A stretch of 56,965 nucleotides of DNA, taken from positions 1-56,965 of the forward strand of contig JAPLJZ010000147.1 of the NCBI GenBank assembly GCA_026388335.1, read 5' to 3'. Both the position numbers and the translations under genes were made by a program. Below are positions 1-56,965 of this stretch, piece by piece. A model generated the notes under the pieces. That model searched no databases. It was not told where the DNA came from and saw nothing but the letters and a program-made list of their open reading frames with translations. Each line of letters opens with the position of its first letter. The stretch's first letter is position 1. The DNA comes from Deltaproteobacteria bacterium (GTDB taxonomy: Bacteria; Desulfobacterota; Syntrophia; Syntrophales; UBA8958).

Positions 1-471
1 ATGAAAGGCGCTTTTGCGCTCTACTTCCGGAAGTCCCGAGATCCTGGCAAGAGGTTCGAATTCATCGGTACTGGGTGGATCGATTACGATTGCCGGCATA
101 CCGTATTGCTTGGAAAAGCTTAAAGCCATAGCCGGTCCCAGGGCCGATGGGTGCTTCCCGTACTTTCCCGCCAACAGATCGGTGCACATGATATCGTCTA
201 TTTGGTAAGCCCCGGCGGGGGCCGGCTTTCCCAATCCGCCCCGGCTGACGACCATGTCGATCTCGGCGAGGCTGATCATGTTTTTCCTCAGGAATTTCAT
301 CACGTCCATTTTCCGCACGGGAAGCTGTTCACTCAGAGAAGAGTAGTCGGCCAGATCTTCACTACGGTAACGGATGTTTTCCAGGGTCTCAGGTTCAGTG
401 TCACGGAAATACGCCACCTTCGTAGAGGTGGAGCCCACATTGATGACGAGGAGGCGATGCTGGTTATCCAT
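1..471 (-). CDS. buk: Butyrate kinase, N-terminal 157 residues (3' end outside window)
   Basis: Butyrate kinase interconverts butyryl-phosphate + ADP and butyrate + ATP in the cytoplasm. The frame is open from the ATG at 471 to the window edge. Near its start the protein reads INVGSTSTKVAYF, the phosphate-binding motif of the acetate/butyrate kinase (ASKHA) family; further on come VSRGGLGKPAPAGAY and KYGKHPSALGPAMA, typical of butyrate kinase rather than acetate kinase. The start overlaps the stop of the upstream phosphate acyltransferase by 8 bases, and a GGAGGG ribosome site lies inside that gene, so translation is probably coupled. About 200 C-terminal residues would lie beyond position 1. 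A branched-chain acyl kinase is possible; the family is secure. Confidence 0.9.
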   Translation of the reverse strand, partial: MDNQHRLLVINVGSTSTKVAYFRDTEPETLENIRYRSEDLADYSSLSEQLPVRKMDVMKFLRKNMISLAEIDMVVSRGGLGKPAPAGAYQIDDIMCTDLLAGKYGKHPSALGPAMALSFSKQYGMPAIVIDPPSTDEFEPLARISGLPEVERKSAFH

Positions 472-1381
472 TGGTCCCTCCTTTGAGGCAAGCGAGGCAG
501 GCCAGGGCAATTTCCACCACCCGGTTTTCATCGGAGACGAAGGGGAGATTCAGGATCACCGGCTTCGAAGTTCCCATAACTAAGCCTGCTGTATGCATCT
601 TTCCAAAGAAAACAAGGGCTTCGGCCAGAAGAAGACCCGTGTCAATTTCGGGAACGAGGTAAATATCCACGTTGCCCGTCACGATGCTTTGCAGCCCTTT
701 TCGTCCGGCGGCAACCTGGCTCAGAGCGCAATCGATATCGAGCGGTCCTTCCACAATGGCCTTGCCGAATTGCCGGCGCTCTCCCATCTTGGAAAGGATC
801 GCGGCGTCCAGAGTCGAAGGGATGCCGGGATTTACCTGCTCGATTGCGGCAAGAACCGCCACTTTTGGCGCCTCGATACCCAGGATGCGGGCAAGCTGCA
901 AGGCGTTTTCGAGGATCTGTTGTTTTTCGACAAGGGTCGGATTGTTATTGATAAACGCATCCGTCACGAGGATTAGCTTCTCCCGCTTCAAAAGCTGAAA
1001 GATGGATATAAAGCTTATGATCCGGCCCTTGGGCAGCAACCCCTGCTCCTTGTCGCGGATGGCATCCAAAAGCTCTTGAGGGGCGCCGCCTCCCTGCATG
1101 AGGATGTCCGCCTCACCATTCCGGACCAGAGCCAGCGCGCGTCCCAAAGCTTGTTGCGGATCGTTTTCGTCCACGATCTCGTATTTTTCCGCCGCCAACG
1201 GGGACCCATTGACCAGGAGCTCCAGCGAACTGCCGTCGCCGACGAGGATCGGAATGATCAACCCGGCGGCGGCCGCTTCGGCCAAGAGGGGAAGATCCGC
1301 CGCGACAGGGCAGGGGACAACAAGTTTCTTAACTCCGTTCTGCTTTGCCGCGGCTAGTATTTCCTTAAACGAGTTCAGCAT
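464..1381 (-). CDS. Phosphate butyryltransferase-like protein, divergent second paralogue
   Basis: A 305-residue protein of the phosphate acetyl/butyryltransferase (PTA_PTB) family, which moves an acyl group between CoA and phosphate. I start it at 1381 because AAAGGAGGTG sits six bases upstream; the longer frame to 1414 has no such site. The family segment that normally reads GN..K followed later by a Ser-Arg-Asp patch is altered: here it reads VPEIDTGLLLAEALVFF, and the later patch is LNLPFVSDENR. The Asn, the Lys and the Arg expected there are missing, while the upstream paralogue keeps GNIICK and ARSD. It begins one base after the upstream stop and overlaps buk downstream. It may be a non-catalytic partner, a regulatory subunit, or an enzyme of changed specificity; that is inference. 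Confidence 0.82.
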   Translation of the reverse strand: MLNSFKEILAAAKQNGVKKLVVPCPVAADLPLLAEAAAAGLIIPILVGDGSSLELLVNGSPLAAEKYEIVDENDPQQALGRALALVRNGEADILMQGGGAPQELLDAIRDKEQGLLPKGRIISFISIFQLLKREKLILVTDAFINNNPTLVEKQQILENALQLARILGIEAPKVAVLAAIEQVNPGIPSTLDAAILSKMGERRQFGKAIVEGPLDIDCALSQVAAGRKGLQSIVTGNVDIYLVPEIDTGLLLAEALVFFGKMHTAGLVMGTSKPVILNLPFVSDENRVVEIALACLACLKGGTNG

Positions 1382-1382
1382 C

Positions 1383-2303
1383 TCACTGCACCTCCTTTCC
1401 CATGCGGTCAGCAAGGACGACGCTCATGGCTATCTGTTGCACGATGTTGTCGTTGAAGTCTGACCGGGCGGGGATGCAGACCGGTCCCCGGGAAGTGGCA
1501 ACCAGAGAGCTCCGGTTCACGTTGAGAAAAAAATCGAGCTTGCAGATAATATTGCCCGTGTCGAGACTAGGAACGAGGAGGATGTGGGGCATTTCCCCAC
1601 CGTTGATGTTGCCGTAATCCACCCGGCGGTCCCGGCCGCCCAGGAAGATGTCGGTAAAGGAAGTTGCCGCCACGATCTCGCAGGCGCCGAAATCTCCGGC
1701 GTCGGCTGCTTTTTGCAGCGCTTCGTAATCCTCGTATGACGCCAGTTTCCCACCTACTTCCCGCTGGCCGGACAGGATGGCGATCTTCGGCCGTGGGGAT
1801 CCGAGAAGATGGTAAACAAAGACGGCGTTTTTGATAATTTCCCCCTTGGCCTTGAGATCAGGCTTGATGTTGACGCCCGTATCGGTAAAGGCGACGAGGT
1901 GATCGATCCCGGGCACCTCCCAGAACGTCACGACGCTCACCGTCATGCCCGAACCCGCCTTCGCCTCCTCGCGGATGATGGAACGATAAATATATGAGGT
2001 CGGGATCTGGCCCTTGCCGGCAATGGGCGCCTCTCCGGAAAAGAGCATCCTGATCCCGAGATCGGAAATGCCCTGATGTTCGTCGCCGGAGATTTTTTGG
2101 AAGGGACTGATATTGAAGGCAACCTTTTTCGCTGCCTCCTCAATCTTTTTTATGTTGCCGATGAGGACAGGTTCGATGTAACCCAGCTCCCAGCTTTTCT
2201 TGACCGCCAGCATGAACTCTTCATCTTCGGGTGCAAGAACGGCTATTTTTTTCGGCCCTTTCTCCCTCGCCAGTTTTGAAATATCGGCCAGTGATCTGAT
2301 CAT
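1383..2303 (-). CDS. ptb: Phosphate butyryltransferase (first paralogue of operon)
   Basis: A 306-residue PTA_PTB-family enzyme, the usual length of Ptb (about 300). It should convert butyryl-CoA + phosphate to butyryl-phosphate + CoA, feeding the butyrate kinase two genes downstream for substrate-level ATP formation, or the reverse when butyrate is activated. Family signatures are kept: LVPSLDTGNIICK and the later ARSDFNDNI with the Arg-Asp pair. The start at 2303 has a GGGGGA ribosome site. It is first in the ptb-ptb'-buk operon, with one base between its stop and the next start. The divergent LysR gene 155 bases away is the likely regulator. Acyl-chain specificity cannot be read from the sequence. 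Confidence 0.83.
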   Translation of the reverse strand: MIRSLADISKLAREKGPKKIAVLAPEDEEFMLAVKKSWELGYIEPVLIGNIKKIEEAAKKVAFNISPFQKISGDEHQGISDLGIRMLFSGEAPIAGKGQIPTSYIYRSIIREEAKAGSGMTVSVVTFWEVPGIDHLVAFTDTGVNIKPDLKAKGEIIKNAVFVYHLLGSPRPKIAILSGQREVGGKLASYEDYEALQKAADAGDFGACEIVAATSFTDIFLGGRDRRVDYGNINGGEMPHILLVPSLDTGNIICKLDFFLNVNRSSLVATSRGPVCIPARSDFNDNIVQQIAMSVVLADRMGKEVQ

Positions 2304-2395
2304 TGTAGGTCCCCCTTATCAGGAAGCGTTGCGAAATAAGCGTGACATCCCCTTGATGCAACATTTCGAGTAGTCCTTGACTTGGCCGAAAGTGT

Positions 2396-2401
2396 ATTAT
2401 A
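2396..2401 (-). promoter_or_regulatory. Candidate -10 box of the ptb-buk operon in the LysR intergenic region
   Basis: On the minus strand this is a perfect TATAAT about 93 bases before the first ptb start. No good -35 hexamer lies 16-18 bases upstream. A weak -35 is common at promoters activated by a LysR protein, and the divergent LysR gene fits that. The AT-rich stretch 2425-2458 between this box and the LysR start would be the natural operator region, but I see no clean T-N11-A dyad there. Confidence 0.35.
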
Positions 2402-2458
2402 GGTTTTCTGAAATGTAAAATATATTATTCATCTCAATTCGATATTTATTAAGAATTA

Positions 2459-3352
2459 ATGGAATTAAGACATCTCAAGTATTTTATCGCCGTCGCCGAA
2501 GAACTGCATTTCGGTCGGGCGGCGAAAAGACTGAATATTTCCCAGCCGCCCCTCAGTCAGCAAATAATGCAACTGGAAAAAGAAATCGGCGTCCGACTGT
2601 TCAACCGGACCAAACGGCGCGTGGAAATAACCCCGGCGGGATTGGTGTTCCTGGCCGAGGCCCGTCGGATTATGGCCATGTCGGAAGACGCGGTGCGCAG
2701 AACGATCCGCGCCGACAAAGGGGAGATCGGGCGACTGGCCGTGGGCTATATCGGGTCGGCCAATTACAGCGTGCTGCCGCAGATCGTTCGTGAATTCCGG
2801 AAGCGGTTTCAGGATGTCGATCTTTCCTTGGCGGAATTGAACACAAGCAATCAGATCGAGGCCCTCCGCGACGGCAGGATTCATGTGGGCTTCCTGCGCC
2901 CTCCCCAGGGTATTCAAAATGAAGGTCTTTCTGTAGAGCCTGTCTTCAGGGAGCCACTTATGGTGGCTATGCCGCAGAACCACCATATCAAGGGGGAAAC
3001 GTCCATCCCTCTCCGCATGCTGGCAAAAGAATCTTTCATCATGATCCCGAGACAGCGAGGTCCCGGATTTTTCGACTTCATTATCGCGCTCTGTCAAAAG
3101 GAAGGTTTCAGTCCCCATATCGTCCTGGAAGCATCTCAATTCCACACGATTATTGGCCTGGTTGCGGCGGAGATCGGAATAGCGATAGTTCCTGCCACCA
3201 TGCAGCGTTCCCGATTCAAGGGGGTTGTCTTTAGAACGATTGAAGGTGGAGCGGAAACGATCCTCAACATGGCCTGGACCAGTGACAATCCGTCCCTGGT
3301 GCTCCATAATTTTATCAGTGTGACCAGAGAAGTCGTCCGCTCAATCACCTGA
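2459..3352 (+). CDS. LysR-family transcriptional regulator
   Basis: A 297-residue LysR-type regulator of normal family length. The N-terminal winged helix-turn-helix is clear: MELRHLKYFIAVAEELHFGR and then SQPPLSQQIMQLEKEIGV, followed by a linker helix and the periplasmic-binding-protein-like effector domain (about residues 90-295). The first 60 residues look like the BenM/CatM/CbbR branch. It is transcribed away from ptb-ptb'-buk, the classic arrangement for a LysR protein controlling its divergent neighbour. The ligand may be an organic acid or acyl compound, which is inference from context only. No strong ribosome site precedes the ATG; only a weak purine stretch in an AT-rich leader. Confidence 0.93.
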   Translation: MELRHLKYFIAVAEELHFGRAAKRLNISQPPLSQQIMQLEKEIGVRLFNRTKRRVEITPAGLVFLAEARRIMAMSEDAVRRTIRADKGEIGRLAVGYIGSANYSVLPQIVREFRKRFQDVDLSLAELNTSNQIEALRDGRIHVGFLRPPQGIQNEGLSVEPVFREPLMVAMPQNHHIKGETSIPLRMLAKESFIMIPRQRGPGFFDFIIALCQKEGFSPHIVLEASQFHTIIGLVAAEIGIAIVPATMQRSRFKGVVFRTIEGGAETILNMAWTSDNPSLVLHNFISVTREVVRSIT

Positions 3353-3432
3353 AAAATAGGCGTGATATATCAGCCATCTGGGCGACAATAATCCATTTGA
3401 CAATTTATACCCCCAAAGGTTAAACGTCTCGC

Positions 3433-4995
3433 ATGAAAATTAACTGGGAACGGATGACCCTTATCTTCGTGGGAATTTTAACCCTGCTGCGCCTGGCTGT
3501 AGCCCCCACCTTCGGATTAGGGGTCGATGAGGCCCATTATTTTCTTTATGCCCATTTCCTGGACTGGAGTTATGTGGATCATCCGCCCCTGGTCGGCTGG
3601 ACCCACTGGCCCTTCTACGCCCTCTTTGGAACAAATGAATTTCTGGTTCGTCTCCCGGCGATTCTTCTTTTTGCGGGGGTCTCTTTTTTTGTTTACCGCT
3701 TTACCTTTTCTTTTTCCGAATCCGGGTTGATCTCATTCTTGTCTGTTGTCGCTGTCAATAGCTCTTTTATTCTCAATGCCATGAGTATCATGCTCCTGCC
3801 GGACTGTTTCCTCCTGTTGTTGGTATTTCCCCTCATGACCACCATCATGAAAATTGCGGAAACGGGACAGATCCGACATTTTATCTGTCTCGGCCTGCTT
3901 CTTGGTCTGGCCGGGCTGGCAAAATATACGGCTATTTTGTTTGTTCCTCCCCTGCTTGTCTTCCTGCTGATCAAGAAGCGCTATAAACTGATCTTTTCCC
4001 CCGGGATGTTCCTGGCGGTGGGTATTGCACTGTTGATGGTCAGCCCGGTCCTGTACTGGAATATGCAGCACGATTTTATCAGTTTTCGTTATCAGGGCGG
4101 GCATGTCCTTGCCGCTACGAGCCCGAGCATCAAATCTTTTTTTGTTTCCCTGCTAACCCAGTTCGGGGCCTATAGTCCCTTCCTGTTTCTCATTGCCTTT
4201 TACGGTTTGTATAAGGGTTGGAAATCTATGGATGACCGCATCCGCCTCTCGGTGCTGTTTGGCGTTGTCATTTTGTTATTCTTTTTTTATTCCTCTCTGT
4301 ATGAACGGACTCTGCCTCATTGGCCGAGTCTTTTTTATCTCCTGTTCATCCCCATCGGCGGCTATTATCTCCTCTCATCAGGGAGTAGTAAAAAACGAAA
4401 TTACTTTTATTTTTCAGTAGGTTTCAGCTTAACCATCACCCTGTTTCTCTATGCTGCACTCCCTGCCAAGTGGTTCACCTTTCCTGACTATAAATCTCCC
4501 TTTCGGGATATCGTCGGTTTTGAGACGATTGCACGGGAAGGGGATGCCATTCTGCGCCAGGGAAGATCTGTCCGGGCCGGGTCACCTTTCAGGGATGCCG
4601 AAGGTAATGGAAAAACGGAGAGAAATGGAAACGCCCCGATGCGTGCGGAGATACGGGATCGGGGCGCCGGGCAACCCCGCCAGGCCCTGGCCGTGACCAA
4701 CTGGACGATGGGCAGCCGGATGCTCTATTACAGCCTTCCCTATCGTCACGACGTATTTGTCATGGACGACCGCAAGGATCAGTTCGATGTCTGGCAGCAT
4801 ACGGCGCCGAAGGGGTATGATCTGCTCTTTGTAAACACACATTTCCATCAGGTGGATGTTCCACAAACCTATCGGTGTGACGCCTCGGAGCCGGTCAAAA
4901 AAATGGATATCATCCTGAACGGAGGCAAGGTCGATACGATTGAATATATCTGGTGCCGGAATTTTCAGGGATCGAGGCATGGGCAAGTCCAATAG
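3433..4995 (+). CDS. Polytopic glycosyltransferase, dolichyl-phosphate-mannose transferase-like (GT39/GT83)
   Basis: A 520-residue inner-membrane protein with about ten hydrophobic segments in its first 380 residues and a soluble C-terminal domain (about 380-520). The first periplasmic loop has the hallmark acidic motif, LGVDEAHYF followed by DHPPLVGW, as in lipid-linked-sugar transferases of the PMT_2/ArnT superfamily. These enzymes move a sugar from a polyprenyl-phosphate carrier to lipid A, glycan or protein. It is followed by a PAP2 phosphatase and an ABC exporter on the same strand, which points to envelope glycolipid work. Acceptor and sugar are unknown. A TTGACA at 3397 lies very close to the start, and no ribosome site is obvious. 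It differs from the ArnT-like gene at 31840 in length and loop sequence. Confidence 0.88.
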   Translation: MKINWERMTLIFVGILTLLRLAVAPTFGLGVDEAHYFLYAHFLDWSYVDHPPLVGWTHWPFYALFGTNEFLVRLPAILLFAGVSFFVYRFTFSFSESGLISFLSVVAVNSSFILNAMSIMLLPDCFLLLLVFPLMTTIMKIAETGQIRHFICLGLLLGLAGLAKYTAILFVPPLLVFLLIKKRYKLIFSPGMFLAVGIALLMVSPVLYWNMQHDFISFRYQGGHVLAATSPSIKSFFVSLLTQFGAYSPFLFLIAFYGLYKGWKSMDDRIRLSVLFGVVILLFFFYSSLYERTLPHWPSLFYLLFIPIGGYYLLSSGSSKKRNYFYFSVGFSLTITLFLYAALPAKWFTFPDYKSPFRDIVGFETIAREGDAILRQGRSVRAGSPFRDAEGNGKTERNGNAPMRAEIRDRGAGQPRQALAVTNWTMGSRMLYYSLPYRHDVFVMDDRKDQFDVWQHTAPKGYDLLFVNTHFHQVDVPQTYRCDASEPVKKMDIILNGGKVDTIEYIWCRNFQGSRHGQVQ

Positions 4996-5021
4996 TCTGG
5001 TGCCCGCGACAAAGGGATGAT

Positions 5022-5060
5022 CGAAATCCCCCCTAACCCCTCTTTGCCAAAGAGGGGAAT
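5022..5060. repeat. Dispersed palindromic repeat, copy 1
   Basis: A short intergenic repeat of the type AAATCCCCCCTAACCCC followed by a near-perfect palindrome, CCCCTCTTTG-C-CAAAGAGGGG (5037-5057). A related degenerate copy lies at 49375-49413. Sequences of this look are common intergenic REP-like elements in bacteria. It lies between the glycosyltransferase stop and the PAP2 start. Confidence 0.6.
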
Positions 5061-5140
5061 GTTCTCCCTTATCCAAAGTGAGACGTAGGGGGCTTTGCGA
5101 GGAGACCAAGAAAATCAAATATTTAGAGGTAAATTGTTTG

Positions 5141-5761
5141 GTGAAAAAAAATAGCGTTATCTTTTCGTTGTTTATCTGTGCAGCGATTGCCGGCAGCTAT
5201 TTTTTCATCGACCTGCCCGTAGCCATAGCCAGTAGAACTCTCGATGTGCAAATCGTGAGCGTCTTCCAGGTTATCACCCTCCTGGGGAATGCGACCTGGT
5301 ATCTTGTGCCCGCGGCCCTCCTTTTTTTACTGTTTCATTATGCCTGGAAGAGAGAACAATGGGCGCGCTGGTGTCTATTTGTCTTTTCCGCCGTCGCTGT
5401 CTCCGGTCTCACAACCGACCTCTTCAAATGGCTTGTCGGTCGTTGGCGTCCTAAGGCTTACTTTGAGGATTATTTCTATGGTTTTGATTTTTTCGGAGTA
5501 GGCTATAAAGAAACATCTTTCCCCTCCGGCCATGTGACGACCATCTGGGCTTTTTGTCTGGCCATGACAGTGCTGTTTCCCCGTTACCGCCTCGTCTGGT
5601 ACATCCTGGCAATCCTGGTGAGCATCAGCCGGGTCATCGTCGGAGCCCATTATCTCAGCGATGTCTTTGCCGGGGCCTATGTAGCCGTGATAACTGTTCT
5701 ATTGCTAAAGCTTGTTCCGTTTTTCCGTCTGGAAGGGAAACCCACGGAAAGAGATTCATAA
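5141..5761 (+). CDS. PAP2-superfamily membrane phosphatase
   Basis: A membrane phosphatase of the type 2 phosphatidic acid phosphatase family. The three catalytic motifs are complete: KWLVGRWRP, SFPSGH and SRVIVGAHYLSD. About five to six hydrophobic segments surround them, placing the active site at the periplasmic face. Members dephosphorylate undecaprenyl-pyrophosphate, phosphatidylglycerol-phosphate or lipid A (LpxE-like). With a polytopic glycosyltransferase before it and an arn cluster in the window, a lipid A or carrier-lipid substrate is plausible but not shown. I use the GTG at 5141 (a TTG lies one codon before) because AGAGG at 5125-5129 is well placed; the in-frame ATG at 5078 would add an unrelated charged leader. 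Confidence 0.87.
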   Translation: MKKNSVIFSLFICAAIAGSYFFIDLPVAIASRTLDVQIVSVFQVITLLGNATWYLVPAALLFLLFHYAWKREQWARWCLFVFSAVAVSGLTTDLFKWLVGRWRPKAYFEDYFYGFDFFGVGYKETSFPSGHVTTIWAFCLAMTVLFPRYRLVWYILAILVSISRVIVGAHYLSDVFAGAYVAVITVLLLKLVPFFRLEGKPTERDS

Positions 5762-5804
5762 AAATGCAGGCGATCAAAACTGATCTTGTATAGAGGAGAA
5801 ATTA

Positions 5805-7523
5805 GTGGATACCAATACCAATATCTTTGACCGGCGGTTATGGAAACGATTCTGGGAAATCGCCAGGATGTACTGGTTTTCCGAAGAGAAATGGCAGGCC
5901 AGGGGCGTCCTTGCCCTGCTGCTGATACTGCTTTTCGGTTTTACCGCCCTGAACGTGATCCTGAATTTTGTGGGCCGGGATTTCATGACCGCCCTGGCGG
6001 AAAAGAACCTGCCTGAATTCAACAAAGCCCTGCTCCTTTATCTGGGCGCATTTGTCGTGGCCACCCCGGTCAGCGTCTTTTATTCCTTTATCAGAAAAAA
6101 ACTGGGCATCAACTGGCGGCTGTGGCTGACCACCCATTTCCTGGGGAAATATTTTGCAAACCGGGCCTATTACCATATCAACGACGATAAAAACATCGAT
6201 AACCCCGATCAGCGTATTTCCCAGGATATTTCGTCTTTTACTGTCACCAGTCTGGGGTTTCTTTCCATCCTCTTTTTTTCCCTCGTCCAGCTAATCTCCT
6301 TTGTCGGGATTCTCTGGACCATTTCTATGACCCTGGTCCTGATCCTGGTGGCCTATGCCGTCATCGGCACGGTTGTTACCATGTTCTTCGGCAAGCGCTT
6401 GATAAACCTGAATTTCCAGCAATTACGACGGGAAGCCGATTTCCGTTACGGCCTGATCCATGTCCGGGATAACGTCGAATCCATCGCCTTTTACCGGGGC
6501 GAAGATCGGGAGAAGAATCAGGTCAAGGAGCGGCTGCGGGAGGCCATCGGCAATCTTAGGATGCTCATCGGCTGGGAGCGGAACCTGGAGTTCTTTACCA
6601 AGGGCTATGAATATCTCATCCTCGTCCTGCCCATTGTGGTGATGGCCCCCCTGTATTTTTCCGGTCAGATTAAATTCGGCGTCGTTACCCAGGCGGAGGG
6701 GGCCTTCGTGTCAGTGTTAGGCGCGCTTTCCATCATCGTCTCCCAATTTGAGCAACTCAGTAACTTCGCCGCCGGGATTACCCGTCTGGAGACCTTTGCC
6801 ACGGCCCTGGATCAGCCGACGGCAAAAGCGACTGCCGCAGCCCCCGTCATCGAGTCCCGGGAAGAATCCCGTCTGGCCCTGGAACATGTCACCCTGCAAA
6901 CCCCCAATTACCAGCAGACGCTCCTCCGGGATGCGACGGCGGAGGTCCCTCCGGGAAAGGGATTGCTCATCTCCGGAGCCAGTGGCGCCGGAAAGAGTTC
7001 GCTCCTGCGGGCCGTTGCCGGGCTCTGGAACGCCGGGGAAGGGCATATTTCCCGCCCGTCGTTGAAAGAGATGCTCTTTTTGCCCCAGCGCCCCTACATG
7101 GTCCTGGGGTCATTGCGGGAACAACTCCTCTATCCCCAGCTGGAGCAGGAGGCGACGGACGGCGAACTGCGGGAAATTCTGGGAAAGGTCAATCTGGCGG
7201 ATCTGCCGGAGAGGGTCGGCGGTTTCGATGCCGAACTGGACTGGGGGCATCTGCTCTCCCTAGGTGAACAGCAGCGCTTGGCCTTTGCGCGCCTACTCTT
7301 GAGCCGGCCCCATTACGCCGTTCTTGATGAGGCGACCAGTGCCCTCGATGTGGCCAATGAGGCACAGCTCTACGGTCAGCTCCAGGGATCGGGAACGACC
7401 TACGTCAGCGTCGGGCACCGGCCAAGCCTGCTTGCCTACCACGACAAAGTCTTGGAACTGCGGGGAGGGGGAGATTGGCGGCTTGTCCCCACGGCGGAAT
7501 TCAAGGTTGAATTGGCTCGTTAG
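5805..7523 (+). CDS. ABC exporter with fused permease and ATPase, SbmA/BacA-YddA type
   Basis: A 572-residue half-transporter. The permease half (about residues 1-340) opens with FDRRLWKRFWEIARMYW and contains FVGRDFMTALAEKN and NPDQRISQDI, hallmarks of the SbmA_BacA/peroxisomal-ABC-type fold. The ATPase half has a Walker A GASGAGKSSLLR (near residue 390), the signature LSLGEQQRLAFARLLL and a Walker B ending VLDEATSALD. It should dimerise in the inner membrane; relatives (YddA, BacA) handle peptides or very long-chain fatty acyl groups. The start is a GTG with AGAGGAGAA eight bases upstream. Its 3' third and the DNA just downstream recur as a decayed copy at 17875-18380, on the far side of the accessory island. 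Confidence 0.9.
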   Translation: MDTNTNIFDRRLWKRFWEIARMYWFSEEKWQARGVLALLLILLFGFTALNVILNFVGRDFMTALAEKNLPEFNKALLLYLGAFVVATPVSVFYSFIRKKLGINWRLWLTTHFLGKYFANRAYYHINDDKNIDNPDQRISQDISSFTVTSLGFLSILFFSLVQLISFVGILWTISMTLVLILVAYAVIGTVVTMFFGKRLINLNFQQLRREADFRYGLIHVRDNVESIAFYRGEDREKNQVKERLREAIGNLRMLIGWERNLEFFTKGYEYLILVLPIVVMAPLYFSGQIKFGVVTQAEGAFVSVLGALSIIVSQFEQLSNFAAGITRLETFATALDQPTAKATAAAPVIESREESRLALEHVTLQTPNYQQTLLRDATAEVPPGKGLLISGASGAGKSSLLRAVAGLWNAGEGHISRPSLKEMLFLPQRPYMVLGSLREQLLYPQLEQEATDGELREILGKVNLADLPERVGGFDAELDWGHLLSLGEQQRLAFARLLLSRPHYAVLDEATSALDVANEAQLYGQLQGSGTTYVSVGHRPSLLAYHDKVLELRGGGDWRLVPTAEFKVELAR

Positions 7524-7634
7524 TTGGAGGTCTTTTTATTGATCCCGAATGAAGGGGGAAAATGATTTCTATGGAAGACATGACTGATTGATCTGACGCT
7601 TACTTTCGCATGGACCGCTTGAATACGCTGCGCG
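7083..7634 (+). repeat. Left copy of segmental repeat (ABC gene 3' end plus flank)
   Basis: This segment, the last 440 bases of the ABC gene plus about 110 bases of downstream DNA, is repeated in direct orientation at 17875-18380. Similarity continues past the stop codon: ACTTTCGC..GACCG.TTGAATAC is present in both flanks (7601-7629 and 18350-18378). The two copies bracket about 10 kb of AT-richer DNA. Confidence 0.8.
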
Positions 7635-7638
7635 GACA

Positions 7639-8730
7639 TTAATCTGCCATGGAATACTTACTAATACGATAGACTGCTTTAGCTCTTGATATACCAAGCA
7701 TTTTTGCTGCACGAGTCATGTTGCCACCATTCAATTGTAAGGCTCGCTCCAGTAATATCCTATTTACTTTGTCAAGAGATATCCCTGATGCAGGCAAATC
7801 CATTACACCAGAATCTTTTTGAATAGATCCCCTTAAAGCTTCATTTAAAAGTTCAGGTGAACGAATAACGCCTGTATCGTGGTTTCTATTTTTAGCTATC
7901 AAAGTGTGCGTTAAGAAAGCAAGATGTTGCGGTCTAATCATCGATGTATCTTCCATCAAAGTAACCTTCTCAATCACATTTCTTAACTCCCTGATATTTC
8001 CCGGCCACAGGTAATTATGCAATATATCCTGAGCTTCTTTAGATATACATTTGAAATTTTTACCGAATTTTTTATTAAAGGTATCCATGAAGGTCAGCGC
8101 AATGGGAATAATATCTTCTTTTCTATCACGCAAAGCTGGTAGTGTAATCTTTATGACATTTAATCTGTAATATAAATCTTCTCTGAATACGCCCCTTTCT
8201 ACCTCTTCTTGAAGACTTTTATTTGTTGCTGCTATTACTCTTACATCTACCCTTGTCCTTTCCGTTCCTCCAACCCGGTAAAATTCTTTCTCTTCTAAAA
8301 CCCTGAGCAAATTTGCTTGGGCATCAGGCATGAGTTCAGTAATCTCATCTAGGAAAATGGTCCCATCATTAGCCATTTCAAACTTGCCAATTTTCCCATT
8401 TTGTAATCCACCGGTAAACGTACCTTTTTCATAGCCAAAAAGTTCACTCTCTAAAAGATCTTTATTGATAGCCCCACAATTCAAACATACATAAGGCTTT
8501 TGGCTTCTGTTACTGCAGTAGTGAATAATTTTTGCGAATAACTCTTTCCCTGTTCCAGTTTCTCCCTCAATAACCGTGGTTGTATCGTTACTTTTTGCGA
8601 CCTTATGGGCTATTCTTAACGCTTCCTTGATGCCTTCACTATGACCAATGACACGCACTTCTTTATTCGGGTAATACAAATCTTGCTTTGTGTATGTCAT
8701 GCTGTATATTCTTGACACACTTGCCTCCAT
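7639..8730 (-). CDS. Sigma-54-dependent transcriptional activator (AAA+ domain plus Fis-type HTH)
   Basis: A 363-residue bacterial enhancer-binding protein without an N-terminal sensor domain: the first 27 residues lead straight into the AAA+ core. Walker A is GETGTGKELF (residues 56-65), Walker B GTIFLDEI (123-130), and the C-terminal helix-turn-helix ends NGGNMTRAAKMLGISRAKA. The loop that contacts sigma-54, normally GAFTGA, reads GTFTGG (103-108). Its control may come from a partner protein, as for PspF-like activators. A near-consensus sigma-54 promoter stands before the CoA-transferase gene of the same island (17551-17565), so that gene is its best target candidate. The DNA is visibly richer in A+T than the flanking genes. 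Confidence 0.92.
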   Translation of the reverse strand: MEASVSRIYSMTYTKQDLYYPNKEVRVIGHSEGIKEALRIAHKVAKSNDTTTVIEGETGTGKELFAKIIHYCSNRSQKPYVCLNCGAINKDLLESELFGYEKGTFTGGLQNGKIGKFEMANDGTIFLDEITELMPDAQANLLRVLEEKEFYRVGGTERTRVDVRVIAATNKSLQEEVERGVFREDLYYRLNVIKITLPALRDRKEDIIPIALTFMDTFNKKFGKNFKCISKEAQDILHNYLWPGNIRELRNVIEKVTLMEDTSMIRPQHLAFLTHTLIAKNRNHDTGVIRSPELLNEALRGSIQKDSGVMDLPASGISLDKVNRILLERALQLNGGNMTRAAKMLGISRAKAVYRISKYSMAD

Positions 8731-9038
8731 GGCCGTTCTTCTCTTTTTTATATATCAGTATAGCTATACTTGTTCTAAGTCAATATTAAATAATATTATC
8801 ATGAAAAGTATAATATATGTATATATAAGCAAGGCGGCTGTCAAGCACGTACCGGAAAACCAGTTTGCACATATTCTCGGCTGGCTGAACATGGATCTGC
8901 TCAGGGAGCAGGAAATAGATATGGCAATCGAAATGGCAGGGGCAATCTGAAATCAAAAAGGCGTTCATTATCAATGAACCATACTGAATAGAGGAAATAG
9001 TAACTATGTAAAAAAAACGCTACTCGGGGGTGGCTTTA
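8731..9038. other. AT-rich intergenic stretch between sigma-54 activator and PAS-LuxR gene
   Basis: This holds the promoter region of the sigma-54 activator and the 3' flank of the PAS-LuxR gene. A short less AT-rich patch (about 8828-8950, plus strand) encodes a protein-like tail containing VPENQFAHILGWLNMDLLRE before a stop; it has no start codon or ribosome site and may be a gene remnant that I cannot identify. No sigma-54 promoter or terminator hairpin is convincing. Confidence 0.4.
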
Positions 9039-10748
9039 TCACATCGATTGAAGTGATAAGAGATAAGCTTTGAGATTCTCGATTCTTTTCAAACCGAGTT
9101 TTTTTCTTAAGCGGCATCTGTAAATATTGATGGCACTTTCTGTTATATTTAAAAGATCTGCCATTTCTTTTGATGATTTTCCCTCTCTTATCAAGTCGGC
9201 AACTCTCACCTCTCTATTTGTAAGATTAGAATATTTATCGGATAACTTATGACCAAACGGAGAAATGATATTTCTCAAATTTGATTCGAGTATTTTGAGA
9301 TTGGTTGTGCTTCCGGCGTCGAGCTGTTTCTTTTTTAACTCATCTATATAAGGCAAAACGAGCTCTCTAACATTTTTTAAAATCTTATCTTCAAGCTCTC
9401 TTTTGTCCTCATCTCCTCGTTTCAGCAGTACCTTCAATGCGGTATTGAGTTCCTCAAGTTCGTTCTTATTGATTTCCAAATCTCGTTCTCTTTTCTTTAA
9501 CGCATCCTCCGCCATTTTTCTATCAGTAATATCACGAATTACCTCTATGGCACCGCTAATATTGCCCTTGCTATCATAGAGCGGACTTGCTTTACACCAG
9601 AGATAAGCGTTTCCTCCCATCACGCCAATACTCGGGATTTCTGCCTCAACGATTAAGAGATTCTCTCCTCTTTTAAAGACAGAATAAGTGTCCTCGGATG
9701 TCTCATCCGGCTCAATCACCAGATTAATTGCCATAGGTCTTCGGAATTTCCAGAAAGGCATGGCATATTCATAGTCCCCCTTTCCGAGTATGTCTTGTGA
9801 TTTAACCCCGGTCAGCTCTTCCGCAGCACGGTTCCACGCGATAAGCTTACCCTCTATATTAATAGCAAAAGTTGCATCTGGTAAAAACTCAATAATCTCA
9901 GCCAATCGCTGTTGCGAATCTCGTAAAGCTTGCTCGGCTCGTTTGATTTCCGTGATATCTTCAAAGGTTGCAACTATTCTCTTCCCTTCGGTTAATCTCT
10001 CCCCTATCCTGGCAACACTCATACGACAGATGATTTCCCTACCGTCTTTGCGAATAAATGGAAACTGCCATTCAAATATATAGCAATCTTGTTTTTCCAT
10101 TTCGGAGTATAATAACTTTCCATAATCTAGCCATTCCTGATCGGACCTGAATAAAATTCTTGTGCTCTTGCCGATTAATTCATCTTTTGACCAGCCAAAG
10201 ACGATTTCCATTGAATCATTAGCAAAAAAAATCCGGCGATTTTCAACTCCAAAAAATGCATGAGGAACTGAGGTAAGGATGGAGGCCTCAAGCTTTTCCA
10301 GTTGCTCCAACTTGTCCCGTGCTTCTTTAACATCGGTAATTTCCATTGTATTACCAAGAACAGCACGTTTACCTTTATGCTGAACAGAAGACACTGATTC
10401 CAGCAACCACTTCACGTTTCCGTTTTTATCAATAATTCTGAATTCATATGGTACCTGGTGAAGTCCTTTTAGCATTGCAATAGCTTTTTCACGAACATCT
10501 TGCCGATCTTCCGGATGAACAAAGCTCGAGATATCTGCTCCCAGCACTTCTTTCATTGAATAACCAGAATATTTCGTAATATGCTGGTTCGCAAATTTTA
10601 TTTTCTTATCCTGAACAACGTACACACCGATTTGTAAGTTGTTAGCTATTATTTCATAGAAGAAATTCTTCTCCCGGACGCTGGATTTATTTCCCTCACG
10701 AACTGGTTCGATCGTTGAAATATTTTTATTCCAATCTCCATGTTTCAT
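9039..10748 (-). CDS. Triple-PAS sensory regulator with LuxR-type HTH output
   Basis: A 569-residue soluble one-component regulator. Three PAS domains follow one another (about 25-145, 155-275 and 280-415), each ending with a PAC-type segment (MEITDVKEARD, FEDITEIKRAE, IRDITDRKMAE). Then comes a coiled-coil linker with ELNTALKVLLKRGDED and LVLPYIDEL, and a C-terminal LuxR helix-turn-helix, LTNREVRVADLIREGKSSKE onward. The same linker plus HTH occurs in the 311-residue protein at 21978-22913, so this is a paralogous architecture. The PAS ligands are unknown; the neighbouring acyl-CoA genes suggest a metabolic signal, which is inference. The IS701 element sits 43 bases upstream of its start and may disturb its promoter. 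Confidence 0.9.
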   Translation of the reverse strand: MKHGDWNKNISTIEPVREGNKSSVREKNFFYEIIANNLQIGVYVVQDKKIKFANQHITKYSGYSMKEVLGADISSFVHPEDRQDVREKAIAMLKGLHQVPYEFRIIDKNGNVKWLLESVSSVQHKGKRAVLGNTMEITDVKEARDKLEQLEKLEASILTSVPHAFFGVENRRIFFANDSMEIVFGWSKDELIGKSTRILFRSDQEWLDYGKLLYSEMEKQDCYIFEWQFPFIRKDGREIICRMSVARIGERLTEGKRIVATFEDITEIKRAEQALRDSQQRLAEIIEFLPDATFAINIEGKLIAWNRAAEELTGVKSQDILGKGDYEYAMPFWKFRRPMAINLVIEPDETSEDTYSVFKRGENLLIVEAEIPSIGVMGGNAYLWCKASPLYDSKGNISGAIEVIRDITDRKMAEDALKKRERDLEINKNELEELNTALKVLLKRGDEDKRELEDKILKNVRELVLPYIDELKKKQLDAGSTTNLKILESNLRNIISPFGHKLSDKYSNLTNREVRVADLIREGKSSKEMADLLNITESAINIYRCRLRKKLGLKRIENLKAYLLSLQSM

Positions 10749-10791
10749 TCCTGATTCCTCATTCCTTTTGGGATAAAAAATTATGAAAGAT

Positions 10792-12270
10792 TACCACTAC
10801 AACGCCGGTTAGTAGACTTATGATTTATCATGGTGTATACTCCGGGAAAATTCTGGGAGGTGCACCGTGATGGAAAACGATCTGAGAGACTTGATGCCAC
10901 AATTAGAGATTTTTCACAAACGATTTCATAGTTTCTTTTGCCGTTCCGAAGGCAGACAGTGGAGCAGGAAGTACCTGATCGGTTTGTTGTTGCCTATTGA
11001 TCGGAAGAACGTCGAGAACATTGCGGAGGAAGTTGGCGCACCACCTCGGAAACTCCAGGAGTTTTTGAGTGATTCGCCCTGGGATGATGAAGGATGTATC
11101 GAGGAGCATCAGCGCTTTGTGGGAGAGCTTCTTGGCGCTCCAAACGGCGTTGTAATTTTTGATGATATGGGTTTCCCCAAGAAAGGTGACAAGTCTGCGG
11201 GAGTGGGAAGACAGTATTCTGGCACCATGGGCAAGACAGACAACTGTCAGGTTGGTGCTTTCATGTCTTACGCCTCCGCTCACGGCCATACCCTTGTGGA
11301 TAGGCGGTTGTATATCATGTCACAGTGGTTTGAAGATGCCGCAAAGGAGAGAAAAAAGCGAGCGGCTATACCTTCTGATGTCAAGTTCAAGACCAAGATC
11401 GAACTGGCTCTGGAGATGCTGGACAAAGCTCATAAGTCGGGGAATTTGTTGTTTCAATGGGTCAGTGGGGATGGCATCTATGGCGATGCCCATGAGTTTC
11501 GGAAGTTTGTCAATGACATGGGGAAGTGGTACTGCTTCGAGGTACATTGTAACACCCATGTCTGGACGGATGACCCAGTTTGGGAAGTGCCGGTGGTTCC
11601 GGAAAAAAGACGAGGGCGAAAGCCGAAACTTCTGAAACCAACAGAAAAATCTCCGACTGCGGTAATGGCCTCGTCTCTTGTTGCTTCTATTCCGGAAAGT
11701 AAGTGGCAGCGTATCTGTCTCCGGGAAGGGGACAAGGGGCCCAGAGAATTTGACTTTGCCCGTCTGCGGGTTATCGAAAAGTGGAATGGAAAACCGGGAC
11801 CAGCCTCCTGGCTGATGATCAGAAGATCCTTGGTGACAGACGAAAAGGAAATCAAATTCTATCGTTCCAATGCCCCGGAGACCATCTCCCTTGATGAGAT
11901 GGCTTGGGCGGGATGCCAGCGCTGGAGTATCGAAGTGGATTTTAAACTGGCCAAGGGGGAAGCAGGTCTTGATCATTACGAGCTGACGAAATACCGGGGC
12001 TGGTATCATCACATCACCTTATCAATGCTTGCCCTTGCCTTTCTGAAAGCTGTGCAGCGGCAATGGAAAAAAAAAGAATGTGTTGGCTACTGTGCCTGAG
12101 ATTCGGCGGTTCTTGGAAGTGGTTCTTCCGAGAATCACCTGGAACCCCCAGGGTGTTATCGCCTGGCTCATGAAGCAGAGGCAGAACAAAGAAAAATCCC
12201 AGAAGTCCCATACAAAAAATGGCGAGAGAAATATTCCAAGTGACCCATCATAACCGGCGTTGTAATGGTA
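10792..12270 (+). mobile_element. IS701-family insertion sequence (complete, 1479 bp)
   Basis: The ends are a 20-bp terminal inverted repeat. The left end (10792-10811) reads TACCACTACAACGCCGGTTA and the complement of the right end (12251-12270) reads TACCATTACAACGCCGGTTA, one mismatch. Between them lies a single transposase gene. The stop codon of the frame-corrected transposase falls on the first bases of the right repeat. I see no clear target duplication in the four to eight flanking bases. The size fits the family. Confidence 0.88.
10867..12099 (+). CDS. IS701-family DDE transposase, frameshifted near its C-terminus
   Basis: The transposase cuts and joins DNA at the element ends. The three acidic residues are visible: the Asp in GVVIFDDMGFPKKG, the Asp in SGDGIYGD and the Glu in RWSIEVDFKLAKGE. 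The frame stops at 12099 just after a run of nine A (12067-12075). If the run had eight A, the frame would go on through VLATVPEIRRFLEVVLPRIT to a stop at 12251-12253 inside the right inverted repeat, giving about 462 residues. So either one base was gained (mutation or assembly error) or expression relies on slippage at the A run. Start: the ATG at 10870 or the GTG at 10867, both behind GGGAGGTGC. Confidence 0.88.
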   Translation: MMENDLRDLMPQLEIFHKRFHSFFCRSEGRQWSRKYLIGLLLPIDRKNVENIAEEVGAPPRKLQEFLSDSPWDDEGCIEEHQRFVGELLGAPNGVVIFDDMGFPKKGDKSAGVGRQYSGTMGKTDNCQVGAFMSYASAHGHTLVDRRLYIMSQWFEDAAKERKKRAAIPSDVKFKTKIELALEMLDKAHKSGNLLFQWVSGDGIYGDAHEFRKFVNDMGKWYCFEVHCNTHVWTDDPVWEVPVVPEKRRGRKPKLLKPTEKSPTAVMASSLVASIPESKWQRICLREGDKGPREFDFARLRVIEKWNGKPGPASWLMIRRSLVTDEKEIKFYRSNAPETISLDEMAWAGCQRWSIEVDFKLAKGEAGLDHYELTKYRGWYHHITLSMLALAFLKAVQRQWKKKECVGYCA

Positions 12271-12623
12271 TGCACAATCTACGTTAAACCGCTCTCTCGC
12301 CACCGCCGAACCTGGTCCTCCCATTAGCTCCGCTTTTCAGCCCTATTCGCCTGCCATTGTGTCATCGAATTCCTCCTCAAATCTTTTGGAGAGATCCTTG
12401 ACATATTTTTATAACACTGTGAAGATGGGGTTAATTAGACGCTTACCGACGACGGGCGATGCTGCTACGCGGCCTGAACCAGGGCGGCTCATCACTTACA
12501 ACCTGCTTCCGGTTATCCGAAGAACCCTGACAACCTCTGTTGTCAAGAAAATAGGGGAAACGGATTTTCTTGAATGTTGGTGTTATTGGAAAGGTATTAA
12601 TAGCGTTGAGCGAGGGGGTTTGT
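12271..12623. other. Non-coding stretch right of the IS element
   Basis: No gene is supported here. The only long frame (12359-12712, plus) has no ribosome site and runs antisense into the CoA-transferase/GNAT gene. Base composition is mixed and the stretch may be remnant DNA displaced by the insertion sequence. Confidence 0.4.
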
Positions 12624-14477
12624 TTAACACTGGTCTAATCGGAACGAAAAACTATAGGTTTGTAAGCCCTCATCGATCATCAATGAATGACGCGGAGCTA
12701 CTTTTTCCATGACTCTGATCATGGCTTTATTGGTCGTCAGGATATGGGCGTTGAATCCTTCAATATTATGCTTATTTGCAATTTTAACCAACATATTGAG
12801 AATAAAAGTTGCGATGCCGGTGTCCTGGCACTTTTCATCGACTATAAACGAAACATCCGCATAAGATGTGTATCCCAAACTGACATAACGTCCTTCTGCA
12901 ATTATCTTTTCCATTCCTCCGAGGGCTATGGTACCCACAATCGACATCGTTTGGCGATAATCCACGCAGATATATTCCTGCATATGTTTGTGGGGCATTT
13001 CCTGAACATTGCTGAAGAAACGATAAAAAATACCTTTATCAGAAAACCGATAGAAGAGTCGTCTCATGCCATCTTCATCCGATGGCTTTATCGGACGGAA
13101 ATGGATGACTATGTTGTTCTCAAAAGTATGGGTTAATGAAATATCTTCTGGATAATTTCGAGCATACTCCGAAATATATTTCTGATTCTGATAAATTAAC
13201 TTCAATTTCTTTGCCGCTTGTACAAGTTGATCCCGGTCATCCGGGTGTGAAATATCAATCAGAGCCATGGTTCTTTCCCGCAGCGATCTGCCGTTAAGGC
13301 GGGCTATGCCGTATTCTGTAACGACTACATTGATCAACTCACTGGAAAACTGGTTCGGATAACTTTCAACAGAGGGAAGGATATTTGGTTCTCCTCTTAA
13401 GTTTCGGCTTGGGAGTGCAAAAATATTGCACCCTCCATCCGATAAAGCTGCACCGGTGAGAAATTCATAAAAGTCACTCGGACCTGTCACAATGTTTCCC
13501 CGACCTGCATAGGGTGCAATGGCACCGGAAATATCTACTTTATATGCCGGCATAATGACAACAACACGATCGTTTTGAGAAATGTTTTTTGGATTGACAA
13601 CAACATCGATTCTTTGAAATTCTACGAGTTGATTACCATCCAACCAATTCATCAGTTCGGGGGTACCCTGAGCATAAGCGGATACACTTTTCCCGGTAAA
13701 TAAATTCTTATTTTTGTTTGAGATAGCCGGGCTATTCATCAGATCCATCAAGGGATCTGTGAAAACAAGCGAATGTATTCCCAGATCCTTCTTGCCGTAA
13801 AGATGCTTAACAAGCGCCTCATAGAGAGGTCCCAGAAAAAAAGAAAGACAGCTTCCATTTTCTATGACAGATGCCGTGTACTCCGCCACGCGGTTAAATG
13901 TTTCATCAAAAGGCCATCTCGAAATATAAAACAGAGGTTCAGTCGCTTTGATTAGGTAATGAAAATCTTTGATGTGTACGAAAGTATCGCCGAATGTATA
14001 TGGGACCTGCTCATTGATTTCACCCACAACCAGGTTAGCTCGTTCAATGGCGGGCTTCGCAACATCAACGGATACGCCCAGACTGCATAATCCTCTCCTG
14101 TCAGGAGGCGTGATCTGGACAAATGCTGCATCAACCTTTACGGCATCCGTGCTGAAAAGGTGGGGTATTTGAGATAACACGCAAGGAATCCAATCGATCT
14201 GTCCGGCAGTGATAGCATTGTAACCTTTCGTCATGGAGAAGAATGTTTTTAGCCGGTATTTGTCGGCATATCGTTCATCCGGAGGTATCGCATCGCCAAT
14301 ACTCAAGAGCTGAATGATCTCCAGATCTTTAAGATTACTTAGCTCGGATTCCATGAGGTGTTTTATCAGCGTGCGAGGTTCGGCAACGCCGGTCCCGACA
14401 AAGATGCTCATTCCCGGTTTGATCTTCGATAGCACTACCTCTGGATCAACAATCTTATTTGTCCATTCCTCAGCCAT
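12624..14477 (-). CDS. Acetyl-CoA hydrolase/CoA-transferase fused to a GNAT acetyltransferase domain
   Basis: A two-part protein of 617 residues. Residues 1 to about 430 belong to the acetyl-CoA hydrolase/4-hydroxybutyrate CoA-transferase family (VGEINEQVPYTFGDTFV; near the end VVTEYGIARLNGRSLRERTM and then IDISHP). The last 165 residues are a GNAT domain (FRPIKPSDEDGMRRLFYRFS and the acetyl-CoA-binding-type stretch FIVDEKCQDTGIATFILNML). One half would move CoA between acids; the other would transfer an acyl group, perhaps to a lysine. I start at 14477 because GGAGATCTAAAA precedes that ATG; the frame to 14516 lacks a site. The next gene upstream on the strand is a deacetylase-family gene 254 bases away, and a family III CoA-transferase lies beyond it. 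The fusion is known in anaerobes; its partner here is unknown. Confidence 0.88.
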   Translation of the reverse strand: MAEEWTNKIVDPEVVLSKIKPGMSIFVGTGVAEPRTLIKHLMESELSNLKDLEIIQLLSIGDAIPPDERYADKYRLKTFFSMTKGYNAITAGQIDWIPCVLSQIPHLFSTDAVKVDAAFVQITPPDRRGLCSLGVSVDVAKPAIERANLVVGEINEQVPYTFGDTFVHIKDFHYLIKATEPLFYISRWPFDETFNRVAEYTASVIENGSCLSFFLGPLYEALVKHLYGKKDLGIHSLVFTDPLMDLMNSPAISNKNKNLFTGKSVSAYAQGTPELMNWLDGNQLVEFQRIDVVVNPKNISQNDRVVVIMPAYKVDISGAIAPYAGRGNIVTGPSDFYEFLTGAALSDGGCNIFALPSRNLRGEPNILPSVESYPNQFSSELINVVVTEYGIARLNGRSLRERTMALIDISHPDDRDQLVQAAKKLKLIYQNQKYISEYARNYPEDISLTHTFENNIVIHFRPIKPSDEDGMRRLFYRFSDKGIFYRFFSNVQEMPHKHMQEYICVDYRQTMSIVGTIALGGMEKIIAEGRYVSLGYTSYADVSFIVDEKCQDTGIATFILNMLVKIANKHNIEGFNAHILTTNKAMIRVMEKVAPRHSLMIDEGLQTYSFSFRLDQC

Positions 14478-14731
14478 TTTTAGATCTCCATCCTGGATTT
14501 CGATTCGGTACGTCATCGAAAGTCGGATTATTTGAACGAGTATGAATCTGTTAACTTGACATAATCATACCTTCCTTATAAATATTCGTCAAGTGCGGAA
14601 CAACTGTTCATATGAAGAGTGTAACCGAAAATATAGGAAACGCTATGTGGCAACAGTTATAATGATTAGATTTAAGGAATCAGTCCTGATACGATCCGAT
14701 GGATTTGTCTGACTTCGAAGTCTCAGGCATT

Positions 14732-15490
14732 TTACGGGTGACCTTTTTGTTGTTGGTGCATGCCCTCAATCAATGCCATAACATTGTAACCAATAATCTT
14801 GTGATTATATCCTCCTTCCATAATGGCAAAATATCCGGATTTCTTTTTTTCTCCTGTCGTCTTGACGAGCTGCCCAATAGCTTTGTAATCCTCCGTTGCG
14901 AGTAGACCACCCCAGTCTTCTTTATGCGTATCGAAACCTGCCGAAATTCCGATAATATCGAAATTATCATTCAAACTATCTTTAATATCACAAAGATAAG
15001 ACTCAACATCGCGGGTACGCGGGTTACAAACATCGGTATAACCTTTAACTCCCAGGATATTCACTGTTCCGTCGCCGAAATGATAATCGATGTCTAACAC
15101 CAGGGCCCGCTTGATCTTCCCTTCTTCTTTCAATTTTGTAATAGAAATCGCCATGTTGTTAAAATAACAATATCCCCAGGAACTATCGCCAGAGGCATGG
15201 TGCCCCGGAGGTCTCACTAAAGCGAAACATGGTTCTTCCAGTCCAATAGTCGCTGCCTGAATAGCCGCACCTGCAGCTAGTGCCGAGATTTCGTAAAGTC
15301 CAAGGCTTGTTACATGTTCGATGTATGCTTTTGTGTGGCAGGCAGCGATATCTTCGTAATTAGCCGGAGATGCTTCCACCCAATCAACATGATCTTTAAT
15401 GACATCTAAAACAGCATCTATTCGACCATCTGCTGCGGCTGGATCACCATTATATGATGATCTGAAGGTGTCATGAAAAACAACTTTCAT
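14732..15490 (-). CDS. Histone deacetylase-family (class II/acetylpolyamine-type) deacetylase
   Basis: A 252-residue zinc hydrolase of the arginase/deacetylase fold. The metal and catalytic residues are present: RPPGHHASG (paired His), DIDYHFGDGT (Asp and His ligands), SAGFDTHKEDWGG (third metal Asp region) and the EGGYN tyrosine. It should remove acetyl or other acyl groups from lysine side chains or polyamines in the cytoplasm. I start at the ATG at 15490 since AGAGG lies eight bases before; the ATG at 15511 would add seven residues. It is shorter than the 300-340 residues of many relatives. It sits between a CoA-transferase/GNAT fusion and a family III CoA-transferase, pairing a possible acyl writer with an eraser. 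Confidence 0.88.
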   Translation of the reverse strand: MKVVFHDTFRSSYNGDPAAADGRIDAVLDVIKDHVDWVEASPANYEDIAACHTKAYIEHVTSLGLYEISALAAGAAIQAATIGLEEPCFALVRPPGHHASGDSSWGYCYFNNMAISITKLKEEGKIKRALVLDIDYHFGDGTVNILGVKGYTDVCNPRTRDVESYLCDIKDSLNDNFDIIGISAGFDTHKEDWGGLLATEDYKAIGQLVKTTGEKKKSGYFAIMEGGYNHKIIGYNVMALIEGMHQQQKGHP

Positions 15491-16122
15491 CTTTTCAGCC
15501 TCTATTTTCATATCGCAAACTATAGTTTCTTAACCATTATGGTTTGGAGTGGAGGTTGGTGTATTCGGATAAGTTATATAATGCGTTTTCCACTATCGAT
15601 ATTCTATCCCCCCCCTTTTCAACCAGACAGATCATGGTAGTGCATATTCACAAGAGACATGCCAATGCAATCGGGGGTACATGCAAAACACGTCTGCCAT
15701 ATGGTAATAACCAAACCATATTTTATGACATTGACGGGATATGAACAAAAAGGACAGATGATATTTCCTGAAAACATAAGAAATGCTAACCCTACATACT
15801 GCCGGCTCAGCTGCCCAGCATTTGTTTAAAAATGAGGTTAAAGAGTCAGTCGAGGAGGTTCAATTCACGTCCGACCTTTTAACCTCTCACAGCAACGGTT
15901 AACACGGTGCACCCAACAGCCACAATAACCGGTTACAATAAATAGCCGTTGCACAGAGCATGCGCCCATTATGGCAATGAACACAGAGTGGGAGGTTTTT
16001 CTGCTAATGCAACAGCTATTTTATCCCCTGTTTTCCCCCTTATTCGATACACAAAGTGGAGTGAGAGACCGGGATGGCGATCTCGGTCTCTCAGTTAGCA
16101 TGACAAAATTATTTCTCTACAG
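15491..16122. other. Non-coding 0.6 kb between the deacetylase and the CoA-transferase
   Basis: No convincing gene. Two hairpins can be drawn. GAGGTTAAA (15834-15842) pairs with TTTAACCTC (15878-15886) across a 35-base loop, and GAGAGACCG (16063-16071) pairs with CGGTCTCTC (16084-16092), listed separately. The rest is AT-rich with a run of eight or nine C near 15611. The stretch is long enough for the 5' control region of the deacetylase gene. Confidence 0.45.
16063..16092 (-). terminator. Hairpin downstream of family III CoA-transferase
   Basis: A nine-base perfect stem, GAGAGACCG / CGGTCTCTC, with a 12-base loop, starting 31 bases after the CoA-transferase stop on the minus strand. No U run follows, so it may be a transcript-end or stability hairpin rather than a classic intrinsic terminator. 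Confidence 0.5.
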
Positions 16123-17493
16123 TTACACAGGTTCGCAGGCCGCTTCCGTGCAGGGTTCCGTCTGGTGGACGATCCCTTTATCGAAGTATTCTTGGATTTG
16201 ATTCTTTGAGAATCCGAACATCTTGTCCAAGATGTGTGACGTATCTTCTCCAATTGCCGGGGCTCCTCTCCAGACCTGTCCTGGTGTCAAAGACATCTTC
16301 GGAATCACGCCACTTACCCGAATGGGGACGCCGGATTGGCGATCAAGAACAGGTACATGGGATTCCCTTAAATTGAAGTGTTCTTCATTGAGCATGTCCA
16401 TTGCATTCATAACACGGCAGCATCCAATCTGAGCCGCGTTGATCGCCTTTTCGACTTCCATTCGCGGCCGGCTGGTGCAATATTCTCTCAGTTTTCGATC
16501 AAGCTCCAAACCTTTCTCCGAATTCACGGCAGCAGCATCCTGAGAGCATGCCTCATAGCTATATTCAACGGGATCTAACCCAAGGAATTTTGGCACTCTT
16601 GGATAAATGGCCGGCCCCAAAGCGCCGATCCAGACATATCCGTCCTTGCACATGAATGTATCGTAAGGCTGAAAACCGGGTGCCTTGTTGCCGGTGTGTC
16701 CGCTGAACTTACCTTCCCCCGTAACGTAGGGCATCTGAAATCCCTGCGTGGCAAGGACACTCTCGAACTGGGAGCAATCTATGACCTGTCCCCGCCCCGT
16801 TTTCTGTACTTCCATAAGTCCCATGAGCACTGCCGCCCAGCCGTGGAGAGCTGTCAAATAATCTGCGGTATAAACTTTAGCGCGCTGGGGAGGTCCTTTG
16901 GGGTCGCCGGTTACGGCTATCATTCCACCATAAGCCTGTCCAAGTGCATCGTATCCGGGCCTGCCGAGCATATCTTCTGATCCGAATTGCCCATACGTGC
17001 TCACCCTCAAAATGACGAGCTTGGGATTGACGGCAAGGGCCAACTCGGAGGATATTCCCGACCGCTCGATTGTTCCGGGCGCGGAGGATTCCATCCAGAC
17101 ATCTGATATCTTCCAAAGCGCCATTAGAAGTTCAAGCCCTTTGGGATCTTTAAAGTTTAATCCCATTGAAAGACGGCAGACAGCTTCGTTCGCCCAGTCA
17201 CAACCGTGTGGCCTTTTCCCTCTCGTGAGATTCGGTGCAGTTTTCCTGTGAATATCGCCACCGTGTCTTTCAACATGAATCATTTCTGCGCCGAACATAG
17301 CCATCTTTGTACCTGCATAAGGTTGAGCTATGACAATCCCTGAACTAACCACCCTTATTCCTTGCAGAGGGCCAAATGTGGGTGCCATCAAAGGCGTCTC
17401 CGGTCTCTTAAGATTCTTAATCCACTCCGGAATACTTGCCTTCAATTTTTCAATTTGTTTTTCGTCTTTTAAAATACGCTTGTCATGTTCCAT
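16123..17493 (-). CDS. Family III CoA-transferase (CaiB/BaiF type)
   Basis: A 456-residue CoA-transferase that moves CoA between carboxylic acids through an acyl-aspartate intermediate. The core reads GPLQGIRVVSSGIVIAQPYA, MFGAEMIHVER, and TADYLTALHGWAAVL whose Asp211 matches the catalytic Asp of the family; RRFDE-type insertions are absent. The 40-residue N-terminal extension before the CaiB domain is unusual. A strong ribosome site, AAGGAGGAAAGA, touches the ATG. A sigma-54 promoter (17551-17565) lies 58 bases upstream and a hairpin follows the stop, so it is likely a single-gene transcription unit switched by an enhancer-binding protein. The substrate is unknown; carnitine, bile acid, benzylsuccinate and oxalate enzymes are all in this family. 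Confidence 0.9.
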   Translation of the reverse strand: MEHDKRILKDEKQIEKLKASIPEWIKNLKRPETPLMAPTFGPLQGIRVVSSGIVIAQPYAGTKMAMFGAEMIHVERHGGDIHRKTAPNLTRGKRPHGCDWANEAVCRLSMGLNFKDPKGLELLMALWKISDVWMESSAPGTIERSGISSELALAVNPKLVILRVSTYGQFGSEDMLGRPGYDALGQAYGGMIAVTGDPKGPPQRAKVYTADYLTALHGWAAVLMGLMEVQKTGRGQVIDCSQFESVLATQGFQMPYVTGEGKFSGHTGNKAPGFQPYDTFMCKDGYVWIGALGPAIYPRVPKFLGLDPVEYSYEACSQDAAAVNSEKGLELDRKLREYCTSRPRMEVEKAINAAQIGCCRVMNAMDMLNEEHFNLRESHVPVLDRQSGVPIRVSGVIPKMSLTPGQVWRGAPAIGEDTSHILDKMFGFSKNQIQEYFDKGIVHQTEPCTEAACEPV

Positions 17494-17550
17494 TCTTTCC
17501 TCCTTAAGTTATAAGTATTAGTGAACTCGGCGATTTGATTTCTGAACATC

Positions 17551-17565
17551 GCAACGATTGTGCCA
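17551..17565 (-). promoter_or_regulatory. Sigma-54 (-24/-12) promoter of the family III CoA-transferase
   Basis: On the minus strand the sequence is TGGCAC-AATCG-TTGC, with GG and GC ten bases apart. It matches the sigma-54 consensus TGGCAC-N5-TTGC exactly. The predicted transcript starts near 17540, giving a leader of about 47 bases to the ATG at 17493. A sigma-54 activator gene is in the same island (7639-8730). Confidence 0.82.
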
Positions 17566-17743
17566 CCGCAAAAGGAATGGCAATAACTATCGGCAATTGT
17601 TTGTTTAATACGATCGCTGATCAGAAAGGGTCTATATGAGAAAGGCTTTTTTTCTGAGAGATGCTTCAAATCATCTATTATTTGAATGAAAATATTTGGT
17701 AACGTTCAAAAGATGATGATGTTGACCAACCTTGGTTTTGCAG

Positions 17744-17779
17744 ACTGGACCCAAGTATTTGCAGATTGTCCAGTTTTTT
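17744..17779 (+). terminator. Orphan intrinsic terminator at the island's right edge
   Basis: ACTGGAC (17744-17750) pairs with GTCCAGT (17768-17774), 17-base loop, followed by a T run to 17779. It is oriented for plus-strand transcription, but no plus-strand gene precedes it. It may be left from a lost gene or insulate the decayed ABC copy downstream. Confidence 0.55.
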
Positions 17780-17874
17780 AGTTGAAATTATTTTGATCCC
17801 CGGATTCGCTTATTATGTATCAACTTCAAGCAACCTTCTTTAAATATGTTTGGTTTTTTACGACTTCCTTGAGT

Positions 17875-18322
17875 CCCCAGCGCCCCTATATGGTACCCTG
17901 GGGTCATTGCGGGAACAACTCCTCTATCCTAATCTGGAGCAGGAGGCGACGGACGACGAACTCAGGGCTGTTCTGGAAAAGGTCAATCTGGCGGATCTGC
18001 CGGAGAGGGTCGGCGGCTTTAACGCCGAGCTGGACCGGGGGCATCTGCTGTCCCTTGGTGAACAGCAGCGCCTGGCCTTTGCGCGACTGCTCTTGACCCG
18101 GCCCGGCCCCATTATGCCGTCTTCGACGAGGCGACCAGCGCCCTCGATGTGACCAACGAGGCCCAGCTCTACGGGCAGCTCCAGGGATCAGGAACGACCT
18201 ATGTCAGCGTCGGGCACCGGCCAAGCCTGCTTGCCTACCACGACCATGTCCTGGAACTGCGGGGAGGCGGAAACTGGCGGCTCGTACCCACGGCGGAATT
18301 CCAGGCCTCATTGTCTCATTAA
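17875..18322 (+). pseudogene. Decayed 3' fragment of a second SbmA/YddA-type ABC transporter gene
   Basis: This matches the C-terminal 146 residues of the ABC gene ending at 7523, very closely by eye. Shared blocks include LGSLREQLLYP, KVNLADLPERVGGF, HLLSLGEQQRLAFARLLL and, in another frame, SVGHRPSLLAYHD. The copy has at least two length changes, an extra AC near 17900 and an extra CGGCC near 18105, that break the frame. Most single-base differences between the copies are at third codon positions, for example in the stretch coding DEATSALDV. The copy therefore seems to have evolved as a working gene before it decayed. It ends with a TAA at 18320-18322. The 5' two thirds, including Walker A, are absent. 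Confidence 0.85.
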
Positions 18323-18380
18323 GCGAGACGTGACTGAGGGATCCGCCGCTCACTTTCGCGCTGACCGTTTGAATACCGAC
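17875..18380 (+). repeat. Right copy of the segmental repeat bracketing the island
   Basis: Direct-orientation partner of 7083-7634. It includes the pseudogene plus about 58 bases of shared downstream flank; about 50 bases just after the stop are missing relative to the left copy. Similarity begins abruptly at CCCCAGCGCCCCTA and ends near TTGAATAC. Confidence 0.8.
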
Positions 18381-18393
18381 AATCCTTTGTTTT

Positions 18394-18678
18394 TTACCTC
18401 GAAGATAATGAGAACGACCGGAATGACGGCCACGGCAAGCCTCTACATATTGGACTGAACGGGACGGCGGTAATGGAGATTAGCGCCATGGTCGGCTCCA
18501 CCATTACCTCAACTTTCAGTTCATCAATCGTTTCCTGATCCAGTTCCGAGATCCCTGCAAAACCTAAAAATCCGTCTTCAATGTCCATCGCTTCCCTAAC
18601 CCACATGAGAAAGGCGGCGACAATGGCAATGACCAAAAAGGACGACGCAACGAGTTGGAAACCGTTTCGGAGCGTCAC
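18394..18678 (-). pseudogene. Possible remnant of a small membrane-protein gene
   Basis: The frame contains one hydrophobic segment (FLVIAIVAAFLMW) followed by an acidic stretch (DQETIDELKVEVMVEPTM) and looks protein-like. It starts at a GTG with no ribosome site, and the open frame extends upstream of it to a stop. A second hydrophobic stretch, VAVIPVVLIIF, is found in another frame just before the end, as expected after a frameshift. I do not recognise the family. The enoyl-CoA hydratase promoter lies just beyond its 5' end. Confidence 0.33.
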
Positions 18679-18702
18679 TTCGACAGGGAGGGAATATTTT
18701 TC

Positions 18703-18731
18703 TTGACATTACTTGGTTAGCCAAATATATG
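18703..18731 (+). promoter_or_regulatory. Sigma-70-type promoter of the enoyl-CoA hydratase gene
   Basis: TTGACA (18703-18708), 17 bases, TATATG (18726-18731). The spacer holds the near-palindrome TTGGTTAGCCAA (18713-18724), a possible operator placed between the two boxes. The gene starts 37 bases downstream behind AAGGAGGA. Confidence 0.7.
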
Positions 18732-18768
18732 TATACCAAATAAAGGAGAAATAAGGAGGAAGAAAAAA

Positions 18769-19554
18769 ATGAAGTATGACAACCTTATTTTCGAAAAAGC
18801 GGATCGTGTGGCTATCCTCAGGCTCAACCGTCCCTTAGCGTTTAACGCGGCGGATATCGGTCTGTTCGAGGATCTTATCAAAGCCCTGGAAGTCTGTGCG
18901 GTGGACGAAGAGGTCAAAGTCATCGTCATCACGGGAGAGGGCAAGGCGTTCTGCGCTGGGGGCGATGTTGCCATGTTCAACAGCTACCCCGATCCCGGCG
19001 AAGCCATACGGCAGTTAACGAAGCGGTTGCACTTTACGATCTCAGGAATCCGCCGGGGCCCCAAACCAGTTATTGCCATGATCAACGGGACGGCTGCGGG
19101 TGCCGGACTCAGTCTCGCCGCCGCCTGCGACCTGAGGATATGCGCTGCTTCCGTGAAGTTCAGGCAGGCTTATACCTCGATCGGGCTTGTCCCTGACGGG
19201 GCGTGGACTCTTTTTGTGCCCCTATTGATCGGATTCGGCAAAGCCTCGGAGCTGGCATATCTGGACCCGGTTTTCGATGCGAATGAGGCCCTCACTATGG
19301 GGCTGGTAAACAAGGTGGTTGAAGACGGCGAACTCGAACGAACAACCCGGCAGGTTGCCTTGAAGCTTGCCCAAGGTGCGACGTTGTCTTACGCCATCGT
19401 GAAGGAGAACTTCAATGAAGCAATGCTCGGTTCGCTTGAGCGTCTGCTCGAATTGGAGCGGGGAGGAATTATTCGGGCGGGCAAGACGAAGGATGCAAGA
19501 GAAGGAATCGCAGCTTTTATAGAGAAAAGGCAACCCAGCTTCAAGGGGCAATAA
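18769..19554 (+). CDS. Enoyl-CoA hydratase/isomerase family protein
   Basis: A 261-residue crotonase-fold enzyme acting on acyl-CoA thioesters. The oxyanion hole segments are AFCAGGDV (near residue 60) and INGTAAGAG. At the place of the usual catalytic glutamate it has IGLVPDGAWT, with Asp rather than Glu, a pattern seen in PaaG/isomerase-like members, so isomerase or ring-hydrolase activity is as likely as classic hydration. It stands alone behind its own promoter and a doubled ribosome site (AAGGAGAAATAAGGAGGA). GC content is back to the level of the genes left of the island. It may serve beta-oxidation or aromatic-acid degradation; the window gives no partner genes next to it. Confidence 0.92.
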   Translation: MKYDNLIFEKADRVAILRLNRPLAFNAADIGLFEDLIKALEVCAVDEEVKVIVITGEGKAFCAGGDVAMFNSYPDPGEAIRQLTKRLHFTISGIRRGPKPVIAMINGTAAGAGLSLAAACDLRICAASVKFRQAYTSIGLVPDGAWTLFVPLLIGFGKASELAYLDPVFDANEALTMGLVNKVVEDGELERTTRQVALKLAQGATLSYAIVKENFNEAMLGSLERLLELERGGIIRAGKTKDAREGIAAFIEKRQPSFKGQ

Positions 19555-19657
19555 GGCCGACAGTGAACCGGATGAACCTTACTTATCCTTCATTGTAAAT
19601 CTGTCCGGCAAGGCTATAGTCGTGCCTGATCGAACATTTGCAGCGTAATTGCCAGTT

Positions 19658-20773
19658 TCAGGCTTGCTGTTTTTGCAATTCCCGCTCTCTGGTAACGCAA
19701 TAAACGCCTCGGCCCTCAAGAGCCGGGGTGAAGCAGAGGTTGTCCGATATGCATTCTGCCTTGCGGAGGTCGCCTTCCTGCCAGCGCCGGATCAGCTCCG
19801 GTTCCCGGATAAAGGGGCGGCTCATGGAGATGTAGTCGGCAGTCCCGCCTTCCACAAGTTGATCGGCGACCTCAAAAGATCGGTTGCCCCCTACCAGAAT
19901 CAGCGGCACACGGATGGCATCTTTGAAGGCCCGGGCCTCTTCCCGGAAATAGGCCTCTTTCCCCGGGTCGTTGATTCGCGAGCGGCTGGGAGAAAATTTG
20001 CCGCTGATGATCGTACCGCCGCTCAACTCCACAGCGTCGATGCCTGCGGCAACCAGCAGTTTTGCCGCCGCCACGGAATCCTCCGTGGTCAAGCCGTTTT
20101 CGATGAAGTCCCGGCAGTTCATTTTGATCAGTATGGGGAAGTCTTTGCCCACCGTCTCCCGGATGGTGTGGCAGATTTCCCGGTGAATCCGGACGCGATG
20201 GCGGATATCTCCCCCGTAGTCATCCCGGCGTTTATTGAAGGCCGGGGAGAGGAACTGGCTGAGGAGATAGCCGTGAGCGGCGTGAATCTGGAGGCCGTCA
20301 AAGCCGGCCGCTTTGGCCCGTTCGGCGGCGACCGCATAGGCCTCGATGATTGCCTTGATATCCTTGGTTTCCATCTCCTTTTGCGGCGACGGATCCGACC
20401 CTTCAGCCGGGGAAACAACGAGGCGGGGCATCCCGCTCAGGGCCGCTGCGGCAAAGGCTCCGGCATGGGCAAGCTGGACGGCGATCCGGCCCCCGGCGGC
20501 ATGGACCGCGTCCGTCATTTTCCGCAGCCCGTCGATGCGTTCGTCTTTGTCGATGGCAAGCTGCCAGGGAGTGGCCCGGCCATCAGGGCTGACAAATGCG
20601 TGGCTCGTGATGCTCAGCCCGACGCCGCCGGCGGCTAAGGCAGTCATGGTTTCCAGCAGCTTCGGCGTTGGATTTCCGTCCTGATCCGCCATGCCTTCCC
20701 AGGTCGCCGAGCGGACAAAGCGATTCTTCAATTCCAGCCCGTTGATGGCGCTTTTTCCAAATAAATTGCCCAT
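19658..20773 (-). CDS. NADH:flavin oxidoreductase, Old Yellow Enzyme family
   Basis: A 371-residue FMN-dependent TIM-barrel oxidoreductase. The substrate-binding motif is IHAAHGYLLSQFLSP followed by NKRRDDYGG, and the phosphate site of FMN is near the C-terminal ILVGGNRSF and ADYISMSRPFIREPEL. It has only the barrel: the iron-sulfur and FAD domains of 2,4-dienoyl-CoA reductase (FadH) and BaiCD are absent. Single-domain members reduce activated C=C bonds such as enones or enoyl compounds. It is first of a minus-strand run with cyclophilin and cupin genes upstream of it (15 bases after the cyclophilin stop). Substrate unknown. Confidence 0.92.
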   Translation of the reverse strand: MGNLFGKSAINGLELKNRFVRSATWEGMADQDGNPTPKLLETMTALAAGGVGLSITSHAFVSPDGRATPWQLAIDKDERIDGLRKMTDAVHAAGGRIAVQLAHAGAFAAAALSGMPRLVVSPAEGSDPSPQKEMETKDIKAIIEAYAVAAERAKAAGFDGLQIHAAHGYLLSQFLSPAFNKRRDDYGGDIRHRVRIHREICHTIRETVGKDFPILIKMNCRDFIENGLTTEDSVAAAKLLVAAGIDAVELSGGTIISGKFSPSRSRINDPGKEAYFREEARAFKDAIRVPLILVGGNRSFEVADQLVEGGTADYISMSRPFIREPELIRRWQEGDLRKAECISDNLCFTPALEGRGVYCVTRERELQKQQA

Positions 20774-20787
20774 TTTTCCTTACCTTT

Positions 20788-21273
20788 TTAGCTTTCGATG
20801 ACGGTGACCTTCTCCATCCAGTCTCCCTTGGCGATGGCGTTTACCACGTCCTGCCCCTTCACCACCTTGCCGAAGACGGTATGATGACCGTCCAGATGTG
20901 GTTGCGGCGAATGGGTGATAAAAAACTGGCTGCCGTTGGTCCCCGGTCCGGCGTTGGCCATGGAAATAGACCCTGTCTCATGTTTCAGGGGATTCCCCCG
21001 GAACTCATCCTCAAACTTATAACCAGGGCCGCCGCTCCCTGTTCCGGTGGGGTCCCCGCCCTGGATGACGAAGTCATTGATCACCCGGTGGAAGGTTACG
21101 CCGTCATAGTAACCTTCCCGGATCAGAAAAACGAAGTTGTTGACGGTTTTCGGGGCGTATTGGGGGCAAAGCTCCAGTTCGATCTCCCCCTGGCTGGTCT
21201 CCATCGTCACGGTATAGGCCTTCCCGGGATCGATCTGCATCTCCGGAGCGTCATCCCATTTCTTTGTTGCCAT
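20788..21273 (-). CDS. Peptidyl-prolyl cis-trans isomerase, cyclophilin type
   Basis: A 161-residue cytoplasmic cyclophilin that speeds proline isomerisation during folding. Core motifs: [54 protein letters not shown] and [11 protein letters not shown], with the catalytic Arg in FHRV. No signal peptide. I take the ATG at 21273, seven bases after AGAGGA; the TTG at 21279 would leave too little space. It lies 30 bases downstream of the cupin gene and 14 before the OYE gene, so the three are probably one operon. Confidence 0.93.
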
Positions 21274-21303
21274 AAACAATTCCTCTCTTTATCTTTCTTA
21301 AGA

Positions 21304-21654
21304 TTATAATTCCGGCGCTTCCGGTGGGACCAGGCAGACCATGATCAATTCCTCTTGCCCCGTATTTCTTATCTGGTGTTCCGTTCCGGGGGGGACAAAG
21401 ACCGCGCAGCCGGTCTTGACAGGCGTCCAGGCCCCCTGAAAGAAGACCTCCCCCTGTCCGGCATGACAGAACATCTCATGTTCCCAGGGGTGGGCGTGTT
21501 TCGGTGAAAATCCACCCGGTGAAAATTCAAAGAGCCGCATGCAGAAATGGTCGGCGCCGTCGGCCTTGCCGATAAGAACCCGGCCGGAGATAGCTTTCGC
21601 GGCTTCACTGTCGAAATGCCTCGCCTCAATGTTCTCATAGTGAATGATCTTCAT
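21304..21654 (-). CDS. Small cupin-domain protein
   Basis: A 116-residue single beta-barrel cupin. The metal-binding first motif is HAHPWEHEMFCHAGQGEVFF and the second contains VFVPPGTEHQIRNTG. Such proteins are often dioxygenases, isomerases or ligand-binding regulators; nothing here decides between them. AAGGAGGAGGTC precedes the ATG. First gene of the cupin-cyclophilin-OYE run. Confidence 0.88.
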   Translation of the reverse strand: MKIIHYENIEARHFDSEAAKAISGRVLIGKADGADHFCMRLFEFSPGGFSPKHAHPWEHEMFCHAGQGEVFFQGAWTPVKTGCAVFVPPGTEHQIRNTGQEELIMVCLVPPEAPEL

Positions 21655-21977
21655 GACCTCCTCCTTATCCTTCTTTTTGGGCGTCTAATGACATAAAAAT
21701 TCAGGGAAAGCAAGGGCGCCGGATGCAAACGCGCCGCCGATTGCCGAAACTCCACCAGCAGAGGCAGAAGCGCCTGCACCGGTGGAGGAAGCACCCCCGA
21801 CGGAATGTGTCAAAAAAAGTTGATGATATCAATTGGTAAGCAGCATCTGATGGCACACGTTCCATTTGACATCTCAATGGGTATCCAGTAACGTTTGCAC
21901 TCATTAACAGTCACGTAACCAATACTAGCCGTCTTTCTTTTTAGCCGACACAGTTAGTCATTACAAAGGGGCATAAT
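21655..21977. other. Intergenic stretch with coding remnant and regulatory repeat
   Basis: The part 21715-21814 (plus) encodes a Pro/Ala/Glu-rich tail containing PPAEAEAPAPVEEAPP and ends in a TGA. It has no start codon and looks like the orphan 3' end of a lost gene. The part 21860-21898 is the shared regulatory repeat listed separately. Confidence 0.4.
21860..21898 (+). promoter_or_regulatory. 39-bp element shared upstream of two regulator genes, copy 1
   Basis: This stretch matches 36763-36801 at 34 of 39 positions, including the unbroken block TTCCATTTGACATCTCA. Both copies contain TTGACA, then 17 bases, then TAACGT (here) or TAGCTT (second copy), and both lie 50-80 bases before a signalling gene start. 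It could be a promoter with operator or an element of a dispersed repeat. Confidence 0.6.
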
Positions 21978-22913
21978 ATGAAAGATCCATTCAGAACAAA
22001 TCAAGAACTGCTTGAAGAGAATGCCTTCTTGAAGCAGAGAATCACAGAACTGGAGGCATCGGAATCAAAGCTCAAGCGGGCGGAGGAGGCGCTGCGCAGT
22101 AGTGAAGGCCGCCTGCACACGCTGGTGCATACGATCCCTGACCTTATCTGGCTGAAAGATAAAGATGGCGTCTATATGTCCTGCAACAAGATGTTCGAGC
22201 GTTTTTTCGGTGCCAAGGAAGCGGACATCATCGGCAAGACCGATTACGACTTCGTAAATAAGGAACTGGCAGATTTCTTTCGTGAGCATGACCGCAGGGC
22301 AATGATGATAGGCAAGCCGAGCAGCAACGAGGAGTGGATCACCTTCGCCGACGATGGCCATCATGCCTTGCTGGATACCATAAAGACGCCGATGTACGAT
22401 GCCGGGGGAATTCTCATCGGTGTGCTGGGTATCGGGCGCGACATCACCGAGCGCAAGTGGGCGGAGGAGGCGTTGGCCGCCGAGTCCCATCAGCTTGCGG
22501 ATACCAATACGGCCCTGCGGGTTCTCCTTCAGCGCATGAAAGACGATCAGAAGGAAATGGAAAGGAAGATCCTGGCCAATATCAAGACACTGGTGCTTCC
22601 CCACCTGGAAAAGCTTCGCAGTCATAAATTGAATGACTACCAGACAAACTGGCTGGATATCGTAGCCGCCAATCTTCAGCAGGTCATCTCCCCCTTTCTG
22701 CAGAATCTTACCGCTCGTTTTGCTGATTTCACATCCAGGGAGATTCAGATCGCCAATATGATCAGAGAAGGAAAAACCAGCAAGGAAATTGCTAACATCT
22801 TAATCAGTTCCATTCGCTCCGTCGAATTTCACAGGAATAATATCCGCAAGAAGCTGGGCTTGAGCCATAAAAAAGCCAACTTGTGCCTCTTCCTTATGAA
22901 CCTGTCGGAATAA
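21978..22913 (+). CDS. PAS-LuxR one-component regulator
   Basis: A 311-residue soluble regulator. An N-terminal coiled coil (residues 5-45) is followed by one PAS domain (about 46-165; LPxLIWLKDKDGVYMSCN-like core, VLGIGRDITERK end), the linker LADTNTALRVLLQRMKDDQK and LVLPHLEKL, and a C-terminal LuxR HTH (FTSREIQIANMIREGKTSKE). The linker and HTH are clearly paralogous to the protein at 9039-10748. The PHA genes start 180 bases downstream, so it may control storage; this is inference. The ATG follows a weak AAAGGGGC site. Confidence 0.9.
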   Translation: MKDPFRTNQELLEENAFLKQRITELEASESKLKRAEEALRSSEGRLHTLVHTIPDLIWLKDKDGVYMSCNKMFERFFGAKEADIIGKTDYDFVNKELADFFREHDRRAMMIGKPSSNEEWITFADDGHHALLDTIKTPMYDAGGILIGVLGIGRDITERKWAEEALAAESHQLADTNTALRVLLQRMKDDQKEMERKILANIKTLVLPHLEKLRSHKLNDYQTNWLDIVAANLQQVISPFLQNLTARFADFTSREIQIANMIREGKTSKEIANILISSIRSVEFHRNNIRKKLGLSHKKANLCLFLMNLSE

Positions 22914-23004
22914 TGGAATAATAGTCGTCGGAATTAAATTTTCGTTTTTGTCCATTAGGGTTTCCCCTTCTCCCCAAACCACAGTTTTTACCACGTATAA
23001 AACA

Positions 23005-23024
23005 TGAAATAATTCCGTATTGCA
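23005..23024 (+). promoter_or_regulatory. 20-bp motif upstream of phasin 1
   Basis: TGAAATAATTCCGTATTGCA, identical at 19 of 20 positions to the motif at 26416-26435 before the other phasin gene. It ends 68 bases before this ATG. A shared operator for PHA-responsive control is the simplest reading. Confidence 0.6.
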
Positions 23025-23092
23025 ACATAGCCAATGAAGCTATAGACTGCAAAGCCTATTTCATACACACAGAAAAAAAGGAGCTTCATCAA

Positions 23093-23599
23093 ATGACGGA
23101 AGAAAAAAAGGGAAAGCCAAAGAAGAAGATAGGCGAAAGAGCGACAAGTATTTTAGCAGAAACGAGCGGCAATGCGAATGATAGATCACAGATCATGGCC
23201 CAGATAGATGAAGTTCATGACGCGAAAGGAGATGAAGCAATGGCGGGAGAAAAAACGGAAAACCAGGGGGCGAAATGGCCCGAAATGATGATGGGAATGT
23301 GGAATAATGTTCCCGCTTTTACAACGTCAAACAAAGCGATGGAGCCGTTTATGGAATTGACGAAGATGCAGCAGCAAAGCTGCATGAATATATATCGGAC
23401 CTGGCTCGACCAGTTAGGGAAAATAGGCGAGGCAAGCCGTTCCGGGGATGCAAAAAAGGTATTGGAGACCTGTATGGAATCAAATAAGGAAATCATCAAG
23501 ACCTGTCAGGAATCCATGAAAGAACAGGCGACGGCGCGCTATGAATTTTTGCGGACCTTCATTCCCGCAATGCCGGGGTTCACTGGCGACCGCACCTGA
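23093..23599 (+). CDS. Phasin-like PHA granule-associated protein, long form
   Basis: A 168-residue protein with a charged lysine-rich N-terminus (residues 1-60, EEKKGKPKKKIGE) and a helical region from about 75 on: ELTKMQQQSCMNIYRTWLDQ, then KKVLETCMESNKEIIKTCQES and RTFIPAMPG. The helical part aligns with the 111-residue protein at 26536 (LHQQNCLKMYNTWMD, LKTSMDSSGELYKTY), and the two flank the PHA synthase gene. Phasins coat storage granules and can activate the synthase; a PhaE/PhaM-like role is also possible. The GGAGC site lies 11 bases before the ATG. A 10-bp hairpin follows the stop. Confidence 0.75.
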   Translation: MTEEKKGKPKKKIGERATSILAETSGNANDRSQIMAQIDEVHDAKGDEAMAGEKTENQGAKWPEMMMGMWNNVPAFTTSNKAMEPFMELTKMQQQSCMNIYRTWLDQLGKIGEASRSGDAKKVLETCMESNKEIIKTCQESMKEQATARYEFLRTFIPAMPGFTGDRT

Positions 23600-23620
23600 A
23601 GGATCGCTTTTTCATAATCT

Positions 23621-23645
23621 CTTCGGGGACTCCCGGTCCCCGAAG
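23621..23645 (+). terminator. Strong hairpin after phasin 1
   Basis: CTTCGGGGAC / GTCCCCGAAG, a perfect 10-bp stem with a five-base loop, 22 bases after the stop. No U run follows, so it may end transcription weakly or stabilise the message upstream of the PHA synthase gene. Confidence 0.5.
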
Positions 23646-23816
23646 GGGCAGGCTGCGACCTTCTCCGGGCAGTCATGTCCAGACTTGAACTTAGCAAAGA
23701 ATGAAGAGAAGCCGCTCCTCGAAGTTCTGGAGGTATACTCTCCACCCCCTCCGTCCCGCCGGATCAATAGCCATTCCGCGGAGGGCAATGATCCGGCAAA
23801 TAGCATGTCTTTTGGT

Positions 23817-23831
23817 TGGCATCTTATTTGC
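23817..23831 (+). promoter_or_regulatory. Candidate sigma-54 promoter of the PHA synthase gene
   Basis: TGGCAT-CTTAT-TTGC followed by T: it fits the -24/-12 consensus with one departure (T for the final C of TGGCAC). The transcript would start near 23843, 18 bases before the chosen ATG. It overlaps the TTG that opens the longest frame, which argues against that start. Confidence 0.5.
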
Positions 23832-23860
23832 TTACTTCAACAAGTAAATATTGGCGGTCA

Positions 23861-25621
23861 ATGGCAATGCTGGAACAAAGACTTCATCCAAATGAATTAT
23901 TGAGTCTTATGGGGGAAACCCCCGCGGATAATAAAGAAGGTCTGGCTGCGGAGCACTACTGGCAGAGCAGGATGTCCGGCTGGTATGTAAACAATGCCTT
24001 TCGCTATCAGGAACTCCTCGATTATTTCTGCCGTTACAGCCCGCTTTACAGCCCCCTGTCCGTCGCCGCCCTATGGCAGAGGAACTTTTTGCGTACTTTT
24101 GTGACGGAACCGATCAAGAAGAATGTCCAATTAACCGTCCGCCTGCGCCAGCAACCGGACATCTTCCGGGACAAAGACAGTGACATACACAAGAACTACG
24201 CCTATTTGCTTCAGCATCTCTGTGAGCGGGTCATGACAGATGATTGTTTCGATCGTGAAAAGGCCCGCCAACTATCCACGACATCCCAGGGAAAACAGAT
24301 TCTGACGTTTTTCATCAGCGAGTTTTCCAAGTTGGAAAAAGCTCATACTACAACAGGCCTTACGAGACTTCGGGCAATGAAGGATCTTTTGGCATGCCTG
24401 CTCGTGGTGATTACGGAAACACCCCTGAAAGATGCCGCGCTGCCCTTTATGAGGAAAAATCCCGACGGGTCGGACATGTTGACCATGGACGACTATCTCT
24501 CCGAAAATCGACAACGATTTGAAAATTTATACCGGGCAGAGGCTTTCGATCCCAAACATTATGCCGAAAGGGAGACGCGCGGCAAGCTGGGCTGCTCTCC
24601 TTATGAGATCGTCAAAGACTCGCAGATCCATTCGGTAACCTTGCGCCACTACCCATTGCCCGCGGGCGTCAAACCTCTTGACCACATCCTCTATCTTTCC
24701 ACGCCCCTCATCAACAAACCGGAGCTATTTGACCTTGCCGTCGGCAAATCCGTCGTCGAGGGACTCCTTCGGGAAGGTTATCGCGTTTATATGGTCGATT
24801 ACGGCCAACCTGCTAAAGAAGACGGGCAGCTTGGCCTGGAATTCTACGTCAAGACCGTTCACGACCACTGCCTTGACCTCATCACCCGTCTCCATCCCGG
24901 CAGCCCCGTCAGCGCCGTCGGCTATTGCATGGGCGGCGCCTTGATCCTGCCTTATCTTGCCCGCCGGGCTGAGGAAAGATTGAGTGCGGGTCTGCACATG
25001 GATGTCCAAAAGGTTTGTCTATTGGCGGCCCCTGTCAAATTTGACGATGGTGAAAGCGGCCAGGGGGCGATGCGGGCCTATATCCGAAAAAATTATAATC
25101 CTTATATCATGGAGCAACTCTTCAGTTCCGTCAATATCCCCCCCCAACTCATCGATCAAGGTATTAATGAGATTCAACCCGGTGTTCAGTACAGTGTTCT
25201 CATGGGCTTCTATGAAAGGGCGTGCCAAGCCGATTCCATGAATGATGCCGCGCCGTTTCTTTTCTGGTTGACCCATGGGACGCGTTTTCCCGCCAGGTCT
25301 CATTATGAATGGCTGAGCAAATTTTTCTTGGGCAATGAACTGATGAACGGCACCTTTTGCCTGCCGTCGCGCAATCCCGACCTGGACGGAAAACCGGTGA
25401 ACATGAACGCCCTGAAAGTTGCCGGCGTCGCCATTTTTGACTACCGGGGCACCCGTGATCCCATTGCCCCTCCCGGTTCCTGCGTGGCGAGTGAACGATG
25501 GGGCAAAACGGGAACGGGAAATCAAACGATCGAGAAGGATATCGGGCATATTTTTGTTGTCAGCAAAAAATTGCTTGCTGAATTCCTCTCCTGCGTGAAC
25601 AATTTTCTCGGGCGATCATGA
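23861..25621 (+). CDS. phaC: Polyhydroxyalkanoate synthase
   Basis: A 586-residue PHA synthase of class I-like length that polymerises 3-hydroxyacyl-CoA into storage polyester on granules. The alpha/beta-hydrolase domain has the lipase-like box GYCMGG with Cys356, the catalytic Asp533 in YRGTRDPIAPP and His563 in KDIGHIFVVS. The N-terminal 200 residues contain AEHYWQSRMSGWYVNNAFRY. The frame opens at a TTG at 23816, but no ribosome site supports it; I take the ATG at 23861 (an ATG at 23867 is equally possible, both behind GGCGG). Phasin-like genes stand on both sides and a receiver protein follows. No phaA, phaB or phaJ is adjacent. Confidence 0.92.
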   Translation: MAMLEQRLHPNELLSLMGETPADNKEGLAAEHYWQSRMSGWYVNNAFRYQELLDYFCRYSPLYSPLSVAALWQRNFLRTFVTEPIKKNVQLTVRLRQQPDIFRDKDSDIHKNYAYLLQHLCERVMTDDCFDREKARQLSTTSQGKQILTFFISEFSKLEKAHTTTGLTRLRAMKDLLACLLVVITETPLKDAALPFMRKNPDGSDMLTMDDYLSENRQRFENLYRAEAFDPKHYAERETRGKLGCSPYEIVKDSQIHSVTLRHYPLPAGVKPLDHILYLSTPLINKPELFDLAVGKSVVEGLLREGYRVYMVDYGQPAKEDGQLGLEFYVKTVHDHCLDLITRLHPGSPVSAVGYCMGGALILPYLARRAEERLSAGLHMDVQKVCLLAAPVKFDDGESGQGAMRAYIRKNYNPYIMEQLFSSVNIPPQLIDQGINEIQPGVQYSVLMGFYERACQADSMNDAAPFLFWLTHGTRFPARSHYEWLSKFFLGNELMNGTFCLPSRNPDLDGKPVNMNALKVAGVAIFDYRGTRDPIAPPGSCVASERWGKTGTGNQTIEKDIGHIFVVSKKLLAEFLSCVNNFLGRS

Positions 25622-25701
25622 CCATGCGCGGCGAAGGGCGAACCGTTACCGAATGCCCCTCTTGACCCCATTCCCCAAGATGCATATCCCTCAAATGCCT
25701 C

Positions 25702-25730
25702 TTGACAAAAAGGTTTTCATCTTCTACGCT
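25702..25730 (+). promoter_or_regulatory. Sigma-70-type promoter of the receiver gene
   Basis: TTGACA (25702-25707), 17-base spacer, TACGCT (25725-25730), 30 bases before the ATG at 25761, with GGAGGTG as ribosome site. Confidence 0.55.
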
Positions 25731-25760
25731 ATCCTCAACTTTCGGATCTGGAGGTGATAA

Positions 25761-26216
25761 ATGACTGGTACTCTCGATGTGATCGTCCTCGATGACGATA
25801 AGGGTGTTTGCGAAGTCGTTACTGATATCATCAAGGATTTCTATACTTGGGGAAACGTCCATTCTTTCACCGACGTCGATCAAGCCATCAGCTATTGCCT
25901 GGGCCGGGACGTCGGCGTGGCCATTTTTGTGGTCGATGTTTATTTGTCCGGAAAGAACGCTTTTTCCTTTCTTGACGCCATTGCCGACAAATACCCCATG
26001 GCCTTCGAAGATGCCGTCATCATTACAGGAAGGGCCAGCGAAGACATTGTCAATGTCTGCATTGCCTCCGATATTAACTATCTTCTGGAGAAACCCATCA
26101 GGCCCTATGCACTGCAACTGGCCGTGCGGGCAATCGTTTCAAAATATCTGCGCTTTGCGAAAAAGCTTTATATGAATCCCGAGTTGATGAAAAGTGTCGC
26201 CAAATTTACCACCTGA
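25761..26216 (+). CDS. Stand-alone response regulator receiver protein
   Basis: A 151-residue CheY-like receiver. The acidic pocket is LDDD (residues 10-13), the phosphoacceptor Asp59 lies in VVDVYL, the Thr/Ser position in VIITG and the Lys in LLEKPIRP (Lys111). There is no DNA-binding or enzymatic output; about 25 residues follow the domain. It sits between phaC and a phasin gene, so it may link a kinase to PHA metabolism; its kinase is not next to it. In the same frame after the TGA, translation could continue for 41 protein-like residues (EDLREALDRLNHCKKIDYLL) to a TAA at 26338-26340. Confidence 0.88.
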   Translation: MTGTLDVIVLDDDKGVCEVVTDIIKDFYTWGNVHSFTDVDQAISYCLGRDVGVAIFVVDVYLSGKNAFSFLDAIADKYPMAFEDAVIITGRASEDIVNVCIASDINYLLEKPIRPYALQLAVRAIVSKYLRFAKKLYMNPELMKSVAKFTT

Positions 26217-26535
26217 TCTCGCACAGGTCCAGCGATATGCCCGGTTCTTGAAGACTTGCGCGAGGCGCTTGACAGACTTAACCATTGTAAGAAAATCGAT
26301 TATCTCTTGAAAACCTTCACGGCAACTCGGTCTGACGAATAAAGAGACTAATCTCCGCTTTCGCCTTCTTTCACCGCGTCGTTAGCGACTACCAGAAAAT
26401 ACCCCGTATTAATCTTGAAATTATTCCGTATTGCATTCATCCTTCATTACTCTTAGAGTATCATGCCGCCGTTTTTCCAATATACGGATCAACGAAGTAG
26501 GTCGCTTAAACAATCAAGGAAAGGAGGTGTAATTA
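26217..26535. other. Intergenic stretch between receiver and phasin 2
   Basis: The first 125 bases continue the receiver frame beyond its TGA with protein-like sequence but no start. The phasin-type motif at 26416-26435 is listed separately. A strong ribosome site (AAAGGAGGTG) ends the stretch. Confidence 0.45.
26416..26435 (+). promoter_or_regulatory. 20-bp motif upstream of phasin 2
   Basis: TGAAATTATTCCGTATTGCA, 19 of 20 positions the same as the motif before phasin 1 (23005-23024). It ends 100 bases before the ATG at 26536. Confidence 0.6.
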
Positions 26536-26871
26536 ATGGATGAGAAAATGAAGACGAATCCCGTTACTTTTTGGACCGACTTGTTGTCAGGAGTAGGAAA
26601 AAACTTTACAAATGAACCACTTCTTGAGTTGTCTCAACTTCATCAACAAAACTGTCTCAAGATGTACAATACCTGGATGGATTGTGCGCGGAAACTCACC
26701 GATGCCGGGCGTGCAGGAGATATTGAAAAGCTGTTGAAGACGTCTATGGATTCTTCTGGTGAACTTTACAAAACATATGGTGACTCCTTAAAAGAAGAGA
26801 TGGCAGCTGTTCAGCAGTGTTGGAAGAGTTTCGTCCCCAAGATGACGATGCCGGGCGCCGCAACGGCCTGA
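26536..26871 (+). CDS. Phasin-like PHA granule-associated protein, short form
   Basis: A 111-residue, almost wholly helical protein: LLELSQLHQQNCLKMYNTWM, KLTDAGRAGDIEKLLKTSMD and LKEEMAAVQQCWKSFVPKM. It lacks the lysine-rich N-terminus of the other phasin (23093-23599) but aligns with its second half. An AAAGGAGGTG ribosome site is eight bases before the ATG, suggesting high expression, as usual for phasins. A hairpin with a 10-bp stem follows the stop. Likely coats PHA granules made by the adjacent PhaC. Confidence 0.75.
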   Translation: MDEKMKTNPVTFWTDLLSGVGKNFTNEPLLELSQLHQQNCLKMYNTWMDCARKLTDAGRAGDIEKLLKTSMDSSGELYKTYGDSLKEEMAAVQQCWKSFVPKMTMPGAATA

Positions 26872-26881
26872 AACTTCCTCC

Positions 26882-26917
26882 CCCTGACCCTTTCCCTTTT
26901 GAGATAGAGGGTCAGGG
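26882..26917 (+). terminator. Terminator-like hairpin after phasin 2
   Basis: CCCTGACCCT / AGGGTCAGGG, a perfect 10-bp stem with a 16-base loop, then TTGTCT. It lies 11 bases after the stop codon. Confidence 0.6.
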
Positions 26918-27116
26918 TTGTCTGGCGAGCGGTCACAACTAAACCTGCAACCACATCATGCGCTATTCCTGACGAGAGGCAATATTCCGAAGGGGTGTGC
27001 ACTTACCGTTAAAAGTAAAAACAGCAAAAGAGAAGGGGCAGTCCTTGTTTGTGCCGATTTACCTCTTAAATCTCGGACGCTTAAAAATTACATGGTTGTA
27101 TCTTCTTCTCTGTCTC

Positions 27117-27548
27117 TCAATCCGCTTGCCCCCTTCCGACAATAAATTTGCCGGTAAAGTATTTCTTCCGTATTTGCCCAGCTTCTTCAATCCAGCGTTC
27201 AAGTCCAACCTTCTTGATTCGGCAGAGATTGTAAAGTTTCATGTTATGAGGGTACTGAGCAGCCTTGTCAGCCGTCGGTGCGAGAAATGCGCATGGGAAA
27301 TCACTGCAATCACAGCAAAACTCTAAGCCCCTGGCTTTGACACAATTCAAAGTTGCACACCCCTCTGCCGGCAAATGGAAATGCTTTCCGTCTTGTTGGC
27401 GACACCCTTTGCAAGAAATTGCCCCCTTTGGTACACCCATTTTGGTATGAATCAATTCGGCAAGTTCATTTGTCAGATTGTTCTCGTGAAGGTCGCAATT
27501 GAAGCAGTCCAGTCCACAGGGTGCCGTCAAATCCTTTTTGTCTTTCAT
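27117..27548 (-). CDS. DUF3795 cysteine-rich protein
   Basis: A 143-residue protein with regularly spaced cysteines: CGLDCFNCDL, CKGCRQQDGK, GCATLNCVKARGLEFCCDCS and DFPC. This is the DUF3795 pattern of a likely metal- or zinc-binding protein of unknown role, common in anaerobes. I start at 27548 because GGAGGG is five bases before. The frame stays open upstream through the C-terminal coding part of a Phd-type antitoxin (27549-27660), so no stop codon separates the two. Confidence 0.8.
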   Translation of the reverse strand: MKDKKDLTAPCGLDCFNCDLHENNLTNELAELIHTKMGVPKGAISCKGCRQQDGKHFHLPAEGCATLNCVKARGLEFCCDCSDFPCAFLAPTADKAAQYPHNMKLYNLCRIKKVGLERWIEEAGQIRKKYFTGKFIVGRGQAD

Positions 27549-27648
27549 ATTTCCCTCCATGCTTCTTCTCGCACTAAATGCGGCCTTGAGTTCTTTAGTG
27601 CTGTAAACATTTCCGCTTTCAGTATCCGATATCCCTCTGCTGACAGAA

Positions 27649-27837
27649 TCAAGAAAAGCTTTTTTTATAAACCAGTTCATCGTAATCACTAGGAGAGAGG
27701 AGAACTCCGGCGGGTTTTCCGTTCTGTGTTATAATTAATGGATGTCCGGTTATTTGAATACTCTTAAACCATTTAGATATGCTTGCTTTAAATTCTGCAA
27801 TGGGAACAATATCCTTTGATATTGAAATGGTTTTCAT
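27649..27837 (-). pseudogene. Phd/YefM-family antitoxin, frameshifted at an A run
   Basis: The N-terminal 60 residues are a Phd-type antitoxin: MKTISISKDIVPIAEFKASI, then LIITQNGKPAGVLLSPSDYD. The frame stops after a run of seven A (27660-27666 on the complement). With six A it would continue as AFLDSVSRGISDTESGNVYS and TKELKAAFSARR, exactly what the family has next, and then run in frame into the DUF3795 gene without a stop. So a single-base change truncated it, unless it is an assembly error or slippage site. No RelE/Doc toxin gene is present next to it. A promoter with an operator-like palindrome precedes it. Confidence 0.7.
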
Positions 27838-27867
27838 ATTTTGGCTCCTTATTTTGCTATATGTAAT

Positions 27868-27902
27868 GGTCTAAATATAGGCCAATATAATGAGTAAATC
27901 AA
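27868..27902 (-). promoter_or_regulatory. Promoter and palindromic operator of the Phd-type antitoxin
   Basis: On the minus strand: TTGATT, 17 bases, TATATT (27874-27879). The near-palindrome GGTCTAAATATAGGCC (27868-27883, plus-strand reading) covers the -10 box. That is the expected layout for an antitoxin that represses its own gene. Confidence 0.55.
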
Positions 27903-27908
27903 GTTTTT

Positions 27909-28066
27909 TCACATAATGTCGGAGACGCTGCTGTAAACGCGGATGCGCCCCTCCGGCGTAAGTTCCACCTTGGCAAGCGCCGAATCTGGAAGCCTCCGGC
28001 CCAGACGAGGTTGTCGCTGTATTTTTCCGTGCCCGTTATCTGCTCCAGCCCGTCGCCCTGCCGGGC
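27909..28066 (-). pseudogene. Scar of a molybdenum hydroxylase (xanthine/aldehyde dehydrogenase-type) large subunit
   Basis: Two short fragments in different frames. GDGLEQITGTEKYSDNL resembles the start of the molybdopterin subunit (the DxLxKVTGxAxYxDD region). DSALAKVELTPEGRIRVYSS followed by VSDIM and a stop resembles an internal segment (AxVxLxxDGxVxVxxGxxDxG). Everything between and after is gone. The identification rests on motif memory only. Confidence 0.4.
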
Positions 28067-28091
28067 CGGGTCATAATTGTCGGCGCGGGTC

Positions 28092-28205
28092 CACTGCCCC
28101 ATCGGTATCGCCATCGGCGCCCGGACGCCCGCGGAGATCGCCGTCAGCATTGCGGCGGAGCTGATTGCCCTGCGGGCAGGAAAAAGTAAAAAATATTCCC
28201 TTTAG
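28092..28205 (+). pseudogene. C-terminal fragment of an XdhC/CoxI-type protein
   Basis: In frame, 37 codons read HCPIGIAIGARTPAEIAVSI, then AAELIALRAGKSKKYSL and a TAG at 28203. This is the typical end of XdhC/CoxI proteins, which help insert the sulfurated molybdenum cofactor. The rest of the gene is absent. It faces the molybdenum hydroxylase scar, so the two are probably remains of one locus. Confidence 0.6.
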
Positions 28206-28338
28206 TTGGGGGACTTACACGATAATTTTGAGGCAATTCGGGATGGAAATGATCCGTTGACGAGAAGGGGGGATTGATTGTATGTTTCTTCCCATATGTC
28301 ATGAAATGTATGAGATGCTTATCCGAAAGGGGGACATA

Positions 28339-29439
28339 ATGAAGCAAAACCTACATAAAATGCTGATGGTATTTTTCATGATCGTGGTGATGGCGCCGAC
28401 GGCCGCCCTTGCGGAACCGACAGTTGTCGTTTGTGAAGGCAAGTATGTCATGGGGGATCTGGACTCCAAAAAGGATGCCAAATCTCTGGCGCTTATGGAG
28501 GCCAAAAGGATGGCCATGGAGAAGGCCGGGACCTATCTGGAGAGTTCGACGGAGGTCAGGGACTTCACACTTTCCAAGGACCAGATCCAGTCGCTGACGG
28601 CGGGTGTCATGTCTGTCGAGGTGCTTGACGAGAAGTGGTCCATGTCGGGAGAGAATATGGTAGTTGTTGTTCGGGTGAAGGCCACCGTCGATGCATCCCA
28701 TCTGAAAGATCGGATCAAGGCGTTGCAGGAAAGCCATTCATCCGATGGATATAAGGAAATTCAGACCCAGATGGCGGCCCTTCAGAAAGAACTGGCCGAA
28801 CTGAAGACCCAGCAAAGCACTCGAGAGGGAGAAGCAAGGGAAAAGCCGAAGAAGGAAGTGCAGAAGAAGCATGAAGCCATCATACAGCAAATGTCCGCCC
28901 TTGAATACCTTCAGGCCGGAGATAAGGCAACCATGGCCCAGCGCTGGAAGGAAGCGGAAAAGGCCTTCAACCAGGCCATAGCGGCAGCTCCCCGCTTGGT
29001 GGAAGCATATACGGGAAAGGCCTTTGCCCTGGCGAAAATGAAGCGGGAAAAGGAGGCTCTTGAAACCATAAACAGGGCTATTGATATCAACCCCGTGTCG
29101 CCCCGCGCCTTGGCCGTCAAGGCCATGATCCTGAAGGATCAGCCGGGAAGGACCGAGGAAGCCCTGTCTGTGATCAATAATGCTTTGAAGCTCCAGCCGG
29201 GAAACGGGAGGCTTTATCTCTTTCGGGGAGAAATCTATGTAAAACTGAGAAATCGCGCCTTGGCCGAGGAAAATTTTAGAAAGGCATGCACGTCCGGTGT
29301 CGCAAGGGCCTGTGAAAGGCTGAAAATGCGCCAGGATCGAATGGACGATAAACCACGAAGAGACGTACGAACCCCTGGAACGGACAGGGATGGAGACAAA
29401 AAACCTGTCCAGCGACCTCCCCGGACAGACCGACAATAA
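28339..29439 (+). CDS. Exported TPR-repeat protein with LPP20/FlgT-like N-terminal domain
   Basis: A 366-residue protein starting with a signal peptide (MKQNLHKMLMVFFMIVVMAP, cleavage after ALA). Then comes a small domain, KDAKSLALMEAKRMAMEKAG to VEVLDEKWSM, like those in LPP20/FlgT-type envelope proteins. A charged coiled coil follows (about 135-180), then three or four TPR units (ALEYLQAGDKATMAQRWKEA, AYTGKAFALAKMKREKEAL and so on) and a basic disordered tail. I start at 28339 because GGGGGAC precedes it; the frame open from 28282 would hide the signal peptide behind a non-signal leader. Probably a periplasmic scaffold. No operon partner is apparent. Confidence 0.8.
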   Translation: MKQNLHKMLMVFFMIVVMAPTAALAEPTVVVCEGKYVMGDLDSKKDAKSLALMEAKRMAMEKAGTYLESSTEVRDFTLSKDQIQSLTAGVMSVEVLDEKWSMSGENMVVVVRVKATVDASHLKDRIKALQESHSSDGYKEIQTQMAALQKELAELKTQQSTREGEAREKPKKEVQKKHEAIIQQMSALEYLQAGDKATMAQRWKEAEKAFNQAIAAAPRLVEAYTGKAFALAKMKREKEALETINRAIDINPVSPRALAVKAMILKDQPGRTEEALSVINNALKLQPGNGRLYLFRGEIYVKLRNRALAEENFRKACTSGVARACERLKMRQDRMDDKPRRDVRTPGTDRDGDKKPVQRPPRTDRQ

Positions 29440-29534
29440 ACGTTTGACTTACGGGATCATTCCTCATAAAGTTGTGTAAGAGGGTCCATTCAAACCGCTT
29501 CTCTGCTCATGAGGAATCTTCTCCAGGGGAAAAT

Positions 29535-29633
29535 ATGAAAAGGGGATTTTTAATAGCGATGGGCCTACTGTGGTTGCAACAAAAACCACGCTGGGAGAAG
29601 ATGTTTTGGAAAGCAGGAAAAGGAGAGACGTAA
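29535..29633 (+). CDS. Small ORF (32 residues) overlapping the next start
   Basis: MKRGFLIAMGLLWLQQKPRW and on to a TAA that shares its last base with the next ATG (TAATG). An AGGGGA site lies five bases before its ATG. It could be a translated leader coupled to the lysine-rich microprotein or a membrane-inserted peptide. Coding status is uncertain. Confidence 0.35.
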   Translation: MKRGFLIAMGLLWLQQKPRWEKMFWKAGKGET

Positions 29634-29746
29634 TGGGAGACAAGGGCGGCAAGAAAGATAAGGAAAAGGGTCAGAAGCAGAGCGCCGAAAAAGAGAAACA
29701 AAAGTCAAAAAACAAGCTTGATAAGCAGCCAAAAAGAAAACCTTGA
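29633..29746 (+). CDS. Lysine-rich microprotein (37 residues), copy 1
   Basis: The ORF starts MGDKGGKKDKEKGQKQSAEK, is about 40% lysine and has no hydrophobic core. AGGAGAGA lies four bases before the ATG and the start overlaps the stop of a 32-residue ORF. I recall similar very basic microproteins beginning MGDK or MGK in many proteobacteria, without a known role. A compositional cousin is at 47182-47280. It could bind nucleic acid or ribosomes. Confidence 0.55.
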   Translation: MGDKGGKKDKEKGQKQSAEKEKQKSKNKLDKQPKRKP

Positions 29747-30429
29747 TAGAAATTACGGTGTGGAGATCTGCACAACAGCCTTGCCCGTTTGAAGTGCAAG
29801 GACGACGGTAACGAGCATCAAAATGAAAGTATCGTATTAAAACTGCGCTTCTATCTGTATTCGTCACTCGGCGGCCCGCCTAAAACCCAATTTTAAGTAA
29901 CTTAACGATTATATGAGATAGCGAGGCGCTTACGAAAAACGCCGTCGTTTTTCAGGTCTGGCTGAATCTGACCGAGCCCTGGGTCGGCGCGGCGGTGGTC
30001 ATCCTTCGGGAACGGGGCTACTTTTTCGGCGACCCGCTGCCGCGCTGGTTCGACGGTGACGGTCTGCTCATGCAGAAACTCCTCTGCCCGCTCGATTTCG
30101 AGGGTATCGTCCTGGTTTCCGATTTTGCGAGGCAGCTTCTGGAATTCATCAAGGAGGACTGGCGACGGACTATATCGTGACTTGAACGAAGTCGGCATTG
30201 CCACCACGGCGATTAACCACCGGGTGGCCCTGATGATCTTGATGCCAGGCTGTAGAAAATCAGCGTGCTCGAAACCATAGGCTGAAATGTGAAGCCTTGT
30301 CAGGATTTATTCCCTGTTTGACACCGGCGGTGATTTCTGGTTAGTGCAGTATAACTTTTGCCGGAAATTCATGAGGAGAAAGGAATAATATAATATGACC
30401 AGATCCATTTCCCAGCCAGGTGAAGGAAA
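29747..30429. other. Remnant-bearing stretch without an intact gene
   Basis: It contains one clear 3' gene fragment (29914-30180, listed separately). After it comes a further protein-like bit, GIATTAINHRVALMILMPGC, in plus orientation near 30190-30255. No start codons or ribosome sites support either. Confidence 0.45.
29914..30180 (+). pseudogene. 3' fragment of an unidentified gene
   Basis: The frame opens after a TGA, has no ATG, and reads VWLNLTEPWVGAAVVILRER, then GYFFGDPLPRWFDGDGLLMQ and LLEFIKEDW before TGA at 30178. It has the look of a conserved C-terminal domain; I have an impression of similar tails in acetyltransferase-like or ATPase-fused proteins, but I cannot name the family. 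Everything upstream is missing. Confidence 0.5.
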
Positions 30430-31665
30430 TTGAGACCGGAAACGATCAGGATCATTGATATCTGGATGGGACGGCTGGCCTGTTTTGTCCTGACGGGGGT
30501 GCGGCGGATACAGGATGCCGTGGTAAGTGACTCCGAAGATCCGGGACCGGTCAGAAAGATTCTCTTTCTCAAGCTCATCGAGCAGGGGGCGACGGTTCTT
30601 GCCTACAGTGCCCTGGAGCGGGCCGTGCAGATGGTGGGACGGGAGAACGTCTATTTCTGCGTCTTTGAAGAAAATCGCCCGATTCTCGATATTCTGGAGC
30701 TGGTTCCCCCGGAGAATGTCTTTCCCATACGCCATCAGACCTTCGGGGTCTTTCTCTGGGATGTCTGGCATATGCTGGAGCAGGTATGGCGCCTGCGGAT
30801 CGACGCCACAGTGGATATGGAGTTTTTTGCCCGGGCCTCGGCGATCCTTGCCTTTCTTACGGGAGCGCGCCGCCGGGTCGGTCTCCACCGCTTTACGAGT
30901 GAGGCCCCATACCGGGGTGATCTGCTGACCCACCGCGTCCAGTACAACCCTTATCTCCACACCGCAAAATTTTATCATCTTCTCGTGGAGGCCCTGGCGG
31001 TCAACCCCGAAGATCTTCCCTTGCTGAAACTTGATATCGGCGCCTTTAAAGAAACTCTACCCGTATTTACCCCTAGGGAGCGAGAAACAAAACGGGTCCG
31101 GGAACTCCTGAAAGATGAATTTAAGGCACGGGAAAACGGCCCCATTGTCCTTTTGAATCCCAACGCCAGCGATATGCTCCCTCTGCGCAAGTGGCCGACC
31201 GAGCGCTTTGTCGCCCTGGGAAAGATGATTCTGGCGCAGCATCCCGAGGCGTGGCTGGCAATTACGGGGGCGCCGTCGGAGCGGGTCTCTGCTGAGGAAG
31301 TCAGCCGTCAGATCGGTTCGGCAAGGGTCGCCTCTTTTGCCGGCAAGACGACGCTCCGGGAACTCCTCGTCCTCTATTCCCTGGCCGATATCCTCGTAAC
31401 CAACGACAGCGGCCCCGGCCATTTCGCTTCCCTGACCCCCATTAACAGCATCGTCATGTACGGTCCCGAGACGCCGGCCCTCTTCGGGGCCATCGGCGGG
31501 CGTTTCCAGGTGATCCATCCGCAACTTGCCTGTAGTCCCTGTGTCAACGTCTTTAACCATCGCTTCTCCCCCTGCCGGAATAACCTCTGTATGCAGTCCA
31601 TCTCCGTTGAGGACGTTTACAGGAAAGTGCGGGTGTGTCTTCAGGAAGTGGGGAGCCAAGGATAA
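30430..31665 (+). CDS. Glycosyltransferase family 9 (heptosyltransferase-like)
   Basis: A 411-residue GT9 protein, somewhat longer than typical heptosyltransferases (about 350). These transfer heptose or a related sugar to LPS core. The nucleotide-sugar half shows IVLLNPNASDMLPLRKWPTE, LAITGAPSE, VASFAGKTTLRELLVLYSLA and VTNDSGPGHFASLT, the GT9 hallmark. Four cysteines near the end (ACSPCVNVFNHRFSPCRNNL) are seen in some GT9 members. The frame opens with a TTG behind GAAGGA; an ATG at 30466 is the alternative. An ArnT-like gene follows after a palindromic repeat, giving an LPS context. Confidence 0.88.
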   Translation: MRPETIRIIDIWMGRLACFVLTGVRRIQDAVVSDSEDPGPVRKILFLKLIEQGATVLAYSALERAVQMVGRENVYFCVFEENRPILDILELVPPENVFPIRHQTFGVFLWDVWHMLEQVWRLRIDATVDMEFFARASAILAFLTGARRRVGLHRFTSEAPYRGDLLTHRVQYNPYLHTAKFYHLLVEALAVNPEDLPLLKLDIGAFKETLPVFTPRERETKRVRELLKDEFKARENGPIVLLNPNASDMLPLRKWPTERFVALGKMILAQHPEAWLAITGAPSERVSAEEVSRQIGSARVASFAGKTTLRELLVLYSLADILVTNDSGPGHFASLTPINSIVMYGPETPALFGAIGGRFQVIHPQLACSPCVNVFNHRFSPCRNNLCMQSISVEDVYRKVRVCLQEVGSQG

Positions 31666-31698
31666 CGAATAATTACGCGAGGGTACCAACATTGACGT

Positions 31699-31822
31699 GT
31701 TCGCAAAAAGTCACCACCACCGTCACCCCGGCAAAAGCCGGGGTCCAGAACACCTTGAAAATACTGGATTACGGATCAAGTCCGGAATGAAGAAAGTTAG
31801 TATTTATGATTTTTTGCGGGTT
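31699..31822. repeat. MITE-like palindromic repeat, intergenic copy
   Basis: The core hairpin is CCCCGGC-AAAA-GCCGGGG (31726-31743), then TCCAG, a spacer, and TGGATTACGGATCAAGTCCG. The outer ends are an imperfect inverted repeat, GCAAAAAGTC (31703-31712) against GATTTTTTGC (31808-31817). A second element with the same core lies inside the gene at 50133-52430 (51696-51828). It ends 18 bases before the ArnT-like start. Confidence 0.65.
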
Positions 31823-31839
31823 CATCAACATCAGTACGT

Positions 31840-33654
31840 ATGGTAAAAAAAGACAAATCCTGGGCAATATCCATGTCGAATAGTATTGGCGACGTTTCTA
31901 ATTCTCCCAATCCAGGCATTCCGTCCCCGACGGCCGTCCTGCTCAGGAAATGGATGGCGACCCTGATAAGCCCTTTATTCGTGCTGTTCCTGGTTCCTCT
32001 GGTCCTGTATGTGGCGGTCCTGCCCGTTATGCCCCTGATGGAGCCGGACGAGGCGCGTTATGCCCTGATTCCCCAGTATATGAATCAGACGGGGGATTAC
32101 ATCACTCCGCACCTCAAGGGAGTGGCCTATCTTGAGAAACCGCCCTTAGCCTACTGGGCCACGGCCTTGTTCTTCAAGGCCTTTGGTGACAATGCCTTTG
32201 CCGCCCGTCTCTTTGCCGGTCTTTGCGCCTGGGGTTGCATTCTTCTCGTCTATAATATGGGGTTCTATTTTCATGACCGGAAGACCGGCCTTTACAGCGC
32301 CGCTGTCCTGTCCGTGAGCCTCCTGCTTTTTGCCTTGGGCAGAATCAATGTCCTCGATATGCCCTTGACGCTGTTTCTGTGTCTGGCCATCTGGTGCGGC
32401 TTCCGTTTCTTCCAGTCTCACGGTACGGCCGATAAAAAGTGGCTCTATGGGTTCTACGGATCATCCGCCCTGGCATTTCTGACGAAAGGGGTGATCGGCG
32501 TTGTCTTTCCCCCGGCGGTCATCGTCCTGTGGCTCCTCTGGTCCCGGCGCTGGCGGGACATCCTGCGGATCTTTTCTCCTGTGGGAATCTTATTATTTGC
32601 TCTCCCCGTCGGAGCCTGGCTCTTTATGGTACAACGGGCCAATCCCGATTTCTTCTGGTTCTTTTTCATCCATGAGCATTTCCTCCGCTATACGACGAAG
32701 ATCCATGAGCGCGTCGAGCCCTTCTGGTACTATCTGCCCGTGGTATTATTGGGGATTACCCCCTGGTGGGCCTATCTTACCCAGGCACTTATGGGGGTGC
32801 GCCGGGCGGGTTGGAGACTCTTTGGAAAGGAGGAAATTCGTCTTTTTGCCGTCTGGACCGGTTTCATCTTTCTCTTTTTCTCCCTTTCTTCTTCAAAATT
32901 GGCCTCCTACATAGCCCCGGTCATTTTACCGCTTGCCGTCCTTGTGGGACGCATCTTTACGAGCTATGAAGGTCAAGGCGGCTCTGGAGAAGGGAATAAA
33001 ACCACTTCCTGGACCCTGGCACCTGCCGTTGTGCAGTCCCTGGCCCTGGGAGTACTGATGCTTGCGCCCCTGTTTGTCCGGGAATACCGGGAAATCGGCC
33101 CTCCCGGCGGGAGTTGGCTATGGCTCGGCATACCTGTGATCGTAGCGGCGGCGATCCTCTTTATCCCGGAAATCTTGCGCAAAAGGGCAAAAACCGGCTG
33201 GTTTGCCTCGGTTTATATCCTTTTTGCCATTTATCTTATCAGCCTCCTCTTTCCCCTGTCCCACTACCTGACGCCGGGCAAATCAGCCCTGGATGTGGTC
33301 CGGGCGATCAGGGCGCACGTCCCGGCTGACGCCGTGGTTTATCAGTACCGCAGTACCATGTACGGGATTGATTTCTATACGGGGCGTAATACGCCCATCG
33401 TGGAAGATCTGGGGGAGCTTAAATTCGGGGCCGACCGGATTGACCCGCAGGACCGGGAGCGGCGTTTTCCCAAGGAGGAGGAATTTGTCCGGGCCGTGAA
33501 AATGGTAGCAGGAAAGGCGGCGACTGTGCCTGCTTTTGCCGTAACGGAAGGGAAGGGCAATGTGGAGACCCTGCGGCGGTCGTTCCCGGCGGCCCGCATT
33601 GTTTGGGACAACAGGAAGTTCTATCTGCTGGCGCTTCCTCAATTTTCAGAATAA
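31840..33654 (+). CDS. arnT: ArnT-like lipid A aminoarabinose transferase (GT83)
   Basis: A 604-residue inner-membrane glycosyltransferase with about 12 hydrophobic segments and a periplasmic C-terminal domain. The first loop has the metal/lipid-phosphate motif MEPDEARYALIPQYM and YLEKPPLAYW, as in ArnT, which moves 4-amino-4-deoxy-L-arabinose from undecaprenyl phosphate to lipid A. The arn cluster at 39342-44387 makes that donor but has no arnT of its own, so this gene, 6 kb away, is the natural candidate. The other polytopic transferase at 3433 is less like ArnT. The N-terminal 35 residues before the first membrane helix are extra; an internal ATG at 31873 is possible. Called by family similarity; the sugar is inferred. 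Confidence 0.78.
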   Translation: MVKKDKSWAISMSNSIGDVSNSPNPGIPSPTAVLLRKWMATLISPLFVLFLVPLVLYVAVLPVMPLMEPDEARYALIPQYMNQTGDYITPHLKGVAYLEKPPLAYWATALFFKAFGDNAFAARLFAGLCAWGCILLVYNMGFYFHDRKTGLYSAAVLSVSLLLFALGRINVLDMPLTLFLCLAIWCGFRFFQSHGTADKKWLYGFYGSSALAFLTKGVIGVVFPPAVIVLWLLWSRRWRDILRIFSPVGILLFALPVGAWLFMVQRANPDFFWFFFIHEHFLRYTTKIHERVEPFWYYLPVVLLGITPWWAYLTQALMGVRRAGWRLFGKEEIRLFAVWTGFIFLFFSLSSSKLASYIAPVILPLAVLVGRIFTSYEGQGGSGEGNKTTSWTLAPAVVQSLALGVLMLAPLFVREYREIGPPGGSWLWLGIPVIVAAAILFIPEILRKRAKTGWFASVYILFAIYLISLLFPLSHYLTPGKSALDVVRAIRAHVPADAVVYQYRSTMYGIDFYTGRNTPIVEDLGELKFGADRIDPQDRERRFPKEEEFVRAVKMVAGKAATVPAFAVTEGKGNVETLRRSFPAARIVWDNRKFYLLALPQFSE

Positions 33655-33724
33655 TCATCTTGACGGCTCCCCCTAAACGTTTGGATAATCATTAACTCCG
33701 GGTAGCGTCACACGTATTTTCCCG

Positions 33725-34441
33725 CTATCTCATGGCCGAAACGATAATAATACCATATTGCGAACGCCACGTCATCGGTCTGACGACCGTCCCGCTGCCG
33801 ATGCGGGCCGCCAGCTTCACGGCTGCTTCTCGATAGGACTCCCTGAAGAAGACAACGTTTTGCTTATAGCTCTTGCGCGAGGCAAGATCGATTCTATCGA
33901 CTCGATATCCCAGCTTCGACAGCCGCAGGGCCATTTTCCTGGCTGAGGCCCGTTTCCCCGTTCCACTTAGGACCTTGATCGGCAAGACGGCGGTTTTGAT
34001 CGTTTCGAGGTCCTCCCGGAGCGCCGCGCCATTCTCTTCCAGCCTTTTCACACGCTCGTTCACTTGCGCCGTATCGTCCCGCAGTGCGGCAAGGATACCT
34101 TTTTTCGCCGATGAGGATGGGGTGGCGCCGGATGTTGCTTCCATCGGCAATCCGGCTGTTATCTGCCCGACATTGACTTCCATCTGCTTCAGGGAGGTCT
34201 CGACTTTGGAGAGGGAGCCTTGAAGGTTGCTGATTCGATTACTCAAATCCACATCTGCTGCCTGCCGTAGCTGGTTCTGACCCTCCAGGTCTGCCGTCTT
34301 TTTCCAAAGCACGGGGTTTTCCTTTTGCTCAATCTCTTCCTGGGTACTGCCGTCAATGTAACGAATAAGGTTACAGCCAGCCAAAGATGACATCAGAAAC
34401 AGAAGGATGGCGGTCGTTAAAAGCCCTTTTCTAAACGTCAT
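33725..34441 (-). CDS. Lipoprotein with coiled coil and LytR_C domain
   Basis: A 238-residue lipoprotein. The signal peptide ends in the lipobox LAGC; then comes a coiled coil (about 40-150, LQGSLSKVETSLKQMEVN) and a C-terminal LytR_C domain (IKVLSGTGKRASARKMALRL, KLGYRVDRIDLA). LytR_C domains occur in cell-wall and envelope proteins and probably bind a surface partner. I start at 34441 so the signal peptide is N-terminal; GGGAGG lies 11 bases upstream. The upstream 22 residues of the open frame lack a ribosome site. Convergent with arnT. Confidence 0.85.
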   Translation of the reverse strand: MTFRKGLLTTAILLFLMSSLAGCNLIRYIDGSTQEEIEQKENPVLWKKTADLEGQNQLRQAADVDLSNRISNLQGSLSKVETSLKQMEVNVGQITAGLPMEATSGATPSSSAKKGILAALRDDTAQVNERVKRLEENGAALREDLETIKTAVLPIKVLSGTGKRASARKMALRLSKLGYRVDRIDLASRKSYKQNVVFFRESYREAAVKLAARIGSGTVVRPMTWRSQYGIIIVSAMR

Positions 34442-34650
34442 AGAAAAAATAACCTCCCTTTGTAGGTTACAGGTGAGGGACGATAAGAATTCCCGCTCAC
34501 CTTTCACTCATTACGTCTTATAAAGCAAATTATCTCAGGTTCAAAGTTTCCAATCGATGACGCCTCGGAGTATAGAGCGGCTGTTTTTGCTTGTCAATGG
34601 ATATTATTACATGCCTCTCCTAACTCTGCTCGAAAGAAACAAGGTTGCCT

Positions 34651-36627
34651 TTACCCCGTCTTGCCGCTGAATTTTGACGCCAGGTTTTCCAGTTCATCCC
34701 AGCGGGCGTAGGCCTCATTCAGTTCCTCTTCCAAGGCCGCCAGGCGGTCAGATGACCTGTTTATTTCAACCGCGTCTCTGTTGGCATTAACATAGAGTGC
34801 GGGAGAATTCAGGGTCGTAATCAGGCGCTGTTTCTCCTCTTCCAGGGCTTCGATTGTCTGCGGCAACGCTTCTAACTCCCGTGTTTCTTTAAAGGATAAT
34901 TTTTGCCTTTCTTGCGGGGGCTTATCCTTCTTTCCGCTGTGTGTGGTCTGTCCTGATAGTCTGGAGGGAGCGAGCAGGTGCGAGACGCTTCCTATATCCC
35001 CCCGTCTTGTCGGCCGAGTTACCAGACCCGGCGTTTGCCGCTGCCGTAGCCAGTCGTCGTAACCGCCCACGTATTCCTGAAGTCGCCCATTACCTTCGAA
35101 GACAATCGTTGAGGTCACCACGTTATTGAGAAACGCACGGTCATGACTGACCATGAGGATTGTGCCGCTGTAGTCCAGGAGCCGGTCTTCGAGGAGTTCG
35201 AGCGTTTCGGCGTCGAGGTCGTTGGTCGGCTCATCCAGAACCAGGACATTGGAGGGGAGCATGAAGAGCTTTGCCAGCAAGAGGCGGTTGCGTTCACCGC
35301 CCGAGAGGGCGCTGACGGGGGACAGGATCTGCTCCGGCGGAAAAAGGAAATCCTGGAGATAGCCGACGATATGACGCGAGACGCCGCCGATGATGACCAT
35401 ATCGTTGCCGTCGGCGATATTATCCTTCAGGGTCCTGTTTTCGTCTAACTGGGCGCGGAGTTGATCAAAGTAAGCGATCTGGACGCCGATCCCCAGGCGG
35501 ACGCGGCCCTGCTGCGGTTCAAGGTCGCCCAGGAGGATCTTGAGGAGCGTTGTCTTGCCGACGCCGTTGGGCCCGATAATGCCCACCTTGTCGCCGCGCA
35601 TTATTACGGTGGAGAATCCTTCCAGGATTATTTCATCGTCGAAGGCGAAGCTGATCTTTGTCGCTTCCGCAACTAATTTACCGCTGCGCTCCGCCTCCCG
35701 GATCGTCAGCCGGACATTACCTGCCTGTTCCTGCCGGCGCGCCCGTTCCCGACGCATTTGCACCAGCGCCCGCACCCGGCCCTCGTTCCGGGTGCGACGG
35801 GCCTTGATCCCCTGCCGAACCCAGGTCTCTTCCCGGGCCAGTTTCTTGTCAAATTCTTCCCACTCCTTCTCCTGCGCATCCAGCAGGGCCTGGCGGCGCT
35901 CGATGTACTTACCGTAATCGCAGGGAAACGCAATCAGGCGGCCGCGGTCGATTTCCACGATACGTGTTGCCAATCGCTGGAGAAACGCCCGGTCATGGGT
36001 CACGAACATGAGGGTCTTTTCGAACTTCAGGAGGAAATCCTCGAGCCAGAGGATGGTGTCTAGATCCAGATGGTTTGTCGGCTCGTCCAAGAGCAGGAGG
36101 TCCGGGTCGTTCACCAGGGCCCTGGCCAGAAAAACACGACGTTTCATCCCTGCCGACAGCAGCCGGAACTCGGCATTTTCATCGACGTCAATCCTGGCGA
36201 TCATCTTTTCCACCCGCTGATGATAAAGCCAGGCGCCGGAGGTCTCCAGCCGGTGCTGAACCCGTTCGAGTTTCTTCAGCAGGCTGCTGTCGCTACTCCT
36301 GGCCATCTGCAGGGTGAGATCGTGGTATTCCCGGAGCAGTTCCAGGTGCTCCCTGCCGCCAGAGGCTACAACGTCATAGACCGTTCCCGGCAGGTAGTCA
36401 GGAACGTCCTGAGGCAACATGGCGGTTCTGACCTCGCCGTTGCGGATGATCCCGCCGGTATCCGGGGTAATATCACACATGAGCAATTTCATGAGGGTGG
36501 ACTTGCCCGCACCGTTCCTGCCCAAAAGGCCAATCCTCTCACCCGCCTCGATCTGAAGCGTAGCGCTATCCAGCAGGCGCGGCCCGCCAAAGCTGACCGA
36601 AACCTCATTGATCCATATTAGTCCCAT
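34651..36627 (-). CDS. uup: ABC-F family ATPase (Uup-like)
   Basis: A 658-residue soluble protein with two ATP-binding cassettes and no membrane segments. Cassette 1: Walker A GLLGRNGAGKST, signature LSAGMKRRVFLARAL, Walker B LLLLDEPTNHLDLD. Cassette 2: GIIGPNGVGKTT, LSGGERNRLLLAKLF, VLVLDEPTNDLD. Between them lies the basic linker (ARRTRNEGRVRALVQMRRER), and at the end a coiled coil (about 570-655), the Uup-type C-terminal domain that binds DNA or ribosome. ABC-F proteins act on the ribosome or, for Uup, in tolerance to transposon excision and replication forks. The assignment to Uup over EttA or YheS rests on that C-terminal coiled coil. Confidence 0.9.
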   Translation of the reverse strand: MGLIWINEVSVSFGGPRLLDSATLQIEAGERIGLLGRNGAGKSTLMKLLMCDITPDTGGIIRNGEVRTAMLPQDVPDYLPGTVYDVVASGGREHLELLREYHDLTLQMARSSDSSLLKKLERVQHRLETSGAWLYHQRVEKMIARIDVDENAEFRLLSAGMKRRVFLARALVNDPDLLLLDEPTNHLDLDTILWLEDFLLKFEKTLMFVTHDRAFLQRLATRIVEIDRGRLIAFPCDYGKYIERRQALLDAQEKEWEEFDKKLAREETWVRQGIKARRTRNEGRVRALVQMRRERARRQEQAGNVRLTIREAERSGKLVAEATKISFAFDDEIILEGFSTVIMRGDKVGIIGPNGVGKTTLLKILLGDLEPQQGRVRLGIGVQIAYFDQLRAQLDENRTLKDNIADGNDMVIIGGVSRHIVGYLQDFLFPPEQILSPVSALSGGERNRLLLAKLFMLPSNVLVLDEPTNDLDAETLELLEDRLLDYSGTILMVSHDRAFLNNVVTSTIVFEGNGRLQEYVGGYDDWLRQRQTPGLVTRPTRRGDIGSVSHLLAPSRLSGQTTHSGKKDKPPQERQKLSFKETRELEALPQTIEALEEEKQRLITTLNSPALYVNANRDAVEINRSSDRLAALEEELNEAYARWDELENLASKFSGKTG

Positions 36628-36762
36628 ATTCCCTTATATTACAAATAGTTGAATTATGTAGTTGAATTTACTGTCTATATATATGGTTCGGCAATAGCGC
36701 TGTCAAGATAAATCACCGCCCTGTGTTGGGAAGCTGCCCTGTTGATATATGATGCCCCGACA

Positions 36763-36801
36763 TTCCATTTGACATCTCAGTGGATATCCAGTAGCTTCTG
36801 C
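36763..36801 (+). promoter_or_regulatory. 39-bp element shared upstream of two regulator genes, copy 2
   Basis: Matches 21860-21898 at 34 of 39 positions. It ends 51 bases before the receiver-TPR start, between that gene and the divergent ABC-F gene. TTGACA with TAGCTT 17 bases on is present; the second box is weak. Confidence 0.6.
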
Positions 36802-36852
36802 GTAATTAAATAAGTCTCGCATATTACCACTTGTCTTTCCATCCGGTATATT

Positions 36853-38499
36853 ATGACTGTTAAAGTAATTACGGCATCAAAATCAAAACAGTCCCCGAAC
36901 CTGCGCGGAAAAAGTATCCTTGTGATTGATGATTATGGTAATTTCCGCGTTGCCGTGAAGAACATGTTGACCTTTTTCGGCGTCAAGGCAATCGATGAAG
37001 CCGTCAGCGGTGAAGAAGCGGTCAGCAAAATGTCCGATAAAAGCTATGATCTTGTGATGTGCGACTATAATCTTGGTCCGGGAAAAGACGGCCAGCAGGT
37101 TCTCGAGGAGGTCAAATACCGAAACTACATAACGCATTCAACGATTTTCATGATGATAACGGCAGACAATAGTATGGACAAGTTCATGGGGGCTATGGAG
37201 TACCAGCCTGACGATTATCTGATAAAACCCTTCACGCGGGAGATACTGGAGAAAAAAGTAAAAAATCTCTTCGAAAAGAAGGAGCTTCTCCGGGGCGTCG
37301 AAAAGGCCATTGCCGATGGTGATTATGAACGCGCCCTGACAATGTGCGAATCGGAGATATTGAAGAAACCGCGCAATCTCGCCGATTTTTACCGGTTGAA
37401 AGGGGAGGTTCTGTTCAAGATGGGGAATTATGAAGAGACGGAGCGTTTTTACGCCTCCATCATGTCCATGGGGAAGTTGCCCTGGGCGATGATGGGATCG
37501 GCGCGGGTAAAGTTTGCCACGGAGAGATATGAAGAGGCAAGGGATGTCTTGGAGCAGTTGATCGCTGTGAACAACAAGGTAATGGCTGCCTACGACTTCC
37601 TGGCGGTGGTGCTGAAAAAAATGGGGAAACCACTTGATGCCCAAAAAGTCCTGATGGGCGCCGTGGCCATCTCACCGAAGGAAATCAGGCGTCAGAAAGA
37701 GCTCGGGCAGCTTTCCTATGACAACAAGGATCTGGCTATAGCGGAAAAGGCATTGAAAGCGGCGGTCAGGCAGGGGAAACACTCATGTTTCAAAAGTCCG
37801 GAAAATTTCACGATTCTCGCTAATGTACTGATCGATAAGGGGGAGAGGGAAGAAGGGATTGCGGTCCTGAAGGATGGGAACCGGGAGTTCCATAATGACC
37901 GGGAGGCAACCATTCAGATTGCCATGTCGGAGAGCATGGTTTATACCAGACTCGACCGGCGCGATAAGGCCAAAGAGGCGATAGACCGGGCTGTTAGCAT
38001 TGCCAGGAGTCAACCAAGGAAGGGGTCTGCCAATATTGATGTCGACCTTGCGAAAGCACTGATTCTAAATGGCGATGCGGAGACGGGCAGGGATATCCTC
38101 CGGCGGTTAATTCAAAACAATCATGAAGACACAGAGGTTCTGGATCAGGTAAAGCAGGCCTTCCGGAATCTCGGGATGGAGGATGAAGGGCAGAATCTGG
38201 TCGATACGGCAGTTGATGAGGTCATAACGATGAATAACGAGGGCGCCCGGTTGGTCAGGGAGGGTGATCTGGTAAAGGCGATTAAATACTTTCAGAAGGC
38301 AACCGAAATTCTTCCGGACAACAAGATCATCAACGCCAATGCCGCTTACGCCCACATTCTGTATATGCAAGAAAACAAGCCGGATACGGCATATCTGATC
38401 AAGGTCCGGGTCTATCTCGATCGGGTAACGAGGCTCGACAAGAATTATAAAGATCTGCCGAAACTCAGATCGATGTATAAAATGCTGATGTTGGGATGA
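36853..38499 (+). CDS. Response regulator with receiver and TPR domains
   Basis: A 548-residue protein. The receiver (residues 20-140) has the acidic pair Asp26-Asp27, the phosphoacceptor Asp71 in CDYNLGPGKDG and Lys125 in LIKPF. The remaining 400 residues are tandem TPR-type helices (for example YRLKGEVLFKMGNYEETERF and NEGARLVREGDLVKAIKYFQ), a protein-binding scaffold instead of a DNA-binding output. Similar receiver-TPR proteins occur in Vibrio and many proteobacteria. A small histidine kinase gene follows after three bases, so phosphorylation by it is likely. No strong ribosome site precedes the ATG. Output partner unknown. Confidence 0.9.
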   Translation: MTVKVITASKSKQSPNLRGKSILVIDDYGNFRVAVKNMLTFFGVKAIDEAVSGEEAVSKMSDKSYDLVMCDYNLGPGKDGQQVLEEVKYRNYITHSTIFMMITADNSMDKFMGAMEYQPDDYLIKPFTREILEKKVKNLFEKKELLRGVEKAIADGDYERALTMCESEILKKPRNLADFYRLKGEVLFKMGNYEETERFYASIMSMGKLPWAMMGSARVKFATERYEEARDVLEQLIAVNNKVMAAYDFLAVVLKKMGKPLDAQKVLMGAVAISPKEIRRQKELGQLSYDNKDLAIAEKALKAAVRQGKHSCFKSPENFTILANVLIDKGEREEGIAVLKDGNREFHNDREATIQIAMSESMVYTRLDRRDKAKEAIDRAVSIARSQPRKGSANIDVDLAKALILNGDAETGRDILRRLIQNNHEDTEVLDQVKQAFRNLGMEDEGQNLVDTAVDEVITMNNEGARLVREGDLVKAIKYFQKATEILPDNKIINANAAYAHILYMQENKPDTAYLIKVRVYLDRVTRLDKNYKDLPKLRSMYKMLMLG

Positions 38500-38502
38500 A
38501 GA

Positions 38503-39201
38503 ATGGAATCTCAGGATGAATTGACGTTTTCCGATGTGCTGGCCTCAACCATGCACGACACGAAAAATTCTCTGGGAATGCTCTATAATACCCTGGAGGA
38601 AATGATTGGTCGCTGTCAGGAGAAACGGTGTGACGTCCAGCACGAATTCTTCTTGCTGCAATATGAAATTAAACGACTGAACAACATCCTGATCCGCCTG
38701 CTGACGCTTTACAAGGCCAAGAAGAACCAGTTGCTGATCAATTTGGATCTGCATCGCGTCGGTGACTGTCTCGAAGAGTCCGTCGTTCAGAATGCCCCCC
38801 TCCTGAATTCCAGAGGCATCGAGATCGATCTGGATTGCCCCGGTGATCTCTTCTGGGTTTTTGACTATAGCCTCGTTCTGGGCGTTATCGACAACATCAT
38901 GAACAATACTTACCGCTACACGCGTGACAAGGTGCGCATCAGCGCCGTCAGGGAGGAGGCATTCCTCGTCATCCGCATCGAGGATAACGGCCCGGGGTAC
39001 CCGCCGCAGCTGCTGCGTCAGGGGAACAGCACCATTCATGATGGGAATCCTGTTTCTTTTGACACCGGCAGTACGGGTCTCGGCCTGTATTTTTCCTGCC
39101 TCGTTGCCAAATCCCACAACAACGGGGAAAGAAAGGGGTATTTTTTAACGGAAAATGGCGGCAGTCTCGGCGGCGGCCGCTTTTCGCTCTACATTCCCTG
39201 A
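38503..39201 (+). CDS. Minimal cytoplasmic histidine kinase
   Basis: A 232-residue sensor-less kinase. The phosphoacceptor region is ASTMHDTKNSLGMLYNTLEE with His18, and the ATPase domain has the N box (DNIMNNTYRYT), G1 (IEDNGPGYPP) and G2 (STGLGLYFSCLVA). There is no membrane segment or PAS domain, so it probably takes its signal from another protein. It starts three bases after the receiver-TPR gene and should form a two-component pair with it. Confidence 0.88.
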   Translation: MESQDELTFSDVLASTMHDTKNSLGMLYNTLEEMIGRCQEKRCDVQHEFFLLQYEIKRLNNILIRLLTLYKAKKNQLLINLDLHRVGDCLEESVVQNAPLLNSRGIEIDLDCPGDLFWVFDYSLVLGVIDNIMNNTYRYTRDKVRISAVREEAFLVIRIEDNGPGYPPQLLRQGNSTIHDGNPVSFDTGSTGLGLYFSCLVAKSHNNGERKGYFLTENGGSLGGGRFSLYIP

Positions 39202-39341
39202 GAGTGCCTTTCTCCGGAAGCTTCTCGTCAACACGATAACACCATCCGAGGCCATAATCATCTTCATCTTCCCGATAGTTTATGGCATTAAATACGTATT
39301 GATTTTTATATGCAGACAAGTTAATCAAAATCTATAAACCT

Positions 39342-40496
39342 ATGATGAAGATTCGTGAAGATTTTTTACCTTTAAGCAAGCCCTCCATCGGTCAGGAAGA
39401 GATCGAGGCCGTTACGCGCTGCCTCCTGTCGGGCTGGATCACCACCGGTCCTGTCTGCCAGGTCTTCGAGAAGGCGTTATGTGAACTAACGACGGCAAGT
39501 TATGCCGTTTCCTTCACTTCGGGGACGGCGGCAATGCACCTGCTGCTGACGGCCCTGGGGATTGGGCCGGGGGACGAGGTCATCACTCCCTCCATGACCT
39601 TCGCTTCAACTATCAACATGATCGTCCTGCGCGGCGCCCGCCCCATTTTTGTGGATATTGACTACGGAACCCTGAACATGAATCCGGCCCTGTTGGAAAC
39701 ACTGATTACCGACCGGACAAAGGCCGTCGTCCCCGTCCATTTCGCCGGGGCCCCCGCTGATATGGATTCCATTCTGGAAATCGCACGGCGCCGCGGGCTC
39801 CTGGTCGTTGAAGATGCAGCCCACGCCATCGGCACTTACTACCGGGGCGTACATGCCGGCGGCTTTGGCTGCCCGGCAGTATTTTCCTTTCATCCCATCA
39901 AGAATATTACCAGCGGCGAAGGGGGTATGATCACCCTATATGACGGTGAACTGGAAAAGCAACTTCGCCTCCTGCGGTTTCACGGTATTGAGCGGGACGC
40001 CTGGAAGCGTTACGGCAAGGGGGGAAACCCGGATTACGACATCCAGCAACCGGGCTTCAAGTACAATCTCCCGGATATCTTAGCCGCCATCGGCGTGGTC
40101 CAGATGTCCAAGTGGCAGGTCCTGAATAAGCGCCGGGCGGAGCTGGCCGGTCAATACCTGTCAGGGCTGAAAGATGTCGCCGGTATTGAGCTGCCTGGAA
40201 GCCCTGATTACGCTCACGTCCATTCCTGGCATCTCTTTGTGGTGAAGGTGACGGCGATGAGCCGGGAGCAATTCATGGCGAGACTTTCAGATTATAACAT
40301 CGGTTATGGCCTCCATTTCCCGGTGACCCATCGCCTCCGGTATATCCGGGAACGGTGTGGAGATCTTCCCGCGATGCTTCCGGAGACGGAAAGGGCCGCC
40401 GATCGGATTATTTCCTTGCCCCTTTATCCCGGGATGGCAGACGATGACGTCGCTTATGTCTGCGCGGCGATCAAAGAGATTCTGAGGAAGGGATAG
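39342..40496 (+). CDS. arnB: UDP-4-amino-4-deoxy-L-arabinose--oxoglutarate aminotransferase
   Basis: A 384-residue PLP enzyme of the DegT/DnrJ/EryC1 family that turns UDP-4-keto-pentose into UDP-L-Ara4N using glutamate. It matches ArnB closely: FLPLSKPSIGQEEIEAV, SGWITTGP, FTSGTAAMHLLLTALGIGPG, DAAHAIGT, and FHPIKNITSGEGGM whose Lys binds PLP. First of a five-gene arn cluster (arnB-arnC-arnA N part-arnA C part-arnD). The two-component pair ends 140 bases before. Its identity is strengthened by the neighbours. Confidence 0.93.
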   Translation: MMKIREDFLPLSKPSIGQEEIEAVTRCLLSGWITTGPVCQVFEKALCELTTASYAVSFTSGTAAMHLLLTALGIGPGDEVITPSMTFASTINMIVLRGARPIFVDIDYGTLNMNPALLETLITDRTKAVVPVHFAGAPADMDSILEIARRRGLLVVEDAAHAIGTYYRGVHAGGFGCPAVFSFHPIKNITSGEGGMITLYDGELEKQLRLLRFHGIERDAWKRYGKGGNPDYDIQQPGFKYNLPDILAAIGVVQMSKWQVLNKRRAELAGQYLSGLKDVAGIELPGSPDYAHVHSWHLFVVKVTAMSREQFMARLSDYNIGYGLHFPVTHRLRYIRERCGDLPAMLPETERAADRIISLPLYPGMADDDVAYVCAAIKEILRKG

Positions 40497-40584
40497 AGAA
40501 GGGGATAAAGGACTTGCCTAATGGGGGGAAATGTGACTCAATATGGCATCTATTTAATCGAGAAGGGTAATTGAAAAGAAAGGC

Positions 40585-41544
40585 ATGAATAAGACACCCC
40601 CGCTGATATCTGTTGTTATTCCCGTCTATAATGAGGAGAAGAACCTGGATGCCCTGATCGTCCGTCTCCGGCCTGTCATGCAATCTATGGGGAAACCTTA
40701 TGAGATCATTCTGATCGACGACGGCAGCCGGGATGGGTCCCTAGAGATCCTGAAGGGATTTGCCCGGGATCAGGATATTCGGGTTGTGGAGTTGACGCGC
40801 AACTATGGCCAGCATGCCGCCATCATGTCCGGCTTTTCCATTGTCCGGGGTGACATAGTCGTTACCCTCGATGCGGATCTTCAAAACCCGCCCGAGGAGA
40901 TTCCCCGGCTCATCAGGGAAATGGAAACAGGGGGATATGACGTTGTCGGCACCATCCGCAAGCAGCGCCAGGATTCCGCGTTCCGCCTGGGGGCCTCACG
41001 GCTGATCAATATTGTGGCGCGCCGCATCACCGGCGTTCACATGACGGACTGGGGGTGTATGCTGCGGGCATACCGCCGCACCGTCGTGGAGCGCATGATC
41101 GAGTGTCGCGAGCACGCCACCTTTATCCCGGCCCTGGCGACGGTTTTCGCCAAACGGGTCACGGAGATCGAAGTGGCCCACGAGGAGCGGCATGGCGGCA
41201 AGTCTAATTACCCCTTGACAAAACTCATTAATCTCCAGTTTGACCTGGTGGCGTCTTTTTCCGATTTTCCCATGAAGATGCTCATGTACGGCGGCATCTT
41301 CATGTCTGTTCTGGGGGTCTGTTTCGGCGTCTTTCTTGCCGTGGCCCGCCTTGTTTACGGGGTGGTATGGGCGGCCCAGGGCGTATTCACCCTCTTTGCC
41401 ATTCTCTTCGTCTTTGTGGGATTGCAGTTTTTTGCCCTGGGGGTCATCGGGGAGTATATCGGAAGGATCTACCGAGAGGTCCGTAAGCGGCCGGAATATG
41501 TCGTTGCCAACATCCATGAAGCATATGACGGGAGTAAGTCGTGA
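40585..41544 (+). CDS. arnC: Undecaprenyl-phosphate 4-deoxy-4-formamido-L-arabinose transferase
   Basis: A 319-residue GT2 enzyme. The nucleotide-sugar domain has VVIPVYNEEKNLDAL, LIDDGSRDGS and TLDADLQNPPEE; the middle has MTDWGCMLRAYRR; two membrane helices near the C-terminus (about 235-295) anchor it facing the cytoplasm. It joins UDP-L-Ara4FN to undecaprenyl phosphate. It overlaps the formyltransferase gene by four bases (ATGA-type overlap), so translation is coupled. Confidence 0.93.
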   Translation: MNKTPPLISVVIPVYNEEKNLDALIVRLRPVMQSMGKPYEIILIDDGSRDGSLEILKGFARDQDIRVVELTRNYGQHAAIMSGFSIVRGDIVVTLDADLQNPPEEIPRLIREMETGGYDVVGTIRKQRQDSAFRLGASRLINIVARRITGVHMTDWGCMLRAYRRTVVERMIECREHATFIPALATVFAKRVTEIEVAHEERHGGKSNYPLTKLINLQFDLVASFSDFPMKMLMYGGIFMSVLGVCFGVFLAVARLVYGVVWAAQGVFTLFAILFVFVGLQFFALGVIGEYIGRIYREVRKRPEYVVANIHEAYDGSKS

Positions 41545-42473
41545 AATCCGTCGTCTTTGCCTACCACAACATGGGCGTTGCCGGCCTGGAGGCTCTCCTG
41601 CGCAATGGATTTAATGTCCGGACGATATTCTCCCATGAAGATGACCCAGGAGAGAAATGCTGGTTCGCCTCCGTTGCCGACTGGGCAAAGAGCAGAGATA
41701 TTCCCGTTTTATGTCCCGAGGATGTCAACAAACCGGAGTGGATCGGGCATATCGCCACCCTGGCCCCGGACACGATATTTTCATTTTACTACCGAAAGAT
41801 GCTCTGCCAGGAAATACTCAATATACCTGCGGCCGGGGCCTATAACCTCCACGGTTCCCTGCTCCCCGCCTACCGGGGCCGTGTCCCTGTCAATTGGGTT
41901 TTAGTGAATGGGGAAAGGCAGACCGGTGTAACTCTTCATGATATGGTTGCCAAGCCCGATGCCGGAGATATGATAGGTCAAAAGGCGGTGGATATTGCCT
42001 TTGAAGATACAGCGGTTAGTTTGTATGACAAACTTTGTCGGGCATCATCAGCGCTGTTGGACGAGGTCCTGCCCCTGATCCGGACCGGCAGGGCGCCGCG
42101 CATGGTTCAGGATGCCGGCAAGGCTTCTTATTTTGGGGGCAGGAAACCCGAAGATGGTTGCATCAACTGGTCCTGGACGGCGACGAGGATCTATAACCTC
42201 ATCCGGGCCGTCACTGATCCCTATCCAGGGGCCTTCTCTTTTCTGCCGGACGGAACGAAGGTTCTTGTGTGGTGGGGTGTTCCGGAAGGGGAGGCATCGG
42301 GCGCCGACGAGGCGGGAACCGTAGGAGTTGATAATGCGGAGGAAAGGGTTTATGTTGAAGCCGCCGCCGGAAGAATCCGCCTGTTGGATATTGAAATCAA
42401 CGGCAATAGAATCAATAACGGCGCGATATGGCAATATTTCCGGCAGTATAAGAATATGCCTGTGCTGAAATAA
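41541..42473 (+). CDS. arnA: UDP-L-Ara4N formyltransferase, separate gene (ArnA N-terminal half)
   Basis: A 310-residue enzyme equal to the N-terminal half of E. coli ArnA. The catalytic triad falls at the same numbers as in E. coli: Asn102 and His104 in YNLHGSLLPAYRGR, and Asp140 in AKPDAGDMIG. It formylates UDP-L-Ara4N with 10-formyltetrahydrofolate. In enterobacteria it is fused to the decarboxylase domain; here a stop codon and a 41-base gap with a new ribosome site separate them. The C-terminal end (residues 205-310) is the usual formyltransferase C-domain. Confidence 0.92.
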   Translation: MKSVVFAYHNMGVAGLEALLRNGFNVRTIFSHEDDPGEKCWFASVADWAKSRDIPVLCPEDVNKPEWIGHIATLAPDTIFSFYYRKMLCQEILNIPAAGAYNLHGSLLPAYRGRVPVNWVLVNGERQTGVTLHDMVAKPDAGDMIGQKAVDIAFEDTAVSLYDKLCRASSALLDEVLPLIRTGRAPRMVQDAGKASYFGGRKPEDGCINWSWTATRIYNLIRAVTDPYPGAFSFLPDGTKVLVWWGVPEGEASGADEAGTVGVDNAEERVYVEAAAGRIRLLDIEINGNRINNGAIWQYFRQYKNMPVLK

Positions 42474-42514
42474 GCCCCCCTGAAGGGGAGGAAGAAAAGA
42501 GAGTACGATAAATT

Positions 42515-43561
42515 ATGAAAATATTGATTTTAGGCGTCAACGGCTTTATCGGACATCATCTGACCAACCGTATTCTGGAAACGACGGACTGGACCGTTTA
42601 TGGCATGGACCTCGGCGACGATCGCCTCGATCGCGCCCTGTCCAACCCGCGCTTCCATTTTCTGGAGGGCGATATCGCCATCAACAAGGAATGGATAGAA
42701 TATCACGTCAAGAAGTGCGACATCGTCATGCCCCTGGTGGCCATCGCCACGCCGAAGCTATACGTGGAAGATCCCATCGGAGTTTACAACCTCGACTTTG
42801 AGATGAATCTCAATATTATCAAGCAATGTGTCAAATATCGAAAACGGGTAGTTTTCCCTTCCACTTCAGAGGTTTATGGGGCCTGTCCCGATCCCGAATT
42901 CAGCGAAGATGAGAGCTTCCTCGTGGTCGGGCCCATCCAGAAGGAGCGGTGGATATATTCCTGCTGCAAGCAGCTCTTAGATCGGGTAATCTATGCCTAT
43001 GGCACCCGGGGACATCTGGAGTTCACCCTGTTTCGCCCCTTCAACTGGGTCGGGCCCCGCCTCGATTCCCTTTACGCAGCCAAGGAAGGCAGTTCCCGGG
43101 TCGTCACCCAGTTTATTGCCGAACTGCTCATGAAGCGTCCCATCACTTTGGTGGACGGGGGGCACCAGAAGCGCTGCTTTACATATGTGGACGACGGGAT
43201 TGCCGCCCTCATGAAAATACTTGAGAACAAGGATGATCGCTGTAAAAACGAGATCATCAACATCGGCAATCCGGAAAACGACTGCTCCGTTAAGGAATTG
43301 GCCCACCTGATGAAAAAGATTTTTATGGCCCATCCCAGCCATCGTCGGGACGACGGCTATTCAGCCATCGTTGAGGTACCGGCGGTGGAATATTACGGAA
43401 AGGGTTATCAGGACATTTACACCCGCAAACCGAACATCACCAAGGCCAGAAAGCTCCTCGACTGGGAACCGAAGATCGATCTGGAAGATTCCCTGACCAG
43501 AACCATTTACTCCTTCCTGGAAGAAAATGAAGCGAATCCTGGGACTGAAGATCGACGTTGA
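42515..43561 (+). CDS. arnA: UDP-glucuronate decarboxylase, separate gene (ArnA C-terminal half)
   Basis: A 348-residue short-chain dehydrogenase/reductase that oxidises and decarboxylates UDP-glucuronate to the 4-keto pentose. It has the NAD-binding LILGVNGFIGHHL, the catalytic STSEVYG (Ser118, Glu119), Tyr148-x3-Lys152 in WIYSCCKQ, and Arg304 in DIYTRKPN, matching E. coli ArnA Ser433/Glu434, Tyr463 and Arg619. So the decarboxylating type, not a plain epimerase. Together with the preceding gene it gives both ArnA activities from two polypeptides. Its last 35 bases overlap arnD. The source of UDP-glucuronate (ugd) is not in the window. Confidence 0.92.
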   Translation: MKILILGVNGFIGHHLTNRILETTDWTVYGMDLGDDRLDRALSNPRFHFLEGDIAINKEWIEYHVKKCDIVMPLVAIATPKLYVEDPIGVYNLDFEMNLNIIKQCVKYRKRVVFPSTSEVYGACPDPEFSEDESFLVVGPIQKERWIYSCCKQLLDRVIYAYGTRGHLEFTLFRPFNWVGPRLDSLYAAKEGSSRVVTQFIAELLMKRPITLVDGGHQKRCFTYVDDGIAALMKILENKDDRCKNEIINIGNPENDCSVKELAHLMKKIFMAHPSHRRDDGYSAIVEVPAVEYYGKGYQDIYTRKPNITKARKLLDWEPKIDLEDSLTRTIYSFLEENEANPGTEDRR

Positions 43562-44387
43562 CACCTGTGAGGGGATGAAAGAGGGGGTCCCCCGCCTCCT
43601 GGACAGCCTCTCGGAGCTCGCGATCAAGGGAACCTTTTATCTGAGCATGGGCCCGGATGCCTCCGGTCTGGCGGTTCTGCAACTCCTTAAAAATCCGCGG
43701 TTTCTAAAGAAGATGCTCCGCAGTAACGCCCCTGGTTTGTATGGCTTCAAAACGGCCCTCTACGGGACCCTGCTGCCGTCGCCGATGATTGCCCTGTCCT
43801 TTCCGGACCTGGTCCGCCGTATCATGGCAGAAGGCCACGAGGTGCAATTTCATGCCTGGGATCACCGGCGCTGGCAGGACGGCCTGCCCCGGCGATCGGA
43901 GCAATGGATAAGAGACTGGTTTGATAAGGGTATGACGGCCTTTCGGAACTTAACGGGGCAGAACGCGTCCTCCTTCGGCGCCCCGGCCTGGCTGATAGAT
44001 GATCGGGTTCTGAAGATCGTCGGCGACTATGGCTTTAACTATCTGAGCTGTACGCGGGGCAGGGAACCCTTTCTCCATGAGGGACTGATGATACCGGAAA
44101 TTCCATCCGATCTGCCCTGTTTTGAGGAATTGGGCGTGAAAACGGCTGGGGAGCGTATCCTTTCCCTTCTGGCCGACGGCGGCCTCCATGTCCTCCCTGT
44201 TCATGCGGAGGTCGAGGGCGGCATCTGGAATCAACCATTCATTGATCTTATCCATGAAATTAAAAAAAATTCATACGTATTTAAAACACTAAGTGAAATA
44301 AATGACATGTTGTCACCTGATCACCTTTCCGTTCGCAAATATCGCATGGCCCTGTTACCGGGACGCTCGGTAGTTTGTTCGGTGTGA
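43527..44387 (+). CDS. arnD: Undecaprenyl-phosphate-Ara4FN deformylase
   Basis: A 286-residue NodB-like polysaccharide deacetylase. The ArnD opening LKIDVDTCEGMKEGVPRLLD holds the metal Asp; HEVQFHAWDHRRWQDG supplies the His ligands; FGAPAW follows. It removes the formyl group from the lipid carrier before flipping. It starts 35 bases inside the preceding gene. The protein ends with a ~30-residue tail after the family core. arnE/arnF flippase genes are not seen next to it. Confidence 0.92.
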   Translation: MKRILGLKIDVDTCEGMKEGVPRLLDSLSELAIKGTFYLSMGPDASGLAVLQLLKNPRFLKKMLRSNAPGLYGFKTALYGTLLPSPMIALSFPDLVRRIMAEGHEVQFHAWDHRRWQDGLPRRSEQWIRDWFDKGMTAFRNLTGQNASSFGAPAWLIDDRVLKIVGDYGFNYLSCTRGREPFLHEGLMIPEIPSDLPCFEELGVKTAGERILSLLADGGLHVLPVHAEVEGGIWNQPFIDLIHEIKKNSYVFKTLSEINDMLSPDHLSVRKYRMALLPGRSVVCSV

Positions 44388-44438
44388 AGCTTTCCGGGGC
44401 CAATCTGGGCCGGAAAAGGCAATAGGGGTTAGTAAGAA

Positions 44439-47090
44439 ATGACCTTATCAAAGAAAACCTTTATTATTGTTTGTGTAACCTTTATCGGGCTGATGGCTGT
44501 TTTGTATTTCATTACCTCAAATATCTTGTCGAAGGGCTTTGATGTTATTGAGGACGACAGCATCAAGAACAATGTCGAGCGAGTCCGGAGCGCCATTGAT
44601 TATGAATGCGAAGCAGTGGATACGACTGCGGGAGATTACGCGGGCTGGGACGACACATATGTCTTTGTTCAGAAGAAGAATGAAAAGTACATCAATGCGA
44701 ATATGAATAATACGACTTTTGCACAATTAAAGGTGAATGTCGTTATTATCCTGAACAAAAAAGGAGAAGTCGTATTTTCAACGGGCTATGATCGCAAGGA
44801 AGACAAGCAGATTGCTCTTTCCAGTGAGATCATGGAGCATGTCCGTGTCGGGAGCTTTCTGGCCAGTCATGAAAGTATCAAAAGCAATAAAAAGGGGATC
44901 TTGCTCTTAAAAAATGGCAGCGTCATCCTTGCCTCACGCCCGATTTTAACGAGTAAATATACGGGACCGATCATGGGAACCCTGATCATGGGACGCAATC
45001 TTGACGAGGATATCATCCAAAAGTGGTCAAAATTGACCAGGACCGTACTTTCACTGCAACCGTTGTCTAACGATGGAGTGGGAAAGAAAAAAGAAGCGAC
45101 GTCTGTGCCGGCAGACATAATAGTCAAAGAAATAAGCTCCGATATCATCGAGGGCGAAACACAGATCTATGATGTCTATGGGGCGCCGGCCTATCTGCTT
45201 AGTGTTCGCATGCCTCGACCTGTTTATCTGCAGGAACAGCGGACCACCCGGTATCTGATTGCCTCTTCCCTCGCTGTGTTCATGATTTTCGCCTTGGCCA
45301 TCATCTGGTTATTGAAAAAATCGATTATTGCCAGGCTGGTCAAGATTGGGCAGGATGTAAACAAGATCGGTACGGACGCTGATTTTTCCGCCCGGATAAC
45401 AGTTGCTGGAAAAGATGAACTGACCAGACTGGGAAGCGAAATTAACGGGATGATCGAAAAATTGGAGGAGTCAACCCAAGAACTTCGCGAGACCCACAAT
45501 ACCTTATATCAGACCAATCAGGTACTGCTCGAACAGATTGAGGAAAGACAGCGAACTGAAGCTGCCCTGAGGCAATCGGAAGAACGGTTTTCCGCGGTTT
45601 TTAAGGCAAGCCCCACCCCCAAAGCATTGGTTGTCGCAAACGATGCAACGGTGCTCGATGTCAACGAGAGATTCACAAGACTATTCGGATACGCCAAGAA
45701 TGAGATCTTGGGTCAAAAAAGTGAGGATGTTCTTCAGATCAGGAAAGACGAATGGAACGGTATCGTGGAAAAATTAAGAAAGATGGGTTTTCTGCGGGAT
45801 GAGTATTCCAGAGTCGTTACCAAGGGTGGCGATATTCGAGAATGCCTGATATCGGCGGAACAGGTTAGTCTCGGTGATGAAGAGGTTGTTATCCTATCAC
45901 TTCAGGATATGACCGAATACAAACGGATGGAAATTCGACTTCAACGGGCGCAGAAAATGGAAGCCCTGGGAGTCTTGGCCGGCGGTGTCGCCCATGATTT
46001 GAATAACGTTCTGGTCGGTTTGGTCGGATATCCGGAAATGCTGATGATGCAGTTGAGCCCGGATAGTCCGCTGCGGCGTCACCTCCTGACCATTCAGAAT
46101 TCCGGATCGAAAGCGGCGGCGATCGTCCAGGACCTGTTGACGTTGGCCCGCCGAGGGGTGCAGACGGACGACGTTGCACATTTGAATCGGTTGATTTCGG
46201 AATACCTTGCCAGTCCCGAGCAGCAGCGATTGGTGAACGATCACCAGGATATCAATGTCATGGTCGATTTATCTGAAGACCTGTTGCCTATTCGTGGGTC
46301 GGCTGTTCATTTGCAGAAAACGATCATGAATCTGGTGCTAAATGCTGCTGAGGCCATGTCGGCAGGAGGAACTATCCGTTTAGCGACGAGGAATCAGTAT
46401 ATAGACAAGCCGGTGGCTGGATATGACGATGTTCGTGAAGGGGAGTACGTGGTCATGGAGATTTCCGATACAGGACATGGCATTGCTCCGGGAGATCTTG
46501 AACATATTTTTGAACCCTTTTATACAAAAAAGGTTATGGGTAAAAGTGGCACCGGTCTGGGACTTGCCGTGGTCTGGGGGACGGTGAAGGACCATAATGG
46601 GTACGTCGATGTAAGGAGTAAAGAGGAAGAGGGAACCTCCTTTACCATTTATCTGCCGGCCGCAAGGGATGCTCTCCCTTCGTCCGGAAAAAGTGAGACC
46701 GGCAAAAATATCCTGGGAAAAGGGGAAAACATCCTGGTGGTCGACGATATTAAGGTGCAAAGGGATCTGGCAAAAATAATGCTCAGCAGTCTCGGCTATA
46801 ACGTATCAACGGTATCCAGCGGCGAAGAAGCAATTGCATACTTAAAACAGCACACAGTCGATCTCCTGATTCTGGATATGATCATGGAACCGGGTATGGA
46901 TGGCCTGGACACGTATAGGCATGTCCTAAAAAATAATCCCCGTCAGAAGGCCATAATTGCCAGTGGTTTTTCGGAAACTGAACGGGTCCGGGAAGCGCAG
47001 CGCTTAGGCGTCGGCGCCTATGTCAGGAAACCGTATATTCTGGAACAGATCGGGATGGCCGTGAGGAAGGAACTGGATCTTGAGAACTAA
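44439..47090 (+). CDS. CHASE4-PAS hybrid sensor histidine kinase
   Basis: An 883-residue membrane sensor. TM helix at 7-27, a periplasmic CHASE4 domain (about 35-260, hallmark GWDDTYVF at 69-76), TM helix at 271-292, HAMP (about 293-345), coiled coil, PAS (about 375-495), HisKA with His519 in GGVAHDLNNVLVG, ATPase (SDTGHGI, GTGLGLAVV), and a C-terminal receiver with VVDDIKVQRD, phosphoacceptor Asp in LILDMIMEPG and KPY. No DNA-binding output. The signal is unknown. It follows arnD by 51 bases, so envelope stress is one possible cue, but that is inference. Confidence 0.92.
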   Translation: MTLSKKTFIIVCVTFIGLMAVLYFITSNILSKGFDVIEDDSIKNNVERVRSAIDYECEAVDTTAGDYAGWDDTYVFVQKKNEKYINANMNNTTFAQLKVNVVIILNKKGEVVFSTGYDRKEDKQIALSSEIMEHVRVGSFLASHESIKSNKKGILLLKNGSVILASRPILTSKYTGPIMGTLIMGRNLDEDIIQKWSKLTRTVLSLQPLSNDGVGKKKEATSVPADIIVKEISSDIIEGETQIYDVYGAPAYLLSVRMPRPVYLQEQRTTRYLIASSLAVFMIFALAIIWLLKKSIIARLVKIGQDVNKIGTDADFSARITVAGKDELTRLGSEINGMIEKLEESTQELRETHNTLYQTNQVLLEQIEERQRTEAALRQSEERFSAVFKASPTPKALVVANDATVLDVNERFTRLFGYAKNEILGQKSEDVLQIRKDEWNGIVEKLRKMGFLRDEYSRVVTKGGDIRECLISAEQVSLGDEEVVILSLQDMTEYKRMEIRLQRAQKMEALGVLAGGVAHDLNNVLVGLVGYPEMLMMQLSPDSPLRRHLLTIQNSGSKAAAIVQDLLTLARRGVQTDDVAHLNRLISEYLASPEQQRLVNDHQDINVMVDLSEDLLPIRGSAVHLQKTIMNLVLNAAEAMSAGGTIRLATRNQYIDKPVAGYDDVREGEYVVMEISDTGHGIAPGDLEHIFEPFYTKKVMGKSGTGLGLAVVWGTVKDHNGYVDVRSKEEEGTSFTIYLPAARDALPSSGKSETGKNILGKGENILVVDDIKVQRDLAKIMLSSLGYNVSTVSSGEEAIAYLKQHTVDLLILDMIMEPGMDGLDTYRHVLKNNPRQKAIIASGFSETERVREAQRLGVGAYVRKPYILEQIGMAVRKELDLEN

Positions 47091-47181
47091 GTTTGCGAAT
47101 CCTCCCTTAGGGTCATAACCAGCACGGGGATTACCTGCCGCTTACTACCGGAACTGGCCGATATAGACCGCCCGGAACACC

Positions 47182-47280
47182 TTATCCCGTCTTCTTCAGG
47201 CGCTTGGCTTCTTTCTTTTCCTTTACCGTTTTGGCAGGCTTCTTCTTGTTTTCTTTCTTGACGTCCTTGTCCTTGCCCAT
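47182..47280 (-). CDS. Lysine-rich microprotein (32 residues), copy 2
   Basis: The ORF starts MGKDKDVKKENKKKPAKTVK and is about half lysine. GGAGGGGAAATC is directly before its ATG, a strong ribosome site. Its first 58 bases overlap the end of the radical SAM gene on the same strand in another frame. It resembles in composition and opening the microprotein at 29633-29746. Function unknown. Confidence 0.5.
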   Translation of the reverse strand: MGKDKDVKKENKKKPAKTVKEKKEAKRLKKTG

Positions 47281-49022
47281 GATTTCCCCTCCACATTGGT
47301 TTGATGATCTTTGGATTTTCCATACCCGAAACGGGAGTTTTTCACAACTAAAATCTGCTTCTGAAGCTCACGACCGGCAGCTGTTTTTTCTACAAAAAGA
47401 CTTCCCCCGGTCAGGGGATTCCGCTCGGTGCAGTACATCAATGTGGAGAGGGTCGAGGGCGCCGGGGTGAAGAGTTGGACCTGTTCGGGGTGGAGAGCTA
47501 ACTCCCGCTCGGCGAAGCGGCGGAGGGATTCCATGTCCGCCTGTGTGCAGCCGGGATGAGCGGCGATGAGGTAGCAAGAGAGAAACTGTTCCTTATTTGC
47601 CTGTGCCGTGAGTTTGCGAAAAAGATCGCGGAAAATGAGCAGGGATTCGGTCCCCGGCTTTCCCATACAAGCGAGGACCCGCTCCTCGGAATGCTCGGGG
47701 GCGATCTTCATCTTTCCGGAAATGTGGCGCCGCACGACATCGCGGAGGTAGGGAACGCCGTGCTTCCTGTCGGCAAGGAGGAGGTCGTAACGGATTCCTG
47801 AGGCGACGATGGCCTGCTTGACGCCGGAAACCTCTCTGAGCTTCCCAAGAAGGGAGATCTGGGGGCCGTGATCGGGACGCAGGCTTTCGCAGACGGTTGG
47901 ATAGAGACAGTGCCGATCCGGGCAGGCGCCGTGAGCGAGCTTCTTTTTACATTCAAATCCGTACATGTTCGCCGTAGGTCCCCCCACGTCGAGGATGTAC
48001 CCCTTGAAACCGGGGAGGGAGGCGATCACCGCCGCCTCCCGGAGAATGGACGCCTCGCTGCGGGAACTGACCGTTCGCCCCTCGTGAACGGCGATGGCAC
48101 AGAAGTGACACTCCCCGTAACAGCCCCGATGGGTGGGGATGGAAAAACGGATCGTCTCCAGCGCTCGGACCTCGCCCTCCTGGTGGTGGCAGGGGTGGAC
48201 CGCCCTTTCGAAGTTCATGTCATAAACCTCATCCATCTCCGCCTCGGTGAGGGGCAGGGCGGGAGGGGTGTGGATCAGCCAGCGGGTGTCCTGCTTCTGG
48301 CAGAGTCCCGATGCCGTTCGGGAATCCTGATTCCGGTAGAAGGCAAGAAACATCTTTTCCAGGGCGGCCGGGTCTGCTGCCGCCTCTTCCCAGGAGGGAA
48401 GTTCCAGAAAACCCGGTTTTATCTCTGCTGCGGCATAACAAATGCCCCTCACGTCCCAAAACTTGCGTCCGTCGCGGAGCCGGTGGGCAAGCTCCAGCAC
48501 CGTCGTTTCACCCATGCCGTAAACGATCAGATCTGCCTTCGCGTCCATCAGAATGGATCTCCTTACACGATTTGACCAGAAGTCATAATGGGCGATACGC
48601 CGGAGGCTCGCCTCGACCCCGCCCAGGATAATGGGCTTTGTCCTTCGAAAGTGGCGCCGGATCAGGTTGGTATAGGCGATCACCGCCCGATCGGGGCGGC
48701 GGTTGTTGATTCCCCCGGCTGTAAAATCGTCCCCTTGGCGCTTCTTCCCGGAAGCGGTGTGGTTGGCGATTAGGGAGTCGATGCAGCCACCTGTGACGCC
48801 CCAGAAAAGTTCCGGTTCGCCGAGACGGGTGATGTCCGCGCCGGAGGCGATGTCTGGCTGGGGGATGATTCCCACCCGGTAGCCGGCGGCAAGGAGACAC
48901 TGGCCGATGACGGAGATGCCTACATAGGGGCTGTCTATGTAACTGTCTCCGGTGACCAGGATCACGTCGAGCTGCTTCCAGCCGCGGGCGCGGACTTCCT
49001 CAGGGGTGACGGGCAAAAACAC
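47223..49022 (-). CDS. YgiQ-family radical SAM protein
   Basis: A 599-residue radical SAM enzyme. An N-terminal B12-binding-like region (ILVTGDSYIDSPYVGISVIG) leads to the cluster motif HRGCYGECHFCAI (CX3CX2C) near residue 310, then DVGGPTANMYGF and IAPEHSEERVL, which mark the YgiQ/UPF0313 group. The reaction is unknown. Start: GTG at 49022 with AAGG five bases away. The last 20 residues (WARTRTSRKKTRRSLPKR) are encoded in a region also coding the lysine-rich microprotein in another frame, so the tail may be poorly constrained. A DUF2007 gene ends 24 bases upstream, likely the same operon. Confidence 0.9.
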   Translation of the reverse strand: MFLPVTPEEVRARGWKQLDVILVTGDSYIDSPYVGISVIGQCLLAAGYRVGIIPQPDIASGADITRLGEPELFWGVTGGCIDSLIANHTASGKKRQGDDFTAGGINNRRPDRAVIAYTNLIRRHFRRTKPIILGGVEASLRRIAHYDFWSNRVRRSILMDAKADLIVYGMGETTVLELAHRLRDGRKFWDVRGICYAAAEIKPGFLELPSWEEAAADPAALEKMFLAFYRNQDSRTASGLCQKQDTRWLIHTPPALPLTEAEMDEVYDMNFERAVHPCHHQEGEVRALETIRFSIPTHRGCYGECHFCAIAVHEGRTVSSRSEASILREAAVIASLPGFKGYILDVGGPTANMYGFECKKKLAHGACPDRHCLYPTVCESLRPDHGPQISLLGKLREVSGVKQAIVASGIRYDLLLADRKHGVPYLRDVVRRHISGKMKIAPEHSEERVLACMGKPGTESLLIFRDLFRKLTAQANKEQFLSCYLIAAHPGCTQADMESLRRFAERELALHPEQVQLFTPAPSTLSTLMYCTERNPLTGGSLFVEKTAAGRELQKQILVVKNSRFGYGKSKDHQTNVEGKSWARTRTSRKKTRRSLPKR

Positions 49023-49046
49023 AGCAGCCTTGTTCCTTCATGACAT

Positions 49047-49334
49047 TCATTCTCCATCCTCTTCAAGGGGAGGCTCAGGCATACCTTTTTCCCAGTCGAG
49101 TTCCCCTTCCTCATAGGTTTGAGCGAGAATCGCCCTGGCCCTTTCCTGCTCCGGAGCGGGGACGAGGATCCGGACCTCTCCCAGGCCGTCCACCGTAATT
49201 GCATAGATCGGTCCCGCCGCCTCGTAGCGCAAGCGGGTTGGAATGTCCTCTGACTCCAGCCTTCCCGTAATGATCTTTGCCGTGGTCATTCCCGAAACGC
49301 TACAGATATTTACCCATTCATTTAGCTCGTCCAT
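49047..49334 (-). CDS. DUF2007-type small protein
   Basis: A 95-residue protein. The region WVNICSVSGMTTAKIITGRL, RYEAAGPIYAITVDGLGEV and PAPEQERARAIL follows the DUF2007/putative signal-transducing pattern (small alpha-beta fold with a closing acidic tail). Role unknown. Upstream of the YgiQ gene on the same strand, 24 bases apart. The in-frame ATG at 49289 is an alternative start. Confidence 0.75.
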   Translation of the reverse strand: MDELNEWVNICSVSGMTTAKIITGRLESEDIPTRLRYEAAGPIYAITVDGLGEVRILVPAPEQERARAILAQTYEEGELDWEKGMPEPPLEEDGE

Positions 49335-49374
49335 GATTAATACCCATGCCCAAAGCAGTCACAACGAAGCATGA

Positions 49375-49413
49375 AAATCCCACCTTATCTCTCTTTGGTA
49401 AAGTGGGGATTGG
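49375..49413. repeat. Dispersed palindromic repeat, degenerate copy 2
   Basis: AATCCCACCTTATCTCTCTT then TGGTAAAGTGGGGATTG, a degenerate relative of the repeat at 5022-5060, with the same order of blocks (AAATCCC, CTCTTTG, AAAG.GGGG). Intergenic, between the DUF2007 and SLOG-like genes. Confidence 0.5.
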
Positions 49414-49519
49414 TCGATTATTATATAAACCAATTGTCATGAAACGAGTTTAAAGATCAAGGATTTTTGTTATTGTCAGGGGCCCTTTTCAAGATCTTGG
49501 AAACTAAACTGATTTTCAT

Positions 49520-49548
49520 TTGACACAACAAGACTTTTCTTATATTCC
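49520..49548 (+). promoter_or_regulatory. Candidate promoter of the SLOG-like gene
   Basis: TTGACA at 49520-49525; TATATT lies 15 bases on (49541-49546) and TATTCC 17 bases on (49543-49548). The gene starts 25 bases later behind AAGGAGAAC. Confidence 0.4.
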
Positions 49549-49572
49549 TATCCCGAAAAAATAAGGAGAACA

Positions 49573-50124
49573 ATGATGAATCCAAAAGAAAGCATTCTTT
49601 ATAGTGGCGGCGCCAATGGGGCGGAAGCCGAGTTCGGGCGCGGGGCTGAGAGGCATGGCGTCCAGGAGGTCAACTACGGCTTCGAAGGTCATCAGATGGA
49701 ACGCGCCCGTGGGGTAAGGATATTGACCACTGAGGAGCTGGAACGCAAAGATGTGAGTATGACTTATGTATCCAAACTCATGCACCGCAACTACTCCACT
49801 GCCCCCATCTTTCGAAAGGTGCTGCAGAGCATCTGCTGGCAGGTCACCGGTGGTCAGGAGGTTTTTGTTGTCGGTCAGATCATGGCGGACGACACGATCA
49901 AGGGCGGAACCGGATGGGGGGCGGAGTACGCCAAGTTCTGCAATAAGCATCTCTATGTTTTCGACCAAGAGCAAAACTCCTGGTTCATATGGGGAAAAGA
50001 ACTTTGGAAGCCGTCAGCAGCACCGATCATCACTCAAAAGCATTTCACCGGCACCGGCACCCGCTTCCTCAAGGAAAACGGAAAAAAAGCCATTGCCGAT
50101 CTGTTTGAAAGATCCTTCAAATAA
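49573..50124 (+). CDS. SLOG-like nucleotide-binding protein
   Basis: A 183-residue protein that I read as a Rossmann-type SLOG (DprA/LOG/YspA-like) domain. ILYSGGANGAEAEFGRGAER is a glycine-rich first loop followed by a helix, and IKGGTGWGAEYAKFCNKHLY with VFDQEQNSWFIWG resembles the second conserved glycine-rich loop and strand. Such domains sense nucleotides or nicotinamide derivatives in conflict and stress systems. No nuclease, transmembrane effector or other partner is adjacent: the neighbours are convergent or divergent housekeeping-like genes. Ribosome site AAGGAGAAC is well placed. Family call moderate, function open. Confidence 0.65.
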   Translation: MMNPKESILYSGGANGAEAEFGRGAERHGVQEVNYGFEGHQMERARGVRILTTEELERKDVSMTYVSKLMHRNYSTAPIFRKVLQSICWQVTGGQEVFVVGQIMADDTIKGGTGWGAEYAKFCNKHLYVFDQEQNSWFIWGKELWKPSAAPIITQKHFTGTGTRFLKENGKKAIADLFERSFK

Positions 50125-50132
50125 CGAAGCCG

Positions 50133-52430
50133 TCAGACAATAAGAAAAGACAAGAGAATCAATACACTGACAATCTGGACGGGAATATCGAGTCCCGCCG
50201 CCGGAATGAGGAGCAGTCCCCCGAGGAGCGCTCCTGATCCGCCGCCGATAAGATCGGCGGCGTAGAGCGGGGAGATCAGGGAATGCCGATCTGTGGTGTC
50301 GGTAAGGGTGGCGTAGGCAAAGAGGGCGCCGACAAAAAAACCGGAAAAGGCAAGGAGGCAGGCCATGAGAAGCAAGCCGGTGCCGCCATCCCGGATGAGG
50401 ACAAAGTAGATAAGTATTGTCAGAGCGAAAAATCCCCCCAACAGCCCCCCGCCCCAGCGCCGATCAGGAAGGGAAAGGCAGCGTGGCAGAACGATGGCGC
50501 CCAAGGCCATTCCGGCCATGAAGCACGCGATCAGCAGGCCGATGTCCTGGTAAAGGGCGCCGTCTTTGACCTGGTAATGAAGGAGCAGGACATTCTGAAG
50601 GATCATCCCGCAAAAGCCGGCCATGCCCGCCAGGAATACCCGCTTGATTAATGGGTGGGATCGGGCCAGGAAGAAAGCCCCGGCCATGACTGCCAAGGAA
50701 AACAGGACGGCAGGCAGGAGCAGGGTGACGTCATGGAAAGAAGCACGGGGGAAAAACTTGGACAACCAGATCTGGAGCGTGTACCGGTAACAGACAGGCC
50801 GGATGTCGCTGTTGGCGAAAATGACGGTTGTCTGCAGGATCTTTCTGATCTCCTGAAACCGGTCGTTGCTAAAGAGATAGTTGATGAACGGCGGCCTCAC
50901 CAGGCGGGCGGAAATCTGACGGAACTGCCAGCGCTCGATAAGCGGCGCCGCGTCTTCGGCAAGGGGAGTTGGAGAGGCGGTGACAATGTTTGTTGCTCCC
51001 GGCAGGAAGAGGACGTGGGGGAAAACTGATTTTAACGCCCCGTAGATGCTGGTCATGCGGTACATCAGGGGCGGGGGCCAGATGTTTTCGGCCGAACGGA
51101 GCCGCAATCCCATGACGCCTCCGGGACGGAGCCGAGCGGCGCAGGTCTGGAAAAACTCCCGGGTGTAGAAGCGGTTTGCCTGTCCCGACGCCGGGTCCGG
51201 CATGGCTACGAGGATCAGATCATAGGCGTCGCTGTGACGTAAAAAATCACGAGGATCGGCAAAAATCAAACGGACCGGTGGGGTGTTCAGTGTACTCTGT
51301 CGCTGTGGGGGCATATGCCGTGAGACCATCCGGACCATTCTTGAGTTGAGTTCCACCACATCTATCTTCTCTACCGGATGCTGCCGTAGTGCCTCCACCA
51401 GCCCTTCCGTTCCCCCGCCCAGCAACAGAACCTTACGGGGATGGGGATGTTGCAGCGCAGTCAGGTGGGCAAAGGTTTCTCCTTCCGTGCCTTCCGTTTC
51501 AAAAGACAAAACGTCGTTTTCAAAGACCGCCGCCTGGCCGGATAGACCGGTAACGGTAATCCGCCCGTACGCTGTATCCTGACTTTCCACCAGGTGGGGA
51601 TGATTCCATCCGATCGTCTTTCGATCCAGCCAGGACGTCCAGTTGAGGACGATGAGGCAGCATACGGCTATGATAGTGGCCAGCCACAAAGTCCTGAGAC
51701 CTTTGAAAAATTCCAATTCAGTCTCCCTATCGTCATTCCGGCGAAGGCCGGAATCCAGTATTTTCAAGTCATCACTGGATTCCGGGTCAAGCCCGGAATG
51801 ACAGAAGGGGGTGTTTTTCAAAGGTCTCGACCTTTTTGTTTTCCTCAGGAAGATCAGAGGGATCAAGGCGATAAAAATACTACCGAGCAGGGTCGCGGCT
51901 AAAACCGGGATGTCAAATTTCAGAAAGAGGGTGGAAAGGATTCCTCCCGCCAGGGCGCCGAGACTTTCGATACCGTAGGCTAGAGCCAAGGTCCTTTGAG
52001 AGGTTTGAATTTTGTCATTACCCTCCCTTTCTTTGTCCGGCTTTTCGTGGATAAAAATCGTAGCGGCCAGAGGGAAAAGAAAACCCGTCAGCAATCCGAT
52101 GGGAAAAAGAGCCAGTACCGGGAGGAGTAGTTGTTGATAAAATGGCAAATAAGCCCCGGGAACGCCTGCAAATAACAGCCGACTGCCACGGATGAAGAGG
52201 ACGTCCAGAGGGAGGAGGATGGCGAGACATAGAAAAGCGAAGGTCATGGCTCCAGCCGTGGCTACGCGATAGCGACTGATCATGGCCCCGGCGGCAGTGA
52301 AGAAAAGCCATACGCCCAGCGAGAAAAGATAAATCAATTCCACGCCATAGAAGGCTACGGAAAGCTCCCGGAGGAGAATAACCTGGCTCAGGAGGGAGAT
52401 GAGGCCGATATTGAATAGGATTAACTGCAT
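50133..52430 (-). CDS. Spermidine-synthase-like polytopic membrane protein with in-frame repeat insertion
   Basis: A 765-residue protein: about seven hydrophobic segments, a soluble aminopropyltransferase/methyltransferase-like domain (about 290-540; VLLLGGGTEGLVEALRQHP, IDVVELNSRMVRM, FADPRDFLRHSDAYDLILVA), and about seven more hydrophobic segments. This spermine-synthase-like fused architecture is common and of unknown reaction. Between the last helix of the first membrane part and the next helix, residues about 201-245 are encoded by a 133-bp palindromic element; they read CHSGLDPESSDDLKILDSGL and RRNDD. The frame stays open through it. The ATG at 52430 has no strong ribosome site. Confidence 0.88.
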   Translation of the reverse strand: MQLILFNIGLISLLSQVILLRELSVAFYGVELIYLFSLGVWLFFTAAGAMISRYRVATAGAMTFAFLCLAILLPLDVLFIRGSRLLFAGVPGAYLPFYQQLLLPVLALFPIGLLTGFLFPLAATIFIHEKPDKEREGNDKIQTSQRTLALAYGIESLGALAGGILSTLFLKFDIPVLAATLLGSIFIALIPLIFLRKTKRSRPLKNTPFCHSGLDPESSDDLKILDSGLRRNDDRETELEFFKGLRTLWLATIIAVCCLIVLNWTSWLDRKTIGWNHPHLVESQDTAYGRITVTGLSGQAAVFENDVLSFETEGTEGETFAHLTALQHPHPRKVLLLGGGTEGLVEALRQHPVEKIDVVELNSRMVRMVSRHMPPQRQSTLNTPPVRLIFADPRDFLRHSDAYDLILVAMPDPASGQANRFYTREFFQTCAARLRPGGVMGLRLRSAENIWPPPLMYRMTSIYGALKSVFPHVLFLPGATNIVTASPTPLAEDAAPLIERWQFRQISARLVRPPFINYLFSNDRFQEIRKILQTTVIFANSDIRPVCYRYTLQIWLSKFFPRASFHDVTLLLPAVLFSLAVMAGAFFLARSHPLIKRVFLAGMAGFCGMILQNVLLLHYQVKDGALYQDIGLLIACFMAGMALGAIVLPRCLSLPDRRWGGGLLGGFFALTILIYFVLIRDGGTGLLLMACLLAFSGFFVGALFAYATLTDTTDRHSLISPLYAADLIGGGSGALLGGLLLIPAAGLDIPVQIVSVLILLSFLIV
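51696..51828. repeat. MITE-like palindromic element inside the membrane-protein gene
   Basis: The ends are a perfect 15-bp inverted repeat: GAGACCTTTGAAAAA (51696-51710) and TTTTTCAAAGGTCTC (51814-51828). Inside is the nested core TTCCGGCGAAGGCCGGAATC, spacer, and GGATTCCGGGTCAAGCCCGG (51731-51803). The same core, with different ends, occurs at 31721-31790. No target duplication is clear. Confidence 0.8.
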
Positions 52431-52501
52431 GGCGTCGTTAATTACTTCCCGCAGTATTTACGGACAAGCTCTTAGTTGTTCATGAAGTATTTCAATGAAA
52501 G

Positions 52502-52771
52502 CTATCTGAATAAATCTGAATGTGTTCCCATTCTTTCGAATATAATCGTATTACCCTCGAGTTTGTAGATCAGTATCCAGTCGGGCTCGATGTGACAGTC
52601 GCGGCGCCCTTTATATTTCCCTCGCAAGGGGTGATCTTTGCTGGCTGCCGGCATCGCTTCCTCCTTGACCAGCAGGGACATGATAGTTTTCAGCTTGGAG
52701 ATGTCATGCCCGCGTTTGACCATGAGGGCGAAATCCCGGTCAAACATGCCAGTAGTCTTTACTTTTCGCAT
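52502..52771 (-). CDS. yafQ: YafQ-family mRNA interferase toxin
   Basis: An 89-residue toxin of the RelE superfamily, YafQ branch. MFDRDFALMVKRGHDISKLK opens it; the catalytic residues are in HPLRGKYKGRRDCHIEPDWI and in the end FERMGTHSDLF (the terminal His-Ser-Asp-Leu-Phe is diagnostic). It cuts mRNA on the ribosome when free. It overlaps the DinJ-type antitoxin gene by 13 bases. Confidence 0.9.
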   Translation of the reverse strand: MRKVKTTGMFDRDFALMVKRGHDISKLKTIMSLLVKEEAMPAASKDHPLRGKYKGRRDCHIEPDWILIYKLEGNTIIFERMGTHSDLFR

Positions 52772-53031
52772 TGCGCCCTCAAGTGATCAAACATGGCGTC
52801 AATGCTTTTATGACTGGTAATATCCACACCGGCATCCGTGTCTTTGAACACCTGTAGGGTTTCATCGTTAGGAATCTCTACCGAAAAAGGGAGCCCCCTT
52901 CTCAATCTCACCTGGCTGAAGAAAATCTTTATGGCTTCGGTGGTTGAAAGCCCCAGATTCTTGAAAACAGCCTCTACCTCGGTCTTTAAATCCTCCTCGA
53001 TCCGTGCATGTACCATCTTTGTCCGTGCCAT
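52759..53031 (-). CDS. dinJ: DinJ/RelB-family antitoxin
   Basis: A 90-residue antitoxin with a ribbon-helix-helix N-terminus (MVHARIEEDLKTEVEAVFKN, LGLSTTEAIKIFFSQV) and a C-terminal toxin-binding tail (PFSVEIPNDETLQVF). It neutralises the YafQ toxin encoded just downstream and represses the operon. A promoter, TTGCTC-N17-TACAAT, lies upstream. Confidence 0.92.
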   Translation of the reverse strand: MARTKMVHARIEEDLKTEVEAVFKNLGLSTTEAIKIFFSQVRLRRGLPFSVEIPNDETLQVFKDTDAGVDITSHKSIDAMFDHLRAQCEK

Positions 53032-53063
53032 ACTGTCACCACAAAATTTTCCTTTTTTCCTTT

Positions 53064-53092
53064 ATTGTATCTTGAATGAGACACAAGAGCAA
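53064..53092 (-). promoter_or_regulatory. Promoter of the dinJ-yafQ operon
   Basis: On the minus strand TTGCTC, 17 bases, TACAAT (53064-53069), 33 bases before the antitoxin ATG. No clear operator dyad beyond the AT-rich leader. Confidence 0.5.
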
Positions 53093-53573
53093 GTAATAAA
53101 AGAAACCATTGCGGCGGAAGAATGGGAGCTGATCAGTAAATCGTCCCAACGGAGCCAGTTGGCCGGCAGCCTCGTGCAGCCAAAAGGTCTTAATTGGCGT
53201 GCCGCTTGTGCGGCTCTGTTATTGAAGGCACTGAAAGAAAGGAAATGTAATTATCCATCCGACTCCTCTGGACGATTGGCAACAACAGTGCTATTTCCAT
53301 GCGCATAGGTCATTCTTGAGGTCTTTTCCGCATATCACCTATTGAAAAATGTTGGATACCCGGCAAAATCCCTGGATGCTTGATCACAAGAAGCTGTGCT
53401 CCGTTAACACGAACTGAAATTAAGCCGGCAAGCGTTTCCACCTTTGTCCTCGTAATCAGCGAAACCTTCTTCAGAAAAAAAAGTGTATGTCAAAAACTGC
53501 TGTCACCTACTAGTCCACACAAACGTTTTTCACACAACTGTGAAAATTACCAATAGAAAGGTGATTTGAGATT
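53093..53573. other. Intergenic stretch with unrecognised coding-like fragments
   Basis: Two protein-like pieces lack start codons. On the plus strand (about 53080-53230) ETIAAEEWELISKSSQRSQL; on the minus strand (about 53480 to 53315) VETLAGLISVRVNGAQLLVI then KHPGILPGIQHFSIGDM and a stop. Neither is recognised. They may be remnants. The 3' flank of the CHAT gene is included and shows no hairpin. Confidence 0.4.
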
Positions 53574-55856
53574 TTAATCCGCACTTCCCGTCAACTGGAA
53601 TGCCGCCCAGTAGTAAGGATGCGGGTATTTCTTTTTTGTTTCCAACTGGGCCTTTCTCAGGGCCTCACGCTTGTTTGTATTGCTCAGCTCCGTGTAGAAA
53701 CGAGTCATTAGCTGCGAGGTAGCGAGGTCATCTACCTTCCATAGGCTTGCCACGATGGAACTCGATCCAGCGTAGAGGAACCCCCTTGTGAGACCAACCA
53801 GATCGTCCCCATTGGCAATCTTACTCAAACCCGTCTCACAGGCACTTAAGGTGACAAGGTCGGTGGCCAGGTTGAGAGAGTAGAGTTTATCCACGGTGAG
53901 CATCCCGTTGGATTTGGCATCCGGTGCGAGCAGAAGCGCTGATTTCAGCGGGGTCTCGGGGCTGAACTGCCCGTGGGTGGCAAAGTGTAGGTAACGGTAG
54001 TCGTTACAGTACTTTCTTAAGGCTCCTTCCGTCGCCTCCTTCCTTACGAGCACCTTCGAATTCGGACTGATCCCGGCTATCTCTTGGGCCTCTCTCTGGG
54101 CATATTCCAGGTCATGTTTAGGATCCCCGAGGTCGGGGTTGCCGAAAATCAAAATACCCTCTTTCTTGGCTGCCTTCTTTTCCCCCAGGTACTTCATCGC
54201 ACTGGCACTGGGCATCATGCGGATGCTGTAGCGGTCGATAAGGTAGCCATTGCCATCATGGAGGGCATTGATGGGGAGGTAGTGCAACGCCCCATGGGAG
54301 ACGATAATGAGATTCTTCTTGGTCAAGGCGCTCTCCATGGGCTGGAAAATACGTTTGTAAAGTTTTCCTGACATGTCCAAGAATTGGGTCGAAGTGTGAG
54401 TTTCTATAAGCTTGCGAAATACCTGAATATCCTCCGTCAGTCCCTTGCTGTCCAGTTTTATGGCCCGTAATTTACCTTCAGACAGAATGAAGGCATACAT
54501 GTCCTTGTCACGGTAGTAATACTCAATCAGGGTTTCTTCCTTAGGGATAATGGCTTGAAGTTCAGCAATCGGCTGGGAAGTAACGGTTACTAGCGAGGCC
54601 AACTCCGGTGCCTTCGCTCTCAAATCCTCACGCGTCTTGATCTGGATGCTCCGGGTTTTGTTCTTGTCGATGGAAATGTCCTGAATGATCGCCTCATCTT
54701 CGGCGGTTTCGTTCATGGCAAGGGCGGTGCGGATATCCTGTTCAGCAACTCCTTTCAGAGCAAAATCCTTCTTCGCTGCCAACATGTCAACCAAGGCACG
54801 GGCCTTGGCTCTCTCGACATACTCAAATGCCTTTTCATATTGACCATTCTTGAACAGAGCCACGATCAGATAGTGATAAACGGCCTGCTTGTCACCGACG
54901 AAGCCGATCTTGTTCGCGTCTGTATGGATGCTCGCCCGCGCTTGTTCAATAACATCCACCGCCTGCCGATAGAACATCACGGCATTGCTCACATCACCTT
55001 CTTTTTCCGCAATCCTGCCGCGGTCAAAGAGAATAATCCAGTAGAGTTCGCCACTGTCCTTCATCTGGGGGATTTTCAAGAGTGCATCGTATCCCCTCTT
55101 GGCCTCTTCCACACTGCCTGTTTCAAGGAGACATTTATTCAGCATGAATTGCTGGTGAAATTCCTGAAAAGTGTGGAGCGCATTCCCCTCTCGCTTAATG
55201 GCGTCAAGCGCCCTCGGGAAGTCCCCCAAGCCTAGATAGATCCGTGCCAGGGCGATGTTCTGATCGATTTTCAAGACAGAAGGCAACCTTATTTTATCCA
55301 GGCGGGCGGCAACCTTATACGTGTTTTCCCGGTCGCCCTTAAGGGCATATGCAAGCCCCAGGATGCTGTATACCCGCATTTGGATAATTCTTTCCATGTC
55401 GGTCATGGGGACCATGACGTAGACCTTCTTGGCCTCCTCAATGGCCTTTTCGTACTGCCCGAGTTCCAAGTAGGCCTGTGACCGGAGCAAAGAAGGCCAA
55501 GAGCTGATGTCCCAGTACACATGGGGCATCCGGGCGTACATCTCACGCGGTGCGTCACCGAGGAAGGGTATGGATCCCGCGGTGTCATCGAGAGAGACGC
55601 CATGTCTGTCTCCCCTGCGGATGTTTGCTTCGAGGCGGTCGCAACATTCGAAGAGCCGGTCGTATCGTTTCAGTGCCGCATAGGCGTCGCAGAGTGGACG
55701 CAGTTTCGCCGAATCGGCCACACCCGTCTGCCTGATCTCGGCCTCCACACGTTTCTGTACCTCGGCATAGTTTGCGGAATAGATGAACTGCTCGCGTTCG
55801 GTGGCGCATCCTGAAAGAATGATCAGAATCAGTACCCCTGAAAATAAGCGATACAT
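53574..55856 (-). CDS. CHAT-domain lipoprotein with TPR repeats
   Basis: A 760-residue protein. The lipobox is ILSGC after a short signal peptide, so it should be anchored in a membrane outside the cytoplasm. TPR-like helices fill residues about 30-350 (SQAYLELGQYEKAIEEAKKV, KNGQYEKAFEYVERAKARAL). The C-terminal CHAT domain (about 430-757) is a caspase-like peptidase fold with His628 in LHFATHGQFSP and Cys673 in LSACETGL; both catalytic residues are present. TPR-CHAT proteins include separase-like and conflict-system proteases, but a lipoprotein form is less usual. A second lipoprotein gene ends 52 bases upstream. Confidence 0.92.
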   Translation of the reverse strand: MYRLFSGVLILIILSGCATEREQFIYSANYAEVQKRVEAEIRQTGVADSAKLRPLCDAYAALKRYDRLFECCDRLEANIRRGDRHGVSLDDTAGSIPFLGDAPREMYARMPHVYWDISSWPSLLRSQAYLELGQYEKAIEEAKKVYVMVPMTDMERIIQMRVYSILGLAYALKGDRENTYKVAARLDKIRLPSVLKIDQNIALARIYLGLGDFPRALDAIKREGNALHTFQEFHQQFMLNKCLLETGSVEEAKRGYDALLKIPQMKDSGELYWIILFDRGRIAEKEGDVSNAVMFYRQAVDVIEQARASIHTDANKIGFVGDKQAVYHYLIVALFKNGQYEKAFEYVERAKARALVDMLAAKKDFALKGVAEQDIRTALAMNETAEDEAIIQDISIDKNKTRSIQIKTREDLRAKAPELASLVTVTSQPIAELQAIIPKEETLIEYYYRDKDMYAFILSEGKLRAIKLDSKGLTEDIQVFRKLIETHTSTQFLDMSGKLYKRIFQPMESALTKKNLIIVSHGALHYLPINALHDGNGYLIDRYSIRMMPSASAMKYLGEKKAAKKEGILIFGNPDLGDPKHDLEYAQREAQEIAGISPNSKVLVRKEATEGALRKYCNDYRYLHFATHGQFSPETPLKSALLLAPDAKSNGMLTVDKLYSLNLATDLVTLSACETGLSKIANGDDLVGLTRGFLYAGSSSIVASLWKVDDLATSQLMTRFYTELSNTNKREALRKAQLETKKKYPHPYYWAAFQLTGSAD

Positions 55857-55908
55857 CTTGCCAAACCTCTTCTTTCCACAGGTAAATCCGGTTTAATTTA
55901 CAATGGAA

Positions 55909-56520
55909 CTAACGGCTGCCGGACCGCTTTTTGATTTCCGGTGCGGTCAGCAACTGCTGTGTCCATGATCCGACCATAGAGGCGATTGCCCCCGGGATAA
56001 TGGTGTCGAGTTTGTAACGCTCGCCAATGGAAGCCTCGACCTTTTTCGACGTCAGGGGGCTTCGCCATATCTCAACGCCATTGGTATCAACGGCCCGAAA
56101 TGTCCCTTTCAAGACGAAATAGGTCGCGGGATCCGGCCGGCAGCCCGGTTTGTAGCCGAGTTCATTAAGCTCAGCCTGGATAATCAGGTCATGTCCACCT
56201 TCAACCGGCCGCCCTATCGGCGTCACTTTTTGAAAAACCTGGCTCAATGTTCCCTGGGCGGTTTCTGCAAAAACCTCTCCGTATCTGGCCGGCGCCCATC
56301 CCCGGTCGTGAAAGCCGCATCTGCTCTTAATTTCAGTTGCTTGCGTGTAGTTGCGCGTGGAGTCGGGGATGTAGAGCGCGACTTTAAGCGGCGACTTTTC
56401 GAGCATAGCCGTGTCAGGCAGCTCCGCTTGGAGTTGGATATTCCTTTGTGGACCGGCACAGCCACAGAAAAAAACTACCATTACTATGAACAGCACTGTC
56501 AAAACGGAATGTTTTTTCAT
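55909..56520 (-). CDS. Lipoprotein of unknown function
   Basis: A 203-residue protein with a signal peptide (MKKHSVLTVLFIVMVVFFCG, lipobox FCGC). The mature part is alpha-beta: SPLKVALYIPDSTRNY, GHDLIIQAELNELGYKPG, ATYFVLKGTFRAVDTNG and VEASIGERYKLDTI. It is the look of outer-membrane-type small lipoproteins that carry an ABA-like sheet, but I cannot name the family. AGGAGAAGC precedes the ATG. Same strand as the CHAT lipoprotein 52 bases downstream; a shared operon is likely. Confidence 0.85.
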   Translation of the reverse strand: MKKHSVLTVLFIVMVVFFCGCAGPQRNIQLQAELPDTAMLEKSPLKVALYIPDSTRNYTQATEIKSRCGFHDRGWAPARYGEVFAETAQGTLSQVFQKVTPIGRPVEGGHDLIIQAELNELGYKPGCRPDPATYFVLKGTFRAVDTNGVEIWRSPLTSKKVEASIGERYKLDTIIPGAIASMVGSWTQQLLTAPEIKKRSGSR

Positions 56521-56965
56521 TTTGCTTCTCCTTTCTGTATAACCTCGAAGGGCAGAGGTATTGAGTTAAGTAGACCGATTTCTCCCGATGTTCAGGTTGA
56601 GGTTTGTTTTCTCCGTTTTCCGCCTGCTTTCCCGGCGGTGCCACACCATTTCCTCAATGTATCGACTGATCACAGCTTTACTCATAAGACGTAAAATAAT
56701 TATATCATATTTGGGAAGGAACATCAATGAGGTACCGTTCGTCAATCAAGTTTAAGGATTACCGATCGAAATGTTGCATCAGAAATGGAAATTCAAAAAA
56801 CAACAGTTCAGGAAGCTTAGCCATACCCACGACCATCTGAAAAATCTCCCTCCTAAATTAGCATGTTACAATTCGTTATCATCAAAAAAGCAGAAAAGTC
56901 CAATGAATTTATTATCATCGGTATGAGTTCCCTGTGCCGATGAGCCACGATTTTTACTTGAATTC
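56521..56965. other. Terminal intergenic stretch
   Basis: No gene is supported. It holds the promoter region of the lipoprotein-CHAT pair at its left end; short open frames here lack ribosome sites. AT-rich toward the window end, so a neighbouring gene may start beyond it. Confidence 0.4.

Follow-up and report, generated by a model that had tools for sequence, protein, structure and literature searches.

Three genes on an island in an anaerobic Syntrophales bacterium, encoding a CoA-transferase-like protein fused to a GNAT domain, a short HDAC-family enzyme, and a family III CoA-transferase, are tentatively read, at a probability of about 40%, as a horizontally acquired module of reversible acylation. 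In this module, the Pat-like GNAT would write, the short HDAC would erase, the apparently dead half of the fusion would regulate, and the regulators encoded on the island would induce. Thus, the GNAT half would move acyl groups from acyl-CoA onto lysines of acyl-CoA enzymes, probably among them the co-encoded CaiB-type CoA-transferase, and the HDAC-family enzyme would take them off. The dead CoA-transferase half may serve in regulation, sensing, or oligomerisation, like the dead acyl-CoA synthetase half of Pat/PatZ, while PAS-LuxR and sigma-54 regulators would turn the module on. By analogy with acuABC and Pat, a writer/eraser pair is the reading that fits best. A sequence-only reading of the same DNA had proposed that CoA flux may be coupled to reversible acylation; its acylation part agrees with this analogy, whereas flux through the CoA-transferase half of the fusion is unsupported, as the residues needed for catalysis are gone from that domain.

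Gene block, island, and distribution

The window, i.e., the whole stretch of 56,965 nucleotides analysed, carries the block as three minus-strand ORFs of 456, 259, and 630 aa. Pfam assigns CoA_transf_3 (PF02515) to the first over its full length (1e-89), Hist_deacetyl to the second (4e-34), and AcetylCoA_hydro, AcetylCoA_hyd_C, and GNAT domains to the third. The shared strand, the positions, and the family calls for all three proteins, as proposed by the sequence-only reading, are confirmed by these results, and the deacetylase does carry all of its metal ligands (D142, H144, and D194). The intergenic gaps of 611 and 215 bp rule out a tight operon; their width also weighs against an acylation module.

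An AT-rich island of ~10 kb, inserted at the 3' end of an ABC transporter gene, carries the block; the corresponding site is empty in two congeners. The features are listed below, with G040 denoting a genome from another family of the order.

5805..7523, plus strand: ABC transporter gene, its 3' end being the left island boundary (Pfam)
7639..8730, minus strand: island-borne sigma-54 activator lacking a receiver domain (Pfam)
9039..10748, minus strand: PAS(x3)-LuxR-type regulator, fourth conserved module member (Pfam; 75% identical to the G040 gene upstream of the module)
10867..12099, plus strand: IS701-family transposase between regulator and fusion (terminal inverted repeats near 10791-10811 and 12250-12271)
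12624..14516, minus strand: putative pseudo-CoA-transferase–GNAT fusion, 630 aa (Pfam/PDB matches, AlphaFold model)
12627..13136, minus strand: GNAT domain, Pat-like, residues ~461-627 of the fusion (matches to the Pat group, alignment)
13197..14474, minus strand: CoA-transferase-like domain, residues ~15-440 of the fusion (AbfT alignment)
14732..15511, minus strand: predicted short HDAC-family deacylase, 259 aa (Pfam, alignment, model)
16123..17493, minus strand: family III (CaiB-type) CoA-transferase, 456 aa (Pfam, alignment)
17550..17565, minus strand: predicted sigma-54-type promoter (TGGCAC-N5-TTGC), which precedes the CaiB-like gene by 57-72 bp
17875..18325, plus strand: right island boundary, formed by the 3' end of the above ABC gene, displaced and frameshifted (direct repeat sharing 87% identity with 7083-7522)

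Neither the Rfam nor the tRNA scan of the window gave a hit, hence no tRNA attachment site is recognized. Carriage by a phage, plasmid, or virus was rejected, as the fusion is not covered to 80% by any plasmid record and viral contigs include only distant HDACs.

The set formed by the PAS-LuxR, CaiB, HDAC, and fusion genes is also found in G040, where the last three keep the same order and strand at 62-76% identity; the sigma-54 activator was not seen in that module. In trees, the HDACs of the two modules are sisters (96/92), as are the fusions (100/100), apart from paralogs of the same genomes. The conserved neighbourhood on which the sequence-only reading had made its case depend thus exists in one other genome, of a different family, but is rare, since 2 of 155 class genomes have the linked module. 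Linkage of fusion and HDAC is absent elsewhere, which rules out the block as a general feature of syntrophs, and relatives of the CaiB gene occur with neither HDAC nor fusion nearby. Both this scarce linkage and these solitary CaiB relatives weigh against an acylation module.

The three genes could be passengers sharing the island by chance, with no joint function. Linkage from two genomes only, the wide gaps, the IS701 element in the middle, and the common occurrence of fusion and HDAC as separate chromosomal genes in the class are all consistent with this. However, order and strand of the CaiB, HDAC, and fusion genes were kept in another family at the identities given above, a PAS-LuxR gene being present there as well, and the sister placement of HDACs and fusions indicates four genes staying together over a long divergence, which makes a chance assembly fairly improbable. 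The fusion lineage is present in ~70% of class genomes, and also elsewhere in the phylum, and the short HDAC lineage in 110/155. Their co-occurrence (87 genomes with both, 23 and 23 with one of the two, and 22 with neither; Fisher p 8e-4, kinship and genome completeness being ignored) is just mildly above chance and was therefore left out as evidence.

A GNAT behind an apparently degenerate CoA-transferase

The fusion, modelled by AlphaFold with a mean pLDDT of 86, is homologous through residues ~15-440, i.e., over the whole domain, to the AbfT/Cat1 group of 4-hydroxybutyrate and butyryl-CoA:acetate CoA-transferases (2e-77 to PDB 9vag; also 3gk7, AbfT). It differs from them by the loss, throughout its lineage, of the catalytic Glu, the QxGhG CoA loop, and Gln337. 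Indeed, L250 occupies the position of AbfT Glu238, whose equivalent is absent from all lineage members compared (33/33 from the class and 20/20 from elsewhere in the phylum), whereas the sister lineage retains it in 17/17. The equivalents of Gln213, Gly215, Gly336, and Gln337 (AbfT numbering) are likewise lost in 53/53. Both domains of the CoA-transferase-GNAT fusion announced by the sequence-only reading are therefore there, but the first looks like a pseudoenzyme, being devoid of catalytic Glu and CoA loop. The acetyl-CoA pyrophosphate loop of the GNAT half, on whose presence that reading also hinged, is intact by sequence and alignment (Q-x-x-G-x-A as QDTGIA, residues 564-569), as it is across the fusion-lineage sequences compared. 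Loss on one side and preservation on the other point to selection for the GNAT and to a non-catalytic role of the CoA-transferase-like half, for which sensing or scaffolding is more likely.

An active bifunctional CoA-transferase is disfavoured by this residue loss. A precedent for activity by a Glu-independent, e.g., intramolecular, mechanism is given by ThnP, which is active as an intramolecular CoA-transferase despite lacking the conserved Glu of the active site (PMC11659651). Such a bifunctional fusion is nonetheless very improbable, as the CoA-binding loop and Gln337 are missing too in every member compared, and the Glu position is occupied by various residues across the lineage (P, F, L, V, I, Y, T, Q, or G), a variability ill-suited to a catalytic role.

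The best matches of the GNAT half are the protein lysine acetyltransferases Pat and PatZ. Asp554 stands at the position of the catalytic (general-base) Glu of mycobacterial Pat, and Asp is found there in 33/33 class members and in 16/20 sequences from outside, with Glu in the other 4/20. This substitution weighs against an acylation module. Judging from domain order, the fusion would fit a type III acetyltransferase, with a putative regulatory domain at the N-terminus followed by a C-terminal GNAT. Pat contains an inactive acyl-CoA synthetase domain (PMC8556138). Like the type I lysine acetyltransferases (Pat/PatZ/YfiQ), the fusion thus appears to place a Pat-like GNAT behind a dead CoA-enzyme domain, whereas the domain resembles AbfT, a family I CoA-transferase, instead of an NDP-forming acyl-CoA synthetase, and Asp replaces Glu at the general-base site. 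Two reviews on bacterial acetyltransferases contain no match for the term CoA-transferase.

The GNAT might instead acylate a small amine that the HDAC deacylates, the acyl-amine being the ligand of the PAS-LuxR regulator. This would resemble BadL, which makes acetamidobenzoates, the ligands of BadM, in anaerobic benzoate degradation (PMC6191541). Besides this precedent, the conservation of the PAS-LuxR gene within the module is consistent with such signalling, as are the similar PAS-LuxR genes standing beside CoA-transferase genes elsewhere in the same genome. Yet the matches of the GNAT are Pat-group protein acetyltransferases, and the island carries no genes of an aminobenzoate or similar pathway, so that this role is quite improbable.

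The predicted short deacylase and the CaiB-type enzyme

In the short HDAC lineage, the H104/H105 pair, the Zn ligands D142, H144, and D194, and Y235 are invariant in 35/35 sequences. The HH pair, D-x-H, D, and Tyr of the classical Zn-dependent deacylases AcuC, HdaH, and ApaH are thus retained, whereas ~35 residues, comprising strand beta5 and the YPGTG tunnel loop, are missing. The GDGT-to-SAGFD spacing is shortened to 40-41 residues in 34/35 sequences, whereas two full-length homologs encoded in the same genome have 75-77 residues there, and the deacylase is modelled with seven core strands, not eight. The missing strand and loop weigh against an acylation module.

In the CaiB-type enzyme, D211 aligns with the catalytic Asp169 of CaiB, the L-carnitine CoA-transferase, which is its best PDB and NCBIfam match. 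Both belong to family III; the island enzyme differs in scoring 234 bits, under the NCBIfam cut-off of 413, and in having an N-terminal extension common to close relatives. The sigma-54 site preceding its gene is near-perfect and top-scoring on either strand of the window. No such site was found upstream of the CaiB genes of G040 and of another genome, G026, ruling out a conserved sigma-54 promoter for these genes; sigma-54 control would thus be specific to the present island.

In G026, the next gene on the same strand after that of CaiB (81% identity) encodes a choloylglycine-hydrolase-family amidase, i.e., a different amide hydrolase, which suits a catabolic role and argues against the acylation module. 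In a catabolic cassette, the HDAC-like enzyme would free a carboxylic acid or an amine by amide hydrolysis, the CaiB-type enzyme would load the acid with CoA, and the fusion would be incidental or modify an intermediate. The HDAC family does include polyamine and amide hydrolases (PMC11532494), and the sigma-54 promoter, the catabolic-style regulators on the island, and the enoyl-CoA hydratase and OYE adjoining it point in the same direction. However, by inspection, the amidase of G026 carries a signal peptide and is therefore no simple stand-in for the HDAC, and CaiB is the sole acyl-CoA enzyme accompanying the module in G040, where neither a dehydrogenase nor a thiolase comes with it. As the conserved GNAT with its pseudo-CoA-transferase domain is also left unexplained, a catabolic cassette is unlikely.

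Comparison with acuABC and bearing on syntrophs

AcuA (GNAT) and AcuC (HDAC) are encoded beside AcsA, an acid-activating enzyme (PMC13121692). In the acuABC–acsA locus of Bacillus subtilis, for which reversible control has been demonstrated, as in the island module, the gene of an acid-activating enzyme has those of a GNAT and a putative deacylase of the HDAC family as neighbours. The island module differs in its candidate target, a family III CoA-transferase, with no AMP-forming synthetase or AcuB-type gene among the island genes, in the fusion of its GNAT to a putative pseudo-CoA-transferase, and in its location on an island. It looks like an acuABC-like, portable form of reversible control of acyl-CoA metabolism.

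A bolder and doubtful version of the acylation reading makes the module a mobile, self-contained switch, in which a new class of lysine acyltransferase, whose dead CoA-transferase would sense an acyl-CoA or an acid, and a trimmed HDAC would control a family III CoA-transferase post-translationally. We know of no reversible-acylation control of this enzyme family. If true, such a switch would partly account for the large amounts of acyl-lysine in syntrophic bacteria. To our knowledge, the enzymatic writers of these acyl-lysines are not established; the fusion lineage is a concrete candidate for that role, and the short HDAC may be the eraser. Because both genes lie beside that of one acyl-CoA enzyme on the island, target, writer, and eraser are testable together. 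Two further observations weigh for an acylation module: acyl-lysines abound in syntrophs and occur on CoA-transferases too (PMC9676460), and chromosomal orthologs of the short HDAC are found close to a Sir2 gene in three loci.

The gene block and its island

The sequence-only reading had recognized three neighbouring genes of the acyl-CoA enzyme, GNAT and HDAC families, and all three are indeed minus-strand open reading frames at the positions claimed, with secure family assignments:

17493-16123, minus strand: CaiB-type family III CoA-transferase (CaiB), family match
15511-14732, minus strand: HDAC-family protein, family match
14516-12624, minus strand: CoA-transferase–GNAT fusion, family match

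As they are separated by gaps of 611 and 215 bp, a tight operon was rejected and the three genes are referred to as a gene block. This block belongs to an AT-rich island inserted at the 3' end of an ABC transporter gene, part of which is repeated:

5805-7523: intact ABC transporter gene
17875-18325: second 3' end of this gene, frameshifted and 87% identical

In G002 and G003, both congeners, the sequence found from about 19640 onward in the window comes immediately after the ABC gene, and this arrangement is the empty site of the island. The terminal bases of the 17875-18325 fragment are closer to the native gene end of G002 than those of the window's intact gene, as when an incoming element swaps the 3' end of a gene and pushes the old end aside. 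The G+C content is 0.39-0.45 over 7503-10760 and 12300-17500, versus 0.51-0.54 outside. Besides CaiB, HDAC and the fusion, the island includes a sigma-54 activator, a PAS-LuxR gene and an IS701 element; no integrase gene was seen on it. An enoyl-CoA hydratase gene at 18769, also missing from the congener site, was left out of the island because it stands beyond the repeat and has an ordinary G+C content. Elsewhere, the window encodes a protein of 765 aa carrying a spermine-synthase-like domain in mid-chain (50133-52430) and one of 760 aa with a CHAT domain and TPR repeats (53574-55856, minus strand).

Linkage and local regulation

In G040, a genome from another family of the order Syntrophales, genes for PAS-LuxR, CaiB (76%), HDAC (65%) and the fusion (62%) follow one another in this order on one strand. 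The window's PAS-LuxR gene, a 75% match to that of G040, is located on the opposite side of the fusion, past the IS701 transposase. In trees built on a sequence sample picked by similarity to the window, the HDACs of the window and G040 are sisters (96/92), as are the fusions (100/100), and these pairs are set apart from further copies in both genomes where those were included. From this gene order and sister placement, the set seems to have been passed on as a unit. The neighbourhood survey put forward by the sequence-only reading thus returns the same block in G040, but the association is rare. CaiB orthologs occur in 4 of the 155 genomes examined from the class Syntrophia, a soft count since assemblies may be incomplete, and among 14 CaiB loci, many on short contigs, from a scan (liable to miss relatives) of a one-genome-per-species collection (84,980 species), only the G040 locus carries HDAC and fusion. 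In genome G026 (L053 1987-4427), the next gene after the closest CaiB ortholog (81%) encodes a member of the choloylglycine-hydrolase family with what looks like a signal peptide, and the contig stops there.

The CaiB start is preceded, 57-72 bp upstream, by a near-perfect predicted sigma-54 promoter (TGGCACAATCGTTGC), which scores highest of all such sites in the window; as 1.5 one-mismatch sites are expected by chance in the whole window, it is the position and orientation that give it weight. In the sigma-54 activator of the island, the GAFTGA motif reads GTFTGG. No comparable promoter site is present in G040, and the neighbouring genes checked there include no activator of this kind. At two other loci of the window's own genome (L135 5326-8531 and L136 4394-7363), PAS-LuxR regulators adjoin stand-alone CoA-transferase genes, as if they recurred as local regulators of these enzymes.

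The two halves of the fusion

Residues 15-440 of the fusion align over the full span to 4-hydroxybutyrate CoA-transferases. One of these, AbfT (PDB 3gk7), has Glu238 as its active-site residue, and its CoA handling involves Ile216 and Gln337 plus the Gly215-Ile219 loop (PMC11659651). Counted along the pairwise alignment, Leu250 of the window fusion occupies the position of Glu238, and Ser225, Phe227, Asp348 and Phe349 those of Gln213, Gly215, Gly336 and Gln337. Percent identity with the window protein, together with the residue at the Glu site, served to sort the 56 fusion proteins gathered from the order into lineage A including the window protein (n=33), lineage B with the Glu kept (n=17) and a remainder (n=6). 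Lineage A is a clade (support 100/99) in which all five residues are lost in 33/33 proteins; lineage B keeps the Glu, Gln213, Gly215 and Gly336 equivalents in 17/17 and that of Gln337 in 11/17. Twenty extra lineage-A fusions from other parts of the phylum Desulfobacterota, gathered later as a separate check on this loss, also lack all five. The former Glu site varies in lineage A (P, F, L, V, I, Y, T, Q, G); the Arg-Asn following ALPS is invariant in lineage A of the class. The window's own genome (4.06 Mb, 268 contigs) encodes six fusions, three of lineage A, two with Glu and one with Gln at the Glu site. Its third lineage-A member (L018 1340-3130) has a CoA-transferase half shortened by about 35 residues (~93-126 in the window protein), which also fits a non-catalytic half.

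Judged from these alignments, the CoA-transferase half appears to be a pseudo-CoA-transferase. Pat has an inactive acyl-CoA synthetase domain that is believed to act as an acetyl-CoA sensor (PMC8556138), and on this analogy the pseudo-CoA-transferase half is best read as a putative regulatory domain. The GNAT half has the protein acetyltransferases Pat and PatZ as nearest relatives and possesses, on alignment, the acetyl-CoA pyrophosphate loop (Gly567 in 53/53) whose absence would have told against an acylating role; it carries Asp at the site of mycobacterial Pat's catalytic Glu. Both domains are for the most part confidently modelled by AlphaFold (mean pLDDT 86). Chromosomal lineage-A fusions stand beside trigger factor in several genomes (L017, which also has clpX there, L107, L110, L114 and L047), and others beside purB (L018, L046, L105, L109 and L113).

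The short deacylase and a possible acylation cycle

The deacetylase had been described as having all its metal ligands, and its catalytic residues are all invariant across 35 sequences. The spacing from GDGT to SAGFD is 40-41 residues in 34/35 of these sequences; two full-length homologs from the same genome have 75 and 77 residues there, and the segment absent from the short HDAC corresponds to the 'VLYFSTHQYPAYPGSG' strand and loop. In HDAC8, a tunnel Phe and part of a potassium site come from this region, so that a wider active site is plausible for the short HDAC. Seven core strands were counted from the secondary structure of its model, which has high confidence (pLDDT 92).

On the most likely reading, the GNAT half would load lysines of a protein from acyl-CoA donors, possibly under control of a ligand sensed by the fusion, and the HDAC would strip these acyl groups off. 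The target would be an enzyme of acyl-CoA metabolism, in the simplest case the co-encoded CaiB, on the model of AcuA and AcuC acting on AcsA (PMC13121692). In a syntroph, acyl-lysines are abundant on acyl-CoA enzymes, CoA-transferases among them (PMC9676460). Two other readings of the block are serious rivals: a cassette for amide catabolism, and signalling by a small molecule.

Short-HDAC orthologs are found in 110 of the 155 genomes of the class, a count again softened by incomplete assemblies. At three loci from different genomes a gene of one shared cluster stands within a few kilobases of a chromosomal ortholog. This neighbour, identified as Sir2-family in one of the three loci, is a hint that the short HDAC serves protein deacylation. 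The rnpA-yidC-jag-mnmE cluster and a Sir2-family gene are seen near chromosomal orthologs of several genomes, in L022 (8068-8808, 10792-11586), L057 and L059.
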